Assembly: GCF_010500815.1 (NCBI RefSeq)
Contig: NZ_JAAAMG010000002.1
Location: 321,730 to 385,729 of the forward strand
Origin: Jiella pacifica
GTDB taxonomy: Bacteria; Pseudomonadota; Alphaproteobacteria; Rhizobiales; Rhizobiaceae
Direction: 5' to 3'
Length of the DNA stretch: 64,000 bases
Notes under the pieces: model-generated
Database searches by the model: none
The model's input: only the letters and a program-made list of their open reading frames with translations
Told to the model about the DNA's origin: nothing
Position numbers and translations under genes: made by a program
Shown here: positions 1-64,000 of the stretch, one piece after another
Position numbering within the stretch: position 1 is the first letter of the stretch
How the letters are laid out: every line of letters begins with the position of its first letter

Positions 1-270
1 GAGGACATTCCGCCGATCTCCGGCACCAAGTCGCTGACCGGGCACAGCCAGGGCGCGACCGGCGTCCATGAAGCGATCTACTCGCTGATCATGATGCGCG
101 ACGGCTTCATCGCCAAGAGCGCCCATATCGACGAAATCGACCCGGAATTTGCGGACGTACCCATCGTCCGCGAGCGCCTCGACGACAGGCGTCTCGACCG
201 GGTGCTCTCCAATTCCTTCGGCTTCGGCGGCACCAATGCCTGCCTCGTCTTCCAGCGGGTCAGCGAATAA
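1..270 (+). CDS. fabB: 3-oxoacyl-ACP synthase I, C-terminal part (FabB)
   Basis: Only the last 89 codons are inside the window; the gene starts upstream. The visible part has the KSLTGHS segment, which carries one active-site histidine of condensing enzymes, and ends with the family C-terminal signature [15 protein letters not shown]. FabB elongates fatty acyl chains on acyl carrier protein in the cytoplasm. It is followed by fabI with its stop codon overlapping a possible ATG, as in the fabA-fabB-fabI group of rhizobia. FabB rather than FabF is inferred from this neighbourhood and the GHSQGATG form of the motif. Confidence 0.9.
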
Positions 271-287
271 TGAAAAGAGAGACCGCC

Positions 288-1130
288 ATGGGCGATCTGA
301 TGCAAGGCAAGCGCGGCCTCGTCATGGGCGTCGCCAACCACAACTCGATCGCCTGGGGCGCAGCCAAGGCCTTGTCCGACCAGGGGGCGGAGGTAGCCCT
401 CACCTATCAGGGCGACGCCTTCGGACGGCGGGTGAAGCCTTTGGCCGAGGAGATCGGTTCGAAGTTGGTGATTCCTTGCGACGTCGAGGACACGGCATCG
501 CTCGACGCCGTCTTCAAGACGCTGAAGGACGAATGGGGCTCGATCGACTTCGTGCTGCACGCCATCGCCTTTTCCGACAAGAGCGAGCTGAAGGGTCTCT
601 ACGCCAACACGACGCGCGAGAACTTCACCCGCACGATGGTGATCTCCTGCTTCTCCTTCACCGAGGTGGCGCGCCGCGCCGCCGAGATCATGGGGAATGG
701 CGGATCCATGGTGACCATGACCTATGGCGGCTCCGTCCGGGTCATGCCGAACTACAACGTCATGGGTGTCGCCAAGGCCGCGCTGGAAGCATCCGTCCGC
801 TATCTCGCCGCCGATTTCGGCCCGCGCAACATCCGCGTCAACGCCGTCTCGGCCGGGCCGGTCCGCACCCTCGCCGGTGCGGGCGTCTCCGACGCCCGGC
901 TGATGTTCAACTATCAGCGCCGAAACGCGCCGATGCGCCGCAACACGACGATCGAGGAGGTGGGCGGCGCCGTCCTCTACCTGATGTCGGAGCTCGCCAA
1001 CGGCGTCACCGGCGAGATCCACTATGTCGATTCCGGCTACAACGTCATGTCGATGCCAGCCCTGGACGAGCTGAAAGCCCAGGAGCAACGCAAGGCGATG
1101 GTCGAGGGCGAGGACGACGCCGAGAGCTGA
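288..1130 (+). CDS. fabI: enoyl-[acyl-carrier-protein] reductase (FabI)
   Basis: NAD(P)H-dependent enoyl-ACP reductase, the last step of each fatty acid elongation cycle. It is a 280-residue atypical short-chain dehydrogenase. The N-terminal nucleotide-binding motif GVANHNSIAWG lies at residues 14-24, and the catalytic pair Tyr156-x6-Lys163 is in YNVMGVAK. I chose ATG 288 because a purine-rich AAAAGAGAGA sits just upstream and the family starts close to MQGKRG. An ATG at 270 overlaps the fabB stop (TAATG) and would add six residues. It lies directly downstream of fabB, so the two are probably co-transcribed. Several alphaproteobacteria carry more than one FabI; nothing here tells which copy this is. 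Confidence 0.95.
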   Translation: MGDLMQGKRGLVMGVANHNSIAWGAAKALSDQGAEVALTYQGDAFGRRVKPLAEEIGSKLVIPCDVEDTASLDAVFKTLKDEWGSIDFVLHAIAFSDKSELKGLYANTTRENFTRTMVISCFSFTEVARRAAEIMGNGGSMVTMTYGGSVRVMPNYNVMGVAKAALEASVRYLAADFGPRNIRVNAVSAGPVRTLAGAGVSDARLMFNYQRRNAPMRRNTTIEEVGGAVLYLMSELANGVTGEIHYVDSGYNVMSMPALDELKAQEQRKAMVEGEDDAES

Positions 1131-1186
1131 GCGCTTTCGCCGCCGCGGCAATCGGTCAAAGACATCGCGACTGACTTTCAGATACG

Positions 1187-1215
1187 AAAAAGGGCGGCCC
1201 GAAAGCCGCCCTTTT
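1187..1215. terminator. bidirectional rho-independent terminator
   Basis: A perfect stem GGGCGGC / GCCGCCC with loop CCGAAA is flanked by AAAAA on the left and TTTT on the right, so the structure reads as a terminator on both strands. It lies between the convergent ends of fabI and the Bax-inhibitor-1 family gene. Confidence 0.85.
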
Positions 1216-1240
1216 CTCATTCCGTCGTGTGCCTGGCAGA

Positions 1241-1999
1241 TCAGTTACGATTGCCGAAGAGCTGCAGCAGGAAGAGGAACATGTTGAGGAAGTCGAGGTA
1301 GAGGCGGAGCGCCCCCATCACGGCCTTGCGGCCCATGACGGCGGAGCCGTCACCCTCGTAGTACATTTCCTTGATCTGCTGCGTGTCGTAGGCCGTCAGG
1401 CCCGCGAAGACCAGAACACCGATCACCGAGATCGCGAAGGTCAGCGCCGGCGAGGCGAGGAAGATGTTCACGATCATCGCGATGACGATGCCGATCACGC
1501 CCATGAACAGGAACGAGCCCCAGCCCGAGATGTCACGCTTCGTCGTGTAGCCCCAGAGCGACAGAGCGCCGAAGGAGGCCGCCGTGATGAAGAACACCTG
1601 GGTGATCGATTCCTGCGTGTAGACGAGGAAGATCGTCGACAGCGACAGGCCCACCATGGCCGCATAGGTCCAGAAGGTCGCCTGCGCAGCCTGAACGCTC
1701 ATCTTGTGCACGCGAAACGACAGGAAGAACACCATCGCCAGCGGCGCCAGCATCAGCACCCAGCGGAGCGGCGAGTTGAAGACCACGTTACCCAACTGGG
1801 TGAGGCCGACCACATCGCCCGCGCCGTTGGTGACGACGGAGAACGAGTAAAGCGCATAAGCCGCGATGCCGGTCAGCGCGAGGCCGCCCGCCATCAGGTT
1901 GTAAACCTTCAGCATATAGGTGCGAAGGCCCTGGTCGATGTCAGTCCGGGTACCGGCAGCGGGTACGGACCGCATACTGGCATTCCGATAATCAGCCAT
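1241..1999 (-). CDS. Bax inhibitor-1/YccA family membrane protein
   Basis: A 252-residue inner-membrane protein with about seven hydrophobic segments, typical of the BI-1/YccA/TMBIM family. Family features visible are VYNLMAGGLALTGIAAY near residue 32, the FAGLTAYDTQQIK segment near residue 200, and a C-terminal DFLNMFLFLLQLFG stretch. Family members act as pH-sensitive calcium leak channels or as modulators of FtsH proteolysis. The exact role in alphaproteobacteria is not settled. It is a single gene with its own promoter region upstream (2000-2190) and convergent with fabI. Confidence 0.9.
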   Translation of the reverse strand: MADYRNASMRSVPAAGTRTDIDQGLRTYMLKVYNLMAGGLALTGIAAYALYSFSVVTNGAGDVVGLTQLGNVVFNSPLRWVLMLAPLAMVFFLSFRVHKMSVQAAQATFWTYAAMVGLSLSTIFLVYTQESITQVFFITAASFGALSLWGYTTKRDISGWGSFLFMGVIGIVIAMIVNIFLASPALTFAISVIGVLVFAGLTAYDTQQIKEMYYEGDGSAVMGRKAVMGALRLYLDFLNMFLFLLQLFGNRN

Positions 2000-2191
2000 G
2001 GATGAATTCCTTTCTGCGTGTCCCGTCCGGTGTCCGCGCCCTTATCTTTCAAACGGGCGGGGAGGCGCCGCTGGCGGGACGCCCAGCAGTCCTGCGGCTA
2101 ATATGCGGATTGCGGTTTTCCGGCACAAGAGGACAGGCGCCGGTTCCGCAGGATTTCGAGGCTTTCGGCGCTGAATTCGGCGTGAGCTTCG

Positions 2192-3943
2192 TTAACGCTT
2201 TTCGTCAGCAGCAAGCGCCGAGGAAACTTGCCCTTCCACCTGGGGAGCGGAGCGCCCGTTCGGCGGATCGGCTCGGACGAATCCGTCCCAGCAGGGCGAC
2301 AGGGCGATCGTTCTGCGGCCGCCGAGACCCGCGGCATAGATGTCCCTGATCCTGCGGTTCGCCACCGTCTCCAGGCAGCGGGGCCAAAGCACCAGATCCG
2401 TTTCCTCGAGTGCTTTCGCCGTCCTTGCGTCCACCGGCGGAACGGTCCTGAACGGGTCGGCGCCGATCGAGACGTATTTCGGGGCGCTTCGCTCCAGGAG
2501 ATAGGGAAACGGGTTGACGAAGTTCAGGCTGAGGATCGTGTCGAATCTCATGCCGGCCTCCTTCTCATACGCCCTGATAACGGACACCGCCTCGCCTGCC
2601 GCCTGCAGCCAGGCGATCTGGAAGTCCGGCTCGTTGTAGATGATGTAACTCGGCAGGCGGCCGCGGTCGGCTGCCAGGGCATAGTAGCCCGGGAACGCCA
2701 CGGCGAGTTCGCGCATCAGGCCCGCCCGCTCGAAGCTCTCCGGATGCTGGCTCACCGCAGCGATCGGCCCCAGCTCCGGCGCGTCGAGGCGCTCGTAGCG
2801 AAGCTGTGCCGCGTAGGTCCGCATCGCCCGGCCGGCGACGTTCTCGATGGCGGGCATCAGCGCCGCGACCGCGAGGGCGCCGAGAACGAGTTGCCGCCGT
2901 CCGCTGGCAAGCTCCCCGTCGATCAGGCAGCGGATGACCGGTGGCCACAGGAAGATGAAGGCCTGGCTGCCCCAGTTCTCGCTCTCGAAGACGATCCCGG
3001 CGACGATGGCGATGAGGATCCATGCCGAATGGGTGTCGAAGACGGCCAGGGCCGCACTGCGCCCCGCCCTGCGGACCACGAGGGCCCGCAGCCCGCTGAG
3101 GAGCGCCTTCCGCTCCAGGACCCACAACGCCAGCGCAAGAAGAAGCGCCAGAACGATCTGGGAGAGATGGATGGAGATGCCTCGCATCAGCGCGAAGATC
3201 ATCGAGCCGTCATTGATCTCCACCAGCTTGACGATGTCGCGAAGATAAGCCCCGACGACGCCGCTCCACGCCTCGAGGCCGGCGATGGCGAGCACGGACA
3301 TGGTCAGAGCCACAAGGAGTTGTCGGGTTGCAAGCCTGCCCGACAGAAACGCCAGCCCGACGAACGGCACAGCCGCGAGCAGGCCGGTGATCTTGATCAG
3401 GAACAGGGCGAGGAGGCAGCCCGCGACGCACAGAATGCGCGCCCAACGCGCCTCGACGAAGAGCAGCGCCGCCAGCAGGAGATAGAGGAGTTGCGCCGGC
3501 TGCCGGTTGTAGATGCCGTATCCGTCCGCGCCGGGATAGGGATAGTACTGCTCAACATTGAAGGGCAGGACCGAGAAGAGCAGAAATGGCGCCGCCAGGG
3601 CGACGGCGAGCCACCGACTGCGGCGCGATACGTCATAGACGACCACCGCCATCAGCGGTCCGCTCACGAGCAGCAGCATCCAGGACGCGGCATAGAGCGC
3701 CTGGGCGTGCGGAAAGACCTGAAGCACCGCGTAGAACAGCCAATAGCCCAGCGGTCCGCCCGGGGTCATGAAGTCGACGCTGGGGATCTGGCCGTCGGCG
3801 ATGCGGGCCGCGCCGTCGTAGTAGATCAGCGTATCCCAGTAGAACGGACCGACCGGGGCGGAAAGCGGCAGCGCGAGCAGCAGCAAGACGCCGAGAACGA
3901 CCGCCGAGAAGACGACGGGCGGAACGAGGGCACGAGGAGACAT
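2192..3943 (-). CDS. polytopic membrane protein, possible GT-C glycosyltransferase
   Basis: A 583-residue protein with an N-terminal membrane anchor followed by roughly ten hydrophobic segments up to about residue 370, then a soluble C-terminal part. The first extracytoplasmic loop holds a pattern (aspartate, DGAARIADGQIPSVDFMTPGGPLGYW) resembling the acidic first loop of GT-C sugar transferases such as ArnT and PMT, which use polyprenyl-phosphate sugars. No full family motif could be confirmed, so the substrate is unknown. It stands alone on the minus strand between the BI-1 family gene and the ABC exporter, and the start at 3943 is followed at once by a hydrophobic segment. Confidence 0.6.
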   Translation of the reverse strand: MSPRALVPPVVFSAVVLGVLLLLALPLSAPVGPFYWDTLIYYDGAARIADGQIPSVDFMTPGGPLGYWLFYAVLQVFPHAQALYAASWMLLLVSGPLMAVVVYDVSRRSRWLAVALAAPFLLFSVLPFNVEQYYPYPGADGYGIYNRQPAQLLYLLLAALLFVEARWARILCVAGCLLALFLIKITGLLAAVPFVGLAFLSGRLATRQLLVALTMSVLAIAGLEAWSGVVGAYLRDIVKLVEINDGSMIFALMRGISIHLSQIVLALLLALALWVLERKALLSGLRALVVRRAGRSAALAVFDTHSAWILIAIVAGIVFESENWGSQAFIFLWPPVIRCLIDGELASGRRQLVLGALAVAALMPAIENVAGRAMRTYAAQLRYERLDAPELGPIAAVSQHPESFERAGLMRELAVAFPGYYALAADRGRLPSYIIYNEPDFQIAWLQAAGEAVSVIRAYEKEAGMRFDTILSLNFVNPFPYLLERSAPKYVSIGADPFRTVPPVDARTAKALEETDLVLWPRCLETVANRRIRDIYAAGLGGRRTIALSPCWDGFVRADPPNGRSAPQVEGQVSSALAADEKR

Positions 3944-4116
3944 GACCGACCTGGAAACTGGACGACGCGGAGACCGCCGCCCGCCACGCTGGCGGTTCGG
4001 ACTGAAATTTCAGTTAAGTCGGCAGGCGCCCAGTCCCGGCGAAGGCTCCCCTACCGGCACCCGTCGGTCCCGCCCCCCGCCGAAGCCATCGCCTCGGCGG
4101 CCGAGCCTTCACGGCG

Positions 4117-6714
4117 TTACAGGTTCCGCAACACCGGCGCCGCCTTCTGGCCGAGGATGCGCCACGTGCCGGCGAGACCGAAACCGACGGTCAGGACGAG
4201 CGAGACGATCAGCGTCGTCAGCGCCACGGTCCAGTCGAACACCCAGGGCAGCGCCATAATGGTGTCAACGACGAACCAGGAGGCCGCCGCACCCGCCGCC
4301 ACGGCGAACACACCGGTGGCGAGGCCGAGCAGCATGTATTCGGTCGCAAATGCCTGCACGAGCGTCACCCGCGTCGCGCCGAGGGTCTTCAGGACCACCG
4401 CATCGTGCATGCGCCCGCGATTGCCGGCGGCGAGCGCTCCGGCGAGCACCAGCACCGAGGAGACGAGGGCGACGGCCGCCGCGACGCGAATGGCCAGTGC
4501 CAGCTGGGCGATCAGGGAATTGACTGCGTCGAGCGCCTCCTTGACGCGCACGGTCGTCACCGCAGGGAAGGCGTTGGTGATCGCGTTCACGACGCTCCTC
4601 TCGGCCGCCTCGCCGTCATTGGGGATCGACAGCGTCGCGAGCCAGGCATGCGGCGCCCCGGCAAAAGCGTTGGGCGAGAACACCATGACGAAATTGATGC
4701 CGAGATTCTCCCATTCGATCTGCCGGAAGTTGGCGATCTTCGCCGTGATGTTGCGACCCAGCACGTTGACGGTCAACGTGTCGCCGACCTTCAGGCCGAG
4801 TTCGCCCCCCTCTTCGGCGGCGAAGGATACCAATGGCTCGCCGGAATAATCCTCTGGCCACCATTCCCCTTCCGAAAGGCTCGAATTTTCCGGCACGGTC
4901 GGCGAATAGGTGATGCCGCGATCGCCGCGCAGCACCCAGCCGCCCTCGGCCGGAATCTTCATCGTCGCGACGTCCTCGCCGTTGAGGCGGGTGATGCGCC
5001 CGCGCAGCATCGGCGCCGCGTCGAGGGTCGAGCCCGGTGCAAGCTCCTCCACCTTGGCGCGGAACGGATCGATCTCGCCGCTCTGGATGTCGATGAAGAA
5101 GAAGTCCGGCGCCCGGCTGGCGAGCCCCGTGCCGATCTCGCGGCGAAGGTCGAAGTCGATGATCGCCAGCGTCACGAGCAGCGTCAGGCCGAGGCCGAGC
5201 GACAGGACGACGGAGGACGTCAGCGCGCCGGGACGATGGATGTTGCCGATCGCCAGCCGGAGCGGCGTCGACTGGACCCTCGGGGCCCGCCGGGCCGCCC
5301 AGGATATCCCCATCGCCACGACGCGCAGGATGACGAAGGCCGCGGCCGTGCCGCCGAGGAAGATCAGCGCCACCTTCTTGTCGCTCGCCATGAACACGGC
5401 GAGCCCGGCGATCATGATCGCGAGGGCGATCGCCGCGCCGAGATAGCTCCAGCGCATCGGCGCCGTGCCGGCGCCCCCCGCATCGCGGAAGAGTGCCGTC
5501 GCCGGCACGTCGCGGGTCCGCCCCAGCGGGATCAGCGCGAATGCCAGCGCCGTCAGAAGCCCGAAGATCGTGGCGATGAGAAGCGCCCCCGGATAGACGG
5601 TCGCATTGGCCGCGACGGGGATGATGCTCTCGAGAAAGCGGGCAGTCACGAACGGCGCGATGATGCCGAGGACGAGGCCGAGAAGGATGCCGACCCCCGC
5701 CAGCGCCATGATCTGCATGAGATAGACGACGACGACGAAGCGCCCGCTCGCTCCCAGGCTCTTGAAGGTGGCGATGACCTGGCGCTTGGAATCGATGTAG
5801 GCGCGAACCGCATTCGCGACGCCGACGCCGCCGACGATGAGAGCGGTGAGCCCCACCAGCGTCAGGAATTGCGAGAACCGCTCGATGTTCCGCTGCAGCG
5901 AGGGCGAGGCGTTCTTCGCCGTGCGGACGCGAAATCCGGATTCAGGAAAATGGTCGTTCGCGGTTTTGACCGCCACCTCGGGATCGACGCCGGGCGGCAG
6001 CTCGATCTTGTAGGCGTATTCGATGAGGCTGCCCGGCTGGACGAGGCCGGTCGCCGCCAGCGCGGCCTTCGAGATCATCAGCCGCGGCGCGAAGTTGATG
6101 CCTTCCGCCAGGAGATCGGGCTCGCGGTCGAGGACGCCCGTGAGGGTGAGGGTGAGGTTACCGAGCTTCACCTCGGCGCCGGGCTCGATGCCCAGGCGGT
6201 CGAAGAGGCTCCCCTCCGCCACGGCGCCGTAGCCGCTGCCCGTCTTGGCGAGGAGATCGGCGAGCGGACGCTCCGGTGTCGTCTCAACCGTCCCGTAGAG
6301 CGGATAGGCGCCGTCGACGACCTTGACCTCGGCGAGCGACTGGTCGCTGCCGTCGGGCCGCCTGACCATGGAGCGCAGGGTCGCGGTCTGGGACACCTTG
6401 CCGAGGTCGCTCATGTATTTCATCTCGTCCGGCGTCGCTTCGCGCTGGATCAGCGCGAAGCGCAAGTCGCCGCCGAGGATCGCCCGCCCTTCCCGCTCGA
6501 TGCCCTCGGACATCATCCCGGCGACGGAATTGACCGCCGCGATGGCGCCGACGCCGAGGGTGATGCAGGCAAGGAAGATGTAAAAACCGGACAAGCCGCC
6601 GCGCATTTCGCGCAGGGCAAACCGCAGCGCAAGTGCGAAGCGGGCGCCGAAGCCCGGTGTGTCCGCGAGGTCGCCGTGACGCGCCCGCGAAAATTCCTCG
6701 GTGGTCGCCGTCAT
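4117..6714 (-). CDS. FtsX-type ABC transporter permease (YbbP-like)
   Basis: Permease of a MacB/LolC/YbbP-type ABC system, 865 residues. It has an N-terminal transmembrane segment (about 30-55), a large periplasmic domain, a first FtsX membrane block near residues 285-425, further membrane segments at about 440-530, a second periplasmic domain, and a terminal FtsX block (about 735-865). This length and double-FtsX layout match YbbP. Its start overlaps the stop of the ATPase gene by ATGA (6711-6714), so the two are translationally coupled. Together with the divergent tesA this reproduces the tesA-ybbA-ybbP neighbourhood of E. coli, so export or extraction of a lipid-like molecule is plausible. 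Confidence 0.88.
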   Translation of the reverse strand: MTATTEEFSRARHGDLADTPGFGARFALALRFALREMRGGLSGFYIFLACITLGVGAIAAVNSVAGMMSEGIEREGRAILGGDLRFALIQREATPDEMKYMSDLGKVSQTATLRSMVRRPDGSDQSLAEVKVVDGAYPLYGTVETTPERPLADLLAKTGSGYGAVAEGSLFDRLGIEPGAEVKLGNLTLTLTGVLDREPDLLAEGINFAPRLMISKAALAATGLVQPGSLIEYAYKIELPPGVDPEVAVKTANDHFPESGFRVRTAKNASPSLQRNIERFSQFLTLVGLTALIVGGVGVANAVRAYIDSKRQVIATFKSLGASGRFVVVVYLMQIMALAGVGILLGLVLGIIAPFVTARFLESIIPVAANATVYPGALLIATIFGLLTALAFALIPLGRTRDVPATALFRDAGGAGTAPMRWSYLGAAIALAIMIAGLAVFMASDKKVALIFLGGTAAAFVILRVVAMGISWAARRAPRVQSTPLRLAIGNIHRPGALTSSVVLSLGLGLTLLVTLAIIDFDLRREIGTGLASRAPDFFFIDIQSGEIDPFRAKVEELAPGSTLDAAPMLRGRITRLNGEDVATMKIPAEGGWVLRGDRGITYSPTVPENSSLSEGEWWPEDYSGEPLVSFAAEEGGELGLKVGDTLTVNVLGRNITAKIANFRQIEWENLGINFVMVFSPNAFAGAPHAWLATLSIPNDGEAAERSVVNAITNAFPAVTTVRVKEALDAVNSLIAQLALAIRVAAAVALVSSVLVLAGALAAGNRGRMHDAVVLKTLGATRVTLVQAFATEYMLLGLATGVFAVAAGAAASWFVVDTIMALPWVFDWTVALTTLIVSLVLTVGFGLAGTWRILGQKAAPVLRNL

Positions 6715-7484
6715 CGCGCGGCCTGCGCCGGGCTTTCAGCCGCAAGTGTCTTCGGCGGCTGTTTCGGTGCCGCCCCAGGTCCTGCCCCGAGCGCACCGGT
6801 GCCGTCGTCGTGAATGATGCCGGACCGCACGGCGATCGTCCGCTGGCAGCGCGCGGCGAGCGCCGGGTCGTGGGTGACGAGGACGAGGGTCATCTGCCGG
6901 CGCGCCTGCTCGGCAAAGAGGAGATCGGCGACCTGCCGGCCGGTCTCCTGGTCGAGATTGCCGGTCGGCTCGTCGGCGATGAGGATGGCCGGCTCCGGCG
7001 CCAGCGCCCGCGCCATGGCGACGCGCTGCTGCTCGCCGCCGGAGAGTTCGCCCGGATAATGGGTTGCACGATCCTTCAGGCCGACATTGGAGAGTTCGCG
7101 CTCGGCCCGGGCGAAAGCGTCGGATGCGCCGGCGAGTTCGAGCGGCACGGCGACGTTTTCAAGGGCCGTCATGTTCGGGATCAGGTGGAAGGACTGGAAC
7201 ACGATACCGACGTTGCGGCCGCGGAACGCCGCGAGTTGATCCTCGCTCATGCCGACGAGCGGCGTGCTGGCGATCTCGACGAGCCCTTCGTCGGCGCGCT
7301 CCAGCCCCGCCAGAACCATCAGCAGCGTCGATTTGCCCGAGCCGGACGGGCCGACGATGCCGACGGATTCGCCGCGCTGGACCGAAAGGTCCACGCCCTT
7401 CAGCACGTGCACCGTCGAGCGGCCGCTGCCGAGGGTCAGTTGAACGTTTCGTAATCGGATTGCCGTTTCCGCCAAGGTCGTCAC
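6711..7484 (-). CDS. ABC transporter ATP-binding protein (YbbA-like)
   Basis: ATPase partner of the downstream permease, 257 residues. Walker A is GPSGSGKST near residue 45, the signature is LSGGEQQR near 148, and Walker B is [12 protein letters not shown] near 168. It belongs to the LolD/MacB/YbbA group of ATPases that power FtsX-type permeases. A proline- and alanine-rich tail after about residue 230 is longer than usual. It is transcribed divergently from tesA with only 88 bases between the two starts. Confidence 0.92.
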
Positions 7485-7572
7485 TTCCTATGTCAGGATC
7501 GTTGAATTCTGCGGGCCTCTCGTCCGGCCCGCACGGCGGTTCGGCCGGCTCGGCTGACCATATGGGTGCCTC

Positions 7573-8271
7573 ATGCAATGCTTCCAACCGCTCGCCGGCC
7601 GTCTGGCCATCGTCCTCACGGCCTTGTCATGGCTCGCCGTCGTCGCGGCGTCGCCGACGGCGGCGCAATCCTCCACGCCTGAGGCCGGTGGCAAGTCGAT
7701 CGAGATCGTCGCTTTCGGCGACAGCCTGACCCAGGGCTATGGCGTCGATCCCGGCAAGGCGTTTCCCGAGCAGTTGCAGGCCGCCCTGCGCAAGGATGGG
7801 CTGAACGCGACGGTGGACAATGCCGGCGTATCGGGCGACACGACGACCGGCGGGCTGTCGCGCCTCGACTGGTCGGTGCCGCAGTCGGCCGATCTCGTCA
7901 TCGTCGAACTCGGCGCCAACGACGCGCTGCGGGGCGTGTCCCCCGACATCACCCGCAAGAATCTCGACGAGATCCTCAAGCGGCTGACCGAGCGGGGCCA
8001 GAAGGTGATCTTTGCCGGCATGCTCGCTCCTCCGAACATGGGCGAGGACTACGCCAAGGCCTTCAACGCCATCTATCCCGCTCTGGCGAAGCAGTATCCG
8101 GTGATCTTCTATCCGTTCTTCCTCGAAGGCGTCGCGGCCGAGCCGGGGCTCAACCAGGCCGACGGCATGCATCCGAACGCCGAAGGTGTCGCGGCGATCG
8201 TCGCACGGATGAAGCCGGTCATCGATAAGGCGCTCGGCGAGACCGCGGACGCCGGTGGAGCGTCGAATTAG
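7573..8271 (+). CDS. tesA: secreted GDSL arylesterase / thioesterase I (TesA family)
   Basis: SGNH-fold hydrolase of 232 residues acting on short acyl esters or thioesters in the periplasm. The signal peptide covers about residues 1-31, ending ASPTAAQ. The block I motif FGDSLTQGYG carries nucleophile Ser51; block III is GAND (Asn115); block V is DGMHP with Asp196 and His199 completing the triad. It is divergent from the YbbA/YbbP-type exporter genes, as in other proteobacteria. The TlpA-like gene follows 49 bases downstream and may share its transcript. Confidence 0.92.
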   Translation: MQCFQPLAGRLAIVLTALSWLAVVAASPTAAQSSTPEAGGKSIEIVAFGDSLTQGYGVDPGKAFPEQLQAALRKDGLNATVDNAGVSGDTTTGGLSRLDWSVPQSADLVIVELGANDALRGVSPDITRKNLDEILKRLTERGQKVIFAGMLAPPNMGEDYAKAFNAIYPALAKQYPVIFYPFFLEGVAAEPGLNQADGMHPNAEGVAAIVARMKPVIDKALGETADAGGASN

Positions 8272-8320
8272 TCTACGGTCGAAATGCGGGACTGACCTGC
8301 GTCACCATGCGGAGAAGCGA

Positions 8321-8845
8321 ATGGCGAATCGGGTTCTCCTTCTCTGCCTCGTCGCCGGACTGTCGGCCTTGCCGGCAACGGCCGCAGTCGCCACGCAGCC
8401 GGCCGGGACGGTGAGCGCCGAGAGCGTGACGGTCTCCGATGCCAGGGGAGAGCAGAAGACCGTCGCCGATCTCATTTCCGGCCAACCGACCATCCTGCAT
8501 TTCTGGGCTACCTGGTGTGCCCCCTGCCGCGAGGAACTGCCGCGGCTGGATGCCTTCGCGTCGGGTCTCGAAAGCGGCGGCCTCGGGGGCCGGCTGGTCG
8601 TCATCTCGGTGGACACCAAGCCGCATCAGCGGATCACGGCGTTTCTCGACGAAGTCGGCGCGACGCACCTGACGGACTGGCAGATCGCCGAGGGCAACGC
8701 CGGTTCGGCTTTTCGGCTGTTCGGCTACCCGGCGACGCTGCTGATGAGGCCGGATGGCACGCTGGCCGAGCGGCTTTCCGGGCCCGTGGACTGGGACGAT
8801 CCGGACATCCGGAATCGGTTCACGACCTTCCTGCGAGGCGAATAG
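8321..8845 (+). CDS. TlpA-like periplasmic thioredoxin-fold protein
   Basis: Redox protein of 174 residues. I chose ATG 8321, which follows GGAGAAG, because translation from there begins with a clean signal peptide (about residues 1-25); the longer frame from 8255 would overlap tesA and add a charged leader. The thioredoxin-like domain carries WATWCAPCRE with the redox pair Cys66 and Cys69, and a cis-proline region at GYPATLL. TlpA/ResA/CcmG-type proteins reduce disulfides in cytochrome c or copper-site assembly. No assembly genes are adjacent, so the client is unknown. Confidence 0.88.
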   Translation: MANRVLLLCLVAGLSALPATAAVATQPAGTVSAESVTVSDARGEQKTVADLISGQPTILHFWATWCAPCREELPRLDAFASGLESGGLGGRLVVISVDTKPHQRITAFLDEVGATHLTDWQIAEGNAGSAFRLFGYPATLLMRPDGTLAERLSGPVDWDDPDIRNRFTTFLRGE

Positions 8846-8883
8846 CCGGCGCGGGACCGTCGTCCGAGCCTCCGGCCACCCCT

Positions 8884-9867
8884 TCAAGTCGGCCGGGCGG
8901 AAGCCTCGACGCTGTCGCGGCGCGTTGCCGTCGGCGGCTGGCCGAATTGTCGCCTGAAGCTGCGAGACAGCGCGGAGACCGACGAAAAGCCGGTTCTCAC
9001 GGCGATTTCGGCGATGGAAATGTCGGTATCGACGATCAGCCGCCGGGCGGCGGCGAGGCGAAGCGACAGGTAGAACGCGCCCGGCGCGCTGCCGGTCAGC
9101 CGCTCGAACGATACTTCCAGGCTCCGCCGCGAGACGCCGACGCGCCGGGCGATCTCGCTCACCCTCAGGGGCTCGTCGACATGCCCCTCCATGATCCGCA
9201 CCGCGGCGGCAAGCCGGGGATCGCGCGCGGCGATGCGGCCGAGAGCGACGGGCGACTGGTTCCGGCTGCCGGCCTCGAGGCCGTCATAGACGTAGAGGCC
9301 GGCCACCTCCAGCGACAGCACCTGGCCCTGCCGCAGCCGGATGAGGTTCAGGAGGAAATCGAGGGCCGGCGCGGCGGCACCGGTGGTGAAGACCCGCCCA
9401 TCCATCACCCAGCGGTCGGAAACGGTGCGCACATTCGGGAAGGCGGCGGCGAAATTCTCCAGATCCTCCCAATGGGTCGTCGCCGCGCGGCCGTCGAGGA
9501 GCCCGCACAGGGCCAGCACCCACGGCCCCGCCTCGATCCCGCCGAGATGGCCGGCATTGCGGGCGGCGGATAGGAGCGCATGCCGGAAGGCGGCGTCGGC
9601 ATGGCGATGCACGTTGAAGGCGGCAAGAACAATCAGGACGTCGCAGCGCGCCGCCGGATCGAGCGCTCCGTCCACTTTGACGACGAGGCCGCAGCTGGTG
9701 CGCGGATCGCGGCCGTCGGGCGAAACGACGCGCCAGCGATAGCATTGGCGGCCGGAAATCCGGTTCGCCCCGCGCATCGGATCGAGGGTCGCTGCGAGCG
9801 ACATCAGCGACGTCTCCGGCAGGACCACCAGCGTGACGTCGAGGGGTTGGTTCGATTTTCCGAACAT
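8884..9867 (-). CDS. AraC/GlxA-type regulator, probable carnitine regulator CdhR
   Basis: A 327-residue regulator with an N-terminal DJ-1/PfpI-like ligand domain (about 10-190) and a C-terminal AraC double helix-turn-helix (about 225-320). This is the GlxA/CdhR/GbdR architecture used for carnitine, betaine and dimethylglycine control. It is divergent from a BKACE gene and carnitine dehydrogenase, the known arrangement of CdhR with its targets, so activation of that operon by carnitine is inferred. I placed the start at ATG 9867 (MFGKSNQPLD), where homology begins; the frame stays open to 10017 but that extension is low-complexity. Confidence 0.85.
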   Translation of the reverse strand: MFGKSNQPLDVTLVVLPETSLMSLAATLDPMRGANRISGRQCYRWRVVSPDGRDPRTSCGLVVKVDGALDPAARCDVLIVLAAFNVHRHADAAFRHALLSAARNAGHLGGIEAGPWVLALCGLLDGRAATTHWEDLENFAAAFPNVRTVSDRWVMDGRVFTTGAAAPALDFLLNLIRLRQGQVLSLEVAGLYVYDGLEAGSRNQSPVALGRIAARDPRLAAAVRIMEGHVDEPLRVSEIARRVGVSRRSLEVSFERLTGSAPGAFYLSLRLAAARRLIVDTDISIAEIAVRTGFSSVSALSRSFRRQFGQPPTATRRDSVEASARPT

Positions 9868-9881
9868 CGCTCTGCGCAAAT

Positions 9882-9897
9882 CGTCAAATGGATGACG
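9882..9897. promoter_or_regulatory. inverted repeat in the carnitine divergent promoter
   Basis: CGTCA and TGACG are separated by the six bases AATGGA in the 225-base divergent region between the AraC-type regulator (start 9867) and the BKACE gene (start 10093). The position suits an operator for the regulator, but no known consensus was matched, so this is only a candidate. Confidence 0.35.
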
Positions 9898-10092
9898 CAA
9901 CAGGTTAAGCGCAGTCCTTGCCGCTCCGTCAATCTCTCTCGCCAAAGGACATGAACGGGCAGCCGCCCCATGCACCGCCCCGCCGAAATGGCGGCGAGAC
10001 GGCGGGAGCATCGACATCCTTCGGCCCGCAGCGGTTCGCCCCGCACCGGCCGAAACCCCGGCGCCCCGTTACCAACCAGGAGGCAGACCACG

Positions 10093-10998
10093 ATGCCACT
10101 TCATCCGAGCCGTGACGTCTTCATCACCTGTGCCGTGACCGGCGCGGGCGACACGACAGGCCGTTCCGACAAGGTGCCGGTGACACCGGAAGAGATCGCC
10201 GCGGCCGCCGTCGAGGCGGCGAAGGCCGGCGCCGCGATCGCCCACATCCACGTCCGCGATCCCGCGACCGGCAAGCCCTCGCGCGATCTCGGGCTCTATC
10301 GCGAGGTCGTGAGGCTGATTGCCGGCTCGGGCGTCGACGTGATCCTCAACCTGACCGCCGGCGCCGGCGGCGACCTCGTCCTCGGCTCGCCCGAAGCCCC
10401 GCTGCCGCCGGATCCGGCCGGCACCGACATGGCCGGCGCCGAGGAACGCCTCGCCCATGTCGCCGAGCTTCGTCCCGAAATCTGCACCCTCGACTGCGGC
10501 ACGATGAATTTCGGCGAGGGCGACTACGTCATGACCAACACGCCGGCGATGCTGAAAGCGATGGCCGCGCGGATCAAGGCGCTCGGCGTTCGGCCGGAGA
10601 TCGAGATCTTCGACACCGGCCATCTCGTCCTTGCCAAATGGCTGAAGGACCAGGGCCTGATCGAGGACCCGGTGATGGTGCAGCTGTGCATGGGCATCCC
10701 CTGGGGGGCGCCCGACGACATCCCGACGCTTTCGGCCATCATGCAGAACCTGCCGAACGATTGGACCTTCTCGGCCTTCTCGATCGGCCGCAACCAGCTG
10801 CCTTATGCGGCGCTGGCGCTGGCCGCCGGCGGCAACATCCGCGTCGGGCTGGAGGACAACATCTGGCTGAAGAAGGGCGTTCTGGCGACGAACGGCGACC
10901 TCGTCGAGCGCGCGGTGCAGATTGCCGAAGGCATGGGCAGCCGCATCATGAAGCCGGCCGAGGTCCGCGCCAAACTGAAGCTCGAGCGTCGGTGGTGA
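10093..10998 (+). CDS. BKACE family 3-keto acid cleavage enzyme, probable dehydrocarnitine cleavage enzyme
   Basis: Zinc-dependent enzyme of 301 residues that condenses a beta-keto acid with acetyl-CoA and cleaves it. With 3-dehydrocarnitine the products are betainyl-CoA and acetoacetate (CdhC role). The metal ligands are visible as HIHVRDP (His51, His53) and GLEDN (Glu254). The start at 10093 follows AGGAGGCAG and gives the usual family N-terminus; the longer frame from 9970 is not needed. It lies five bases before carnitine dehydrogenase and divergent from a CdhR-like regulator, which fixes the likely substrate better than the sequence alone. Confidence 0.88.
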
Positions 10999-11003
10999 GC
11001 GGG

Positions 11004-12587
11004 ATGGAAAACAAGACGCCCGCTTCGACCGCCGCGCCCGCCCGCGCCCGGATCACCAAGGCCGCCTGTGTCGGTGGCGGCGTGATCGGCGGCGGCTGGG
11101 TGGCTAGATTTCTCCTCGCCGGCATCGACGTCGCCGTCTTCGATCCGCATCCGGACGCGGAGCGCATCGTCGGCGAGGTGGTCGCCAATGCCGAGGCCGC
11201 CTATGCGGCGCTGACGCAGGCGCCGCTGCCGAAGCGCGGCGCCCTCACCTTCCACGGTAGCATCGCCGAGACGGTCGCCGGCGCCGACTGGATCCAGGAG
11301 AGCGTGCCGGAGCGCCTCGACCTCAAGCGCAGCGTCCTTGCCGAGATCGACGCCGTCGCCCATCCCGGCGCGCTGATCGGCTCCTCCACCTCCGGCCTGC
11401 TGCCGAGCGAGCTCCAGGCCGAGTTGCAGCACCCCGAGCGTTTCTTCGTCGCCCATCCTTACAATCCCGTCTATCTCCTGCCGCTGGTCGAGATCGTCGG
11501 CGGCAGGGCGACGGCGCCGGAGACGATCCGCGACGCCATCCGGCTGCTCGAACCGACGGGCATGAAGGGCGTTGCGATCGACAAGGAGATCGAGGCCTTC
11601 GTCGGCGACCGGCTGCTCGAAGCGCTGTGGCGCGAGGCGCTCTGGCTGATCAAGGACGAAATCTGCGACGTCGAGACCCTCGACGACGTGATCCGCTATT
11701 CCTTCGGCCTGCGCTGGGCACAGATGGGCCTGTTCCAGACCTATCGGATCGCCGGCGGCGAAGCCGGCATGCGGCATTTCCTCGGCCAGTTCGGCCCGGC
11801 GCTCAAATGGCCATGGACCAAGCTGACCGACGTCGTCGATCTCGACGAAGCACTGGTCGACCGGATCGCTGCCCAGTCCGACGCCCAGAACGTGGGCCTG
11901 TCGATCCGCCGGCTGGAACAGATCCGTGACCAGAACCTCGTCGGTATCCTCCAGGCGCTGAAGGGCGGCGACGACGGCCGCGGCTGGGGCGCCGGCAAGC
12001 TGCTCGCCGACTTCGAACAAGGGCTCTGGCGGCAGGCGGCCGCCTCGGCCGGGACCGATGATTCGAACGCGCCGCAGCCGTTGTCCGTGCGCGTATCGCC
12101 GAGCTGGATCGACTATAACGGCCACATGACCGAGCACCGCTATCTGCAGGTTCTCGGCGACGCGACGGACCATGTGCTGCGGTCGATCGGCGTCGACCTC
12201 GCCTATGTCGAGGCGGGCGCGAGCTATTACACCGTCGAGAGCCACCTGCGCCATCTCGGCGAGGCGAGGCTCGGCGACACGATCACCGCGGAAAGCCGCG
12301 TCCTGTCCTTCGACGGCAAGCGCCTGCATCTCTTCCATCGCCTCACCCGGGAGGCGGACGGCGCGACGATTGCGACCGGCGAACACATGCTCCTGCATGT
12401 CGACCGGGCGAGCGGCAGGACGGCGCCCGCCCCCGCCACGATCCTGCGGCGCATCGCGGCCCTGGCGGCAGCGCAGGCGCCGGAGATCGGCAAAGGCGAC
12501 ACCGGCCGCGCCATCCGCCCCGCCACGCCGCCCGCAGAATGCGCCACACCCGCCACTCCGACGGCGACCCGATCCCACCGCGGCTGA
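11004..12587 (+). CDS. cdhA: L-carnitine dehydrogenase fused to a betainyl-CoA thioesterase domain
   Basis: A bifunctional 527-residue protein. Residues 1-340 are a 3-hydroxyacyl-CoA dehydrogenase-type enzyme with the NAD site GGGVIGGGW (24-32) and the catalytic histidine in HPYNP (His151); it oxidises L-carnitine to 3-dehydrocarnitine. Residues about 360-490 form a hot-dog thioesterase domain with WIDYNGHM (368-375), matching the separate CdhB of pseudomonads, which hydrolyses betainyl-CoA to glycine betaine. The fusion plus the upstream BKACE gives the whole carnitine to betaine route in two polypeptides. The last 40 residues are proline- and alanine-rich. A GTG at 10995 overlapping the upstream stop is an alternative start. 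Confidence 0.9.
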   Translation: MENKTPASTAAPARARITKAACVGGGVIGGGWVARFLLAGIDVAVFDPHPDAERIVGEVVANAEAAYAALTQAPLPKRGALTFHGSIAETVAGADWIQESVPERLDLKRSVLAEIDAVAHPGALIGSSTSGLLPSELQAELQHPERFFVAHPYNPVYLLPLVEIVGGRATAPETIRDAIRLLEPTGMKGVAIDKEIEAFVGDRLLEALWREALWLIKDEICDVETLDDVIRYSFGLRWAQMGLFQTYRIAGGEAGMRHFLGQFGPALKWPWTKLTDVVDLDEALVDRIAAQSDAQNVGLSIRRLEQIRDQNLVGILQALKGGDDGRGWGAGKLLADFEQGLWRQAAASAGTDDSNAPQPLSVRVSPSWIDYNGHMTEHRYLQVLGDATDHVLRSIGVDLAYVEAGASYYTVESHLRHLGEARLGDTITAESRVLSFDGKRLHLFHRLTREADGATIATGEHMLLHVDRASGRTAPAPATILRRIAALAAAQAPEIGKGDTGRAIRPATPPAECATPATPTATRSHRG

Positions 12588-12625
12588 GACGCCGCACCCC
12601 ACGCAACCGGAAGAAAGGAAACGGA

Positions 12626-13564
12626 ATGATCAAGCTCTTGCAGACGACCGCCGCCCTCTCGCTCGTCCTCGCCGGCACCGCCATGGCCAAGGAGCCGGCA
12701 TCCTGCCAGACCGTGCGCTATTCGGACCCGGGCTGGACCGACATCTCCTCCACCAACGCCCTCCTGAAAAGCGTGCTCGGACCGCTCGGCTATCAGGCCG
12801 ACATCAAGACCCTGTCGGTTGCGATCACCTTCCGCGGCCTCGCGGGCGACGAGCTCGACATCTTCCTCGGCAACTGGATGCCGACCCAGACCAAGATCGT
12901 CGATCCGATGGTGGAGAAGGGCGAGCTGGACGTCTTGAAGGTCAACCTCTCGGGCAACCGCTTCACCCTCGCCGTGCCGGACTACGTCGCCGAGGCGGGC
13001 GTCACCTCCTTCGACGATCTGGCGAAGAATGCCGACAAGTTCGATCACAAGATCTACGGCATCGAGGCCGGTGCCTCGGTCAACCAGAACATGCTGCGGA
13101 TGATCGACGACGACGCCTTTGGGCTCGGCGACTGGAAGCTGGTCGAATCCTCCGAGCAGGGCATGCTCTCGCAGGTGCAGCGGGCCGAGCGCTCGGACAA
13201 GTGGGTGGTCTTCCCGGCCTGGGAGCCACATCCTATGAACACCGAATACAAGCTGACCTATCTGAAGGGCGGCGACGAGTATTTCGGACCCAACATGGGA
13301 TCGGCCGAGGTGCGCACCGTTGCCCGTCCGGGTTTTGCGGAAGACTGTCCGAACCTCACCAAGCTTTTGGAGAACATGACCTTCTCCGTCGACCTGGAGA
13401 ACGCCATGATGTCGCGGATCCTCACGGACGGCATCTCGGCGGACGAGGCGGCCAAGGAGGCGATCGGCAAGCATCCCGAGCTGCTCGACGAATGGCTGGC
13501 AGGCGTGACCACCTTCGAGGGCGAGCCGGGTCTTGCCGCGGTGAAGGGCAAGCTCGGGCTCTGA
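12626..13564 (+). CDS. choline/carnitine/betaine-type ABC substrate-binding protein
   Basis: Periplasmic binding protein of the OpuAC/ChoX family, 312 residues, with a signal peptide (about 1-21, ending AMA). The start at 12626 follows AAGAAAGG. Aromatic residues typical of quaternary-ammonium binding boxes are present, for example SDPGWTDIS near 35, GNWMPTQ near 90 and FPAWEPHPMN near 200. It is the last gene of the carnitine operon (CaiX-like position). No permease or ATPase for it lies nearby, so it probably shares a membrane complex encoded elsewhere. Confidence 0.87.
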   Translation: MIKLLQTTAALSLVLAGTAMAKEPASCQTVRYSDPGWTDISSTNALLKSVLGPLGYQADIKTLSVAITFRGLAGDELDIFLGNWMPTQTKIVDPMVEKGELDVLKVNLSGNRFTLAVPDYVAEAGVTSFDDLAKNADKFDHKIYGIEAGASVNQNMLRMIDDDAFGLGDWKLVESSEQGMLSQVQRAERSDKWVVFPAWEPHPMNTEYKLTYLKGGDEYFGPNMGSAEVRTVARPGFAEDCPNLTKLLENMTFSVDLENAMMSRILTDGISADEAAKEAIGKHPELLDEWLAGVTTFEGEPGLAAVKGKLGL

Positions 13565-13579
13565 GCCCCGGCGACATCG

Positions 13580-13620
13580 GCCAAGAGCCTCTCGGATCTG
13601 CCATCCGAGAGGCTCTTGGC
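13580..13620. terminator. long perfect hairpin between convergent operons
   Basis: GCCAAGAGCCTCTCGGAT (13580-13597) pairs perfectly over 18 bases with its reverse complement at 13603-13620, with the five-base loop CTGCC. It has no flanking T-run. It lies between the convergent carnitine operon and the DAO-type oxidase gene, so a bidirectional terminator is the likely role. Confidence 0.7.
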
Positions 13621-13648
13621 GACGACGTGATGCGGTGACGGAAGATCT

Positions 13649-14986
13649 CTATCGACCGATCGTGTCGAGGAACTGGTACCAGCCGGCGGTGAGCCGCACG
13701 GCTGGTTCCCGCAACGGATAGAACGGCACGTTGCTCAGTTTTCGCGGGCCGAGAAGAGCAAGATCCGGCCGGTCGCCGAGGGTGACGTCGGCGGCGTATC
13801 GGCCCATCAGCGAGGCCATGGCGATGCCTGCGCCATTATAACCCAGCGCGAACGAGATCCTGTCGTCCAGCCGGCCGACCTGCGGCACGGCGTCGAGGGT
13901 CATGGCGACAAGGCCGGACCAACGATGGGTGACCGGAACGTCCCGCAGGTCCGGAAAGACGCGGTGCATCGCCCGCTCCAGCGCGCCGAACGCCGCCTGG
14001 CTGTCGTTTTTGCCGAAGGCGCCGCGGCCGCCGAAGATCAGCCGGTCCCGATAAGGCCGGAACCAGCGCATCATCCGACGCGTCTCCGAATAGCTGCGGC
14101 CGTGGCGTAGGAGCCGGGCGCGAAGCTCTTCGGAGAGCGGCCCGGTGGCGACCATGGCGCTGCGGAAGGGTATGACGGAACGACGAATCGCGGCCGTTCC
14201 CGGCGCGATGTCGGAATAGCCGTTCGTCGCCAGGAGCACCCGATTCGCCCGGATCGTCCCCACAGGCGTCTCGACCACCACCCCGGAGCCATCCTGACGG
14301 ACGGACGTCGCCGGAGCACCCTCCCAAATGCCGACGCCGCGTCCCCGCAAACCCTCGGCAAGACCGAGGGCATAATTCAGGGGATGGATGAGACCGGCGT
14401 GGGAGACCAGCACGCCGCCGATGAAATCGGCCGAGCCGGTCTCCTCGGCCACTTCGTCGCGGTCGAGGATGCGGCTCGTCTCGTCGCCGAAATCCTCCCG
14501 CATGGTCCGCGCCTCGGCCTTCAAGGCGTCGAAGGCGCTCTGGGAGTGGGCGCAGCGCAGATTGCCGGTCATGGTGAGGTCGGCGTCGTCGATCCCGTCG
14601 CGCCGCACCGCCTCCTCGACGGCAGCGACCGCCTCGTGGCCGAGTTCGGCCATGCGCCGCGCCACATCGAGACCGTGGCGGCGGGCGATGGCGGGAATTG
14701 CGAACCGAAACTTCGGCGACACCACCCCGCCGTTTCGCCCGCTCGCCCCCCAACCGATGCCGTTCGCCTCGACGATCAGCGGCCGAAGGCCCCGCTCGAC
14801 GAAACGTTGGGCCGCAGACAGTCCGGTATAACCGCCGCCGACGATCACGACGTCGACGCCGTCCTGCCCGCCCGTCCCGCCAAGGGCCGGGCGCGGACGC
14901 GCCGTTTCCATCCAGAGCGAGGCCGGCCATCCAGCCGCGGAGGCCCCCCTCGCCCCGTCCCTGCCGGGTGCCGCGGTGGTCACCAT
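13649..14986 (-). CDS. FAD-dependent oxidoreductase, DAO/PuuB family
   Basis: A 445-residue flavoprotein of the D-amino-acid oxidase/glycine oxidase/gamma-glutamylputrescine oxidase group. The FAD-binding VVIVGGGYTGLSAA motif starts near residue 46 and is followed by the usual NGIGWGASGRNGG segment; a second family signature, LGYNGAGIAMA, lies near residue 390. I chose ATG 14986, which overlaps the upstream HAD gene by seven bases, a sign of coupling; the frame is open up to 15121 but that overlaps the HAD coding sequence. It is the last gene of the minus-strand catabolic operon. The substrate is probably an amine or amino acid. Confidence 0.85.
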   Translation of the reverse strand: MVTTAAPGRDGARGASAAGWPASLWMETARPRPALGGTGGQDGVDVVIVGGGYTGLSAAQRFVERGLRPLIVEANGIGWGASGRNGGVVSPKFRFAIPAIARRHGLDVARRMAELGHEAVAAVEEAVRRDGIDDADLTMTGNLRCAHSQSAFDALKAEARTMREDFGDETSRILDRDEVAEETGSADFIGGVLVSHAGLIHPLNYALGLAEGLRGRGVGIWEGAPATSVRQDGSGVVVETPVGTIRANRVLLATNGYSDIAPGTAAIRRSVIPFRSAMVATGPLSEELRARLLRHGRSYSETRRMMRWFRPYRDRLIFGGRGAFGKNDSQAAFGALERAMHRVFPDLRDVPVTHRWSGLVAMTLDAVPQVGRLDDRISFALGYNGAGIAMASLMGRYAADVTLGDRPDLALLGPRKLSNVPFYPLREPAVRLTAGWYQFLDTIGR

Positions 14987-15693
14987 TCGCCGGCCATGTC
15001 GGCGTCGATCGCGTCGGCCAGCTGGGCGAGGGTCGCGAAATGGAAGTCCGGCTTCGTCACCTCCTTCGGTACCGGCGTTCCGCCAAAGCCTTTCTGCCCC
15101 TGCCGCCGCTCGATCCAGCACACGGAATAGCCGAGTTCCCGCGCCACGCCGATGTCGTGATACTGGCTCTGCGCGACGTGCAGGATCTCGTCCTGCTTGT
15201 AGCCGAAGGCCGACTGGCGGCCCCGGTTGTAGTCGAAGAAGCGGGGATTCGGCTTCGGGATCCCGACGTCGTCCAGGGTGACACCCTCATGGAAAGGGTT
15301 GTCGAGCGTGTGGGAGTAGCTGGAAAAGATCACCCGGTCGGCATTCGTCATCGCAACGAGGCGGAAGCGCTTGCGCAGGCGCTTCAGCGCGGCGACCGAG
15401 TCCGGGAAGGCCGGCCATTTGAGCACGTGTGCCTGGAACGCGACGGCCGCAGCCTCGCTGGAGTCGAGCCCGAGCTTGCCGGCGACATGCTGATAGACCT
15501 CCCCCATGACCTGGCTGGCACGGCCGGGATGGATGTCGCGGGCCTCGACATAGGGACCGAAGATGTCGTCGTCGCTGAGGTCGCGGGCTGCAGGTCCGCC
15601 GAAGGCACGAAAACCGTCGAGCAGGCCCTTCTCGAAATCGATGAGGGTTCCCACGACGTCGAAGGTGAGCACTTTGAAGCGATCGAATTGCAT
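14980..15693 (-). CDS. haloacid dehalogenase type II-like HAD hydrolase
   Basis: A 237-residue HAD-superfamily protein resembling 2-haloacid dehalogenases. Motif I FDVVGTL carries nucleophile Asp12, motif II is the TNAD segment near residue 117, and the motif III lysine is in IPKPNPRFF near 150. It has a cap domain between motifs I and II. In this operon context a phosphatase or an unknown C-X hydrolase is as likely as true dehalogenation. It lies 75 bases after the demethylase-like flavoprotein gene and overlaps the DAO gene. Confidence 0.8.
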   Translation of the reverse strand: MQFDRFKVLTFDVVGTLIDFEKGLLDGFRAFGGPAARDLSDDDIFGPYVEARDIHPGRASQVMGEVYQHVAGKLGLDSSEAAAVAFQAHVLKWPAFPDSVAALKRLRKRFRLVAMTNADRVIFSSYSHTLDNPFHEGVTLDDVGIPKPNPRFFDYNRGRQSAFGYKQDEILHVAQSQYHDIGVARELGYSVCWIERRQGQKGFGGTPVPKEVTKPDFHFATLAQLADAIDADMAGEW

Positions 15694-15767
15694 GAGGCAG
15701 GTGTCCTTTTTCCTAAGTCTTGAGTTGATGTCCGAGTCGATCGGCCGACCCGTCGGAGCGCCGATCG

Positions 15768-17843
15768 TCAGAGCGGGCTGCAGATGCGGACCGCGTCCAG
15801 CATGGCGGCATGGATGTTGCGGCTGGACACCGCGTCGCCGATACGGTGGAGTTCGAATCCGTCCCGTGCCGCTTTCGGTTGGGGTGCGGCCCGCACGAAG
15901 CTCTCGATGGCGGTGACGCCCTCGTTCGACGAGGCCGTCCGCAGCTCCTCGAAAAGCTCGTTCATCGGGATGCTGCCCTGCTCGACGATCACCTGATCGA
16001 CCGGCACGGCCTTCTCCTCGCGGGAGACTTCGTTCAGCAACACGGCCTCGAGCTGATTGTCGCGGCGGCGGACGGCGAGAAGCCGCGTGTCCGATATCGG
16101 CTGGAGCCCGAGCGACAGGAAGCGTTTCTTCCAGCGCAGCCGCTCGGCATAGGTCAGCTCTTCGGCGAGATTGGCGTCGATCGTCGCGTAGGTGACGTTG
16201 GCGCCCGCTTCCTTCGCCCGCTCGGCCGCGAGCGGCGCCGGATGGCGCCCGGTGCCGTCATAGACGAGGACGTCGCGACCGACCGGTGTCTGGCCGGAGA
16301 CGATGTCCCAGGTGCTGACGCAAAGCTCGCTGCCTTCCGACAGATCGACCTGCGGCAGGCCACCGGTGGCGAGGATCACCACGTCGGGGCCGAGCGCGGT
16401 GATGTCGCCCGCCTCCATGTAGCTGTTGGTGTGAATGGGAACGCCGCGGCGTTCCAGCTCGGCGACGCGCCATTCGACGATGCCGATGAGGTCGCGGCGC
16501 CAGGAGCCGGTCGCGCCGAGGAGGATCTGCCCGCCGACGTCGGCGGCCGCCTCGTAGAGCGAGACGTCGTGGCCGCGTTCGGAACTGATCCGGGCAGCCT
16601 CGAGCCCGGCCGGACCGCCGCCGACGACGACGACCTTGCGCTTCGGCCCTGTCGCCCGCGCGGTGACGTGGCTGAGCACAGTCTCCCGACCGGTCACCGG
16701 ATTGTGGAGGCAGGAGGGGCGGTAGGGCGACTGGCAATGGGTCGCGCCGATGCAGGGGCGCACCTGGTCCTCGCGGCCGGCGGCGAGCTTTTCCACCATG
16801 TGGGGATCGGCGATCTGGGCCCTGGTCATGCCCGCCATGTCGACCTTGCCTTCGGCGACGGCAAAACGCGCCGAAGCGAGATCGGAAATCCGCGCGGCAT
16901 GGAAGACCGGCAGCCCGACCTCGCGGCGGAAGGCGCCGACCGGCTCGACCCAGGGAGCCAGCGGCGAGCCCATGCCCGGCATGTTCTCCTCGGCGAGCGC
17001 CCGGGTCGTGTCCATCGTGCCGTAGATGGCGTTGAAGAAGTCGACCGCCCCTGCCCGCGTCAGGATCTGCGCGGCCTTCACGCATTCGTCGAAATTCATG
17101 CCGCCCGGCGTCGCCTCGTCGACGACGAAGCGGATGCCGACGAGGAAGTCGTCGTCGGTTGCCTCGCGGATCGCTTCGTGGACCATCAGCGCGAAGCGGC
17201 AGCGGTTTTCCAGGGAGCCGCCGAAGCGGTCGGTGCGCCGGTTCGTCACCGGCGACAGGAACTGGCCGATGAGATGGCCGGCAGACAGCGTCTCGATGCC
17301 GTCGAGCCCGCCTTCCTTGCAGCGCCGCGCCGCCGCGCCATAGGCCTTCACCACCCGGTCGATGTCGTGCTCGTCCATCTCCTTCGGGATGCTGCGATGA
17401 AGCGTCTCGCGCAAAGGGGACGGCGCGATGGTGGTCAGCCAGTCGCCGGCATAGGGATCGCCGCGCCGGCCAAGATGGCTGATCTGGCACATCAGCGCAG
17501 CGCCCGCCTCATGCATCCGCTCCGAGAACTGCTGGAGATGCGGGATGATCGCGTCGGAGCCGACGTTGAGCTGGCGGAAGATGTTCGGCGAATCCCTGTC
17601 GACGTTGGACGAACCGCCGAACATGGACAAAGCGAGCCCGCCCTTGGCCTTTTCCAGATGGTAGCGCTGATAGGCCTCCTGCGGCATGCCGCCGACCTCC
17701 AGGCCGCAGGCGTGGCTGGTGCTCATGATGCGGTTGCGCAGGGTCAGATGCTTGATCGTCAAAGGCTGCAGCAAGGGATCCTTCGAGGACGTTCCCGGCG
17801 GGTCCCCTTGGGGGGAATTCGAAGTCTCTGGATTATCCAGCAT
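15768..17843 (-). CDS. NADH:flavin oxidoreductase, DgcA/TMADH/2,4-dienoyl-CoA reductase-like
   Basis: A 691-residue three-domain flavoprotein. It has an FMN-binding TIM barrel (about 25-360), an iron-sulfur cysteine segment, and FAD/NAD(P)-binding domains starting with VVVVGGGPAGLEAA near residue 404. Length and layout match dimethylglycine demethylase DgcA, N-methylproline demethylase and trimethylamine dehydrogenase. The cysteine segment is unusual: Cys364, Cys370 and Cys378 are present, but the second cysteine of the classical CxxC start is Ala367. Context (amino-acid ABC transporter, DAO oxidase) favours oxidative N-demethylation of a betaine or N-methyl amino acid. Confidence 0.82.
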   Translation of the reverse strand: MLDNPETSNSPQGDPPGTSSKDPLLQPLTIKHLTLRNRIMSTSHACGLEVGGMPQEAYQRYHLEKAKGGLALSMFGGSSNVDRDSPNIFRQLNVGSDAIIPHLQQFSERMHEAGAALMCQISHLGRRGDPYAGDWLTTIAPSPLRETLHRSIPKEMDEHDIDRVVKAYGAAARRCKEGGLDGIETLSAGHLIGQFLSPVTNRRTDRFGGSLENRCRFALMVHEAIREATDDDFLVGIRFVVDEATPGGMNFDECVKAAQILTRAGAVDFFNAIYGTMDTTRALAEENMPGMGSPLAPWVEPVGAFRREVGLPVFHAARISDLASARFAVAEGKVDMAGMTRAQIADPHMVEKLAAGREDQVRPCIGATHCQSPYRPSCLHNPVTGRETVLSHVTARATGPKRKVVVVGGGPAGLEAARISSERGHDVSLYEAAADVGGQILLGATGSWRRDLIGIVEWRVAELERRGVPIHTNSYMEAGDITALGPDVVILATGGLPQVDLSEGSELCVSTWDIVSGQTPVGRDVLVYDGTGRHPAPLAAERAKEAGANVTYATIDANLAEELTYAERLRWKKRFLSLGLQPISDTRLLAVRRRDNQLEAVLLNEVSREEKAVPVDQVIVEQGSIPMNELFEELRTASSNEGVTAIESFVRAAPQPKAARDGFELHRIGDAVSSRNIHAAMLDAVRICSPL

Positions 17844-17933
17844 GGCGTTCTCGTAACTTTCGTCAAAGTGGTAGCGCCGGCTGAACGGCTGTCCGTCCGA
17901 CCGTGGCGTCCGCTGCCCGTTTCGGGCGAGCGC

Positions 17934-18722
17934 TTAGAAGATCTGGCTCAGAAAACGCTGGGTGCGCTCGTCCTTCGCCTTGGTGAAAAGCTCCTCGGGC
18001 GGCCCGTGCTCGACGATCACGCCCCTGTCGGTGAAATACACGTGGTCGGCGACCTCCCGGGCAAAGCCCATTTCGTGCGTCACGAGAATGCAGGTCATGC
18101 CCTCGGCGGCGAGTTCCTTGATCGTCAGGAGCACCTCCTTGACCGTCTCGGGATCGAGGGCCGCGGTGACCTCGTCGAACAGCATCACGTCGGGCCGCAT
18201 GGCGAGGCTGCGGGCGATCGCCACGCGCTGCTGCTGACCGCCGGAGAGATGGCCGGGATAGACGTCTTCCTTGCCGGAAAGCCGCACCTTGGCGATCAGC
18301 GCCCGCGCCCGCTCCTCGACTTCGCGCCTCGGCTCCTTCAGCACCTTCACCGGTGCCATCATGACGTTTTCGAGCGCCGTCTTGTGGGGAAAGAGGTTGT
18401 ACTGCTGGAAGACGATGCCGACCTTCTTGCGCAGGGCCAACTTGTCGAGCTTGGGGTCGTTGACCTCCTGGCCCTCGACCAGGATCGAGCCCTTCTGGAT
18501 GTCGTTGAGGCCGTTGATGCAGCGGATCAGCGTCGACTTTCCGGAACCGGACGGGCCGATGATGCACACCACCTCGCCCTTCTTGACGTCCAGGCTGACC
18601 CCGCGCAGCACCTCCAGCTTGCCGAAGGACTTGTGGACGTCCTTGATCGACACCAGCGGCATGTCCGGGGTCCAGTTTGCCGGCGCCGCCCGATGCGGGG
18701 AAATCTCAGGATTCGACGGCAT
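17934..18722 (-). CDS. polar amino-acid ABC transporter ATP-binding protein
   Basis: A 262-residue ATPase of the GlnQ/HisP group. Walker A is GPSGSGKST near residue 58, the signature LSGGQQQR near 157, and Walker B VMLFDEVTAALDPE near 178. It energises the two permeases encoded directly upstream. The 5' end overlaps the preceding permease gene by 17 bases. An internal ATG at 18662 (MPLVSIKDVH) matches the usual family start and may be the true one. Confidence 0.9.
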   Translation of the reverse strand: MPSNPEISPHRAAPANWTPDMPLVSIKDVHKSFGKLEVLRGVSLDVKKGEVVCIIGPSGSGKSTLIRCINGLNDIQKGSILVEGQEVNDPKLDKLALRKKVGIVFQQYNLFPHKTALENVMMAPVKVLKEPRREVEERARALIAKVRLSGKEDVYPGHLSGGQQQRVAIARSLAMRPDVMLFDEVTAALDPETVKEVLLTIKELAAEGMTCILVTHEMGFAREVADHVYFTDRGVIVEHGPPEELFTKAKDERTQRFLSQIF

Positions 18723-19557
18723 ATTTGCGCTCGATCATTCGGGTCCAGATGGAAATCGGGTAGATGTAGGCGAAGAACAGAAGCAGCAGGAACAGGTAGA
18801 ACGGGACGAGGAGTTCCGGTCGCGCCCCCGCCGCCTCCATGGCGGCCTGAGCGTTCCCGACCGCCTCGCGCACCCCGAGGATCGAGGCCATCGGCGTCGC
18901 CATGGCGAGCAGCGCGTACCAGTTCATCCAGGGCGGGATCGCCCGCTTGACGCATTGCGGCAGGATGATCCAACGCAGCGTCTGGCCGTGGGTGAAGGCG
19001 AGGCTCTCGGCCGATTCCCACTGGCCCTTCGGGATCGAGACGATCGCACCGCGGACGATCTCGCTCAAATTCGCCATGACCGGCAGCGAGAAGGCGAAGG
19101 TGGCCTTCAGCCAGTCCGACATGACGAAGGTCCCGCCGCCGGGCAGTTGAAGCTCGAACGGCACGAGGAGCATGACGACGAAGAGGATCACCAGCCAGGG
19201 CGAATTGCGGAAGAGATGCGTCACCAGCCAGGCCGGGACGCTGAGGAAGCGCGTCCGGCTGAGCTGCAAGAGGCCGAGCCCGATGCCAAGCACGGTGGCG
19301 ATCGCCATGGCGAGGAAGCTCATGCCGAGATTGAGGAGGAAGCCCCTGAGGATGAACGGGATCCACTCGATGAGCGTAGCGAGCGGCGATTGCGGCCCGG
19401 TTCCGCCACCGCTCTGGGCATGGGCCGTAGCGATGGCGAGACTGGTGAGGAGCAGCGCCAGAAGCAGGATTCCGTGCCAGCCGCGCAGCGCTCGGCTCGG
19501 CAGGAAGGACGAGACCGCCTCGACGTCGATCCGAAAGGCTTTCACCGGCGCCTTCAT
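18706..19557 (-). CDS. polar amino-acid ABC transporter permease (second subunit)
   Basis: A 283-residue inner-membrane subunit of the HisM/GlnP type. The EAA-loop region near GAIVSIPKGQWESAESLAF contacts the ATPase. Compared with typical members it has about 60 extra N-terminal residues, including a hydrophobic stretch ending HAQS that resembles a signal sequence. The start at 19557 overlaps the upstream permease stop by ATGA. It forms a heterodimer with the product of 19554-20300. Confidence 0.88.
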   Translation of the reverse strand: MKAPVKAFRIDVEAVSSFLPSRALRGWHGILLLALLLTSLAIATAHAQSGGGTGPQSPLATLIEWIPFILRGFLLNLGMSFLAMAIATVLGIGLGLLQLSRTRFLSVPAWLVTHLFRNSPWLVILFVVMLLVPFELQLPGGGTFVMSDWLKATFAFSLPVMANLSEIVRGAIVSIPKGQWESAESLAFTHGQTLRWIILPQCVKRAIPPWMNWYALLAMATPMASILGVREAVGNAQAAMEAAGARPELLVPFYLFLLLLFFAYIYPISIWTRMIERKYAVES

Positions 19558-20300
19558 CGGCCGTATCCCGGCAGTGCGAGGCGCTTTTCGAGCACGTGCA
19601 GCCCCGCCGCGATCAGGCTGACGACGACGACGTAGAACAGGAAGAGGACGACCATCATCTCCGGCACGTTGATGTTGTCCGACCAGACCTGGTTCAGCGT
19701 GTAGGTCATTTCCGGGACCGAGATGACGTAGGCGAGCGAGGTGGTCTTCGCCAAGGAGACGAGGTTGTTGGTCAGCGCCGGCAGGCTGATGCGGAAGGCC
19801 AGCGGCAGGGTGACGTAGGCGTAGGTCTGCCAGGACGAGAAGCACAGGCTCTCGGCCGCCTCGGCGGTGGCCTTGGGCACGGCCTCGATACCGGAGCGGA
19901 AGATCTCGACGTTGAAGGCGCCGCCGAAGATCCCAAGGGAGAGGACCGCCCAGGTGAAGGACGAGATCATCGGCTCGTAATAGCCGCCCATGTCGACCTG
20001 CGGCGTGAAGGCACCGAGGCCGAAATAGAAGAACAACAGCTGGATCAGCGGCGGCGTGTTGCGGAACAGCTGGATGTAGCCGTCGACGATCCCCCGCAGC
20101 AGCGCCGAGCGCGCGGTCTGCACCCACGCGCCCAGCACTCCGATGACGAGAGAAAGAAGGATCGACCACAGGATGAGCTGCAGCGAGATCGAAATGCCCG
20201 TCACGAACCGATCATATTCGTAGCGGTCGTAGAATATGATGAAGTTCCATCCCGTCTCGTCGGCGAGACGCTGGAAGATCGGGGCAATCAGCTCGAACAA
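19554..20300 (-). CDS. polar amino-acid ABC transporter permease (first subunit)
   Basis: A 248-residue HisQ/GlnP-type permease with about five membrane segments. The conserved GIEAVPKATAEAAESL EAA loop is present near residue 140. The gene lies 50 bases downstream of the binding-protein gene and is coupled by overlap to the second permease. Together with 17934-18722, 18706-19557 and 20351-21208 it makes a complete import system. Confidence 0.9.
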   Translation of the reverse strand: MFELIAPIFQRLADETGWNFIIFYDRYEYDRFVTGISISLQLILWSILLSLVIGVLGAWVQTARSALLRGIVDGYIQLFRNTPPLIQLLFFYFGLGAFTPQVDMGGYYEPMISSFTWAVLSLGIFGGAFNVEIFRSGIEAVPKATAEAAESLCFSSWQTYAYVTLPLAFRISLPALTNNLVSLAKTTSLAYVISVPEMTYTLNQVWSDNINVPEMMVVLFLFYVVVVSLIAAGLHVLEKRLALPGYGR

Positions 20301-20350
20301 GCTACGGTCCTGTGCGCGATGGTCTCAGGGGCATCTTCCTTCGGCCGATG

Positions 20351-21208
20351 TCATTGGCCCTGGAGATAGCTCTCGTCCCATTCGAGCCGCTTGTGCTGCT
20401 CGGCGATCCAGTCGGAGGGCTTGACCTCCCACTTCTTCTCGAGCTCGACGAGCTTCCCGTCGGCCTGCCACTTGTAGGCCATGCCGGTCATGAAGACGCC
20501 CCAGGGCTTGTCGAGCTCCTCGATCGGAACGGCCGAGGCCCAGGGATTGTTGTAAAGCACGGAGACCGGCATCGTGTAGCCGTCCCACTCGCCGGAGGCG
20601 AGATCGGCCATGATGCTCGCATCGTCATAGAGCCAGGCGACGCACTTTCCGGCCCGAAGCGCGGCCTTGCCTTCGGTGTTGCCGGCGAAGGCGACGAGGC
20701 GCGGCCCGTAATCCTGCTGGACCTGCTTGTTGTAGTTGGCGCCCTGCTTGGCGCAGACCGGCTTGCCCTTGATGTCGTCCCAGCTCGCCACCGCGCCTTC
20801 CTTGGCCATCAGGGTCGGGCCGGAAGTCCAGTAGGCCGGTTCGATGATGCCGATGACCTGGCGACGCTCGGCAGTGTCGTACATGCCGCCGATGATCGCG
20901 TCGATCTTGCCCTGCTGCAGGAACTGCATGCGGTTCGCCGAGGTGACGACGACCGGCTCGAGCTTCACACCGAGGGTGTCGGCGACGCTCTGGGCGAGAT
21001 CGACCTCGATGCCCTGCTGGGAACCGTCGGGCGAGGGAAACGACCAGGGCTTGAAGGCTCCCAGCACGCCGACACGCAGCGTGCCGCGATCGAGGATCTC
21101 CTCCAGCTTCCCACCATCCGCCTTTGCAGGAGCAGCCGCAGCGAGAAACGTCGCTCCCATGACGGCGGCAAGGACGGGAAGGCGCGTGATTGTGGCAATC
21201 GAATTCAT
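20351..21208 (-). CDS. family 3 amino-acid-type ABC substrate-binding protein
   Basis: A 285-residue periplasmic binding protein with a signal peptide (about 1-30, ending PAKA). The bacterial family 3 solute-binding fold is shown by the LEEILDRGTLRVGVLGAF opening, followed by GSQQGIEVDLAQSVAD. The start overlaps the stop of the upstream GlpD-like gene by ATGA, so uptake and oxidation are expressed together. The ligand cannot be read from the sequence. Confidence 0.9.
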   Translation of the reverse strand: MNSIATITRLPVLAAVMGATFLAAAAPAKADGGKLEEILDRGTLRVGVLGAFKPWSFPSPDGSQQGIEVDLAQSVADTLGVKLEPVVVTSANRMQFLQQGKIDAIIGGMYDTAERRQVIGIIEPAYWTSGPTLMAKEGAVASWDDIKGKPVCAKQGANYNKQVQQDYGPRLVAFAGNTEGKAALRAGKCVAWLYDDASIMADLASGEWDGYTMPVSVLYNNPWASAVPIEELDKPWGVFMTGMAYKWQADGKLVELEKKWEVKPSDWIAEQHKRLEWDESYLQGQ

Positions 21209-22803
21209 GGCTGCATGTCTCCTGTTGAGGTTGGCATTGCATAAGATCGATCGGGGATTCCGGCTCGAAACACGGTTCGTTGGTAGGCGAGGAAGTGGTC
21301 GACCTCTTCGGCCGCGCGCTCGGGTGTCCAGGCGAGGAGGTCCGCGACCGAGGCGGCTGCCTCCTCGACCTCATGACGCGCCAGATGCCGCCGCCAGGCC
21401 AGCGCCGTACGCGTGTAGAGAATGCCCTTCAAATCCCGGGCGTGTTCTTCGCTGACGGCCCGGCGCAGCGCCGCCCGGCGAAGGTTTCCGGCGGGTTCGG
21501 GTTCGGAGAGGCGCGGGGCGTCCTTGGCGATCCGCCACGGTGTCGGTTCGCCGCCCATTGCCTTGTCAGGCTTGCCGAGCACGGCCTCCGCCCGTTCGCG
21601 CATCGTCCTCGCAGCGCCGCGATGCGACATCACCGGTCCCGCCGTCATGGCGAGGACGCCCGGCAGTCCGTCGGCGGAGAGATCGTGGATTTCACGCGAC
21701 CGCCGCCCCATCGGCTGATCCGCGTCGAAGGTGAGCGGCCGCACCCCGGCCCAGGTGAAGACGACGTCCTCGCGCCTCAGGCGGAGGCCCGGCAGGAGGA
21801 AATTCGCCTCGCCGAGAAGGAAGTCGATTTCCGCCCCGGTCGCGGCGACGTCTCCCGCATCCCCTTCGAACGGCGTTTCCGTCGGCCCGAAATAGAAGAA
21901 GTCGTCATGGGAGGGCAGGCAATAGAACGGCATGCCCTGTCGGTGCATGGTGGCGATGCCGTAGCCGCGATAGGCCTCGGGCAGCCGCACCATGACGTGA
22001 CTTCCCTTGGTGCCGCGGATGAGGCGACGGGAGCGACTGGGCTTTTCGCCCGCTCCCGCATTCACACCGTCGATCCAGGTGCCGGCCATGTTGAGGACAA
22101 GGCGCGCAGAGACCCTGGCTGCCGATCCGTCCTGCGCCTCCAGCGCAATCTCCCAGCGGCCAGCCGGGTCGCGCTCGACGAGCCGCGCCCTGCAGAAGTT
22201 CAGCACCGTCGCACCATGCGCCTCGGCCTCGAGTGCGGCATCGACGCAGAACCGCTCCGGCCAGTCGAAGACGTATTCGCGATAGGTCGCGATCGATTCC
22301 AGGCGATCGCGGTTCCGCAGGTCCTTCGCGAATGGGAGCCGTGCGTCGAAATCGGTGGTGATCTTTTGGTAGTCGAGCGGCGGCTCACTCGGGCCGAGCT
22401 GCTGCAAAAGCCTCAGACCGACATCGAGGTGCCACGGCCTGACGGGGCTTTCAGGATAGACAGGAAAGCACATGGTGAAAGGCTTCACGGCCTCCGGCGC
22501 GGTCGCCGCGATCTCGTGTCGGGCCTTCATGCCCGCCCGCGCCATCGTCATGGCGTCGACAAGGCGTCGCGGATGGAGGCCGAAGGTCCGAACGGGTGCT
22601 TCCGCCTCGAAATAGCGCAGGCCACAATGGAGCATGCGGGACGAGCGGCCCGAGGCCCCTCCGGCGAAATCGCCCTTCTCGCAGAGTAGCACCGTGTATC
22701 CGGCCAGGGTCAGTTCGCGCGCGGTGGCGGCGCCGTTGATCCCCGCCCCGATGACGGCGACGTCCCATTGCGATCCCGCGATTTCGGCCAGCGCCTGCCC
22801 CAT
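21205..22803 (-). CDS. GlpD-like FAD-dependent glycerol-3-phosphate dehydrogenase family protein
   Basis: A 532-residue flavoprotein with the FAD motif VAVIGAGINGAATAREL (residues about 15-31) and the GASGRSSRMLHCGLRYF segment, matching the GGTSSRSTKLIHGGVRYL signature of GlpD. True GlpD oxidises glycerol 3-phosphate to dihydroxyacetone phosphate. Here the gene heads an amino-acid-transporter operon with demethylase-like and DAO-type flavoproteins, and no glycerol genes are near, so a different substrate is likely. An AT-rich promoter region with a palindrome lies directly upstream. Confidence 0.82.
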   Translation of the reverse strand: MGQALAEIAGSQWDVAVIGAGINGAATARELTLAGYTVLLCEKGDFAGGASGRSSRMLHCGLRYFEAEAPVRTFGLHPRRLVDAMTMARAGMKARHEIAATAPEAVKPFTMCFPVYPESPVRPWHLDVGLRLLQQLGPSEPPLDYQKITTDFDARLPFAKDLRNRDRLESIATYREYVFDWPERFCVDAALEAEAHGATVLNFCRARLVERDPAGRWEIALEAQDGSAARVSARLVLNMAGTWIDGVNAGAGEKPSRSRRLIRGTKGSHVMVRLPEAYRGYGIATMHRQGMPFYCLPSHDDFFYFGPTETPFEGDAGDVAATGAEIDFLLGEANFLLPGLRLRREDVVFTWAGVRPLTFDADQPMGRRSREIHDLSADGLPGVLAMTAGPVMSHRGAARTMRERAEAVLGKPDKAMGGEPTPWRIAKDAPRLSEPEPAGNLRRAALRRAVSEEHARDLKGILYTRTALAWRRHLARHEVEEAAASVADLLAWTPERAAEEVDHFLAYQRTVFRAGIPDRSYAMPTSTGDMQP

Positions 22804-22847
22804 TTCATCCCCGATCGAGCGGTTCCGGAGCCGACTATGCAGAACGG

Positions 22848-22862
22848 TTTGAAATGTTCAAA
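22848..22862. promoter_or_regulatory. LysR-type operator candidate before the GlpD-like operon
   Basis: A perfect palindrome TTTGAA-ATG-TTCAAA, followed directly by further AT-rich sequence (AATTGAAAATATGG), 45 bases upstream of the GlpD-like start. It fits the T-N11-A pattern bound by LysR-type regulators, and a LysR gene ends at 22934 on the other side of this short intergenic region. Confidence 0.5.
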
Positions 22863-22933
22863 ATTGAAAATATGGCGATGGTTATGCGTAAATGTTATAT
22901 CGTGGCCCGCGGATATCTCCGCGCCGTTGCCGG

Positions 22934-23836
22934 TCAGGTCGGGACCTGAGCGAGGATCTCGTCCCGCAGGTTTCTTGCCAGGAAGAGCATGTGCTCGACC
23001 GCCGGCGTCGCGCCGCGCGATTCCGGGCGCAGCAAGGCGAGGTTGAAGGGGATCGCCGGCCGGAACGGGATCAGTCGGATCCTCTCGTCGGCCTGCAGGA
23101 CCGCCGTATAGGGATCGACGATGGCGATCCCGAGCCCCTGCTTGACCATCTCGTAGGCGGCGCCCGAGAGGCTCGTCTCGCAAAGCGCCTCGATCCGCAC
23201 GCCGGCGGTGACCATCACCTGATCGATGAGGTGGCGGGCCGAGACGAAGGGCGTCCAGTTGATCATCGGCCCCTTGCGGAGGTCCTCGGGCGTCAGGCAG
23301 GAGCGATCGGCGAGTTCGTGGCCGCTCGGAACGGCCGCGACATAGGGCGCGTTCGAGAAGATATCCGTCTCGAAACCGGAGCGGCGCACCGGCATCTCGG
23401 CAAAGCCGAAATCCACCTGCTGGCCGGCGGCCCATTCCTCAACGGTGGTCGACATGCGGATGTTGAGGCTGACCCGGGTCTCCGGCCAGTCCTGCCGAAA
23501 CCTGGCAATGACGCGCGGCATGAAGCCCATGCCGAGGGCCGGCAGGATGGCGAGGCTGACCTGATTGCCCTGCCCCTTGGCAAGGCGCGTGGCGAGATTT
23601 TGCAGGGAATCGAGCGAGACATAGGCGCGCTCGACCTCGTCGAGCAGCCGGTGCGCCTGGGCCGTCGGCCGGATCAGGCCCTTTCTGCGCTCGAACAGCG
23701 CCAGTCCGAGCTCGGCCTCCAGCCGGTCGAGCAGCCGGCTGACGGCCGGCTGGCTTCGCCCCAGGATTTCGGCCGCCCCGCTGACCGTGCCCGTCATCAT
23801 GACCGCGCGAAAGGCGGCGAAATGCTGGATGTTCAC
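22934..23836 (-). CDS. LysR family transcriptional regulator
   Basis: A 300-residue regulator with an N-terminal winged helix-turn-helix (about 1-60, AAEILGRSQPAVSRLLDRLE) and a periplasmic-binding-like effector domain. I chose the GTG at 23836 (VNIQHFAAFRAV), where LysR homology starts; the frame stays open upstream into the enolase-type gene. The gene lies 13 bases after that gene and just before the GlpD-like operon, which it probably controls through the palindrome at 22848-22862. Confidence 0.88.
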   Translation of the reverse strand: MNIQHFAAFRAVMMTGTVSGAAEILGRSQPAVSRLLDRLEAELGLALFERRKGLIRPTAQAHRLLDEVERAYVSLDSLQNLATRLAKGQGNQVSLAILPALGMGFMPRVIARFRQDWPETRVSLNIRMSTTVEEWAAGQQVDFGFAEMPVRRSGFETDIFSNAPYVAAVPSGHELADRSCLTPEDLRKGPMINWTPFVSARHLIDQVMVTAGVRIEALCETSLSGAAYEMVKQGLGIAIVDPYTAVLQADERIRLIPFRPAIPFNLALLRPESRGATPAVEHMLFLARNLRDEILAQVPT

Positions 23837-23849
23837 CGGCCGCGCCCCA

Positions 23850-25019
23850 TCAGCGAAGACCGATCTCGGCGAAGACGAAGTCCGAAAGCCGCTCCTCGTC
23901 GAGCAAGACGCCGTAGCCCGGCGCATCGTCGATGGGGATGCGCCCGTTCGCGACCCGCGTCTCCAGCGGATTCTTCAGGACTTCGACATGGCCGAGCGTG
24001 CGGTCCCAATAGGGAAAATGCTCCTGGACGTAGAAGTTCGGGATTGCGGCGCTGAAATGCGCTCCGATCGCGGTCGAGAGCGAACTCGCGCAGATATGCG
24101 GCTGCACCTTCAGCCCGTAGGCCTCGGCCATGGCGGCGATCTTGCGGCCTTCCCAGATACCGCCGGTATTGCCGAGATCGGGCTGGATGATCGCAACGCT
24201 GCGGCTTTCCAGAAGATCGCGGAAGCCCTGCCGGCCATAGAGGCGTTCGCCGACGGCGATCGGCTGCGAGATGGAGCGGGAGATCAGTTGCAGCGCGCCG
24301 AGATCGTCCGGCTCGGTCGGCTCCTCGACGAAAGCGATCTCGTAAGGCTCGATCGCACGGCAGAACCGGATCGTGTCCGACGGGGTGAGGCCGGCGGACA
24401 GATCCAGCATCAGTTCGACATCCGGGCCCACGGCATCACGCACGGCGGCGACGCGGGCAATGCCGCGCCGTACGAGATCCCGGTCGGCGGCGCCGCGCAG
24501 CGCCGGATGGCGCAGGCGGCCATCGGGCAGGATCGTCGCGAAGGGGTAGAATTTCAGACCGTCATAGCCGTCCGCGACGGCCTTTTCTGCAGCGGCCGGC
24601 AACTCGGCATCGGAGGCGCAGCCGAAGTACCAGCCATTGGCATAGGCTCGCAGATCGTCCCGCAGCCGGCCGCCGAGGAGGTCGTAGGCGGGGACGTTCA
24701 GGCTGCGGGCCTTGATGTCGACGAGCGCCTGCTCGATCGCGCTCAGAGCCGCGTTGAGGATCGGCCCGCCGCCCTTGGCCCAGAAGGAGAAGTCGCGGAT
24801 CGAGGCGGTGATCGCCTCGATGCGAAATGGATCGATCCGGCCGGTCAGGAAGCGTGCGGCGAGTTCCTTCAGCATCGCGGTCGCAGCGCTCGCGCCGACC
24901 CCATAGGCGACGGCGGCTTCGCCGAGGCCGACGATGCCCTCGTCCGTTTCGAGGCGAAGGATGACGGGGCGGATCCCGCCGCTTTCGAAGGCGTATATGC
25001 GCGCAGAGTTCAGGAACAT
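23850..25019 (-). CDS. mandelate racemase/enolase superfamily protein
   Basis: A 389-residue protein with the enolase-superfamily N-terminal cap and TIM barrel. Visible active-site elements are the lysine in DGLKFYPF near 157, metal ligands in LMLDLSAG, VEEPTEPDD and GERLYG, an aspartate in QPDLGNTGGI and a histidine in VQPHICASS. The Asp-His pair places it in the mandelate racemase subgroup (acid-sugar dehydratases, racemases). The start is ATG 25019; the longer frame to 25208 has no homology-like content. The substrate is unknown. Confidence 0.85.
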   Translation of the reverse strand: MFLNSARIYAFESGGIRPVILRLETDEGIVGLGEAAVAYGVGASAATAMLKELAARFLTGRIDPFRIEAITASIRDFSFWAKGGGPILNAALSAIEQALVDIKARSLNVPAYDLLGGRLRDDLRAYANGWYFGCASDAELPAAAEKAVADGYDGLKFYPFATILPDGRLRHPALRGAADRDLVRRGIARVAAVRDAVGPDVELMLDLSAGLTPSDTIRFCRAIEPYEIAFVEEPTEPDDLGALQLISRSISQPIAVGERLYGRQGFRDLLESRSVAIIQPDLGNTGGIWEGRKIAAMAEAYGLKVQPHICASSLSTAIGAHFSAAIPNFYVQEHFPYWDRTLGHVEVLKNPLETRVANGRIPIDDAPGYGVLLDEERLSDFVFAEIGLR

Positions 25020-25434
25020 AGCTTTCGACGATCCTCGTGAGGTTTCGGGAGATCCCGCATGGCATGGCGTCGTCCGCCACGGGCTCGGCCAGTTCCTTAT
25101 CCGAGCCGCGGCAGGATGACCGCGGCGGATTCTATCCGAGATGATCTGCAAGGGAACAGGGTCGAAAGCCCGACGCGACTTGACAGCACGGCCTGACGCG
25201 ATCACCATCCTCTATTATGGATGATATTACCTAATAGAGTAATAGAAGGATGAATCGATTCCCCCGGCGGATGCGCGTTCGCGAGATCGCGATGATCTCT
25301 CAGGGGCCGATATCCTCCCTCGGTCCGTCGTCCTCCATCTGTGACCAGATCGGCGAGATGATCGATCTGCAGGAGGCTTTCCCGGGACCGTCGGCCAGGG
25401 GCGCTTCGCCCATTGCATCCAACTTTGAGGTTTC
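25020..25434. other. divergent promoter region, 415 bases
   Basis: No convincing gene. This region separates the start of the enolase-type gene (minus) from RidA (plus). It contains an AT-rich palindrome at 25210-25239, with AT-rich flanks that stand out from the GC-rich surroundings. Short open frames present here lack ribosome binding sites and recognisable content. Confidence 0.6.
25210..25239. promoter_or_regulatory. AT-rich palindromic operator candidate (site A)
   Basis: CTCTATTA and TAATAGAG are perfect inverted arms separated by 14 bases (TGGATGATATTACC). A closely similar element lies at 26942-26973, and an IclR-family gene lies between them. It is placed between divergent genes, as expected for an operator. 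Confidence 0.5.
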
Positions 25435-25932
25435 ATGACGACGATGGCATCCCCCACGCCCGATGGCGCAGACACACCCGAAGCCAGGCTGACGGCCGCG
25501 CGGATCGCGCTGCCGCCGGCCCCACCGGTCCCGATCGGCTCCTTCACCAACGTCCGCGAGTGCGGCTCGCTGCTTTACGTCTCCGGCCAGGGGCCGGTTC
25601 TTCAGGACGGCAGCCTGATGCGCGGCAAAGTCGGCGACACCGTCGATGCGGAGGCTGCCCGGGGCCATGCAGAGATCGTCGCCATCAACATCCTCTCGGC
25701 GCTGCGCGGCCATTGCGGCAGCCTCGACGCCGTCCGCGGCGTCGTCAAGCTGCTCGGCCTCGTCAATGCGGCGCCGGACTTCGAGCGCCATTCCTTCGTC
25801 ATTGACGGAGCGTCGGACCTTCTTGCCGCCGTCTTCGGTGCAAGCGGCGTCCACGCCCGGTCGTCTTTCGGCGTCTCGTCGCTGCCGAACGGCATCACCG
25901 TCGAGGTCGAGGCAATCTTCGAACGTGCGTGA
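25435..25932 (+). CDS. RidA/YjgF family protein
   Basis: A 165-residue protein of the RidA family, whose classic members hydrolyse reactive enamines and imines released by PLP enzymes or amino-acid oxidases. Family features: PPAPPVPIGSFTNV, LLYVSGQGP, and the C-terminal arginine segment HARSSFGVSSLPNGITVEVEAIFE. It is in the longer YjgF-like subgroup with an N-terminal extension. Nearby flavin amine oxidases and a SelA-type PLP enzyme would produce such intermediates. It is convergent with the IclR gene. Confidence 0.88.
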   Translation: MTTMASPTPDGADTPEARLTAARIALPPAPPVPIGSFTNVRECGSLLYVSGQGPVLQDGSLMRGKVGDTVDAEAARGHAEIVAINILSALRGHCGSLDAVRGVVKLLGLVNAAPDFERHSFVIDGASDLLAAVFGASGVHARSSFGVSSLPNGITVEVEAIFERA

Positions 25933-25964
25933 GGCGTCGAGGTCGCCGCGCTCCGGCCTGACGG

Positions 25965-25987
25965 GGCCCGGCGGAAGCGGCCGGGCC
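25965..25987. terminator. GC-rich hairpin between ridA-like and iclR-like genes
   Basis: GGCCCGGC and GCCGGGCC form a perfect eight-base stem with a seven-base loop, without a T-run. It lies between two convergent gene ends 58 bases apart. Confidence 0.5.
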
Positions 25988-25990
25988 GGC

Positions 25991-26752
25991 TCAGCGGCCG
26001 AGCGAGCGCTCGACCGCCGCGGCTGCCTCCCTCACGGCATCCGCAAGCTCGGCCTGGCGCTCCTCGGCCTTGCGGTCCGGCAGGACGATCGAGATCGTCG
26101 CGACGCAGGCGCCGGTCTCGTCACGGATCGGCGCGGCGATGCAGGCGACGGAATATTCGCTGGCGTTGAACTGCACCGCCAGCCGGCTTTCGAAGTCGAG
26201 CCTCGCCTGAGCCGAGAGCCTGGCCGGATCGGTTTCGGCGATCCCCGTCGCCGAAGGGCGGGCCGAGGCGGCGAAGGCGGCGAACCGCTCCTCGTCGCCG
26301 AGATGGCCGAGCAGCAGCCGGCCGGAGGCCGTCCAGTTCAGCGGGACCCGGGTGCCGACTTTGGACGCGACCTGAAAATGTCCCGGCCCCTCCTCCATCG
26401 CCACCACCAGCATCATGCCGCCGTCGCGGGTGCAGATCTGCACGGTCTCGCCAGCCGCGGCGACGAGCCGCTGCATCTCCTCCTCGGCCCGGTCGAAGGC
26501 GTCCATCTTCTGGCGATAGACCAGCCCGTAGCGCATCAGCCGGGCGCCGAGCCAGACCGAGTTGTCCGGCCCGCGCGACAGCATCTCCCGCTCGACGAGT
26601 TCGTCGACCAGCCGGTAGATCGTCGAGATCGGCGCGCCGACGCTCTTGGCGAGGTCGTAGGCGGACATCGGCGCGCGCCGTTCGACCAGCATGTCCATGA
26701 CCTGCAGCGCCCGGTCTATCCCGCTGGTCCGGCTCCGGGGCATCTCGTTCAT
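25991..26752 (-). CDS. IclR family transcriptional regulator
   Basis: A 253-residue regulator with an N-terminal winged helix-turn-helix (about 8-65, SAYDLAKSVGAPISTIYRLVDEL) and a C-terminal effector-binding domain (about 85-250) ending in EAAAAVERSLGR. IclR proteins usually regulate divergent or neighbouring catabolic operons. Candidate targets are the ABC transporter starting at 27023 and the divergent genes at 25019/25435, which carry similar palindromes upstream. Confidence 0.9.
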   Translation of the reverse strand: MNEMPRSRTSGIDRALQVMDMLVERRAPMSAYDLAKSVGAPISTIYRLVDELVEREMLSRGPDNSVWLGARLMRYGLVYRQKMDAFDRAEEEMQRLVAAAGETVQICTRDGGMMLVVAMEEGPGHFQVASKVGTRVPLNWTASGRLLLGHLGDEERFAAFAASARPSATGIAETDPARLSAQARLDFESRLAVQFNASEYSVACIAAPIRDETGACVATISIVLPDRKAEERQAELADAVREAAAAVERSLGR

Positions 26753-26941
26753 CGCATCCTCGTTTCAATTTCATTGCGGAATAAGGGACGTGGCACCTGG
26801 GTCAAGCTGAAGTTGCACGCCTCGTCATGACACAAGCTCGGATGAACTCAGCGGCTCCTGGCCATCGTTCGGACGTACTGCCCATCGCGGCGTCACGCAG
26901 ATTTTTTGCCTTGCATTTGTTCGCCTCTGGGATAGCCTATG

Positions 26942-26973
26942 CTCTTATAAAGGGAGATATTCCATTATAAGAG
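26942..26973. promoter_or_regulatory. AT-rich palindromic operator candidate (site B)
   Basis: CTCTTATAA and TTATAAGAG are perfect nine-base arms separated by 14 bases (AGGGAGATATTCCA). It lies 50 bases upstream of the binding-protein start at 27023 and overlaps possible promoter elements. It shares arm sequence, spacer length and a central GATATT with site A at 25210-25239. Confidence 0.55.
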
Positions 26974-27022
26974 ATAAGTGAACAGGCAGTCGATCGATCA
27001 ACTCGGACAGGAGAGCGCCACG

Positions 27023-27898
27023 ATGGCGACGATGCGCAGGGACTTTCTGAAATTGGGCGCGCTGGGCGCCGCCTCGGCCGGATTGGTGGCGGGAGCGCAG
27101 GTGCTCTCGGCAAAGCAGGCCGCCGCCCAGTCGGCGCCGGACAGCCTGCTTCGCACGGTGATCGATCGCGGCAAGGTTCTGGTCGGCACTGGCTCCACCA
27201 ATGCGCCCTGGCACTTCGAGGACGAGGCCGGCAAGCTGGTCGGCATGGACGTCACGATGGGGCACATTCTCGCCAAGGCCCTGTTCGACGACGAGAACGC
27301 CGTCGAATTCGTCCTCCAGGATCCGGCGCAGCGCATTCCCAACGTCAACACCGGCAAGGTCGACATCGTCGTCCAGTTCATGACGATGAGCGGCCAACGG
27401 GCGCAACTCGTCAACTTCTCCCGCCCCTATTACGTCGAGGGCGTGGCGCTGATCTCGACGCCAGGCACCGAGAACAACGATTTCGACAAGCTGAAGGCTG
27501 CCGGCTCCGGTGCACGGATCGCGATCCTGCAGAATGTCGACGCCGAGGGAACGGTGCACGAGGTGCTTCCGGAAGCCACGGTGATGCAGCTCGACACCCA
27601 GGCGAACGTCTTGCAGGCGGTCGATGCCAAACGGGCCGATGCCGCCGTGGTGGATCTTTCGACGGTTCGCTGGCTGGTGAAGCGCAATCCCGACCGCTAT
27701 TTCGATTCCGGCAAGTCCTGGCACAGCCAGCTCTACGGCGCGGCGATGAAGCAGGGCGATCTCGACTGGCTGCACTTCGTCAACACGGCCTTCACCATCG
27801 CCATGTTCGGTCACGAGACGGCGCTCTACGACGCTGCGTTCGAGGAGTATTTCGGCGAGAAGCCGCCCGAGCGCGTGCCGGGCTTCCCGAAGATCTAA
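27023..27898 (+). CDS. Tat-exported family 3 ABC substrate-binding protein
   Basis: A 291-residue periplasmic binding protein. The N-terminus MATMRRDFLKLGALGAASAG is a twin-arginine signal (RRDFLK), with cleavage probably near residue 37. I chose ATG 27023 after CAGGAGAG; the GTG at 26978 would put extra residues before the Tat motif and overlap the operator region. The solute-binding fold begins near LLRTVIDRGKVLVGTG. It heads an operon with two permeases, an ATPase and a PLP enzyme. Confidence 0.9.
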   Translation: MATMRRDFLKLGALGAASAGLVAGAQVLSAKQAAAQSAPDSLLRTVIDRGKVLVGTGSTNAPWHFEDEAGKLVGMDVTMGHILAKALFDDENAVEFVLQDPAQRIPNVNTGKVDIVVQFMTMSGQRAQLVNFSRPYYVEGVALISTPGTENNDFDKLKAAGSGARIAILQNVDAEGTVHEVLPEATVMQLDTQANVLQAVDAKRADAAVVDLSTVRWLVKRNPDRYFDSGKSWHSQLYGAAMKQGDLDWLHFVNTAFTIAMFGHETALYDAAFEEYFGEKPPERVPGFPKI

Positions 27899-27953
27899 GG
27901 CCAAGTGGCGTCGGGGCGGCAGCGGCCGCCTCGACGCCATGTGGAAGGCGCGG

Positions 27954-28625
27954 ATGGGCTACAGTCTCAATTTCTCGGTCGTCTGGCGAAACTTCGACAA
28001 GCTGTGGGGCGGGCTCGCCCTGAGCCTCGAACTCGCCGTCATCTCGCTGGCCATCGGCATCGCGATCGGTCTCGTGCTGGCGGTGATCTACGTCTCCGGC
28101 GGCCGCTTCACGCGGATGGCGATCGCCGTCTATGTCGAGGCGTTCCGCAACACGCCGCTGATCCTGCTCGTCTATCTCGTCTTCTACGGCCTGCCGCAGA
28201 TCGTCGATATCCGCTACGACGCCACCACCTCCTTCGTCGCGACACTGTCGATCTACGCGGGCGCCTATCTCGTCGAGGTCTTCCGTTCGGGTCTCGAAGC
28301 CATTCCGCAGGGCCAGATCGATGCCGGGCGCGCCATCGGCCTGACGCCGCTGCAAAGGCTCGCTTATGTGCGTCTCCCGGCGATGGTCCGGATTTCCCTG
28401 CCGGCGCTGTCGAACACCTTCATCTCGCTATTCAAGGACACCTCCATCGCCTCCGTCATCGCCGTGCCGGAACTGACCTGGGGCGCCCAGTGGATCAACC
28501 TCAACACCTTCCGGATCGTCGAGGCCTATCTCGTCGCGACGGCCATGTATCTCGTGACAGGCTACGTCATGCTTTTCGGCCTGCGGCTCGTGGAGCGTCG
28601 TTTCCAGGTGGCGCGCAATGCTTGA
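27954..28625 (+). CDS. polar amino-acid ABC transporter permease
   Basis: A 223-residue HisM/GlnP-type inner-membrane protein with about five membrane segments and the EAA loop SGLEAIPQGQIDAGRAIGL near residue 118. I chose ATG 27954 (MGYSLNFSVVWRN) because GGAAGG precedes it at good distance; an ATG at 27939 adds five residues. It overlaps the next permease by eight bases. Confidence 0.9.
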   Translation: MGYSLNFSVVWRNFDKLWGGLALSLELAVISLAIGIAIGLVLAVIYVSGGRFTRMAIAVYVEAFRNTPLILLVYLVFYGLPQIVDIRYDATTSFVATLSIYAGAYLVEVFRSGLEAIPQGQIDAGRAIGLTPLQRLAYVRLPAMVRISLPALSNTFISLFKDTSIASVIAVPELTWGAQWINLNTFRIVEAYLVATAMYLVTGYVMLFGLRLVERRFQVARNA

Positions 28626-29268
28626 CGCGATGATCTATGCGCTGCCCTTCCTGATGGAGGGGCTTTGGATCACCGTCCTGGTCTCGCTCCTGACGGTTTC
28701 GATCTCGCTCGTCGCCGGCCTCGTCCTCGGATGCGCGCTGATCTACGGGCCCCTGCCCTTGCGGCTCTTCACCCGCTTGTTCTCCGACACCATCCGCGGC
28801 ATCCCGATCCTGGTGCTGATCTTCTTCGTCTATTACGGCTTCCCGGCGATCGGCGTCGACTTCGATTCCTTCTGGGCCGCCGTGACGGCCCTGACGCTGT
28901 TCAAGACCGCGCAGGTCATCGAATATGTCCGCGGGGCGGTGGAATCGATCCCGCGCGGCCAGAGCGAAGCGGGAATGGCAATCGGCCTGACCTTCTCCGA
29001 GCGGCTCACCAGCGTGATCTTTCCCCAGGCGCTGCGCCGCTTCCTGCCGCCTTGGATCAACGGCGTTACCGATGCGGTGAAGGGCTCGGCGCTGGTCTCG
29101 CTGCTCGGCGTCACCGACCTGATGCATGCGATCAACCAGGTCATCGGCCGCACCTACGAGGCGATGCCGCTCTACGTGCTCGGCGCCTTCATCTATTTCG
29201 TCATCAATTTCTCGCTGTCGACGCTGTCGCGCCGGCTGGAACGCCGCCTTTCCCATGTCCAGGCCTGA
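28618..29268 (+). CDS. polar amino-acid ABC transporter permease
   Basis: A 216-residue partner permease with about five membrane segments and the EAA loop GAVESIPRGQSEAGMAIGL near residue 105. It starts inside the end of the preceding permease gene and is followed three bases later by the ATPase gene, so all are one transcription unit. Confidence 0.9.
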   Translation: MLDAMIYALPFLMEGLWITVLVSLLTVSISLVAGLVLGCALIYGPLPLRLFTRLFSDTIRGIPILVLIFFVYYGFPAIGVDFDSFWAAVTALTLFKTAQVIEYVRGAVESIPRGQSEAGMAIGLTFSERLTSVIFPQALRRFLPPWINGVTDAVKGSALVSLLGVTDLMHAINQVIGRTYEAMPLYVLGAFIYFVINFSLSTLSRRLERRLSHVQA

Positions 29269-29271
29269 GCG

Positions 29272-30042
29272 ATGCATGAACCGCTTCTGACGATCCGCGA
29301 TCTGAAGAAATCCTTCGGTCGGACCGAGGTGCTGAAGTCGATCGACCTCGATGTCGGGCGCGGCGAGGTGGTGGCGGTGATCGGCCCGTCGGGAAGCGGC
29401 AAGACCACGCTTCTGCGCTGCATCAACTTTTTGGAAACCTACGACGGCGGCTCGGTCCGCATCGACGGCGCGGAGGTCGGCTATACCGAGGGCCGCAAGC
29501 GGCGGGGCGAGCGGGCACTCGCGCGCATGCGGGCCGAGACCGGCATGGTGTTCCAGAGCTTCAATCTCTTTCCCCATCTCACCGCCGCCCAGAACGTCAT
29601 GCTCGGGCTGACCAAGGTGCGGCGCAAGACAAAGGCGGAAGCCCGCGAGATCGCCGGCCACTGGCTGGGGCGCGTCGGGCTCGGCCACAAGGCCGAGGCA
29701 CTGCCGTCCGAACTGTCCGGCGGCCAGCAGCAGCGCGTCGGCATCGCCCGAGCCGTCGCGATGGAGCCGAAGATCCTGCTTCTCGACGAGATCACCTCGG
29801 CCCTCGATCCCGAACTCGTGGGCGAGGTGCTGGAGGTGGTCCGCGGGCTGGCCGCCGAGGGCATGACCATGCTGATGGTCACGCACGAGATCGCCTTTGC
29901 CCGCGACGCCTCCTCCCGCATCGTCTTCATGGCCGACGGCACGATCGCCGCCGAAGGTCCGCCGGTGGAGCTGATCGCCTCCGCCGAGGCCAATCCCCGC
30001 CTGTTTTCCTTCCTCGCCCGCTTCAGGGCTTCACACTTCTGA
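29272..30042 (+). CDS. polar amino-acid ABC transporter ATP-binding protein
   Basis: A 256-residue GlnQ/HisP-type ATPase with Walker A GPSGSGKTT near residue 38, signature LSGGQQQR near 144, and Walker B ILLLDEITSALDPE near 165. It completes the importer encoded from 27023. The PLP-enzyme gene starts 18 bases downstream. Confidence 0.92.
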   Translation: MHEPLLTIRDLKKSFGRTEVLKSIDLDVGRGEVVAVIGPSGSGKTTLLRCINFLETYDGGSVRIDGAEVGYTEGRKRRGERALARMRAETGMVFQSFNLFPHLTAAQNVMLGLTKVRRKTKAEAREIAGHWLGRVGLGHKAEALPSELSGGQQQRVGIARAVAMEPKILLLDEITSALDPELVGEVLEVVRGLAAEGMTMLMVTHEIAFARDASSRIVFMADGTIAAEGPPVELIASAEANPRLFSFLARFRASHF

Positions 30043-30060
30043 CAGTTGGGATTTTTCGCG

Positions 30061-31257
30061 ATGAGCGCTTCACTCCACCACAACAGCGACTACCGGGCCC
30101 GTCACGGCCTGCGTTCGGTAATCAACGTCTCCGGGACCATGACCTCCCTCGGCGCCTCGATCATGCATGAGGACGCGATCGCCGCGATGGCCGAAATCGC
30201 CCCGCAATGGGTCGAGATGGACGACCTGCAGCGCCGCGCGAGCGCCGTCATCTCGCGGCTCACCGGCGGCGAAGCCGGCTTCGTCACCGCCTGCTGCGCC
30301 GCGGGCATCTCGATGAGCATCGCCGGGGCGATGACCGGCACCGATTTCCTCGCCATCGAGAAGCTGCCGGACCGGACCTGCAGCCTGAAGAACGAGGTGA
30401 TCCTGCAGCTCGGCCACGCGGTGAACTACGGCGCGCCGGTCGACCAGTCGATCCGCCTCGCCGGCGGCAAGGTCGTGCTCGCCGGCACGGCGACGCAGGT
30501 CATGCCCTACCACATCGAGAGCGCGATCAACGAAAACACCGCCGCCCTGCTCTTCGTCGTCAGCCATCACACCGTGCAGTTCGGCCAGGTGAGTCTCGAA
30601 CAAGTGGCCGAGATTTGCCGGCCGCGCGGCGTGCCGGTGATCGTCGATGCGGCCTCCGAATACGACCTCCGCGGCTTTCTCGACCGCGGCGCCGACATCG
30701 TCATCTATTCCGGCCACAAATTCCTCTCCGGCCCGACCAGCGGCATCGTCGCCGGCCGCAAGGATCTCGTGCGCGCCGCCTATCTCCAGAACAAGGGGAT
30801 CGGCCGAGGCATGAAGGTCGGCAAGGAATCGATCGCCGGCGTGATGGCGGCGCTGGAAGCCTGGGAGAAGCGCGATCACGACGGCATCAGAGCCCGTGAG
30901 ACGGCGGCGCTCGACCTGTGGCAGAAGACCGTGAACGCCCTTCCGGGCCTTCACGCCACGATCCTGCCGGACCCGACGCACAACCCGCTCGACCGGCTGG
31001 AAGTCGTCGTCTCGCCGGACAGCGGCTTCACCGCGACGGGACTTGCGAAGGCCCTCGCGGCGGGCGAGCCGCCGATCGTCGTGCGGGACCACGAAGCCGA
31101 ACTCGGCTTCTTCTTCCTCGATCCGTGCAATCTTCATCCCGGCGAGGCGGAGGTGGTCGCCGACGCGCTGACCCGCGTGATGAACGCCCCGCGACCGGAC
31201 GACGCCATGGCCCTGCCCCGCCACACGACAGCAAAGGCGCTGCGCTGGCCGGACTGA
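30061..31257 (+). CDS. SelA-fold PLP-dependent enzyme (DgaE/selenium-transferase-like lyase family)
   Basis: A 398-residue fold-type I PLP enzyme related to L-seryl-tRNA selenium transferase and to D-glucosaminate-6-phosphate ammonia-lyase. The Schiff-base lysine is Lys220 in [10 protein letters not shown], and the PLP-binding aspartate is Asp196 in VIVDAAS. It lacks the tRNA-binding N-terminal domain of true SelA. It is the last gene of an amino-acid importer operon, so it probably eliminates ammonia from, or otherwise cleaves, the imported amino compound. I chose ATG 30061 over an upstream frame extension at 30046. Confidence 0.85.
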
Positions 31258-31271
31258 CGTTGCACTCCGAA

Positions 31272-31303
31272 GATGCGACCGCGGAAACACCCGCGGCCGC
31301 ATC
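31272..31303. terminator. bidirectional hairpin between convergent operons
   Basis: GATGCGACCGCGG pairs with CCGCGGCCGCATC with one mismatch in 13 positions and the loop AAACAC. It lies in the 52-base gap between the PLP-enzyme gene and the LIV-type binding protein gene. There is no clear T-run. Confidence 0.6.
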
Positions 31304-31309
31304 GTCACG

Positions 31310-32536
31310 TCATTGCGGCTTGGCGGTCGCGACGTTTTCCGGCCAGATGATCTGGTTCTTGCCGTCCTGGATCTGCGCGACCGGAACGGGGATGAAATCC
31401 GGGCCCGACTGCACCGCATGGTCCTCGCCGAACTTGGCGCGGCCGACGACGCAGTCGTAGTCGGTCTCGCTCAGCTTCTCGGCGATCGCCTTCGGATCGG
31501 TGCTGCCCGCCGCGTCGATGGCTCGGAGCGCGATCTCCATGGTGCAATAGGCGTGGGCGGTGCTGTAGGTGCCGGGATTGCCGTATTCGGCTTCGACCTT
31601 GTCGCTGAACGCCTTGTGCTCGGGATTGAGCTCGGAGCTGAAGGTCAGGGCCGCCCAGTACATGCCCTCGGCGATGTCGGCAGCCTGATCCATGAACTCA
31701 GGCTTGGTCGGATAGTAGATCGCCAGATGCGAGCCCTCCAGCGCCTGCTCCTTCATCTGCCGCACGAAGGCGACGCCGGAATTCGGTACGGTGAAGACCG
31801 AGACGATCACGTCGGGTCCCGCATCGCGAAGCTTGGAAAGCTGCGGGTAGAAGTCGGTCGTTGCCGGTGGCACGGTCTCGGTCGCAGCGACGGTCCAGCC
31901 GTCCGCCTTGAACAGGTCGCCGATCTTCTCAGCGTTGGCGATGCCGTAGTCGGTGTCCTCGACGACGAAGGCGATCTTCTTGTCACCAGGGTCGACGGTG
32001 CCGTTGGCGAAAGCCCAGGTGTAGAAGTCGTGGACGGCGGTGCCGTAGCCATCGCTGTTCCAGTTGCCCTTCCAGTACAGCTGGTAGCGGTCCGGATCGG
32101 CCTTGACCTTGTCGGCGATCGCCGAGCTGACCGGCTCGGCGCTGAGGATCGGCAGGTTGTACTGCGGCGCCAGCTCCATCAGCGCCAGCGTCACGTGGCT
32201 GTGCAGCGTGTCGCCGATCAGCATGTTGATCTTGTCGCGGGTGATCAGCCGCTGGGCGGCGCTGATGGCGACCTCGGGCTTGCCCGAGGTGTCTTCCATC
32301 ATGAAGGTCACCTTGGGCGGGTTCTTGGTGACGTAGTCGCCCTTGCCCTCGTTCCACTCCTTGACCGCCAGTTCCAGGCCCTGGCGGTGGTCCTTGCCGG
32401 TGTTGGCGGCGGGACCGGTCAAGGGACCGACAGCGCCGATCGTGACATTGAAGTCCTGTGCCGTGGCGGCACCGGCGAGGAGGCCTGCCCCGAATATGCC
32501 TGCCGCGAGCAGGCTCCGGACTGTGAGATTGGACAT
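31310..32536 (-). CDS. LIV/HAAT-type ABC substrate-binding protein
   Basis: A 408-residue periplasmic binding protein of the branched-chain amino acid/amide (LivK, Leu/Ile/Val-binding) fold, with a signal peptide (about 1-26, ending GAATA). The fold starts at VTIGAVGPLTGPAANTGKD. It is the last gene of a five-gene transporter operon in the order LivG, LivF, LivH, LivM, binding protein. The family also transports amides, urea and aromatic acids, so the ligand is open. Confidence 0.9.
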   Translation of the reverse strand: MSNLTVRSLLAAGIFGAGLLAGAATAQDFNVTIGAVGPLTGPAANTGKDHRQGLELAVKEWNEGKGDYVTKNPPKVTFMMEDTSGKPEVAISAAQRLITRDKINMLIGDTLHSHVTLALMELAPQYNLPILSAEPVSSAIADKVKADPDRYQLYWKGNWNSDGYGTAVHDFYTWAFANGTVDPGDKKIAFVVEDTDYGIANAEKIGDLFKADGWTVAATETVPPATTDFYPQLSKLRDAGPDVIVSVFTVPNSGVAFVRQMKEQALEGSHLAIYYPTKPEFMDQAADIAEGMYWAALTFSSELNPEHKAFSDKVEAEYGNPGTYSTAHAYCTMEIALRAIDAAGSTDPKAIAEKLSETDYDCVVGRAKFGEDHAVQSGPDFIPVPVAQIQDGKNQIIWPENVATAKPQ

Positions 32537-32603
32537 GCTGTACCGTCTCCATGTTGCGATGTCGGACGCCGGGCGGCGCCGTCTTTCGTGTCCCGTCGGA
32601 TTC

Positions 32604-33608
32604 TCAGGTCGCCTCCGCCGGCTTCGATGCGGCCTCCTGGCGCTTGCGCCACGAGGTCGGCTTCAGGCCGGCGAGGCCGGTCGGCGCGATGAAGACGAAA
32701 ACCACGATCAGCGCGCCGTAGAGCAGCATCCGATAGTCGCCGAAGTCGCGTAGCAGCTCGGAGCTGACGGTCAGAAGCAGCGCGCCGTAGATCGGGCCGA
32801 AGAAGCGGCCGACGCCGCCGACGATGATCATCGCCAAGAGGCTGATCAGCATGTCCGGCCCCGCGACGGAGGTCGGCGTCAGGATCAGGACGTAATGGGC
32901 GTAGACGGCGCCACTGAGCCCGACGATCGCGGCGCTTACGCCGAAGGCGAAGAGCTTCCAGGCGGCGAGCTTGACGCCGAGGCTCTCGGCCGCCGCCTCG
33001 CCGTCGCGGATGGCGAGGAAGGTCAGGCCGGACCGGCTCTTCAACAACATCAGCAGCAGGAGATGGACGCCGACGAACATGACCGCCGCGACGGCGAAGG
33101 AGCCGAAGGCGTTGCCGAGCCCGAACTGGACCGTCGTCCCGCCGATCGTGATGGGATCGAAGGGCGGAATGCCCCAGAAGCCGAGTTCGCCCCTCGTGAT
33201 CTCCTTCAGATTGCTGAGGACGAGGCGAACGATCTCGGCGAAGGCGAGCGTCACGATCGCCACATGCGGCATCGAGCGTATCCGGAGGATCGGAAAGCCG
33301 ATGACGATGCCGGCGATCGCGGCGATGATCGCCCCCAGCCAGATGGTGAGCCAGGGACTGACGCCGAAATAATGCGACACCAGCGCCGAGGCATAGGCGC
33401 CGATGGCGAAGAAGGCATGATGGCCGAGGGTCTTCAGCCCCAATATGCCCAGGGTGAGGTTCCAGCCCGTCGCGAAGACCGCGAAGATCAAAAACAGGGT
33501 CAGGATGTGGAGGACGTAGTCGTCGAGCGGCAGGAACGGCACAACGACGAGCAGCAGCGCCCAGATCAGGATGGCGCGAAATGGGTGCCGTCCGAAGACT
33601 TCAAGCAT
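32604..33608 (-). CDS. LIV-type ABC permease (LivM-like)
   Basis: A 334-residue inner-membrane subunit with about eight to ten membrane segments. The conserved LivM region LTLGILGLKTLGHHAFFAIGAYASAL lies near residues 50-76 and the loop SRSGLTFLAIRDGEAAAESLGV near 190-211. It lies 12 bases downstream of the LivH-like gene. The polar tail after residue 315 is typical. Confidence 0.92.
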   Translation of the reverse strand: MLEVFGRHPFRAILIWALLLVVVPFLPLDDYVLHILTLFLIFAVFATGWNLTLGILGLKTLGHHAFFAIGAYASALVSHYFGVSPWLTIWLGAIIAAIAGIVIGFPILRIRSMPHVAIVTLAFAEIVRLVLSNLKEITRGELGFWGIPPFDPITIGGTTVQFGLGNAFGSFAVAAVMFVGVHLLLLMLLKSRSGLTFLAIRDGEAAAESLGVKLAAWKLFAFGVSAAIVGLSGAVYAHYVLILTPTSVAGPDMLISLLAMIIVGGVGRFFGPIYGALLLTVSSELLRDFGDYRMLLYGALIVVFVFIAPTGLAGLKPTSWRKRQEAASKPAEAT

Positions 33609-33620
33609 CGCCCGTCCCCC

Positions 33621-34496
33621 TCACGCGCCGCGCCCGGCGAAAAGACCCTCGGGCCGTGCCGTGATCACGGCGATCAGAAAGGCGAAGGCGATGACGTTGC
33701 TCCATTCGGACGGGACGAAGGCGACGCTGACGGATTCGATCAGGCCGAGCAGGAAGCCCGCCGCGACGGCACCGCCGAAGCTGCCGAGGCCGCCAAGAAT
33801 GACAACCGCAAAGCCCTTCAGGAGATAGGACACACCCATCCATGGATTGACGGTGATCAGCGGCGACAGGAGGATGGCGCCGGTGCCGGCGAGGCCCGCG
33901 GAGATGGCGAAGACGATGGTATGGACGCGCCCTGCCGGAATGCCCACGGCGAGCGCCGCCTCCGCATCCTGCGCCGTCGCTCGGACGATGCGACCGAGCT
34001 TCGTGCGGTAGAGGATCAGGCCGCAGATCCCCATGACCAGCAGCGCGACGACGAGGATGGCGATGCGCTGCCAGGGCATGCGCACCTCGCCGATCACTGC
34101 GACGCCGTGGAAGAAATACGGGACGCCCTGATACTGCTCGCCCCAGATGAGCTGGGCGCCGCTCTGCAGGAAGATCGACAGGCCGATCGTCGCGGCGATG
34201 ACGCTGAAGGCCCAGTCCTCCCGCTTCATCAGCGGGGCGATCGTCACCCGCTGGAGCAACGCGCCGAGCACCATGATGAGGACGATGGTCGCGGCGGCGG
34301 CAAGGATCAGCGGCCAGCCGAGCGTCACGGCGAACAGCAGGATGAAATAGCCCGCCAGCATCAGAAGCTCGCCATGGGCGAAGTTCAGGACGCGCGTGGT
34401 GCCGTAGATGAGCGCCAGTCCCGAGCCGATCAGCGCATAGATCGACCCGCTGATCAGTCCGTTGATCACCGTTTCGATGAGGTGTGTGCCGCTCAA
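33621..34496 (-). CDS. LIV-type ABC permease (LivH-like)
   Basis: A 291-residue permease opening with GLISGSIYALIGSGLALIYGTTRVLNFAHGE (in parts conserved across LivH proteins), followed by about seven membrane segments and the typical GVSYLLKGFAVVILGGLGSFGGA segment. Its start overlaps the LivF-like stop by ATGA (34493-34496). Confidence 0.92.
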   Translation of the reverse strand: MSGTHLIETVINGLISGSIYALIGSGLALIYGTTRVLNFAHGELLMLAGYFILLFAVTLGWPLILAAAATIVLIMVLGALLQRVTIAPLMKREDWAFSVIAATIGLSIFLQSGAQLIWGEQYQGVPYFFHGVAVIGEVRMPWQRIAILVVALLVMGICGLILYRTKLGRIVRATAQDAEAALAVGIPAGRVHTIVFAISAGLAGTGAILLSPLITVNPWMGVSYLLKGFAVVILGGLGSFGGAVAAGFLLGLIESVSVAFVPSEWSNVIAFAFLIAVITARPEGLFAGRGA

Positions 34497-35209
34497 GCCG
34501 CCGCCTCCCGAACGCCGAGATAGACGCGCTTGACCTCGGGATGTTCGAGCATCTCCTCGCCCGATCCGCTAAGCACCACCCGGCCGCTCTCCAGGAGATA
34601 GCCGCGATGGCTGACGGCGAAGGAGAGCTTGGCGTTCTGCTCGTTGAAAAGGATCGCGACGCCCCGTTCGTTGATGGTCTTCATGATCGCAAGGACGGTC
34701 TTCACCATGGCGGGAGACAGGCCGAGAAACGGCTCGTCCATCAACAGGATCTTCGGATCGGCCATCAGCCCCCGGGCGATCGCCACCATCTGCTGCTGGC
34801 CGCCGCTGAGCCGGCCCGCCGTCGCCTGCAGATGCGGCTTGATCTCCGGCAGGATCTCCAGCACCCAGTCGTAGGTCTCGCGCGCTTCGGCAGCTTTCCG
34901 CACATAGGCGCCGAGCATGATGTTCTCTTCGACGCTCATGCGCGGAAACAGCCGCCGGCGCTCCAGCACGATGCTCATGCCGCGCTGCGGCCGCACGGTG
35001 GCGGGCTTGGCCTGCAATTCCTCGCCATTGAGGGAGACGACGCCCGACGAGGGCTTCTTCAGCCCCATGGCGGCTTTCAGGACGGTGCTCTTGCCGGAGC
35101 CGTTCGGCCCCATGACGGCGACCATCTCGCCGGCGCCGACGCTCATCGAGACGTCCCAGAGCACGCGGGTCGCACCATAATGAACGTTCACCCGCTCAAG
35201 CTGCAGCAT
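34493..35209 (-). CDS. LIV-type ABC ATP-binding protein (LivF-like)
   Basis: A 238-residue ATPase with Walker A GPNGSGKST near residue 36, signature LSGGQQQM near 135 and Walker B ILLMDEPFLGLSP near 155. I chose ATG 35209 (MLQLERVNVHYG), which overlaps the LivG-like gene by 14 bases; the frame is open to 35317 but that part lies inside the upstream gene. Confidence 0.92.
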   Translation of the reverse strand: MLQLERVNVHYGATRVLWDVSMSVGAGEMVAVMGPNGSGKSTVLKAAMGLKKPSSGVVSLNGEELQAKPATVRPQRGMSIVLERRRLFPRMSVEENIMLGAYVRKAAEARETYDWVLEILPEIKPHLQATAGRLSGGQQQMVAIARGLMADPKILLMDEPFLGLSPAMVKTVLAIMKTINERGVAILFNEQNAKLSFAVSHRGYLLESGRVVLSGSGEEMLEHPEVKRVYLGVREAAA

Positions 35210-35930
35210 CGATATCGCCCAGATAGATGCTGCGGACTGCCTCGTGCCCGGCGACCTCCTCCATGCCGCCGGTGACCACCACCTCGCCGCGATTGAGGAA
35301 GATCGCATCGTCGGCAAGGTCGAGCAGCACTTCCATGTTGTGCTCGACGACGACGATGGTGATCCGCCGTTCTTCCCGCAGCCGGCGGATCAGCGACAGC
35401 AATTCGGGAATGCTCGGGCGATCGACGCCGCCCGTCACCTCGTCGAGGAGGAGGAGACGCGGATGCGTCGCCAGCGCGCGGGCGAGTTCGAGGCGCTTGC
35501 GCTGGCCGGTGCTGAGCACCCTGGCGGGATCCTCCGCCTTGGCCGTCAGTCCGACGAAGTCGACATAGCTCGCCGCCTCGCGGCGCGCCTCCGCCATCGA
35601 GGCGCCCTTGGTGGCGAGGGCGACCATGACGTTCTCGATGACCGACAGGCTGCCGAAGGGCTGAGTGATCTGGAAGGTGCGGGCGATGCCCGAATGGCAG
35701 CGGCTGCTCGGCGACTGAGTGCTGATATCGTCGCCGAGGAACCGGATCTTCCCGGCCGTCGGCCGCACGGCCCCCGAGATCGCGTTGAAGAGCGTCGTCT
35801 TGCCGGCCCCGTTCGGGCCGAGGATTGCGGTCGTCCGCCCTTCGTCGATCGACAGCGAAACGTCCTTCAGGGCGAAGATGCCGCCGAAGGCGACAGTCAG
35901 TTGCTCGACATGCAGAAAATCAGCCGCCAT
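35196..35930 (-). CDS. LIV-type ABC ATP-binding protein (LivG-like)
   Basis: A 244-residue ATPase with Walker A GPNGAGKTT near residue 37 and the signature replaced by LSTGQRKRLELARAL, as usual for LivG; Walker B is LLLLDEVTGGVD near 157. It is the first gene of the transporter operon. The 228-base region upstream is a divergent promoter shared with the M20 deacylase gene, with a small palindrome TTGATCAA at 36018-36025. Confidence 0.9.
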   Translation of the reverse strand: MAADFLHVEQLTVAFGGIFALKDVSLSIDEGRTTAILGPNGAGKTTLFNAISGAVRPTAGKIRFLGDDISTQSPSSRCHSGIARTFQITQPFGSLSVIENVMVALATKGASMAEARREAASYVDFVGLTAKAEDPARVLSTGQRKRLELARALATHPRLLLLDEVTGGVDRPSIPELLSLIRRLREERRITIVVVEHNMEVLLDLADDAIFLNRGEVVVTGGMEEVAGHEAVRSIYLGDIDAAA

Positions 35931-36158
35931 CCATCGTCCCCGCCCCCCAACATTACGGAAAGGCTAGTCGGCGGATGGATCGTAAGCAAGTCTGGCGAGC
36001 CACAAAACGCACAGTCCTTGATCAATAAAGTTGGCTGGCGATTTTTTGCCCTCGATCGCCTGACCGATCGTTGACGGGTGGCGGATCGCCTGCCTATTCA
36101 AGGGGGTGAGGGTTTCGACCTTGCTTTCCCCTTGCCTCTTGTTGCGAGTTCCAGGCCC

Positions 36159-37445
36159 ATGTCTCTCGATCCCAAACTTCGCCAGGATATCCTCGATTCG
36201 GTCGAAGCGGGCTTCGAAGAGCAGATTGCTTTCACCCAGAAGCTCGTGTCCTTCCCATCGACGCGCGGCGGCGAACACGCCATCCAGGATTTCGTCTTCC
36301 GCGAATACAAAAAGCGCGGCTATGCGCTCGACCGGTTCGCCATGGACCGCGACGCGATCCTTCGCCATCCGGGCGGCTCGCCCTGGTCCGATGAGCACTC
36401 CGACGCGCCCATCGTCGTCGGGATCCATCGTCCGCGCGAGGAGAAAGGCCGCTCGCTGATCCTGCAGTCGCATCTCGACGTGGTCCCGGCCGGGCCTGCC
36501 GGCATGTGGGAAAGCCCGCCTTTCGAGCCGCGGATTGCGGGCGATTGGATGTTCGGACGCGGCGCCGCCGACATGAAGGCGGGCGCGGCGGCCAACGTCT
36601 TCGCCATGGACGCGCTCACACGGATCGGCCTGCAGCCAGCTGCCACCGTCACCATCCAGTCGGTCGTCGAGGAGGAGTCCACCGGCAATGGCGCACTGAT
36701 GGCCCATCTTCGCGGCTATCAGGCCGACGCCGTGCTCATTCCCGAGCCGGAAGACGAGATGCTGGTGCGCGCCAACACCGGTGTCCTGTGGTTCCAGGTC
36801 GAGGTCAGCGGCCTTCCGGTCCATGTCCGCGAGATGGAGACCGGCACGAACGCGATCGACGCGACCTACCGGCTGATCGCGGCGCTGCGGGAGCTCGAGG
36901 AGGCGTGGAATGCGCGCCGGCACGAGCATCCCTATTTCGACGATCTGGCTCACCCGATCAATCTGAACATCGGCAAGATCGAAGGCGGCGACTGGGCCTC
37001 CTCGGTACCCTGCTGGTGCCGTATCGACTGCCGCATCGCGATCTATCCGGGGACCAGCGCCGCTTCCGCGGCCGAGGACATCCGTGGCTGGATCGCGGCC
37101 TTCGCCCACGGCGATCCGTATCTCTCGAACCACCCGCCGCAGGTGACCTTCAACGGGTTCCATGCTGAAGGCTATGCGCTCGAGCCCGGCTCGGACGCCG
37201 AGGCGGTTCTCGAACGCGCCCACGTCGCCGCCGTCGGCGAACCGCTGAAGAGCTTCACCACGCCGGGGTACCTCGATACCCGCGTCTACGCGCTCTACGA
37301 CCGGATCCCGGCGCTCTGCTACGGCCCGGTCTCGCGCAACGTCCACGGTTTCGACGAATGCGTCAGCCTTTCCTCGGTGAAGCGGATCAGCGGCGCGATG
37401 GCGCTGTTCATCGCCGAATGGTGCGGCACCGAACAAAAGTCGTGA
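36159..37445 (+). CDS. M20 family metallopeptidase (ArgE/DapE-like deacylase)
   Basis: A 428-residue zinc hydrolase of the ArgE/DapE/ACY1 group. Metal-site motifs are SHLDVVP (His105, Asp107), GRGAADMKAG (Asp138) and VVEEESTGNG (catalytic Glu171, metal Glu172). A dimerisation domain is inserted in the middle. I chose ATG 36159 (MSLDPKLRQ); an upstream in-frame start at 36078 lacks homology-like content. It is divergent from the LIV-type transporter, which suggests the transporter brings in an N-acyl or amide substrate cleaved here. Confidence 0.87.
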   Translation: MSLDPKLRQDILDSVEAGFEEQIAFTQKLVSFPSTRGGEHAIQDFVFREYKKRGYALDRFAMDRDAILRHPGGSPWSDEHSDAPIVVGIHRPREEKGRSLILQSHLDVVPAGPAGMWESPPFEPRIAGDWMFGRGAADMKAGAAANVFAMDALTRIGLQPAATVTIQSVVEEESTGNGALMAHLRGYQADAVLIPEPEDEMLVRANTGVLWFQVEVSGLPVHVREMETGTNAIDATYRLIAALRELEEAWNARRHEHPYFDDLAHPINLNIGKIEGGDWASSVPCWCRIDCRIAIYPGTSAASAAEDIRGWIAAFAHGDPYLSNHPPQVTFNGFHAEGYALEPGSDAEAVLERAHVAAVGEPLKSFTTPGYLDTRVYALYDRIPALCYGPVSRNVHGFDECVSLSSVKRISGAMALFIAEWCGTEQKS

Positions 37446-37527
37446 CACCGGCGCCGACGGGATTTCGGCACGGCACCGCCGAACCTCGGACGGTCACCAC
37501 TCGGGGCAATGTTGAAGGATCGAGATC

Positions 37528-38142
37528 ATGAGCACCATCCGCACCGTCGAGGAACTGCGTTCGGTCTACAAGCCGGCGCTCGAGCGCTCCATCCAGAAGG
37601 AAATGAAGGCTCTCGACAAGCACGCCAAGGCATTCCTGGCGATCAGCCCCTTCCTGCTGATCGGCTCCAGCGCGCCCGGCGGGCGCGCCGACGTCAGCCC
37701 GAAGGGCGACCAGCCCGGCTTCGTCCATGCCCTCGACGACAAGACGATCGCGATTCCCGATCGGCCGGGTAACAACCGGCTCGACACCTTCGAGAACATC
37801 CTCGGCAACCCGCAGGTCGGCCTCATCTTCCTCGTTCCCGGCATGAACGAGACGCTGCGCATCAACGGGCGGGCCGAGCTGCGCATCGATGCCGATCTGC
37901 TGGCGATGTTCGAATACCAGGGCAAGCTGCCGATCAGCGTCCTCGTCGTTCATGTCGAGGAGGTCTATCTGCACTGCGCCAAAGCCTTCATGCGGTCCGG
38001 CCTTTGGGATCCCTCGACCTTCATCGACCGCAGCAGCTTCCCGTCCTTTGGCGCGATGCTGAAGGACCAGATCGCGCTGGACGAGCCGGCCGCCGACATC
38101 GACCGCAATCTCGCGGAGCGCTACAAGGTGACGCTGTACTGA
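37528..38142 (+). CDS. PPOX-type FMN-dependent flavoprotein (MSMEG_1061-like)
   Basis: A 204-residue split-barrel flavin-binding protein of the pyridoxamine 5'-phosphate oxidase superfamily. Characteristic stretches are GRADVSPKGDQPGFVHALDDKTIAIPDRPGN (cofactor-binding strands near 49-79) and LIFLVPGMNETLRINGRA near 92-109. Such proteins bind FMN, F420 or heme; the reaction here is unknown. It follows the M20 gene by 82 bases with a ribosome binding site, GAAGGATCGAG. Confidence 0.82.
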   Translation: MSTIRTVEELRSVYKPALERSIQKEMKALDKHAKAFLAISPFLLIGSSAPGGRADVSPKGDQPGFVHALDDKTIAIPDRPGNNRLDTFENILGNPQVGLIFLVPGMNETLRINGRAELRIDADLLAMFEYQGKLPISVLVVHVEEVYLHCAKAFMRSGLWDPSTFIDRSSFPSFGAMLKDQIALDEPAADIDRNLAERYKVTLY

Positions 38143-38529
38143 CGACGGGGCCGGCCGCATCCACAAGATGCCGGCGCCATGGCTTGAAAAATTGGGGCCT
38201 TCGTCCCCTGCCTCGGATGCCCGACCGTACTCGGCCGGGTCGAGATTAAAGCCGCGAGCAAGAATTCGCGGAGATCGCCGCCCTGCGTGGGCAGCCCGGC
38301 GACGGGCCGGGTCAGCTCAGGCCCCTGCTCCCTTTCCCCATGAAGTCGTCTTTCTCGGTGATGGCCCCGGTGGTTCCTCGCCGCGCATCGGCACGTCCAT
38401 GGGATCGGCCTCGCTGACGCGCCTTCTGGGGTGACATACTTTTCGGCAACGCCGTAGTTCCAAGACGGCATTTCAGCGCATCACCTCCCCCTGCTAGCCT
38501 CCGGTCGATCATTGCGTCGGAGGCAATTC
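38143..38529. other. 387-base intergenic region
   Basis: No supported gene. It holds a small hairpin, CCGCGA / TCGCGG (38252-38271), a candidate end for the PPOX transcript. A minus-strand frame (38312-38512) ends in TGAITEKDDFMGKGSRGLS, which looks protein-like but which I could not assign; it may be a gene remnant. The promoter of the next operon should lie near 38430-38500. Confidence 0.45.
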
Positions 38530-39303
38530 ATGAGCGGCAAGGACGACATCGGCGGCTACACGCTCGGGCACCTGCCCGGTCAGCGCTGGACGATCGGCAC
38601 CGACATGGTAGGCACCGTTCGGCCGCAGCCCGCAAGCCGGCCCGTCCGCATCCCGGCCCGCCCGCTGGACGTCGAGATCGACTTGGCGCGGACGGCGCTC
38701 CTCGTCGTCGACATGCAGAACGACTTCCTGCACCCGGACGGCTGGTTCGCCGGGCGGGGCGTCGACATCTCCCCACTCTCGACCGTCGTCCCGGCCATCC
38801 GCGATCTGTCCGCCAGCTGCCGCGCCGCGAGCATTCCCGTGGTCTGGGTGAACTGGGGCGTCGGCCATGGCGCCGACGGGCTGCCGGCCAACGTGCTCTT
38901 CCGGGGCAAGCGAAAAGCCGATGCCACCGGCTACGGCGAGCCGGGAGCTCTGCGCGAAGGCAGCTGGGGTGCCGCCGTCGCCGATGAACTGGCGCCGGAG
39001 GCAACCGACCTCGTGGTGCCGAAGCAGCGCTTTTCCGGCTTCCACGAGACCCGGCTCGACAGTGTCCTGCGCAATCTCGGCGTCACGACGCTGCTGTTCG
39101 CCGGCATCAACATCGATCGCTGCGTCTTCGAGACCCTCACCGATGCCGGCGCGCGCGGCTACGACTGCCTGCTCGTGGAGGATGCCTGCACCACCGTCTC
39201 GCCGCCCGAGATCAGCCGGGCGATCACCTGGCTCATCGAGGAACTGCATGGGTTCGTGATCCGCCGGGATCACATCGTCGAAGCCCTGACGCCCTTCCCC
39301 TGA
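38530..39303 (+). CDS. isochorismatase-like cysteine hydrolase (amidase)
   Basis: A 257-residue hydrolase with the catalytic triad of the N-carbamoylsarcosine amidase/RutB/nicotinamidase group: Asp61 in LLVVDMQNDF, Lys165 in VVPKQRFSGF, and Cys198 in AGINIDRCVFET. I chose ATG 38530 after GGAGG. RutB-type members hydrolyse ureido or carbamoyl groups. The neighbours (cyclic amidohydrolase, deaminase-like amidohydrolase) make an amide or carbamoyl product of a nitrogen heterocycle the likely substrate. Confidence 0.87.
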   Translation: MSGKDDIGGYTLGHLPGQRWTIGTDMVGTVRPQPASRPVRIPARPLDVEIDLARTALLVVDMQNDFLHPDGWFAGRGVDISPLSTVVPAIRDLSASCRAASIPVVWVNWGVGHGADGLPANVLFRGKRKADATGYGEPGALREGSWGAAVADELAPEATDLVVPKQRFSGFHETRLDSVLRNLGVTTLLFAGINIDRCVFETLTDAGARGYDCLLVEDACTTVSPPEISRAITWLIEELHGFVIRRDHIVEALTPFP

Positions 39304-39346
39304 AGTCTCAGCCATTCCCATCCCTCCATACTTAGAAGGACGCTCC

Positions 39347-40381
39347 ATGCGACACGCGACGCTCTCCTGGCTCTCGGCCGCGATGCTGACCGCCGGCCTG
39401 TCGGCCACGCCGGCCCTTGCCGAGGAAACCCACATCGACTTCGTCCTGAACTGGAAATACCAGGGACCGCAGTCGGCGTTCTTCATGGCCAAGGACAAGG
39501 GCTACTTCGCCGAGGAAGGCCTCGACGTCACCATCGACCAGGGCGAAGGCTCGGCCGCGGCGATCACCAAGGTGGCGAGCGGGGCCTACGACGCCGGCTT
39601 CGGCGACATCAACGCGCTGATCGCGCTTGCCGCCGACAAACCCGACGAAGCGCCGATCGCCGTCTATGTCATGTTCAACAATCCGCCCTTCACCATCGCC
39701 GTGAAGGCCGACAGCGACATCCGCGAGCCGAAGGACCTCGAAGGCAAGACCATCGGCGGGCCGGCCAGCGACGGCGCGCTGCAGCTCTTCCCGGCCTTCG
39801 CCGAGATCACCGGCATCGACCCATCGAAGGTCGAGATCACTAACATGCAGGCGAACCTGCGCGAGCAGATGCTGGCGCGCGGCCAGGTCGACGGCGTGTT
39901 CGGCTACGTCAATACCATCGCCTTCAGCGCCAAGAGCGCCGGGATGAATCCGGACGAGGACTTCCGTTTCATCAATTACGGCAACTACGGCATGGACCTC
40001 TATTCCAACGCCGTCGTCGTCTCCAAGGCCTTGGCGAAGGACCATCCGGAAGCCGTCGAGGGACTGCTGCGCGCCATCAACCGCGGCGTCAAGGACATGA
40101 TCGCCGACCCGAACGGCTCGGTGAAGTACGTCATGGACCGCGAGCCGCTGCTCAACGCCGATGTCGAGGCCGAGCGGACCGTGGCGACGCTGAAGATGGA
40201 GATGAGCAACCCGGAAGCGGAGACGATCGGCCTCGGTGCCGTCGACGAGGCGCGGCTGAAGCGCGCGATCGACATCCTGGTCAAGGCGCGCGACCTGCCG
40301 CGGGCGCCGGAGGTCTCCGAGATCTTCACCGATCGCTTCCTGCCGCCGCTCAGCGAGCGCCCGACCAAGATCGTCGACTGA
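39347..40381 (+). CDS. NMT1/THI5-like ABC substrate-binding protein
   Basis: A 344-residue periplasmic binding protein with a signal peptide (about 1-25, ending PALA). The SsuA/THI5 fold is shown by VLNWKYQGPQSAFFMAKDKGYF and EEGLDVTIDQGEGS near 30-70. This group binds sulfonates, nitrate, pyrimidine precursors of thiamine or riboflavin. It works with the ATPase and permease encoded at 42653-44310, from which it is separated by two metabolic genes. Confidence 0.9.
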   Translation: MRHATLSWLSAAMLTAGLSATPALAEETHIDFVLNWKYQGPQSAFFMAKDKGYFAEEGLDVTIDQGEGSAAAITKVASGAYDAGFGDINALIALAADKPDEAPIAVYVMFNNPPFTIAVKADSDIREPKDLEGKTIGGPASDGALQLFPAFAEITGIDPSKVEITNMQANLREQMLARGQVDGVFGYVNTIAFSAKSAGMNPDEDFRFINYGNYGMDLYSNAVVVSKALAKDHPEAVEGLLRAINRGVKDMIADPNGSVKYVMDREPLLNADVEAERTVATLKMEMSNPEAETIGLGAVDEARLKRAIDILVKARDLPRAPEVSEIFTDRFLPPLSERPTKIVD

Positions 40382-40392
40382 GAGCACGACCG

Positions 40393-41184
40393 ATGGAACT
40401 GAACATGCAAGGCCGGACGGCGATCATCACCGGTCCGGCCAAGGGAATGGGCGCGGCCGTCACCCGCGCCTTCGCCTCCGAGGGTTGCAACCTCGTTCTC
40501 GCGGGGCGGGACGTCGCGGCAATCGAAGCGGTCGCCGAAGAAGTCCGGCAGGCCGGACGTGCGGTCGAGGTCGTCGCTTGCGACGTTTCCGACGACGGCC
40601 GGTGCGACGATCTGGTGGCACAGGCGAAGGCCCGCTTCGGCCGCGTCGACATCCTCGTCAACGTCGCCGGCGGCTCCGGGCCGATCGGCAAGACCGGCTG
40701 GGAGACGACACGCGAGGAGTTCGACGACATCATCGAGGTCAACATGGCCGGCTGCTTCAACACCATGCGGGCGGTGATGCCGGTGATGATCGAACAGCGC
40801 TACGGCAAGATCGTCAATGTCGGCGGCACCTTCGGCATGCGCGGCCGGGCGGGACGAATGGCCTATTCGGCCTCGAAGTGGGGCCTGCGCGGCATCACCA
40901 AGAGCTTCGCGCTGGAGGCCGGGCCGTACAACGTCAACGTGAATTACGTCGCGCCCGGCATGGTCGACGGCGGGCGGTTTCGTGGCAAGGTGGTGCCGGA
41001 AATGGCCCGACGCCTCGGCATCTCCGAGGCGGAGGCCGCCGAGCGCCACGCCGAGGACTACGCCATGCGCCGGGTTTCGACCGGCGAAGACGTGGCGTGT
41101 GCCTGTCTCTTCCTCGCCAGCGACGTCTCGCGCCAGATCACCGGCACCGATCTGCCGGTCGACGGAGGATGGGCCCAGCTATGA
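40393..41184 (+). CDS. short-chain dehydrogenase/reductase (SDR)
   Basis: A 263-residue classical SDR. The cofactor motif is TGPAKGMG near residue 14-21, and the catalytic YSASK is at about 157-161. At the position of the usual catalytic serine, 13 residues before the tyrosine, there is glycine followed by threonine (NVGGTFG), so the active site is altered or shifted. It overlaps the cyclic amidohydrolase gene by ATGA. The substrate is unknown; a keto or hydroxy group on an operon intermediate is inferred. Confidence 0.88.
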   Translation: MELNMQGRTAIITGPAKGMGAAVTRAFASEGCNLVLAGRDVAAIEAVAEEVRQAGRAVEVVACDVSDDGRCDDLVAQAKARFGRVDILVNVAGGSGPIGKTGWETTREEFDDIIEVNMAGCFNTMRAVMPVMIEQRYGKIVNVGGTFGMRGRAGRMAYSASKWGLRGITKSFALEAGPYNVNVNYVAPGMVDGGRFRGKVVPEMARRLGISEAEAAERHAEDYAMRRVSTGEDVACACLFLASDVSRQITGTDLPVDGGWAQL

Positions 41185-42656
41185 CAACCACAGACATCCA
41201 TGCAGGCGGCGCCCTCGTCGCCGACCTCGTCATCGCCGGCGGAACGCTGGTGCGCGAGGATGCCACCGTCCCGGCATCGATCGCCATCCTCGACGGCAAG
41301 ATCCTGGCCGTCGGCGACGAGGCGGCCATGCCGCCGACGCGCCAGACGCTGCGGGCGGAAGGCCTGCACATCCTGCCCGGCGCGATCGACGTGCACGTGC
41401 ATTTCCGCGATCCCGGCTACACCCACAAGGAAGACTTCGGAACGGGAACCGCCGCCGCGGCGATGGGGGGCGTCACCACCGTCTTCGAGATGCCGAACGT
41501 CATTCCCCCGACCTCGACCCCCGAGGGCCTGCGCATCAAGCAGCAGGCCGCCGAAAAGGCGATGGTGGATTTCGGCCTCTACGGTCTCCTCGGCGACGAA
41601 AACCTCGATCAGATCGAGGCGCTGATCGACGGCGGCGTCGCCGCGTTCAAATGCTACATGGGCAACACCTTCGGCAACCTGCCCTCACCCTCCACCGGAG
41701 CAATGCTGGAAGGCTTCGAGATCGTCGCGAAACACGGCATCCGCGTCTCGCTCCACGCCGAAACCGCCTCGATCAACAAGTGGCGGCAGCGGCGGCTGAC
41801 CGAGGCCGGCCGACACGATGCCATCGCCCATCTCCAGGCCCGCCCGCCCCTGGTCGCGGTGGAAGCGGTGTCCCGCGCGGCGGTGCTGGCGGAATGGACG
41901 GGTGCGCGCATCCATATCCTGCACATTTCCTCCGGCGACGAGTTGCGCCCCTTGCGCGAAGCGAGGGCGCGCGGCGTCGACATCACCGGCGAGACCTGCC
42001 CGCACTACCTCCTCCTCGACGAGACCGCCTATGAGCGGCACGGCTCGATCGTCCGGGTCAATCCGCCGGTGCGCGAGCGCGCCCATCAGTTGGCGCTGTG
42101 GGAAGGCATCGCCGACGGCACGATCGACATGATCGCCACCGACCACGCGCCCCATACCGAGGCCGAGAAGGTCAATGCCGACATCTGGCAGGCCGACTGC
42201 GGTTTTCCGGGGGTCGAAACACAGATGCCGCTGATGCTGACGGAAGTTCATCGGGGTCGGCTGAGCCTGCAGGACTATGTGCGTCTGTCGAGCGCCGCGC
42301 CGGCGCGCAGCTTCGGGCTCTATCCCCGGAAGGGAACGCTCCTGCCCGGCAGCGACGCCGACATCGCCATCGTCGATCTGTCGCGGCGCGAGACGATCCG
42401 CGCGGCGGGGCTGCATTCGCGCTCCCGGATCAACCCGTTCGAAGGCATGGAGACGGTCGGCGCTCCGATCCACACGCTGGTGCGCGGCCGCTTCGTCATG
42501 CGCGACCGCAAGCTGGTGGAAGACGCCGCCGGCTGGGGCCGCAACGTTTCGGCCAAGCAGAAGATGCCGCCGCCCGCCCCGCGCAACGTCGACCTAACCA
42601 TGGAAGCGGTGACGCGGCCGGCCGCGGGACGCTTCGGTCCGGAGGGTGCCCGATGA
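41181..42656 (+). CDS. dihydroorotase/allantoinase-like cyclic amidohydrolase
   Basis: A 491-residue amidohydrolase-superfamily enzyme that opens cyclic amide rings. The binuclear metal site is complete: HVHFRDPG (His72, His74), carboxylated Lys156 in AFKCYMGN, His191 in SLHAET, His247 in ILHISS, and Asp320 in ATDHAPH. The FRDPG form favours dihydroorotase or allantoinase over hydantoinase. It is coupled by ATGA overlaps on both sides. If it acts on dihydroorotate it would link this operon to the PyrK/PyrD/carbamoylase operon at 48.9-56.2 kb; allantoin and other ureides are alternatives. Confidence 0.87.
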   Translation: MTTTDIHAGGALVADLVIAGGTLVREDATVPASIAILDGKILAVGDEAAMPPTRQTLRAEGLHILPGAIDVHVHFRDPGYTHKEDFGTGTAAAAMGGVTTVFEMPNVIPPTSTPEGLRIKQQAAEKAMVDFGLYGLLGDENLDQIEALIDGGVAAFKCYMGNTFGNLPSPSTGAMLEGFEIVAKHGIRVSLHAETASINKWRQRRLTEAGRHDAIAHLQARPPLVAVEAVSRAAVLAEWTGARIHILHISSGDELRPLREARARGVDITGETCPHYLLLDETAYERHGSIVRVNPPVRERAHQLALWEGIADGTIDMIATDHAPHTEAEKVNADIWQADCGFPGVETQMPLMLTEVHRGRLSLQDYVRLSSAAPARSFGLYPRKGTLLPGSDADIAIVDLSRRETIRAAGLHSRSRINPFEGMETVGAPIHTLVRGRFVMRDRKLVEDAAGWGRNVSAKQKMPPPAPRNVDLTMEAVTRPAAGRFGPEGAR

Positions 42657-43546
42657 CCATGGCTGCCGAGCGAACCGCCATCCCCTCGCCGCCGGGGGCG
42701 ATAGCACCCACGGAAAGCCTGTCGCGGCCGCTGATCCAGATCGAGGACGTCTCGCTCACCTATGGCCGGGGCGAGCGCGAGGTGCAGGCGCTGTCTCGCA
42801 CCTCGCTTGACGTGCCGAACGGCGATTTCGTCGCGCTCGTCGGACCGTCCGGCTGCGGCAAGTCGACGATCCTCAAGATCGTCGCGCAGCTGCTCTCGCC
42901 GAGCGAGGGGCACGTCTTCGTCGTGGGCCGCGAGATCGGCGCCGTCGCCATCCGCATCGGCATGGCCTTCCAGAACCCGACGCTGCTGCCCTGGCTGTCG
43001 ATCCGCGACAACGTCATGCTGCCCTTGAAGATCTCCCAGCCGTTCCGGCGCGACTGGCGGCGCAAGAAGAACGGCGAATATCGCGACCGCGCCGAGGCGC
43101 TGCTCGCCAAGGTTGGCCTTAGCGGTTTCGCCGGCCACTATCCCTGGCAACTCTCCGGCGGCATGCAGCAACGCGCCTCGCTCTGCCGCGCGCTCGTCCA
43201 CGAGCCGACGCTGCTGCTTCTCGACGAACCCTTCGGCGCCCTCGACCAGTTTACCCGCGAAGAGCTGTGGGACGTACTGCAGGCGCTGTGGATGGAGCAG
43301 AAGCCGACGGTGCTGCTCGTCACCCACGACCTCAGGGAAAGCGCCTATCTCGCCAACCGGATCGTGGTGATGAGCGCCCGTCCCGGCCGGATCATCGTCG
43401 ACGAAAGGGTCGACTACGCGCGGCCTCGGTCGATCGAGACCACCTTCCGCCCCGATTTCGTCGAACTCAACCACCGTCTGCGCTCGCTGATCTTCGAGGC
43501 CCGCGCGGCGGGACCCGGCGCCGTCCCGGCGGGAGCTGCCGCATGA
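42653..43546 (+). CDS. SsuB/TauB-type ABC transporter ATP-binding protein
   Basis: A 297-residue ATPase of the nitrate/sulfonate/pyrimidine-precursor group. Walker A is GPSGCGKST near residue 62, the signature LSGGMQQR near 166, and Walker B LLLLDEPFGALDQ near 187. It has about 25 extra N-terminal residues before the domain. It is coupled by ATGA to the genes before and after it. Confidence 0.92.
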   Translation: MTMAAERTAIPSPPGAIAPTESLSRPLIQIEDVSLTYGRGEREVQALSRTSLDVPNGDFVALVGPSGCGKSTILKIVAQLLSPSEGHVFVVGREIGAVAIRIGMAFQNPTLLPWLSIRDNVMLPLKISQPFRRDWRRKKNGEYRDRAEALLAKVGLSGFAGHYPWQLSGGMQQRASLCRALVHEPTLLLLDEPFGALDQFTREELWDVLQALWMEQKPTVLLVTHDLRESAYLANRIVVMSARPGRIIVDERVDYARPRSIETTFRPDFVELNHRLRSLIFEARAAGPGAVPAGAAA

Positions 43547-44310
43547 AGAACACGGAACGCTTCGCCTCCACGGCGCTGATCGTCGGCTTCTTCCTTGTCT
43601 GGGAACTCGCCTGCATTGCCTTCGGCATCAGCGAGATCGTGCTGCCGCGGCCCTCGCAGATCCTCATGACGCTGATCGAGCGCTGGCCGGCGCTGGTGCC
43701 GCACACCGTCCAGACGCTCTATACGACGCTGGTCGGCTTCGCGCTCGGGGTCGGGATCGGGGTGGTGATCGGCATGATCATCGGCTCCTCGCGCGTCGCC
43801 TACAACGTCGCCTTCCCGCTGCTCGTCGGGCTGTCCTCCATCCCGAAGGTAGCGGTGGTGCCGATCTTCGTCCTGTGGTTCGGGGCCGGGACTGTGCCGG
43901 CCGTGCTGACGGCCGTGGTGATCTCGATCTTCCCGGTGGTGGTCAATGTCGCCACCGGCCTCGCCACGACGGAGCCGGAACTGGAAGACGTTCTGCGGAC
44001 GCTGCGGGCGAGCCGCACCGACATTCTTTTCAATGTCGGTCTGCCGCGGGCGATGCCCTATTTCTTCGCCTCGCTGAAGGTTGCGGTGACCCTCGCCTTC
44101 GTCGGTTCGGTCATCGCCGAGACGGTCGCCGGCAATCGCGGCATCGGCAACATGATGCTGATCGCCTCGGCCAACTTCAACGTGCCGCTGACCTTCGCCG
44201 GCCTGTTCATCCTCGCCGCCATGGGAATCGGCCTCTATCTGATCTTCGCCGCGATCGAGAAACGGGTCACCGGCTGGGCCAACCGCAAGGCCGAACTGGC
44301 CATGGGCTGA
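43543..44310 (+). CDS. SsuC/TauC-type ABC transporter permease
   Basis: A 255-residue inner-membrane subunit with about six membrane segments and the EAA motif LEDVLRTLRASRTDILFNVGLPRAMPYF in the C-terminal half. It starts within the ATPase stop (ATGA) and completes the importer with 39347-40381 and 42653-43546. Confidence 0.92.
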   Translation: MKNTERFASTALIVGFFLVWELACIAFGISEIVLPRPSQILMTLIERWPALVPHTVQTLYTTLVGFALGVGIGVVIGMIIGSSRVAYNVAFPLLVGLSSIPKVAVVPIFVLWFGAGTVPAVLTAVVISIFPVVVNVATGLATTEPELEDVLRTLRASRTDILFNVGLPRAMPYFFASLKVAVTLAFVGSVIAETVAGNRGIGNMMLIASANFNVPLTFAGLFILAAMGIGLYLIFAAIEKRVTGWANRKAELAMG

Positions 44311-44364
44311 GGCGATCGGAGCAAGCGACATGGCAGAGACCAGCATCGAGGGACAGCGGGCACC

Positions 44365-45822
44365 ATGACCGAACGGACGATCCTCTGCGCCTCGGCCGCC
44401 GAGGGCGAGGACTACCGCCTCCGCCGCGGCCGCGCCATCAGCCTCGTGGACGGGCGTATCGCCGCGATCACCGACGCGTCGACGCAAGCACCGGGACGAG
44501 AGCCAAGGCTGTTCGCCATGCCCGCGCTCGTCAACGCTCACGATCACGCCCGGCCGATCCGGTCGAGCGCCTTCGGCGCCCTCGGCATCCCTCTGGAATT
44601 GTGGCTGCAGTATCTGGCGCTGCTACCGGCGGTCGATCCCTATCTCGCGGCGACGGCCTCGCTCGGGCGCAGCGCCCTCGGCGGCTGCGGCGCGGTGATG
44701 GTCCACTATACCCGGACGAACGGGTTCACCGCCCTGCCGCAGGAAGCGGCCGAAGTCGCGCGGGCGGCACGGGACGTCGGCGTGCGGATCGGCTTCGCGG
44801 TCGCGCTGAAGGACCGCAACCCGCTGGTCTACGGCCCGTCGGAGGCGGTGCTTTCACTGATGCCCGAGCAGGGGCGTCGGACCATCGAGCAGCGGCTGTC
44901 GAAGCCGCCGCTTTCCCCGACCGACCAGATCAGGCTTGTCGACGAGGTCGCCGAGGCGGCCGGATGTGATCTCGTCGACGTCCAGTACGGGCCGACGGGC
45001 GTCCAGTGGTGCACGCCCGAGCTTCTCGAAGCCGTCGCCCGGGCTTCTGCCGAGACCGGACGCCGCGTCCACATGCACTGCCTCGAAACCGGCTACCAGC
45101 GGGACTGGGCCGACCGGGAGTTCCCTGACGGCATGATACGCTTCCTGAAGGAGATCGGGCTGCTCGGTCTGCGGCTGACGCTGGCGCACTGCACCCATGC
45201 CCGACCGGACGAACTCGAGCTGATCGCCGAGTCCGGCGCGACGATCGCCGTCAATACCCATTCCAACCTCGCGCTGAAATCGGGCATCGCACCCGTCGCC
45301 TCTATGCTCGCTGCCGGATGCAACGTCGCACTCGGCCTCGACGGCACCAGCTTCGACGAGGACGACGACGCCTTCAGCGAAATGCGCCTCGCCTTCGAAC
45401 TGCATCGCGGCTGGGGCTTCGACGAAACGATCTCGGAGCCGGGGATGCTGCGGATCGCGACCCGCAACGGCCGTGCGAGCGTCACGGGATCGGCAGAGGG
45501 CGGCATCCTTTCGGCAGGCATGCCCGCCGACGTCCTCCTGCTCGACGAGGCGGCGCTGGACGAGTACCGCCTCGTCGCCGAACTCTCGCCGGTCGACCAG
45601 CTGTTCGCCCACGGCCGGGCGCGGCACATCGCCGAGCTAATCGTCGCCGGCCGCTCGATCGTCAAGGACGGGCGGCTGACCGGCATCGACCACGCGGCCC
45701 TGCAAGGCGAGCTCGTCGAGCGCTTCCGGCATGGAATGCAATCGGGCGGACCGCTCGCCGAGGCGCTGCCGGAACTCGGCAAGGCCATGCACCGGCACTT
45801 CCGCGACGCGCCGTGCTGCTGA
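44365..45822 (+). CDS. amidohydrolase family protein, cytosine/guanine deaminase-like
   Basis: A 485-residue mononuclear-metal amidohydrolase. Metal and catalytic residues are NAHDHA (His59, His61), His238 with Glu241 in HMHCLET, His275 in LAHCTH, and Asp326 in LGLDGTSF. The HCxET spacing is typical of the S-triazine/guanine/5'-deoxyadenosine deaminase branch. It is the last gene of the operon and would remove an amino group from, or hydrolyse, a nitrogen heterocycle. Confidence 0.85.
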   Translation: MTERTILCASAAEGEDYRLRRGRAISLVDGRIAAITDASTQAPGREPRLFAMPALVNAHDHARPIRSSAFGALGIPLELWLQYLALLPAVDPYLAATASLGRSALGGCGAVMVHYTRTNGFTALPQEAAEVARAARDVGVRIGFAVALKDRNPLVYGPSEAVLSLMPEQGRRTIEQRLSKPPLSPTDQIRLVDEVAEAAGCDLVDVQYGPTGVQWCTPELLEAVARASAETGRRVHMHCLETGYQRDWADREFPDGMIRFLKEIGLLGLRLTLAHCTHARPDELELIAESGATIAVNTHSNLALKSGIAPVASMLAAGCNVALGLDGTSFDEDDDAFSEMRLAFELHRGWGFDETISEPGMLRIATRNGRASVTGSAEGGILSAGMPADVLLLDEAALDEYRLVAELSPVDQLFAHGRARHIAELIVAGRSIVKDGRLTGIDHAALQGELVERFRHGMQSGGPLAEALPELGKAMHRHFRDAPCC

Positions 45823-45870
45823 GCAACGGCGCGGGTCGAGCGGCAGCCATCGACGGGACGCGGATGGAGG

Positions 45871-45898
45871 GGCGAGCGGCGGCGACGCGCCGTTCGCC
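45871..45898. terminator. hairpin between convergent genes
   Basis: GGCGAGCGGCG pairs with CGCCGTTCGCC over 11 positions with one G-T pair and a six-base loop. It lies between the deaminase-like gene and the convergent DUF3830-like gene. Confidence 0.5.
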
Positions 45899-45910
45899 GC
45901 GCGCCTGATG

Positions 45911-46327
45911 TCAGTCCGCCCGTTCGAAGCGAATGTCCTGGGCGCCCTGCCACAGCACCATCGGCCCGAGTTCGGCAAGATTTTCAAGGCCCGAGGTCAG
46001 GGTGATGAAGTGATTGCCCGCGAGCTGGCCCATCTTCGAGGCGAAGTGGACGCCGCCATAGGCGAGCAGGATCTCGGTCTCGCTGATGCCGCCGGGATAG
46101 AGGATGAACTGGCCGGGCGCCGGGTAGCTGGTGTGATTCTCGTAGCCGAGGCCGAAATCGTGGTCGCCGAGCGGAATCCAGACGCCCTCGCCGCTCCAGC
46201 GGACATGGACGATCTTGCTCTCGTAGAGGAGCAGCCTGGCGAAGGCCTCGCAGGTCTTCGGCGCCTTCTCGGTTTCGAGCCGGGCGTCGAAGGTGAACGG
46301 TCCGGCGGTGATCTTCAGCTTGCTCAT
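45911..46327 (-). CDS. DUF3830-like cyclophilin-fold protein
   Basis: A 138-residue protein resembling the DUF3830 family, a small beta-barrel related to cyclophilin-like proteins: KITAGPFTFDARLETEKAPKT at the start, VHVRWSGEGVWIPLGD near 55-70, PAPGQFILYPGGISETEILLAYG near 85-107. The function of this family is unknown; members often neighbour amidohydrolases and transporters for nitrogenous compounds, as here. I chose ATG 46327; the frame is open to 46375. It is divergent from the LysR gene. Confidence 0.75.
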   Translation of the reverse strand: MSKLKITAGPFTFDARLETEKAPKTCEAFARLLLYESKIVHVRWSGEGVWIPLGDHDFGLGYENHTSYPAPGQFILYPGGISETEILLAYGGVHFASKMGQLAGNHFITLTSGLENLAELGPMVLWQGAQDIRFERAD

Positions 46328-46500
46328 GCAGGTCCTGCTCGGGGAAAAATGGCCGGGGGTCAAACCCGCCGGCAAAGGGAAGGGCCGGCCGCCGTCGGCC
46401 TGCCGGGAATCGTTCGAGCCTAGCGACGCCGACTGCGCAGCTCAAACGCCGATTGACTGCTAGCGTGATGCCGGAAGGTATACACGAGGAGGCCGGCGCC

Positions 46501-47421
46501 ATGCGTCACATGCGGATCTGGACCTATGTCGACGAGGCGGCCCGCCTCGGCTCGCTTCGCAAGGCCGCGGAAAAGCTGAACATCACGCCCTCGGCACTGC
46601 AGCGACGCATCCGCGACGTCGAGGAGGACCTCGGCACGCCGATCTTCGAGCGGACCGCCCAGGGCATTCACCTGACGGCCGCCGGCGAAGGCATGGTGCG
46701 GTGGATCCGCGGCCAGTCGGCCGATCTGGAGCGGCTGAAGTCGCAGATCGAGGACATGTCCGGCCTCAGACGCGGCAACGTCCGCATCGCCTGCAGCCAG
46801 GCCCTGGTGCCGTTCTTCCTGCCGCAGGAAATCTCCGAGTTCCGCAGCCGCTTTCCGCAGGTCCGCTTTTCCGTCGAGGTGCAGGATCACGGCGTCGCCC
46901 TGCGCATGCTCCGCGACTTCGAGAGCGATCTCGCGATCGTCTTTCGCCCGGACCGCAGCCCCGACATCCATCCCCTGTTCGTCCTCGGCCAGCGGCTCGT
47001 CGCAATCATGCACCGGGACCATCCGCTGGCCGAAAAGGACCAGCTGCGGCTGCGCGACTGCGCCGCCTATCCGGTCGCCCTGCCGAGCAGCGGCTTCGGC
47101 ACCCGCGCGATCATCGACGACCTCCTGGCGGGAAGCTCCACCCGCTTCGACGTCCAGCTGCAGTCCAACTCCTTCGAGATGCTGCGCAATCTCGCCCTGT
47201 CCGGTGAAGTCGTGACCTTCCAGGCCGAGATCGGCGCGCCGCGCGAGGACCCGGACGACGAGTTGGTCTACCGCGTCCTCAGCGACCGCGATCTCGCCCA
47301 CGGCCCGCTCGTCGTCTGTCAGTTGAAGGGGCGGGCCCTGCCGGTCGCGGCGGCAAAATTTGCCGAGCAGATGGCGCGCAGCCTGGAAGCGATCCGAAGC
47401 TTGCCGAGCGTTCCCGCCTGA
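46501..47421 (+). CDS. LysR family transcriptional regulator
   Basis: A 306-residue regulator with an N-terminal helix-turn-helix (about 5-65, SLRKAAEKLNITPSALQRRIRDVE) and a LysR effector domain (about 90-295). I chose ATG 46501 after GAGGAGG; an in-frame GTG at 46453 is possible. It is divergent from the DUF3830-like gene and close to the deaminase operon, so it may regulate either, but no clear T-N11-A palindrome was found in the gap. Confidence 0.88.
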   Translation: MRHMRIWTYVDEAARLGSLRKAAEKLNITPSALQRRIRDVEEDLGTPIFERTAQGIHLTAAGEGMVRWIRGQSADLERLKSQIEDMSGLRRGNVRIACSQALVPFFLPQEISEFRSRFPQVRFSVEVQDHGVALRMLRDFESDLAIVFRPDRSPDIHPLFVLGQRLVAIMHRDHPLAEKDQLRLRDCAAYPVALPSSGFGTRAIIDDLLAGSSTRFDVQLQSNSFEMLRNLALSGEVVTFQAEIGAPREDPDDELVYRVLSDRDLAHGPLVVCQLKGRALPVAAAKFAEQMARSLEAIRSLPSVPA

Positions 47422-47835
47422 CGGTGCGGGCGGCATCCGGATCGAGGCCACATCGCCGCGCTCGGCCCCGAGGCAAGCGCCGCGCGGCCCTTTCACGCCT
47501 TGCCCCTTCGGTGATTGCAAGGGACTTCGGTGACGGCGGGAGAGGACGATGGGCTGCATCTCATTTTTGAGATATGATCGAGCGTACCAAAGCCGCCACA
47601 TCAGCATAGTGCCGTCTTCCGGCTGGGGCGATGACCAAGCGTGCACAGGCGGCGAAGGCGAGCCGGCCGGCCCGCGCTCTCTGGAATTTTCGACCGGCCG
47701 ATGCCATTTCGCGCTGCGAGACGGGATGAACGCTTGCCTGTTCCGGTTCGGGCGAAGCTGGATTAATCCTCGTCGCAGAGATCCGTCATCCAAGCGGTTC
47801 GTCGCGCCGCCCTCGAACGTTCGGGAGATCCTCGA
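47422..47835. other. 414-base leader region of the XRE regulator gene
   Basis: It contains the palindrome at 47559-47572 with a possible -10 TATGAT at 47573-47578, leaving about 255 bases between the promoter and the GTG start at 47836. A frame of 96 codons (47549-47839) runs through it but begins inside the presumed promoter and matches nothing recognisable, so I do not call it. Confidence 0.6.
47559..47572. promoter_or_regulatory. XRE operator candidate, copy 1
   Basis: A palindrome, TCTCA-TTTT-TGAGA. The same 14 bases (and a following T) recur at 48862-48875. Here it occupies the spacer between a poor -35 region and TATGAT (47573-47578), a position suited to autorepression. Confidence 0.7.
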
Positions 47836-48873
47836 GTGACACGCTCCGACCTGAACTCCTTCGAAAGCGAAGCGCGGCACCCGAGCGGCCGCAACCGTAC
47901 GGAGTGGCCGCAGTGGAGGCGCAAGGATGTCGGCGAGATGCTGTCCGAGACCGGCGAGAACGCGCCGATCCGGCTGAGCGACATCGGCGCGCGGCTACGC
48001 GCCTTTCGCATGGGCCGCGGGCTGACGCCCGAAGCGGTTGCCGCGAGCCTCGGCATTTCCCGGGCAGCGCTTTACCGGGCCGAGAAAGGGGAGATCCCGA
48101 AGATCGAGACGCTGACGCGCATCGCCGACGTCCTCGGCACCTCGCTGCCCAGCCTGCTCGGCGTCGGCGTCGAATATGTCGACACCGCCATCGCCTTCTT
48201 CGAGCGCATGCGACAGATCGAGGAAGAGGCCGAGCAGATCATCGGCCTGTTCGGTCCGGTCTCCTACCTTCTCACCTCCGATGCCTATGACGGGATGCTC
48301 CAGGAGGTGATGCTGGACGCGATCCCGCCCGGCGAGGATGCGTTTGGGGCGGCCCGACAGTCGGTGGACGCGCTGATGTCCGTGCTGCGCCAGCGCAAGA
48401 GCTGGTACAAGCGACGGCAACCGCTGATCGTCAGCCTGATCGCTTCCTCCGACCTCGAGCGCTTTCTCCTGCACGGCGCCCTCGGCCGCCACGATCTGCC
48501 CCCGGAAACCGTGGCGGAGCGCCGGCACCTCGCCCGCAGCGAGGTCGAGCGGATCGCGACCATGCTGCGCCGCCCGCCTCCGGGCGTCCAGATCGGCATC
48601 GCGCTCGAGCCGACGCCCGCGACGACCTTCCAGATCTTCCGCCAACGCCACCGCTCGACGCTGGCGATAAGCCCCTTCCGACTCGGCGAGCAGCCGAACG
48701 TGAGAATCGGCGTCGCGCTGATCACCTCGGCGCCGGAGCCGATGCGACTGCACGAGGACATCGCGCGCAGATTGTGGGAAGGAGCGCTGAAGGGTGACGC
48801 CGCGGCGGACTTCCTCGACGGCCTGCTCGGTCGATACGGCATCGACGGCAAAGGCCAGTCGTCTCATTTTTGA
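47836..48873 (+). CDS. XRE/Cro-CI family transcriptional regulator with a C-terminal effector region
   Basis: A 345-residue regulator. The helix-turn-helix lies at about residues 48-102 (IGARLRAFRMGRGLTPEAVAA, SRAALYRAEKGEIPKIETLTRIA). The remaining 240 residues are of unknown fold, probably a ligand or dimerisation domain. The GTG at 47836 follows GGGAG; an internal ATG at 47938 is also possible. Its last codons, Ser-His-Phe-stop, are written by the second copy of its presumed operator. The TRAP-PyrK-PyrD operon begins 76 bases downstream, which makes it the likely regulator of that operon. Confidence 0.87.
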   Translation: MTRSDLNSFESEARHPSGRNRTEWPQWRRKDVGEMLSETGENAPIRLSDIGARLRAFRMGRGLTPEAVAASLGISRAALYRAEKGEIPKIETLTRIADVLGTSLPSLLGVGVEYVDTAIAFFERMRQIEEEAEQIIGLFGPVSYLLTSDAYDGMLQEVMLDAIPPGEDAFGAARQSVDALMSVLRQRKSWYKRRQPLIVSLIASSDLERFLLHGALGRHDLPPETVAERRHLARSEVERIATMLRRPPPGVQIGIALEPTPATTFQIFRQRHRSTLAISPFRLGEQPNVRIGVALITSAPEPMRLHEDIARRLWEGALKGDAAADFLDGLLGRYGIDGKGQSSHF

Positions 48874-48875
48874 GA
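48862..48875. promoter_or_regulatory. XRE operator candidate, copy 2, overlapping the regulator stop codon
   Basis: An identical TCTCATTTTTGAGA palindrome. The bases TCT CAT TTT TGA are at the same time the last three sense codons and stop of the XRE gene. It lies seven bases upstream of the -35 box TTGACA of the TRAP operon. Confidence 0.7.
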
Positions 48876-48882
48876 TTTCCGC

Positions 48883-48911
48883 TTGACACCCTCGCCCCGG
48901 GCGGCTCTTCT
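48883..48911 (+). promoter_or_regulatory. promoter candidate of the TRAP/orotate operon
   Basis: A consensus -35 TTGACA (48883-48888), a 17-base spacer and TCTTCT (48906-48911) as a weak -10. The binding-protein ATG follows at 48950. A strong -35 with a poor -10 suits activation by a regulator bound just upstream. Confidence 0.55.
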
Positions 48912-48949
48912 CACGCCTTCCGTCAACCATGGGCAGGGGTACTTCTTCG

Positions 48950-49972
48950 ATGATTGGGACGCATTTTCGCATTGCCGGCGTCGTCGCACTGGCGGCGACG
49001 CTTTTGGCCGGCACCGCCGCCGCGCAGGAATTCACGGCGCGCATCGGCCATCTGGAGTCGCCGCAGCAGGCGCGCCACCAGGGCCTCGAAATGGTCGCGG
49101 ACCTCGTCAAGGAGCGGACCAAGGGCGCGGTCGAATTCACCATCTACCCGGCCGGACAGCTCGGTCAGGCGCGTGAGATGAACGAGGGCGTCCAGCTCGG
49201 CGTCATCGAGGGCACGGTTTCGCCCGCCGCCTTCCTCGCCGGCTTCAATCCGGCGGTGTCGATCCTCGACGTTCCCTTCCTCTACCCGGCCGACCGCAAA
49301 AAGGCGTCCGAGCTGCGCGATGGTCCCTTCGGCGATGCCGTGCTCGACAGCTTCGAGCCGCTCGGCTTCAAGGCGGTGGCGATCTGGCCGAACGGCCGCA
49401 AGAGCTTCACCTCCAACAAGCCGATGGAAAGCGTCGACGCCTTCGACGGCCAGCGCTTTCGGGTCATGGACTCGCAGGTGCTGATGGCTCAGTTCAACGC
49501 CGTCGGCGCCTCCGCCGTGCCGCTGCCCTTCGGCGAGCTCTATACCGCGCTGCAGACCGGCGTGGTCGACGGCCAGGAGAACGCCCTCGATACGATCGCG
49601 ACGATGAAATACAACGAGGTCCAGAAGAACCTCCTCGTCTCCGGCCACGGCGCCAACGAGGACGTCGTCCTGTTCAACCCGGCCTGGTGGAACTCGCTTC
49701 CCGCCGAGTACCAGACGATCATCGTCGAGGCCTTCGACGACGTCAGCCCGAAGGTCGAGGCGATCAAGGAAGCCTCGCAGGACAAGGCGCTCAAGACCCT
49801 CAAGGACGCCGGCATGAACGTGCGCGAGCTGACCGACGAGGAGCGCCAGACGATGCGCGAGAAGATGTATCCGAAGGCCCGCGAGGCCTATCTCGCCCAG
49901 GCCGGCGATGCCGGCAAGACGATCGTCGACGCCTACGAGGCCGAGTACCAGAAGGTCACCGGCGAAAAGTAA
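48950..49972 (+). CDS. TRAP transporter substrate-binding protein (DctP family)
   Basis: A 340-residue periplasmic binding protein with a signal peptide (about 1-25, ending TAAAQ). The DctP fold carries the arginine region FDGQRFRVMDSQVLMAQFNAVGASAVPL near 165-192, where the conserved arginine binds a carboxylate of the ligand, and the VDGQENALDTI segment near 205. A carboxylated ligand such as orotate, dihydroorotate or an N-carbamoyl amino acid would fit both the fold and the operon. I chose ATG 48950; the frame is open to 48929. Confidence 0.92.
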   Translation: MIGTHFRIAGVVALAATLLAGTAAAQEFTARIGHLESPQQARHQGLEMVADLVKERTKGAVEFTIYPAGQLGQAREMNEGVQLGVIEGTVSPAAFLAGFNPAVSILDVPFLYPADRKKASELRDGPFGDAVLDSFEPLGFKAVAIWPNGRKSFTSNKPMESVDAFDGQRFRVMDSQVLMAQFNAVGASAVPLPFGELYTALQTGVVDGQENALDTIATMKYNEVQKNLLVSGHGANEDVVLFNPAWWNSLPAEYQTIIVEAFDDVSPKVEAIKEASQDKALKTLKDAGMNVRELTDEERQTMREKMYPKAREAYLAQAGDAGKTIVDAYEAEYQKVTGEK

Positions 49973-49988
49973 TCGCCGGCCTTTTCGC

Positions 49989-50022
49989 GCCCGCCGTGCA
50001 CCGCGCGGCGGGCCTTTTCTTT
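49989..50022 (+). terminator. intra-operon terminator/attenuator after the TRAP binding protein
   Basis: GCCCGCCG (49989-49996) pairs with CGGCGGGC (50006-50013) and is followed by CTTTTCTTT, a canonical intrinsic terminator. It lies between the binding-protein gene and the membrane-subunit genes, so it probably lets through only part of the transcripts and keeps binding protein in excess. Confidence 0.8.
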
Positions 50023-50046
50023 CCTGAAGTCTGAAGGAAATGCCGC

Positions 50047-50553
50047 ATGAAGGCGGTCCTCGAGACCTTGGGGCGGGTGGAAGAATTCCTGCTCGCCAGC
50101 ATCATGATCGTCATGACCGTGCTGTTCAGCGGGTCGGTGCTGGTCAGAGCCCTGTCCGACGATCTGTTTCGCCAGATCGCCTGGGTCGACGAGGCGACGC
50201 GCTACCTGATGGTATGGATGGTCTTCCTCGGCCTCGGCCTCGCCCTCCAGCGCGGCCGCCATATCGCCATGGGCTCGTTGCTCGAACGCCTGCCGCAGCT
50301 GCCGCAGAGCCTCGTGTGCAAGCTGATCGACGTCGCCGGCCTCGGCTTCAGCGGCTTCATCGCCTGGTTTGGCACCGACATCGCGCTCCTGGTGCTGCGC
50401 TCCGGCCAGGCGAGCCCGACGCTCGGCGTCACCACGGCGCTCCTTTATGCGGCGCTGCCGGTCGGGTTCGCGCTTCTCGCCATCCGTTACCTCGCGAGCC
50501 TCTTCGGCGTCTACGACCGATGGGCCGCCACAACCCCGGCGGACGCCCACTGA
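50047..50553 (+). CDS. TRAP transporter small permease (DctQ family)
   Basis: A 168-residue inner-membrane protein with four membrane segments, the DctQ layout, including WVDEATRYLMVWMVFLG near residue 42 and the RGRHIAMG segment near 72. The start follows GAAGGAAAT. Its stop overlaps the start of the large permease (TGATG). Confidence 0.92.
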   Translation: MKAVLETLGRVEEFLLASIMIVMTVLFSGSVLVRALSDDLFRQIAWVDEATRYLMVWMVFLGLGLALQRGRHIAMGSLLERLPQLPQSLVCKLIDVAGLGFSGFIAWFGTDIALLVLRSGQASPTLGVTTALLYAALPVGFALLAIRYLASLFGVYDRWAATTPADAH

Positions 50554-51836
50554 TGCTCGCGCTCGTCATCTTCCTCCTCGCCCTCGTCCTTCTCGGCCTC
50601 GGCTTCGAGATGTTCCTGGTGCTCGGCCTGCCGGGCCTCGCGATCAAGAGCGGCTATTTCGGCGCCCTGCCCGACATCGTCGTCGGCCAGAAGATCGTCG
50701 CCGGCATCAACCAGTCGACGCTGCTCGCCATTCCCTTCTTCATCTTCGCCGCCGAGCTGATGGCGAGCGGACGCATCGCCCGCGACCTTACGAGCCTCGT
50801 CAAGGCCTTCCTCGGCCACCGCGCCGGCGGCATCGGCTACACCACCATCGCCGGCTGCGCCGCCTTCGGCGCGGTCTCCGGTTCGGCTCCCGCCACCGTC
50901 GCGGCGCTTGGCCGGATCATGTATCCGGAGCTGATCAAGGCCGGCTACCGCGAGCGCTTCGCCCTCGGCCTGATCGTCTCCTCGGCCGAGACGGCGCTGC
51001 TCATCCCGCCCTCGATCACGCTGATCATCTATGGCTGGCTGACCGGAACCTCGATCGCCGGGCTGTTCGCCGGCGGCCTCGTCATCGGCATCTTCCTGGC
51101 GCTGGCCTTCGGCCTCTACGTCTTCGTCGACAGCATCTTCAGCGACCGCAAGGGCACGCCGGCGATGCCCTGGGGCGAGCGGCTGGCGGTGATCCGCGCC
51201 GCCGGATGGGCGCTCGGCCTGCCCGTCATCATCCTCGGCGGCATCTATGGCGGCATCTTCACCCCCACCGAGGCGGCGGCGGTCAGCGTCGTCTATGCCG
51301 TCCTCGTCGAGGCGGTGGTCTATCGCGAACTCGGCTTGCGCGACCTCTTCCGGGTCGCCGGGCAGGCGGCGATCACCAATTCGGTGATCTTCATCCTCCT
51401 CGGCATGGGCAGCCTCGTCTCCTACTTCATCACCCTCGGCCAGTTCCCGGCGCTGGTGATCGACTTCATGCAGACGATCGGCGCCAACTGGCTGGTCTTC
51501 CTTCTGATCGTCAACGTCCTGTTCCTCCTCGCCGGGATGTTCATCGACCCGAACTCGGCCCTGCTCCTCCTGGTGCCGGCGCTCTATCCCGTCGCCATGA
51601 CCTTCGGCATCGACCCCATCCATTTCGGCCTGATCGTCTGCCTCAACATCTGCATCGGCATGATCACGCCGCCCTTCGGGCTCGACATCTTCGTGGCATC
51701 GTCGACCCTCGACAAGCCGGTGATGACCATCATCGCGGGTGTCTGGCCCTTCGTCCTGATCAACATCGCGACGCTCCTCGTCGTCACCTACGTGCCCCAG
51801 CTGTCGACCTTCCTGCCGAAACTCATTCTGGGCTGA
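50553..51836 (+). CDS. TRAP transporter large permease (DctM family)
   Basis: A 427-residue inner-membrane protein with about twelve membrane segments. It has the DctM signatures GCAAFGAVSGSAPATVAALG near 108-127, LIPPSITLIIYG near 148 and GGIYGGIFTPTEAAAVSVVYA near 230. It starts one base into the DctQ stop. With 48950-49972 and 50047-50553 it forms a complete sodium- or proton-driven uptake system. Confidence 0.93.
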   Translation: MLALVIFLLALVLLGLGFEMFLVLGLPGLAIKSGYFGALPDIVVGQKIVAGINQSTLLAIPFFIFAAELMASGRIARDLTSLVKAFLGHRAGGIGYTTIAGCAAFGAVSGSAPATVAALGRIMYPELIKAGYRERFALGLIVSSAETALLIPPSITLIIYGWLTGTSIAGLFAGGLVIGIFLALAFGLYVFVDSIFSDRKGTPAMPWGERLAVIRAAGWALGLPVIILGGIYGGIFTPTEAAAVSVVYAVLVEAVVYRELGLRDLFRVAGQAAITNSVIFILLGMGSLVSYFITLGQFPALVIDFMQTIGANWLVFLLIVNVLFLLAGMFIDPNSALLLLVPALYPVAMTFGIDPIHFGLIVCLNICIGMITPPFGLDIFVASSTLDKPVMTIIAGVWPFVLINIATLLVVTYVPQLSTFLPKLILG

Positions 51837-51846
51837 GGAAAAACCG

Positions 51847-52692
51847 ATGCAAGCGACGCCCCATCCTTTGCCCTCTCCGACGCCCCTGGCGCCGCCGCGC
51901 GCCGGCGAGTTCGACGCCCGGATCGTCTCCAACGAGCCGGTCAACGCCGAGTACCGGCTGATGACCGTGGAAGTCCCGGATGGCGCGGCCGAAGCGCGGC
52001 CCGGGCAGTTCTTCCAGATCCTCTGCCCCCACAGCGGCGCGCTGCAGCCCTTCTTCCGCCGGCCGATGAGCATCTACCGCATCGATCCGGCCGCCGGGCA
52101 GTTGTCCTTCCTATACAAGGTGACCGGCACCGGGACCCGCACCATGGCGGAGCTCGAACCCGACGCCACGATCAACCTCTTCGGTCCGCTCGGCAACGGC
52201 TTCACCCTGCCGGAAGACGGCGCGCCGATCGTCCTCCTCGGCCGCGGCGTCGGCCTCGCCACCATGGCGCCGCTGGTGCCCTTCGCCCGCAAGGCCGGCC
52301 ACGCCGTCACCGCCATCCTCAGCGCCCGCACGCCGGAGCTGGTGATGTCCGAGGCAGAGTTCGTCGACGCCGGAGCCAACGTCCTCGCCGTCACCGATTC
52401 GCAGGGGACTTCGGCGGTCGAGAACGTCGAGGACATGCTGCACGGGCTGCACGCCGAGGGCCGCCTCGGCGCTCTCTATGTCTGCGGGTCCAACCGGCTG
52501 ATGCTGGCGGCGCAGCGGGTCGCCCGCCGCCTCGGCCTGTTCGGCGAGGCCGCGCTGGAGCAGCAGATGGCCTGCGGCGTCGGCATGTGCTTCTGCTGCG
52601 TCCGGCCGTTCCGCCAGGGCGACGAAATCGTCCACCGCCGGGTCTGCAGCGAAGGCCCGGTCTTCCCGCTCCTGGAGGCACTCGAATGGTAG
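51847..52692 (+). CDS. pyrK: dihydroorotate dehydrogenase electron-transfer subunit (PyrK)
   Basis: A 281-residue iron-sulfur flavoprotein. A ferredoxin-reductase-type FAD domain has RRPMSIY (71-77), an NAD-binding domain follows (VLLGRGVGLATMAPL near 140), and a C-terminal [2Fe-2S] site has Cys243, Cys248, Cys251 and Cys267 in the PyrK spacing. PyrK passes electrons from class 1B dihydroorotate dehydrogenase to NAD+. The pair is typical of Gram-positive bacteria; alphaproteobacteria normally use the membrane-bound class 2 enzyme. It overlaps pyrD by seven bases. Confidence 0.9.
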   Translation: MQATPHPLPSPTPLAPPRAGEFDARIVSNEPVNAEYRLMTVEVPDGAAEARPGQFFQILCPHSGALQPFFRRPMSIYRIDPAAGQLSFLYKVTGTGTRTMAELEPDATINLFGPLGNGFTLPEDGAPIVLLGRGVGLATMAPLVPFARKAGHAVTAILSARTPELVMSEAEFVDAGANVLAVTDSQGTSAVENVEDMLHGLHAEGRLGALYVCGSNRLMLAAQRVARRLGLFGEAALEQQMACGVGMCFCCVRPFRQGDEIVHRRVCSEGPVFPLLEALEW

Positions 52693-53627
52693 ACCTGTCG
52701 GTCGACTGCGGCGGGATCCGTCTTGCCAATCCGGTGATGCCGGCCTCCGGCACCTTCGCCTCCGAGCTTGCCGACATCATCGAGCTCCAGCGCCTCGGCG
52801 CCTTCGTCACCAAGACCGTCACCCCCGGCAAGCGCCAGGGCAATCCGACGCCGCGCGTCTCCGAGGTTCCTGGCGGCATGCTGAACTCGATCGGCATCCC
52901 GTCGAAGGGCGTCGATGCCTTCATCGACGAGACGATCCCGCTTTACGCAGACTACGACGTGCCGCTCGTCGTCTCGATCTCCGCCGACACGCCGGACGGC
53001 TTCGCCGACATCTGCCGGCGCGTCAGCGTTCCCGGCGTCGCGGCGGTCGAGGTGAACATTTCCTGCCCCAACATCGAGGATGATGGACGGGCCTTCGCCA
53101 TGCGGCCCGAAACCACCCTCGCCGTCATGCGCAAGCTGCGCCAGGCGACCGACCTGCCGCTCTGGGCGAAGCTGACCCCCAACACCGGCGAGATCCCCGC
53201 CGTGGCGCAGGCGGCGGAGGAAGGCGGCGCCGACGCGCTGGTCGTCGCCAACACCATCCTTGCCATGAGCGTCGACATCCGCACCCGCCGCGCCAGCCTC
53301 GGCAGGGTCATGGGCGGGCTGTCCGGTCCGGCGATCAAGCCGATCATCCTGCGCATGGCGTATCAGTGCGTGCGCGCCGTCCAGATTCCGGTGATCGGCT
53401 GCGGCGGCATCATGACCGCCGCGGACGCACTCGAATATCTGATCGTCGGTTGCCGGGCCGTTCAGGTGGGCACCGCCACCTTCGTCCATCCGGGCGCGAT
53501 GCTCACCGTCATCGACGGGCTGGAAGATTATTGCCGGCAGAACGGGATCGATCGCATCGCCGATCTCACCGGGACGCTGAGCGCCGAGGCCCACGACGCC
53601 TCGCTGGAATGGGAAGCCATCGCGTGA
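52686..53627 (+). CDS. pyrD: dihydroorotate dehydrogenase, class 1B catalytic subunit (PyrD-like)
   Basis: A 313-residue FMN-binding TIM-barrel enzyme. Lys43 (VTKTVTPGKRQGNPTPR), the GGMLNSIGIPS loop (63-73) and the active-site cysteine Cys127 in NISCPN identify class 1. The adjacent PyrK makes it class 1B, which exchanges electrons with NAD+/NADH and can run either way. Dihydropyrimidine dehydrogenase subunit PreA is a relative but normally has a ferredoxin tail, missing here. Coupled by overlap to pyrK and to the amidohydrolase gene (GTGA). Confidence 0.88.
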   Translation: MVDLSVDCGGIRLANPVMPASGTFASELADIIELQRLGAFVTKTVTPGKRQGNPTPRVSEVPGGMLNSIGIPSKGVDAFIDETIPLYADYDVPLVVSISADTPDGFADICRRVSVPGVAAVEVNISCPNIEDDGRAFAMRPETTLAVMRKLRQATDLPLWAKLTPNTGEIPAVAQAAEEGGADALVVANTILAMSVDIRTRRASLGRVMGGLSGPAIKPIILRMAYQCVRAVQIPVIGCGGIMTAADALEYLIVGCRAVQVGTATFVHPGAMLTVIDGLEDYCRQNGIDRIADLTGTLSAEAHDASLEWEAIA

Positions 53628-54934
53628 GCCTGACGCCCCCCATCGCCGCTGGCGCAAGGCCCGTCGAAACCGCCGACCTGTCCGACCTCGCGGGTCTGGC
53701 CGAGAAGATCTTCGCCGACGTCGCGGCACTGTCGCCGGACGTCCTCGGCGTCTCGCGGCCGGCCTACAGCACGGTCGAGACCGAGACTCTCGACTATCTG
53801 GAGACCTTCGCCCGAGAGTTCGGCCTTCGCACCTGGCGGGACACGGGCGAAAACCTGGTGATCGCCGCGCCCGGCGACACCTCGCCGGAAGCGCCATGCG
53901 GCTACTTCGGTTCGCATGTCGATTCGGTTCCCCAGGGCGGCAATTTCGACGGGCTCGCCGGCGTCGTCGCGGCGCTCTTGACGTTGATCGCGCTGGTGCG
54001 GGAGGGCGCGCCGATGCGCGTTCCGCTGCGCGTCCTCGCCCTGCGGGGCGAGGAGAGCGCCTGGTTCGGCAACGCCTATATGGGCTCCCAGGCGCTGTTC
54101 GGCCGGCTCGGCGAAAAGGCCCTCTCGACCCGCCGCCGCGACGGCCGGGGGACGCTCGCCGACGCCATGCGCGAGACCGGCATCGCCATGGAGAGGATCG
54201 AGGCGGGCGAGCCGCTCGTCGACACTGAGAAGATCCGCTTCTTCCTCGAACTCCACATCGAACAGGGCCCGGTCCTCGTCGAGCGTCAGTGGCCCGTCGC
54301 GGCCGTCACCGGGATCCGCGGCAACGTCCGCCACCGGGAAGTCCAGTGCATCGGCCAGGCCGGTCATTCCGGCGCGGTGCCGCGCTGGCTGAGGCGCGAC
54401 GCGGTGTTCGCGACGTCCGAACTGATCATGCGCATGGACGATCACTGGGCGACCATCCAGCAGCATGGCGGCGATCTCGTCCTGACCGCCGGCATCTTCC
54501 AGACCGATCCCGCCCGTCACGCCATGTCGCGCATTCCCGGCGAATGCACCTTCAGCTTCGAGGCGCGCAGCCAGGACAGCGGCACCTTGCGGGCGTTCGA
54601 GGAACTGTTGAAATCCGAGTGCCGAATCATCGAGCGCGAGCGGCGGGTGAAGTTCGTCTTCGACGAGGCCGTGCGCAGCGATCCAGCCGAACTCGATCCG
54701 GCGATGGTCGATGCCATCCTCAAGGCGGCTTCCGCGGAGGGTCTGCCGGCCGAGGCGATCCCCAGCGGCGCCGGCCACGACGCCGCGATCTTTGCCCAGG
54801 CAGGTGTTCCGACCGGCATGATCTTCGTGCGCAACCGCAACGGCTCGCACAATCCCGACGAACACATGGAGATCGAGGATCTCGTCGCAGCCGTCGGCGT
54901 GATGCGGCGGGTGGCGCGGGATCTGACGCAGTGA
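53624..54934 (+). CDS. M20 N-carbamoyl-amino-acid/ureido amidohydrolase
   Basis: A 436-residue zinc enzyme of the hydantoinase/carbamoylase family (N-carbamoyl-L-amino-acid hydrolase, allantoate amidohydrolase, beta-ureidopropionase). Metal-site residues: His98 in GSHVDSVPQGG, Asp109 in NFDG, Glu143-Glu144 in RGEESAWFG, His211 in ELHIEQGPVLVE, and the C-terminal NGSHNPDEH. Its GTG start overlaps the pyrD stop (GTGA), so it is translated with the dehydrogenase. Hydrolysis of N-carbamoylaspartate to aspartate, ammonia and CO2 would fit the operon; this is inference. Confidence 0.87.
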   Translation: MSLTPPIAAGARPVETADLSDLAGLAEKIFADVAALSPDVLGVSRPAYSTVETETLDYLETFAREFGLRTWRDTGENLVIAAPGDTSPEAPCGYFGSHVDSVPQGGNFDGLAGVVAALLTLIALVREGAPMRVPLRVLALRGEESAWFGNAYMGSQALFGRLGEKALSTRRRDGRGTLADAMRETGIAMERIEAGEPLVDTEKIRFFLELHIEQGPVLVERQWPVAAVTGIRGNVRHREVQCIGQAGHSGAVPRWLRRDAVFATSELIMRMDDHWATIQQHGGDLVLTAGIFQTDPARHAMSRIPGECTFSFEARSQDSGTLRAFEELLKSECRIIERERRVKFVFDEAVRSDPAELDPAMVDAILKAASAEGLPAEAIPSGAGHDAAIFAQAGVPTGMIFVRNRNGSHNPDEHMEIEDLVAAVGVMRRVARDLTQ

Positions 54935-55211
54935 GCCGAGGCGCCGAGATCGCCCGAATCGTCGCCGCGGCCGTTCGGGCTCTGCCGCCGGCCATAGCGT
55001 GTTGGCATGCCGCCGAGTTTACCAAATTCGGCGTCGATGCCGCCGTGGTCGCCCGCGAAGCCAAACCACCGGAGGAAAGCCGCGCCCTTGATATTGAAGC
55101 CGGCGGCAGGGTGCGAGTAAGGGTGGGGAGGCCTGATGCGGATTTGCAGTGGTCGGGAAGAGACTGGCGCTCGCCCGACGGGCCTCACTCATTCCAGGAA
55201 AGGCACCGGAC

Positions 55212-55904
55212 TTGACGAGCTTCACCGACAAAACCCTGATCGCCGAAATGACCGCCAAGATGCTCCTCGAGGTCAAGGCGGTCCATTTTCGCGCGGATGA
55301 GCCCTTCCGCTTCACCTCCGGCTGGGCGAGCCCAGTCTATATCGACTGCCGCAAGCTGATCTCCTATCCGCGGGTGCGCAATACGCTGATGGACTTCGCC
55401 TCCTCGGTGATCCTGCGCGACATCGGCTTTGAATCCCTCGACGCCATCGCCGGCGGCGAGACCGCCGGCATCCCCTTCGCCGCCTGGATCGCCGATCGCC
55501 TGTCGATGCCGATGCAGTATGTCCGCAAGAAGCCGAAGGGCTTCGGGCGCGACGCGCAGATCGAGGGCGACTACCGCGAGGGCTCGCGGATCGTGCTGGT
55601 CGAGGATCTCTCCACCGACGGCCGCAGCAAGATCCGCTTCTGCGAAGCGCTGCGCAAGGCCGGCCTGACGGTCGAGCACACCTTCGTCATCTTCCACTAC
55701 GACATCTTCCCCGAGACCAAGCAGACCCTGAAGGACAACGGCATCCAGATGCACGCCCTCGCCACATGGTGGGACGTCCTGAAGGTGGCGCGCGACCAGG
55801 GCTACTTCGAAGAATCGATCCTGCAGGAAGTCGAAGCCTTCCTCCACAATCCGATGAGTTGGTCGGCCGCCCATGGCGGTGCGAGCTCGTATCCCAAGGA
55901 CTAG
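55212..55904 (+). CDS. pyrE: orotate phosphoribosyltransferase (PyrE)
   Basis: A 230-residue phosphoribosyltransferase of the long alphaproteobacterial PyrE type, which makes orotidine 5'-phosphate from orotate and PRPP. The opening [20 protein letters not shown] (34-53), [17 protein letters not shown] (103-119) and the PRPP loop [12 protein letters not shown] (128-139) are visible; the loop differs from the usual EDxxTTGGS. No ATG fits the family N-terminus, so I chose TTG 55212 after AGGAAAGG; the frame is open back to 55149. It is separated by 277 bases from the upstream gene and may have its own promoter. Confidence 0.87.
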
Positions 55905-55916
55905 GAGCAGCAGTTT

Positions 55917-56231
55917 ATGTTGAGCGACGTCAAGCGCATCATCGCCGAAGGCCATCTCGGCGTTCGGACCTACGAAGAGTTCGCCCAGTCAAGCCTCCAG
56001 AAGGCCGCCCAGGGCGGCGAAGACGCCGTGGCGCTCTTCGTGTTGGCCAAGATCGTCCAGCCGTTCTGCGACTACTATTTCGATCAGGCGCTGAGCGAGG
56101 CGACGGCCGTCGCGTTTCGCCAGGAGATCCTCGAGACGATCGAGGCCTATGAGGCGGCCGGCAGTCTCGCCGACAAGAATGCCGTTCTCGCCCGCGCGGT
56201 CCAGAACAGCCTGGCGAACGCGGACGTTTGA
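55917..56231 (+). CDS. small protein of unknown function
   Basis: A 104-residue, mostly helical acidic protein with no signal peptide or membrane segment. It has the segments FAQSSLQKAAQGGEDAVALF and ILETIEAYEAAGSLADKNAV but no motif I recognise. It starts 12 bases after pyrE, with a weak GGAGCAG ribosome binding site, so it is co-transcribed with pyrE. Its single-cysteine, tryptophan-free, alpha-helical composition suggests a partner or regulator protein, which is speculation. Confidence 0.7.
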   Translation: MLSDVKRIIAEGHLGVRTYEEFAQSSLQKAAQGGEDAVALFVLAKIVQPFCDYYFDQALSEATAVAFRQEILETIEAYEAAGSLADKNAVLARAVQNSLANADV

Positions 56232-56255
56232 ACCCGCATGCATGAACCGATGGGC

Positions 56256-56313
56256 GGCCCGGTCGATCGATCGGGCCGTCGGTCGAGCCCGCCCGGGTGA
56301 TCGAGCGGGCTCG
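56256..56313. terminator. two hairpins in tandem between convergent genes
   Basis: GGCCCG / CGGGCC (56256-56277) is followed by CGAGCCCGC / GCGGGCTCG (56284-56313, nine-base perfect stem). They lie between the small-protein gene and the convergent DUF4286-like gene. No T-run; probable bidirectional end. Confidence 0.5.
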
Positions 56314-56349
56314 CAGTTCGCCGTTTTGCAGGCAGGCGACCGCTCCGTA

Positions 56350-57093
56350 TCAGGCGGTGCCTTCGGCCGGGCCTTCGCCACCCATAGACGGGGCACCGTC
56401 CCAAGGCGGCAGAACCTCGCCGGCGGACAGACAGAGTTCGTGCCGGTAGATCGCGGTCCGTCCCGTTTCGATCCGCCTTCCCGTCTCGCCCGCCATCCTC
56501 TCCGTAAACCCGGCGACCATGTCGGCAAGCGGCGCCGCATCGCCGGCCTCCGCCAGAAGGATGCCGGCCGGCAGTTCTCCGGTTTCGCGGCGGAGGACAT
56601 GTTCGGCCGTCTTCGCGCGGCTTGCCCCGGCGTCGCAGCGCAGAAAGTGCAGGCCGGTCAGCGCGGGCTCCCTCGCAAAGAGCGTCTCGGCCGTCCGCTG
56701 CAGGGCCCCCCTGAAGGTTGCGTCGGCATCGCCGAGTTCCGGCAGGACGGCGGTGGCGACGAAGCCACCCACCCCCGCCCCGAGGCTGAACTCGACCCGG
56801 CACAAGGCGCGTGAAGCGTGCCGGAACGCCGGCATGACGCGCCGCGTCCACGGCGTCGGGTCGTTCAGCCGGCGCAGATACTCGCCGCCGAGAAACGCCT
56901 CGCTCTCCACCTCGTAGAGCGTGAAGAATTCCGGACCGCCGGAGACCGCCCGGCCCCTCCGTCCGCGGCGAAAGCCCGCGATGGAAACGCGCTCGGGGAT
57001 ATGCTCCCGGTTGTGCCAGGCAACGAACTCGGCCCGCGCTTCGGGGGTCACGTCATTCCATATGACGACTGCTGCGGTGCCCGAAAGTGCCAT
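56350..57093 (-). CDS. DUF4286-like dimeric alpha/beta-barrel protein
   Basis: A 247-residue protein with two apparent ferredoxin-like repeats. The first begins ALSGTAAVVIWNDVTPEARAEFVAWHNREHIPERVSIAGF, the pattern of the EthD/DUF4286 group (WHNxEHIPE). The second half starts near residue 120 (LGAGVGGFVATAVLPELGD). Such proteins are found next to catabolic genes and may be small-molecule isomerases or oxygenase-like. I chose ATG 57093; the frame is open to 57159. Confidence 0.72.
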   Translation of the reverse strand: MALSGTAAVVIWNDVTPEARAEFVAWHNREHIPERVSIAGFRRGRRGRAVSGGPEFFTLYEVESEAFLGGEYLRRLNDPTPWTRRVMPAFRHASRALCRVEFSLGAGVGGFVATAVLPELGDADATFRGALQRTAETLFAREPALTGLHFLRCDAGASRAKTAEHVLRRETGELPAGILLAEAGDAAPLADMVAGFTERMAGETGRRIETGRTAIYRHELCLSAGEVLPPWDGAPSMGGEGPAEGTA

Positions 57094-57253
57094 GCGATCA
57101 TCGCCTCCATGATTGGAACGGTTCGGAAGGAGCCGAACCTGCCACGCGGCCTCGTCCACTGTGGACGGTACCGAAGTCGAGGACGCGCCCGGCCGCCGGT
57201 GCCCCCCTAGGCCTAGAACAGTCCGTTCTTTCGCACCTAAGCGAGGTACCGCT

Positions 57254-57436
57254 TCATCCAGACGAGTCGCTGGTTCTGCACCCGGTCGAGACGGCGGGCG
57301 ACGAATTGAGGATCCGGTGCGGGTTCTCCAGCAGCGCGTCCGCCACCTTGCGGTCGGACTTGCGCAGATCCGGCCGGATCAACCGGATCATCTCGAGCAT
57401 GTTGCGCGGCGGCGCCGCTTCCGCCGGGTGGTTCAT
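57254..57436 (-). pseudogene. remnant of an RpiR-family transcriptional regulator
   Basis: From ATG 57436 the frame reads about 46 residues typical of the RpiR N-terminal helix-turn-helix (MIRLIRPDLRKSDRKVADAL, then LENPHRILNSS), then loses similarity and stops after 60 codons. Another frame continues with GAEPATRLDEAVPRLG, which resembles the second part of the helix-turn-helix, so a frameshift and loss of the sugar-isomerase domain are likely. Confidence 0.65.
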
Positions 57437-58068
57437 CGTCTCAGTCCGCCTGCCGTTGCCCGAGACCATAGGCTCGGCCGATACGGGCCGCCACCGCATG
57501 AAGGAGATCGCTTCGGCATGCAAGCGCCTCCGCCTCGCGGCGGGGAACGGTGTTGAAAGCGAAGAGATCGAATGGTGGACGATCATCCCGCCCATTCCCG
57601 CCGTGCCGCAGAGCTCCAGCGCCTCCGCCATGGTCATGCTTCCGGGCACGCCAGTCGCGGCGCGCCCCGCCACGCCCGGCCCGATCCGGCCTGTCACGCC
57701 CAGTACCGGCGCCTGCTCGCCCAGTACCGCGAGGCGGTCGACATGCTGACGCCCATCCTGCATGCCCTGTCCGACGGATCGTCGAAGGAGCCTGCGGCAT
57801 GAAAGAGGACACCGAGAAAAGCGTGAGCCGCCTCGGCGTCGCCGTCGTCCAGATCAACGGCACCGTCGCCCCGGTTCCCGGCATCGCCCACCACCCCGCC
57901 GGCAGGCGGGTGATCGGCTTCACCGGTGGCCTCCACAGCTACCCGGTCCATGCGCCAGCGCTCATCGGAGCCGCTGCCGTGGAGGTCGCGGCCGAAATGC
58001 GCGATCTCCCCGAGCGGCTATCGGCGCAATGGGCACGGCTTCAGGTCGACTGCCCCTTGAGGAGACCC

Positions 58069-58095
58069 TTGTCGCAAACGGACGTCTGGTATAAT
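58069..58095 (+). promoter_or_regulatory. promoter candidate of the RuBisCO-like gene
   Basis: A perfect -10 TATAAT at 58090-58095 with TTGTCG 15 bases upstream (58069-58074). It lies 45 bases before the ATG at 58140. The short spacer suggests activator dependence or a different -35. Confidence 0.5.
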
Positions 58096-58139
58096 GAGAT
58101 GATGACACGTGATGCCATCGATCGAGCCCCATCGAATCC

Positions 58140-59432
58140 ATGCCTCAGACCGACGTCGTGCCTGGGCCCAGCCATCCCACCGGGGATCGCATCGAGGCCG
58201 ACTACCTTCTCGAAACGCCCGGCGCAGTCGAGAAGGCGGCGGAGGTCATGGCGGGCGAGCAGTCGAGCGGCACGTTCCTGCCCGTCCCCGGCGAGACGCC
58301 GGAACTGAAGGCGCGGGCGGCGGCACGGGTCGAACGGATCGAGGTAATCGACACCATCGGGGAGCCTTCGCTGCCCGAAGCCGCGGAGCCGGCCGAGACG
58401 GGCCGTTTCACCAGGGCCCGGGTGACGCTCTCCTGGCCGCTCGACAACATCGGCGCCTCGCTGCCCAACCTTCTCGCCACCATCGCCGGCAATCTCTTCG
58501 AACTGAAGCAGGTGTCCGGCCTGCGCCTCCTCGACATCCGCCTGCCGCGGGCCTTCGCGGCCCGATATCGTGGCCCGCAATTCGGCATCGACGGCACCCG
58601 GCGCCTCGCCGGGGTCTTCGATCGCCCGCTGATCGGCACGATCGTCAAGCCGAGCATCGGGCTGACGGCTGAGGGAACGGCCGAGATCGTCGACACTCTC
58701 GCCGCCGCCGGCATCGATTTCGTCAAGGACGACGAACTCCAGTCGGACGGGCCCGGTTGCCCGTTCGAGGCGCGCGCCCGCGCTGTGATGGCGGTGATCG
58801 ATCGCCATGCCCAGCGCACCGGCAAGAAGGCGATGTTCGCCTTCAACATCACCGGCGATCTCGACGAAATGCGTCGCCGGCACGACCTCGTGCGCGACCT
58901 CGGGGGCACCTGCGTCATGGCCAGCATCAATTCGATCGGTCTCGTCGGCATGATCGAGCTCGCCCGCCATTCGCAGCTGCCGATCCACGCCCATCGCAAC
59001 GGCTGGGGCTACCTTTCGCGCCACCCGGCGCTCGGCTGGTCCTACGGCGCCTGGCAGAAGATCTGGCGGCTGGCCGGCTGCGACCACATGCATGTCAACG
59101 GTCTTCAGAACAAGTTCTCCGAGGACGACGCCAGCGTCATCGAGGCGGCGCGCGCCTGCCTGACGCCGCTTTCCGACGACGCGCCCTGCCTCGCCATGCC
59201 GGTATTCTCCTCCGGCCAGACGGCGCGGCAGGCGCCGGAGACCTTCGTCAGGCTGGGATCGAGCGATCTGATTCACGCCGCCGGCGGCGGCATCATGGCA
59301 CATCCGCACGGCCCGGCCGGCGGCGTCGCCAGCATGCGCGAGGCCTGGGAGGCGGCGATGGCCGGCACGCCGCTCGACGTCCATGCCAAGACCCATCCGG
59401 CGCTCGCGGCAGCATTGCAGACATTTCGCTAG
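58140..59432 (+). CDS. RuBisCO-like protein (form IV large-subunit homologue)
   Basis: A 430-residue homologue of the RuBisCO large subunit. The N-terminal region has the SSGTFLPVPGET motif (42-53). The barrel has GTIVKPSIGL (Lys170, the RuBisCO general-base position), DFVKDDE with the carbamylation lysine Lys196 and metal ligands Asp198 and Glu199, IHAHRNGWG (His284) and HVNGLQNKFSED at loop 6. The second lysine of the KPKxGL motif is serine, and other CO2-fixing residues differ, so it is not a carboxylase of the Calvin cycle. Relatives act in methylthioribulose salvage or as acid-sugar phosphate decarboxylases/isomerases. Adjacent TRAP and beta-hydroxyacid dehydrogenase genes favour the latter. 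Confidence 0.88.
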   Translation: MPQTDVVPGPSHPTGDRIEADYLLETPGAVEKAAEVMAGEQSSGTFLPVPGETPELKARAAARVERIEVIDTIGEPSLPEAAEPAETGRFTRARVTLSWPLDNIGASLPNLLATIAGNLFELKQVSGLRLLDIRLPRAFAARYRGPQFGIDGTRRLAGVFDRPLIGTIVKPSIGLTAEGTAEIVDTLAAAGIDFVKDDELQSDGPGCPFEARARAVMAVIDRHAQRTGKKAMFAFNITGDLDEMRRRHDLVRDLGGTCVMASINSIGLVGMIELARHSQLPIHAHRNGWGYLSRHPALGWSYGAWQKIWRLAGCDHMHVNGLQNKFSEDDASVIEAARACLTPLSDDAPCLAMPVFSSGQTARQAPETFVRLGSSDLIHAAGGGIMAHPHGPAGGVASMREAWEAAMAGTPLDVHAKTHPALAAALQTFR

Positions 59433-59454
59433 GATCGACCCCGACGGGGCGATC
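59433..59454. terminator. hairpin between RuBisCO-like and dehydrogenase genes
   Basis: GATCGACCCC pairs with GGGGCGATC (one bulged A) around a GAC loop in the 37-base gap between two convergent genes. No T-run. Confidence 0.5.
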
Positions 59455-59469
59455 GGCAGGCCTCGCGCC

Positions 59470-60351
59470 CTACCCCTTCTGCCGGAACGCCTTCGCCGCC
59501 TCCGGCGCCATCGCCTCGCCGAAGCCGCTTTCGTTAAGCCATCCCAGCGCCGAGAGCACGCCTTCGGCAACGTCCCGGCGGGTTCCGGTCGCCTCGACGA
59601 GCTTGCCGTAATAGCCGAGGTCCTTCAGGGCATTGGCATTGGTGAAGCGCATCTGGCTGGTCTCGCCTTCCAGCAGGAAGGGCGCCACCCGCTCCAGCGC
59701 CGCGCCGTGGCCGCCGCCCCGCCGCAGACAGTCGACGAGAATCTCCGCGGCAATGCCGTTCTCGGCGGCGCAGGCCGCCGCCTCGCTGATCAGCGTCACC
59801 GTACCGAGCGAGACGAAGTTGTGGATCAGCTTCAGCATCTGTCCGGAGCCGACCGGGCCGGCATGGAAGCGGTTTTCCGAAAAGGCCTCGAACAGCGGCG
59901 TCAGTTCCGCGACGGTCGCGTCCTCGCCGCCGATCAGAAGGTTCAGCCGCCCCTCCTCCGCCTCCTTCGGCGTTCGCGTCATCGCCGCATCGACGAAGCG
60001 GCCGCCGCCCGCCGCCACGCGCCCGGCCGCACGCATGGTCACGGCGGGAATGCCGGTCGAGCAGTCGACGACGATCGTTCCCGGTTGCAGCGCGTCGACG
60101 AGGCTGTCCTCGCGAAGGATCAACTCCTCGATCTGCGCGCTGCCGGTGACGACGAGGATGACGACGTCGCTCGCGGCGACGAGATCCGCCACCTTATCGA
60201 AGCGCCGTGCGCCGGCCTCGTCGAGATCCGCCGTCGGCTGGTTGCCGGGATGGGCGAGATAGCCGAGCGGCCAGCCGGCCTTCAGGACGTTGCGGGCGAT
60301 GCCGTGGCCCATCATGCCGACGCCGACGATGCCGATGGTCTGTTTGCTCAT
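59470..60351 (-). CDS. NAD(P)-dependent beta-hydroxyacid dehydrogenase (3-hydroxyisobutyrate dehydrogenase family)
   Basis: A 293-residue dehydrogenase with the nucleotide motif GIVGVGMMGHGIARN (7-21), the substrate motif DCSTGIP (96-102), TRTPKEAEEG (125-134) and the catalytic lysine Lys174 in GSGQMLKLIHN. The family oxidises 3-hydroxyisobutyrate, tartronate semialdehyde and four-carbon acid-sugars. It is the last gene of the TRAP operon and convergent with the RuBisCO-like gene; an acid-sugar substrate is inferred. Confidence 0.87.
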   Translation of the reverse strand: MSKQTIGIVGVGMMGHGIARNVLKAGWPLGYLAHPGNQPTADLDEAGARRFDKVADLVAASDVVILVVTGSAQIEELILREDSLVDALQPGTIVVDCSTGIPAVTMRAAGRVAAGGGRFVDAAMTRTPKEAEEGRLNLLIGGEDATVAELTPLFEAFSENRFHAGPVGSGQMLKLIHNFVSLGTVTLISEAAACAAENGIAAEILVDCLRRGGGHGAALERVAPFLLEGETSQMRFTNANALKDLGYYGKLVEATGTRRDVAEGVLSALGWLNESGFGEAMAPEAAKAFRQKG

Positions 60352-60376
60352 GAGGTCTTCCGTCCGTTTTCGAATG

Positions 60377-60540
60377 TCAGGCGAGAGCCCGCTGGATCGC
60401 CTTGCTCATCTCGCTGCACCGGGCCCTGCCGCCGAGGTCGGTGGGAACGTATTCCCCCGCCCCGGCTCCGTCCGGACGCGGCCCGATGCCCTCGCCTTCG
60501 ACGGTCGCGATCCGTTCGCCTGCTTTGCCGTCTTCGTCAT
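60377..60540 (-). pseudogene. internally deleted remnant of an isopropylmalate/tartrate dehydrogenase-family gene
   Basis: From ATG 60540 (MTKTAKQ), and after a frame change, the sequence reads ERIATVEGEGIGP, the N-terminus of isocitrate/isopropylmalate/tartrate dehydrogenases. After a few codons it continues in frame with EYVPTDLGGRARCSEMSKAI and ends QRALA-stop, which is the C-terminus of the same family. About 300 internal codons are missing. The remnant sits between the TRAP large permease and the hydroxyacid dehydrogenase, so the operon once carried a second dehydrogenase. Confidence 0.75.
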
Positions 60541-60587
60541 GGCGTCGAGTCTCGTTGCGGGATCGGCCGAAAGGCGAGCGAAAGACC

Positions 60588-61862
60588 TCAGGTGAAGAGA
60601 TCGCGCAGGAACAGGGAGATCTGCGGCACGTAGGTGATGAGGAGCAGCGTTCCGAAGACGACCGTCACAGGGATCACCAGCGAGGCAAACATCCGCTGCA
60701 CCGGGATTTTCGCCACCTGGGCGGCGGCGAAGAGATTGACGCCGAGCGGCGGCGTGATCATGCCGAGCGCCAGGTTGACGATGACGACGATGCCGAAATG
60801 CACCGGATCGACGCCGAAGCCGATGGCGATCGGCGTCAGAATCGGGGCGAGCACAAGGATCGCCGCCGAGGTCTCGACGAACATGCCGACGACGAGCAGG
60901 AGCACGTTGACGAAGAGCAGGAAGCCGACGGCGCTGTCGAAATTCGCCTCTGCCCATCCGCCGATCAGGTTCGGCAGGCCCGACAGGCTGACCAGGAACG
61001 AGAACAGCCCAGCCGTGGCGATGATCAGCATGATCGCGCCGGTCGAGACGGCGGCCGAGCGGAAGATCTGCGGCAGGTCGGCGATCGTCATCTCCCGGTA
61101 GACGAACAGGCCGACGACGAGCGCGTAGACCACCGAGACCGCCGCCGCCTCGGTCGGCGTGAAGATGCCGCCATAGATGCCGCCGAGGATGATGACGGGC
61201 AGCATCAGCGCCCAGAAGGCGTCGACGAAGCTGGTGAGAACCGGCGCGCTCTCCTCGCCGTCTTGCTTGCCAATGCCCTTCACGCGGCACCAGACCTGGG
61301 TCATCAAGATCAGCGCCGTGGCGACGAGGAGGCCGGGACCGATGCCGGCCATGAACAGCTGGGTGATCGAGGTCTCCGTGGCGACGCCGAAGATGATCAT
61401 CGGCACCGAGGGCGGGATGATGACGCCGAGTTCGGCTGAGCTCGCCTGGATGGTCGCGGCCATCGGCAGCGGATAGCCGTGCCGTGCCATCGCGGGCACG
61501 AGGATCGCGCCGATGGCGAAGGTGGTGGCGACCGAGGAGCCGGAGATCGCCGCGAAGATCATGCAGGTGACGACGCAGGTCGAGGCGAGCCCTCCCTGGA
61601 CGCCGCCGACCAGCGACTTGGCGAAGCCGACCAGCCGGCGCGAGACGCCGCCATGGGTCATCAGATTGCCGGCAAGGATGAAGAAGGGCACGGCAAGCAG
61701 CGGGAAGCTGTCGAGCGAGGTGAAGATCTTCTGGGGAACGACGAGCAGCGGCAGCGGCGAGAAGAAGCCCACACCGACGATCGCGGCAAGTCCGATCGCC
61801 ACCCCGACGGGAACCGACAGGACGAAGAAGAAGATCAGCGCCGAGACGAGCGCGGCGTTCAT
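60588..61862 (-). CDS. TRAP transporter large permease (DctM family)
   Basis: A 424-residue inner-membrane protein with about twelve membrane segments and the DctM signatures CMIFAAISGSSVATTFAIG near 95-113, IIPPSVPMIIFG near 137 and GGIYGGIFTPTEAAAVSVVYA near 215. I chose ATG 61862, overlapping the small-permease stop by ATGA; the frame is open to 62234 through the small-permease gene. Confidence 0.93.
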   Translation of the reverse strand: MNAALVSALIFFFVLSVPVGVAIGLAAIVGVGFFSPLPLLVVPQKIFTSLDSFPLLAVPFFILAGNLMTHGGVSRRLVGFAKSLVGGVQGGLASTCVVTCMIFAAISGSSVATTFAIGAILVPAMARHGYPLPMAATIQASSAELGVIIPPSVPMIIFGVATETSITQLFMAGIGPGLLVATALILMTQVWCRVKGIGKQDGEESAPVLTSFVDAFWALMLPVIILGGIYGGIFTPTEAAAVSVVYALVVGLFVYREMTIADLPQIFRSAAVSTGAIMLIIATAGLFSFLVSLSGLPNLIGGWAEANFDSAVGFLLFVNVLLLVVGMFVETSAAILVLAPILTPIAIGFGVDPVHFGIVVIVNLALGMITPPLGVNLFAAAQVAKIPVQRMFASLVIPVTVVFGTLLLITYVPQISLFLRDLFT

Positions 61863-62371
61863 TCGAACACCTCGTCCCGCGCCGCCGCGTCGTCGCGAAC
61901 CCCGTCGATGGGCCTGAAGAATTCGAGCAGGACGCCGGGCGAGGCCAGCGCCGCACCGACCGGGATCGCCGCATAGAACCAGGAAATCGGCACGCCGAGC
62001 ATCGCCACCTGCTGGGTCGAGACGCGGATCGTCATCGCCGTGCCGAACCAGACGAGGACGCCGAGAAAGCAAAGGATCAGCGCCATCACGACGAAGCCGA
62101 CGACGCGCTGCAGATGGTCCGGCAGGACGGAGCGGACGAATTCGAGCGGGATCATCGCGCTCAGGCGGAAACCGGCCCCCGCGACGAGGAAGACCATCCA
62201 GATGACGACGCCACGGGCCAGCACCTCCGACCATGCTGCCGCATCGCCGAGGATGAAGCGCGTGACGACCTGCCAGAAGACCAGCAGCGTCGCCAATGCG
62301 AGCAGCAGGGCCGCGAGATTGTGGGTGAGCGAGATCACCCGCTCGGCGACGTTGAGGGCGGTCTTGCGCAT
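61859..62371 (-). CDS. TRAP transporter small permease (DctQ family)
   Basis: A 170-residue protein with four membrane segments and the DctQ-type AAWSEVLARGVVIWMVFLVAG segment near 45-65. I chose ATG 62371, which has AAGG eight bases upstream; a GTG at 62380 is the alternative. The 216 bases between it and the binding-protein gene contain no clear terminator. Confidence 0.9.
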   Translation of the reverse strand: MRKTALNVAERVISLTHNLAALLLALATLLVFWQVVTRFILGDAAAWSEVLARGVVIWMVFLVAGAGFRLSAMIPLEFVRSVLPDHLQRVVGFVVMALILCFLGVLVWFGTAMTIRVSTQQVAMLGVPISWFYAAIPVGAALASPGVLLEFFRPIDGVRDDAAARDEVFE

Positions 62372-62587
62372 CGGCGACACCTTCGGGTGACAGAGACGGC
62401 GGGTGACAGGGACTGCGAGTGACGGGCGGCTGAGATCGGGGGCGTCAGCGGGCGGAGACGAGTACGAGCCGCACGGCTCGGCAAGATCGACACGTCAGAC
62501 GTCGCGGTTACGAACGGGTGGGACCGCTCTTGCCAGAATGCGGGCCCGGCCCCGCCTGTGAAAAGACGGAGCCGGACACGTCGATGC

Positions 62588-63565
62588 CTACTGCTGCGCG
62601 TCGCGGATCCGCTGGATCATCTGCTCGCCATATTCCTTGCCGTAGCGCTCGTAGGTCGGCTCGACGACGGACTGGAAGGCCGCCTTGTCGACGTCCTCGA
62701 CGACTTCCATCCCATGCTCGCGCATGGTCTTCACGCCATCCGCCTCGGTCTGGTCGACGACCTTGCGGGTCGCTTCGACGGCGGCCTGCGAAGCTTCCCT
62801 GATCCAGCCCTTCTCCTCGTCGGACAGCTGGTCCCAGTGGATCTTCGACATGGTGATCACCGCCGGCGAATAGACGTGGCCGGTGAGAGTCACGTATTTC
62901 TGCATGTCCCACATGTTGTTGGAGACGATGATCGGGATCGGGTTCTCCTGCCCGTCGATCGTGCCCTGCTGGAGCGAGGTCAGGACCTCCGTCCAGCTCA
63001 TCGGCGTCGGCGAGGCGCCGAGTTCCTTGAAGGCGTCGATATGGACCTGGTTCTCCATGGTCCGAAGCTTCAGCCCCGCGAGGTCTTCCGGCGTCTTCAC
63101 CGGATGGACCGAATTGGTGACGTGGCGAAAGCCGTTTTCCGACCAGGCCAGCCCGATCATGCCCTTGTCCTCGAACTTCGACAGCAGCTCCTGGCCGATC
63201 TCGCCATCGAGGATTTTTCGGGCGCTGGCGTAATCCTTGAAAAGGAAGGGAAAATCGAGGGCGTAGATCTCCGGCACAAATGAGCCGACTGGGCCGGTCG
63301 AGGTCATGGCAAGTTCGATCGTCCCGATCTGCTCGCCCTCCAGCAGCTCCCGCTCGCCGCCGAGCGAGCCGCCGGCCTTGACGTTGACGACGAAGTCTCC
63401 GCCCGAAAGCTCCTTCATCTTTTCGGCGAACGCCTTGGCACCTTGGCCATAGTGACCCTCGGGCGGCGTGACGATGGCAAAGTTCATTTCCTTCGCGTCC
63501 GCCATCGTCGTGGCGAGTGCGCTCGTCGCCAGCAACAATCCGGCGAGCATCGACCTGCAATTCAT
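62588..63565 (-). CDS. TRAP transporter substrate-binding protein (DctP family)
   Basis: A 325-residue periplasmic binding protein with a signal peptide (about 1-24, ending TMADA) and the DctP arginine region PEDLAGLKLRTMENQVHIDAFKELGASPTPM near 143-173, followed by QQGTIDGQENPI. I chose ATG 63565 behind GGGAGGAGAAAT; the frame is open to 63694, but that would cross the operator. First gene of the operon, divergent from the GntR regulator. The conserved arginine implies a carboxylate ligand. Confidence 0.92.
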   Translation of the reverse strand: MNCRSMLAGLLLATSALATTMADAKEMNFAIVTPPEGHYGQGAKAFAEKMKELSGGDFVVNVKAGGSLGGERELLEGEQIGTIELAMTSTGPVGSFVPEIYALDFPFLFKDYASARKILDGEIGQELLSKFEDKGMIGLAWSENGFRHVTNSVHPVKTPEDLAGLKLRTMENQVHIDAFKELGASPTPMSWTEVLTSLQQGTIDGQENPIPIIVSNNMWDMQKYVTLTGHVYSPAVITMSKIHWDQLSDEEKGWIREASQAAVEATRKVVDQTEADGVKTMREHGMEVVEDVDKAAFQSVVEPTYERYGKEYGEQMIQRIRDAQQ

Positions 63566-63664
63566 GGATTTCTCCTCCCGTTGAAAGGGCCGCCGAATGC
63601 GCCGCGCGTCTCCCTCGCGCCGGGCGCTGGCCCGATCGGCCCCAGTGTTTACACCAGATATCCG

Positions 63665-63679
63665 ATACGATATTCGTAT
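63665..63679. promoter_or_regulatory. GntR operator candidate
   Basis: A perfect 15-base palindrome ATACGA-TAT-TCGTAT in the short divergent region between the TRAP binding-protein gene and the GntR gene. Its right arm overlaps the ATG at 63678-63680 used as the GntR start. FadR-type GntR proteins bind short palindromes of this size, usually with autoregulation. Confidence 0.6.
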
Positions 63680-64000
63680 GGAAAGGAAAGCCATCGGTCA
63701 AGGACGCACTTTTTTGGTCGCGAGGGACGCATCATCCGGCTCGGCCGCGGACTGGCAAAGCGAGGCGAAGGACCAGATCACGCTGCGCCCCTCGCTCGGG
63801 GACGAGATCTATCAGCGCCTCGTCGACGACCTGATCTCGCTGCGCATCCCGCCCGGCGAGCGGCTTTCCATCGACGGGCTGGCGCGGCGCTTCGGCGTGT
63901 CGCAGACACCCACCAGGGCCGCCCTCATCCGCCTCGAAGCGGAGGGGCTCGTCGTCAAGAAGCAGTATTCCGGCTGGAGCGTCGGGCCGCTCCCGACGCT
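63678..64000 (+). CDS. GntR family transcriptional regulator (FadR subfamily), N-terminal part
   Basis: The gene runs off the window end. The visible 107 residues hold a complete GntR winged helix-turn-helix (about 38-100): LGDEIYQRLVDDLISLRIPP, then GERLSIDGLARRFGVSQTPT, then RAALIRLEAEGLVVKK. The start is uncertain: ATG 63678 lies in the palindrome without a ribosome binding site, and a TTG near 63713 after AAGGA is possible. It is divergent from the TRAP/dehydrogenase operon, which it should control. Confidence 0.87.
   Translation, partial: MERKAIGQGRTFLVARDASSGSAADWQSEAKDQITLRPSLGDEIYQRLVDDLISLRIPPGERLSIDGLARRFGVSQTPTRAALIRLEAEGLVVKKQYSGWSVGPLPT

Follow-up and report, generated by a model that had tools for sequence, protein, structure and literature searches.

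Why would an alphaproteobacterium with a class 2 dihydroorotate dehydrogenase (PyrD) keep a class 1B enzyme as well, in one gene string with a TRAP importer, an M20 amidohydrolase and the orotate phosphoribosyltransferase PyrE? We addressed this question for a locus of Jiella pacifica within a stretch of 64,000 nucleotides (the window, to which all coordinates refer), where an earlier note had proposed uptake, degradation and salvage of orotate. Our analysis favours, with a probability of roughly 80%, a horizontally scattered orotate-utilisation operon that would combine import, reduction, ring opening and hydrolysis with a PyrE branch and control by an XRE-family regulator.

Layout and recurrence of the gene string

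The gene string is real and its frames are open: a regulator gene is followed by TRAP dctPQM, pyrK, class 1B pyrD, the M20 gene, pyrE and a small gene (Table 1). The dctQ and dctM genes have one base in common, the pyrK/pyrD and pyrD/M20 junctions overlap, and 10 bp separate dctM from pyrK. The earlier description of one coupled string thus holds from dctQ to M20; because 277 bp lie between M20 and pyrE, the latter forms a second block with the small gene. At this distance from M20, pyrE could be driven by a promoter of its own. Position 47559, formerly given as the start of the operon, is not a gene start and instead marks the first exact copy of a palindrome; for the XRE gene, an ATG at 47938 is a possible true start.

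Table 1 Features of the locus in window coordinates
Feature	Position	Strand	Evidence or remark
Operator-like palindrome TCTCATTTTTGAGA, copy 1	47559-47572	none	exact; upstream of XRE gene
XRE-family regulator, HTH plus C-terminal part of ~200 aa	47836-48873	+	PF13560/PF01381
Palindrome TCTCATTTTTGAGA, copy 2	48862-48875	none	exact; at XRE stop, before dctP
DctP, TRAP solute-binding protein, orotate type	48929-49972	+	PF03480, 285 bits
DctQ, TRAP small permease	50047-50553	+	PF04290
DctM, TRAP large permease	50553-51836	+	PF06808, 342 bits; TIGR00786
PyrK, FAD/NAD and 2Fe-2S subunit of class 1B dihydroorotate dehydrogenase	51847-52692	+	PF10418 Fe-S domain, above cut-off
PyrD, class 1B catalytic subunit, proposed orotate reductase	52686-53627	+	NF005574, TIGR01037
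M20 hydantoinase/carbamoylase-family amidase, proposed ureidosuccinase	53624 (GTG)-54934	+	TIGR01879
PyrE, orotate phosphoribosyltransferase	55212 (TTG)-55904	+	NF001729, TIGR00336, both above cut-off
Small five-helix protein, 104 aa	55917-56231	+	operon partner in relatives

Comparison across genomes shows the same gene order in many of them, and the string is therefore not a chance arrangement. From 80 named loci with DctP, we based our counts on the 72 with at least 6 kb downstream, and 63 of these hold PyrK, PyrD and M20 together. Genes were counted from tblastn maps, as the ORF caller overlooked genes in lower-GC loci. The distribution of the operon PyrD is sporadic, with homologues in 34 of 397 genomes of the order and 12 of 385 in the class.

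An accessory dehydrogenase and its M20 neighbour

Curated models assign PyrD to the class 1 NAD type (NF005574, 347 bits, cut-off 269; TIGR01037, 301 bits, cut-off 270). Residues K43, N67, N124, S126, C127, N129, K162 and N189, among which we assigned the presumed catalytic Cys and orotate-site Lys/Asn via the numbering of the Lactococcus enzyme, are invariant in 91 rows; only 84 of these are distinct, and the rows are not independent, since the unnamed and named sets have some genomes in common. For PyrK, at least 95% of 90 rows retain cysteines 243, 248, 251 and 267, as in a 2Fe-2S partner subunit. All residue counts exclude proteins with an internal stop or shorter than 200 aa, the rows from f18/g65, another genus of the order with 8 genomes, and locus L079.

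As the earlier note had anticipated, the genome also encodes a separate class 2 PyrD above cut-off (contig C23, 366 bits), and PyrDK is therefore accessory. The same holds for 26 of the 34 genomes with a PyrD homologue in the order sample. M20 adjoins PyrK-PyrD in 25 of these 26 accessory loci and, within the stretch retrieved, in none of the eight genomes lacking a class 2 PyrD. The idea that PyrDK and PyrE form the housekeeping pyrimidine set of the organism could draw on the operon PyrE being the only copy detected and on the f18/g65 genus, where the housekeeping enzyme is apparently class 1B PyrDK, often accompanied by PyrC and PyrE. We consider it barely credible here, given the class 2 enzyme on C23 and the sporadic occurrence of the operon PyrD; moreover, neither M20 nor an orotate-type importer nor the small protein was found with the f18/g65 sets. 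These apparently biosynthetic PyrDs have orotate-site residues identical to those of the operon PyrDs, and the residues are thus uninformative on the direction of the reaction. The two groups do differ at K74 in the IGIPSKG loop, which is present in all PyrD rows with an M20 neighbour and replaced by D, V or G in the eight f18/g65 proteins.

The M20 protein scores 253 bits (cut-off 204) against TIGR01879, a broad subfamily model, with its remaining NCBIfam matches below cut-off. In 92 rows, D114, E148 and E149 are invariant and H103, H216 and H414 occur in at least 95%; we take all six to be metal-binding. Model and motifs together place the protein in the hydantoinase/carbamoylase family. Under our preferred reading, in which orotate would yield aspartate, CO2 and ammonia, the M20 clade is therefore a gene candidate for ureidosuccinase (N-carbamoyl-L-aspartate amidohydrolase, which we equate with EC 3.5.1.7), and we propose N-carbamoyl-L-aspartate as its substrate on the strength of this context.

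Importer, PyrE and ring opening

The proposal of orotate as the TRAP ligand gained support from the solved structures, among which 4NN3 (Desal_2161) is by far the closest to DctP (430 bits; second-best 179) and also ranks top in Foldseek, with 62% identity. According to PMC11668362, the crystal of Desal_2161 contained orotic acid. With DctP being a close relative of this orotate-bound TRAP protein, orotate is well supported as its predicted ligand. It is very unlikely, in our estimate, that the natural substrate is instead a modified orotate, another 6-carboxypyrimidine or a hydantoin acid: a crystal ligand is not necessarily the physiological substrate, and the K74 difference might hint at another molecule, but the orotate-site residues of class 1 dihydroorotate dehydrogenases are kept, and the orotate- and dihydroorotate-specific enzymes PyrE and class II PyrC often accompany the set. 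The importer type varies among the 25 M20-bearing loci of the order sample (TRAP in 16, MFS in 3, ABC-like in 6) while the enzymes remain constant. Conversely, 8 of the 72 named DctP loci have the orotate-type TRAP system without PyrK, PyrD or M20, so that the importer seems to have other uses too, perhaps plain salvage; a skim of these eight, in which low-GC loci such as L159 are poorly called, made no alternative pathway evident.

PyrE scores 401 bits against NF001729 (cut-off 245) and is the only copy detected in the genome (97% complete); three weaker PyrE-type matches elsewhere are presumably APRT, Prs and ComF. The earlier view of an extra copy dedicated to salvage hence had to be given up, as the search for a housekeeping pyrE found none and this half of the note's own refuting check thus went against it, and the operon PyrE would, as the sole one detected, be the biosynthetic enzyme too. 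Among the 26 accessory genomes, 9 have the operon copy as the sole PyrE found, and in 11 PyrE was detected solely at other places in the genome.

These counts bear on an explanation by pyrimidine salvage only, in which TRAP would import orotate or dihydroorotate, PyrDK would be biosynthetic, PyrE would lead to OMP, and M20 would clear surplus carbamoylaspartate or be unrelated. The presence of PyrE in the operon, as sole copy in those nine genomes, speaks for it, as do the TRAP loci without the enzymes and the orotate site shared with apparently biosynthetic class 1B enzymes. We nevertheless regard it as unlikely: M20, the most constant partner, would destroy a UMP precursor, PyrE lies only outside the operon in the 11 genomes mentioned, and PyrDK is not needed for the salvage of imported orotate.

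Orotate utilisation through dihydroorotate requires ring opening, for which the genome has a dihydroorotase unlinked to the operon, a single-copy class II PyrC on contig C45 (442.7 bits, cut-off 293). This enzyme is the most likely ring-opener. Class II PyrC lies in the operon in 10 of the 26 accessory genomes and elsewhere in 13; none was found in 3. The protein at 41181-42656, previously suggested for this step, scores as an allantoinase-type hydrolase, and no homologue was found within the 10 kb flanks of the operon of the closest relative (L090); we rejected it as unneeded and unlinked. We also considered whether the gap between M20 and pyrE might hold the remains of a pyrC; tblastn with three PyrCs returned chance-level pieces only (best E 0.87 in the gap of the window).

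Regulation, proposed pathway and known systems

An XRE-family regulator and an operator-like palindrome, both unnamed in the earlier note, lie at the head of the locus. The sequence TCTCAWWWWTGAGA occurs at only two places in the 5.77 Mb genome, 47559 and 48862, both in the operon. Two exact copies of TCTCATTTTTGAGA compare with 0.09 expected at up to two mismatches, and the palindrome stands at the same position in most relatives checked; the comparison marks it as dedicated to this operon. An XRE homologue is present in 56 of the 63 named loci holding PyrK, PyrD and M20. Of 62 named loci with XRE, 54 have the palindrome, with at most one mismatch, in the gap between XRE and the operon, and in the other 8 it was not found there; the three MFS loci have an imperfect version or none.

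The small protein is predicted to form five helices (pLDDT 94.5) and was found in 23 of the 26 accessory-PyrDK genomes. Searches of Pfam and NCBIfam at E ≤ 0.001 gave no match to it, nor did a fold search of the PDB at the same threshold; matches to both family databases within its family of 52 members are scattered and weak, with none for the protein of the window itself. A distant homologue occurs in six f35/g41 genomes without the operon PyrD, and in the four of these six regions that were inspected, no operon enzyme gene was found.

Together, these findings support the previously suggested route from orotate via dihydroorotate and carbamoylaspartate to aspartate, the direction being a proposal. 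The TRAP system would import orotate, and NADH-linked PyrD-PyrK would reduce it to L-dihydroorotate, opposite to the biosynthetic direction. Class II PyrC, encoded on C45 here and in the operon of many relatives, would convert dihydroorotate to N-carbamoyl-L-aspartate, from which the M20 amidohydrolase would release L-aspartate, CO2 and ammonia. PyrE would divert part of the orotate via OMP to UMP and, as the only PyrE, also serve de novo synthesis. The XRE protein may bind TCTCA-N4-TGAGA ahead of both its own gene and dctP, probably sensing orotate or a pathway intermediate.

We lean, with little more than even confidence, towards a broader proposal: the M20 clade would represent the ureidosuccinase gene within a modular, mobile orotate regulon of Proteobacteria and some Desulfovibrio, with class 1B PyrD acting as orotate reductase beside class 2; in the genome studied here, the operon PyrE would have taken the place of the native one, which would make essential UMP synthesis depend on a catabolic operon, and the small helical protein would be a pathway component. 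An anaerobic fermenter has so far been the main organism known to degrade orotate to aspartate. The literature matches listed, all open-access, include no orotate-degrading operon in proteobacteria, and a prior mention is possible. A compact, regulated gene set now predicts this breakdown in many cultured alphaproteobacteria, with Jiella avicenniae and Stappia stellulata among the carriers, and the M20 sequence is a candidate for the enzyme that hydrolyses carbamoylaspartate. The gene set further suggests that one cell runs its two classes of dihydroorotate dehydrogenase in opposite directions, and the orotate-type importer, dedicated regulator and palindrome could yield an orotate sensor.

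Several known systems share parts of this design. DctA (Salmonella, E. coli) and OroP (Lactococcus) are, by the titles of the references, orotate importers, as proposed for the TRAP system here, in the context of orotate utilisation or of orotate serving as a pyrimidine source; catabolic genes do not appear in those titles. Desal_2161 is itself a TRAP binding protein and a close relative of DctP; its structure on its own indicates no pathway. ErtE of the ergothioneine pathway (NF058540) is likewise an M20 carbamoylase and acts on N-carbamyl-L-glutamate, the next-longer acidic carbamoyl amino acid; the operon M20 reaches 276 bits, below the cut-off of 520, and so is not the same enzyme. The Pyd pathway (PreT/PreA, dihydropyrimidinase, M20 beta-ureidopropionase), whose substrates are uracil and thymine, matches the operon in its three-step logic and protein superfamilies, and PreA-, M20- and dihydropyrimidinase-like genes lie on contig C14 of the same genome. 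However, the operon PyrD scores as a dihydroorotate dehydrogenase rather than PreA, and the operon M20 shares only 31% identity with that on C14. A parallel in chemistry is Clostridium (Zymobacterium) oroticum, which ferments orotate via dihydroorotate and N-carbamoylaspartate to aspartate, with the NAD-linked dihydroorotate dehydrogenase and ureidosuccinase step that we propose here. In contrast to that system, the operon is defined by its genes, is mostly proteobacterial, stands beside a class 2 PyrD, and has a TRAP, MFS or ABC-like importer together with its own regulator and palindrome.

Operon layout and putative operator

The genome that holds the window (Jiella pacifica; 5.77 Mb in 74 contigs, 97% complete) carries, in this order, genes for an XRE-type regulator, the TRAP importer (dctP, dctQ and dctM), PyrK, PyrD, an M20 carbamoylase-family enzyme, PyrE and a 104-aa protein. 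We consider it about 80% probable that this operon serves orotate catabolism, with the two points that decide between catabolism and salvage, the direction of flux and the substrate of the M20 enzyme, read from gene content. The pairs dctQ/dctM, pyrK/pyrD and pyrD/M20 overlap; 277 bp separate M20 from pyrE, and the pyrE block, set apart from the rest of the operon, could have its own promoter.

Features of the operon and its surroundings (window coordinates)
Position	Strand	Feature	Remark
39347–45822		NMT1-type binding protein, SDR, allantoinase/dihydroorotase-like hydrolase, ABC ATPase and permease, second amidohydrolase	Probably a separate cluster for nitrogen-ring uptake and hydrolysis
41181–42656		Protein matching allantoinase and dihydroorotase models	Part of the adjacent ABC/amidohydrolase cluster
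45911–46375	−	DUF3830 protein	Immediately upstream of the operon, with the LysR regulator
46453–47421		LysR regulator
47559–56231	+	Putative orotate operon
47559–47572		Palindrome, first copy	Putative XRE operator
48862–48875		Palindrome, second copy	Putative XRE operator
58140–59432		RuBisCO large-chain-like protein (PF00016)
59383–60633		416-aa ORF	No Pfam match
60588–62234	−	TRAP large permease
58140–62234		Adjoining region	Resembles a cluster of acid-sugar type that includes a RuBisCO-like protein

The palindrome TCTCATTTTTGAGA, which we take as a putative XRE operator, occurs twice in the window (0.09 occurrences expected with up to two mismatches), and a search for TCTCAWWWWTGAGA across the whole genome returned those two sites only (control pattern, 0). 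For comparison, species genomes were scanned with ten aligned DctP sequences, and the best 80 of 184 relatives were kept. These best 80 come largely from Rhizobiales and Rhodobacterales, with a minority from Betaproteobacteria, Gammaproteobacteria, a Desulfovibrio and a Desulfobulbaceae bin, and overlap partly with the genomes of our order sample. Among the 62 loci with an XRE gene, 54 have TCTCA-N4-TGAGA with at most one mismatch (38 exact) in the interval that separates XRE from dctP or pyrK, extended by 30 bases at either end; the other eight have none there. Since the whole 1.2 Mb of these loci contains 89 sites of this type, the majority fall in XRE-to-operon gaps; the palindrome also precedes ABC transporter genes in several relatives.

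Gene content was counted in the 72 of the 80 loci with at least 6 kb past dctP, as presence inside the examined stretch. Of these, 63 have PyrK, PyrD and M20 together and 8 have none of the three; the 63 also include XRE (56), the small protein (49), PyrE (49) and class II PyrC (40). In a Desulfovibrio locus (L114), the TRAP genes are followed by M20, PyrC and PyrE without PyrD. Orotate-type TRAP genes without PyrK, PyrD or M20 nearby (L103, L106, L109, L111, L123, L125, L144 and L159) perhaps serve orotate salvage or a different orotate route.

Importer ligand and importer exchange

The window's DctP shares 95% identity with its Jiella avicenniae counterpart. Its closest solved relative is PDB 4NN3 (430 bits; runner-up, 179 bits), which was also the first Foldseek match of a DctP model of modest confidence (pLDDT 72): Desal_2161 of Desulfovibrio salexigens, at 62% identity. 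A passage of PMC11668362 gives orotic acid as the ligand bound in 4NN3, and one of PMC5812351 counts it among the newly found ligands of TRAP transporters. This relationship supports orotate as the importer's ligand; the earlier note had proposed orotate or dihydroorotate.

Importer types were compared in the 25 loci with M20 beside PyrK-PyrD (the window and 24 relatives, L055 to L078), where we found TRAP genes in 16, an MFS carrier in three (L074, L076 and L077) and an ABC system without TRAP in six (L065, L066, L067, L069, L072 and L075). In the ABC-type loci, XRE genes lie close to the ABC system, TRAP genes are absent from the examined stretch, and an NMT1-like binding protein is present in four; all six have an exact palindrome in the interval from XRE to the ABC genes, and a further one ahead of pyrK. 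Among the MFS loci, the palindrome is imperfect in L076, with none outside the XRE gene in L074 and L077. We infer that the ABC system or MFS carrier imports orotate in TRAP-less loci; exchange of importers around unchanging enzymes is the behaviour expected of a catabolic module.

Accessory and housekeeping enzymes

Three proteins of the genome match PF01180: the operon PyrD, a PreA-like protein with ferredoxin-type cysteines (contig C14) and the separate class 2 PyrD that the earlier note had anticipated (C23; 366 bits to TIGR01036), so the operon PyrD is not the sole dihydroorotate dehydrogenase. The operon PyrD is patchily distributed: at E ≤ 1e-40 it has matches in 34 of the order's 397 genomes, the genus-mate G349 not among them, and at E ≤ 1e-60 in 12 of 385 genomes of the class, by sequence match alone and with identities down to 40%, so that not every one of the 12 need be of the operon type. 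Class 2 PyrD is over cut-off in 26 of the 34 and missing in eight, all from one genus of the same order (genus g65 of family f18, or f18/g65; L080–L087), which appears to use class 1B for housekeeping. There, a histone-deacetylase-like gene adjoins PyrK and PyrD in 8/8 loci, PyrE is near in 7/8 and class II PyrC in 5/8; within the examined stretches M20 occurs in 0/8, and TRAP genes only in L081, at 28–38% identity. M20 adjoins PyrK-PyrD in 25 of the 26 genomes with class 2 PyrD and thus tracks the accessory PyrDK, not the apparently housekeeping one. The exception, L079 (genome G027), has a PyrK-PyrD pair whose PyrD carries F in place of orotate-site N67 and perhaps acts on a different substrate.

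In the 91 PyrD rows (84 distinct) from loci with M20 alongside, K43, N67, G70, N124, S126, C127, N129, K162, N189 and T190 are invariant and, by the numbering of the Lactococcus enzyme, take in the residues of the class 1 orotate site; the operon PyrD reads NISCPN versus NFGCPH in the C14 PreA. The eight f18/g65 PyrDs carry the same orotate-site residues, which therefore argue for orotate and say nothing on direction, and have D, V or G at K74, invariant in the 91 M20-linked rows. Across 90 rows, four PyrK cysteines show at least 95% conservation. The M20 enzyme, with conserved family metal motifs and allantoate and N-carbamoyl-amino-acid hydrolases as nearest solved relatives, is a good candidate for the carbamoylaspartate hydrolase. 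The genome's sole other M20 of carbamoylase kind (E ≤ 1e-10) is 31% identical and lies near a dihydropyrimidinase-like gene on C14.

The earlier note had suggested, as a possible ring-opener, the protein at 41181–42656, which passes a broad dihydroorotase model and, barely, an allantoinase model (362.2 versus a cut-off of 357.9). A search for it in the 10 kb around the operon of the closest relative (L090) found no counterpart. Class II dihydroorotase is often the next gene after M20 in relatives, and TIGR00856 matched in 23 of the 26 genomes outside f18 (10 within the operon, 13 elsewhere). The window's genome has a single match (442.7 bits), at a contig end on C45; given this class II PyrC, the allantoinase-type score and the separate cluster, the proposed ring-opener is unneeded, and we set it aside. 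A class I PyrC-like protein adjoining PyrB on C8 is, from its sequence, probably of the inactive partner type, because DARVFIG stands in the position of the catalytic HxH motif.

A housekeeping pyrE besides the operon copy, also considered in the earlier note, did not emerge: in a TIGR00336 search of the genome only the operon PyrE was over cut-off, and three weaker matches appear to be APRT, Prs and ComF. Between relA and lepB, the genus-mate G349 carries another PyrE (192 aa, 27% identical). The operon-borne enzyme thus seems to have replaced the native one, in a 97% complete genome where an assembly gap could hide a second copy. Nine of the 26 genomes yielded no PyrE but the operon one, and five have a second copy besides it; in 11 a copy lies elsewhere and the operon has none, and the remaining genome yielded no PyrE. 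The second PyrE type (L185, L186 and L187) is 192 aa long and 25–27% identical to the operon type; two family members that lack the operon (G349 and G336) carry it in the interval from relA to lepB, with an acpS-like gene intervening in L186.

The small protein occurs in 29 of 397 order genomes: 23 of the 26 with accessory PyrDK, none of the eight f18 genomes and, at weaker scores, six f35/g41 genomes. Its model is confident (five helices; pLDDT 94.5), and a PDB fold search with it gave no match at E ≤ 0.001; a role as partner to, or stabiliser of, one of the pathway enzymes is conjecture. The distant homologues in f35/g41 (L176–L179) lie away from operon enzymes, with an arginase-like gene adjoining in L176.

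Comparison with known pathways

Orotate-fermenting clostridia degrade orotate by import, NADH reduction, ring opening and carbamoyl hydrolysis. The reduction with NADH is a favourable reaction that class 1B enzymes can catalyse. Among the papers listed by a literature search that missed most subscription papers, none describes an orotate-degrading operon in proteobacteria. ErtE, which acts on N-carbamoyl-glutamate, has a related but separate model, on which the operon M20 scores 276 versus a cut-off of 520. With the importer, class 1B PyrDK and M20 carbamoylase of the operon and the dihydroorotase on C45, the gene set fits the clostridial route: orotate would be imported and reduced with NADH, its ring opened and the carbamoyl group hydrolysed.
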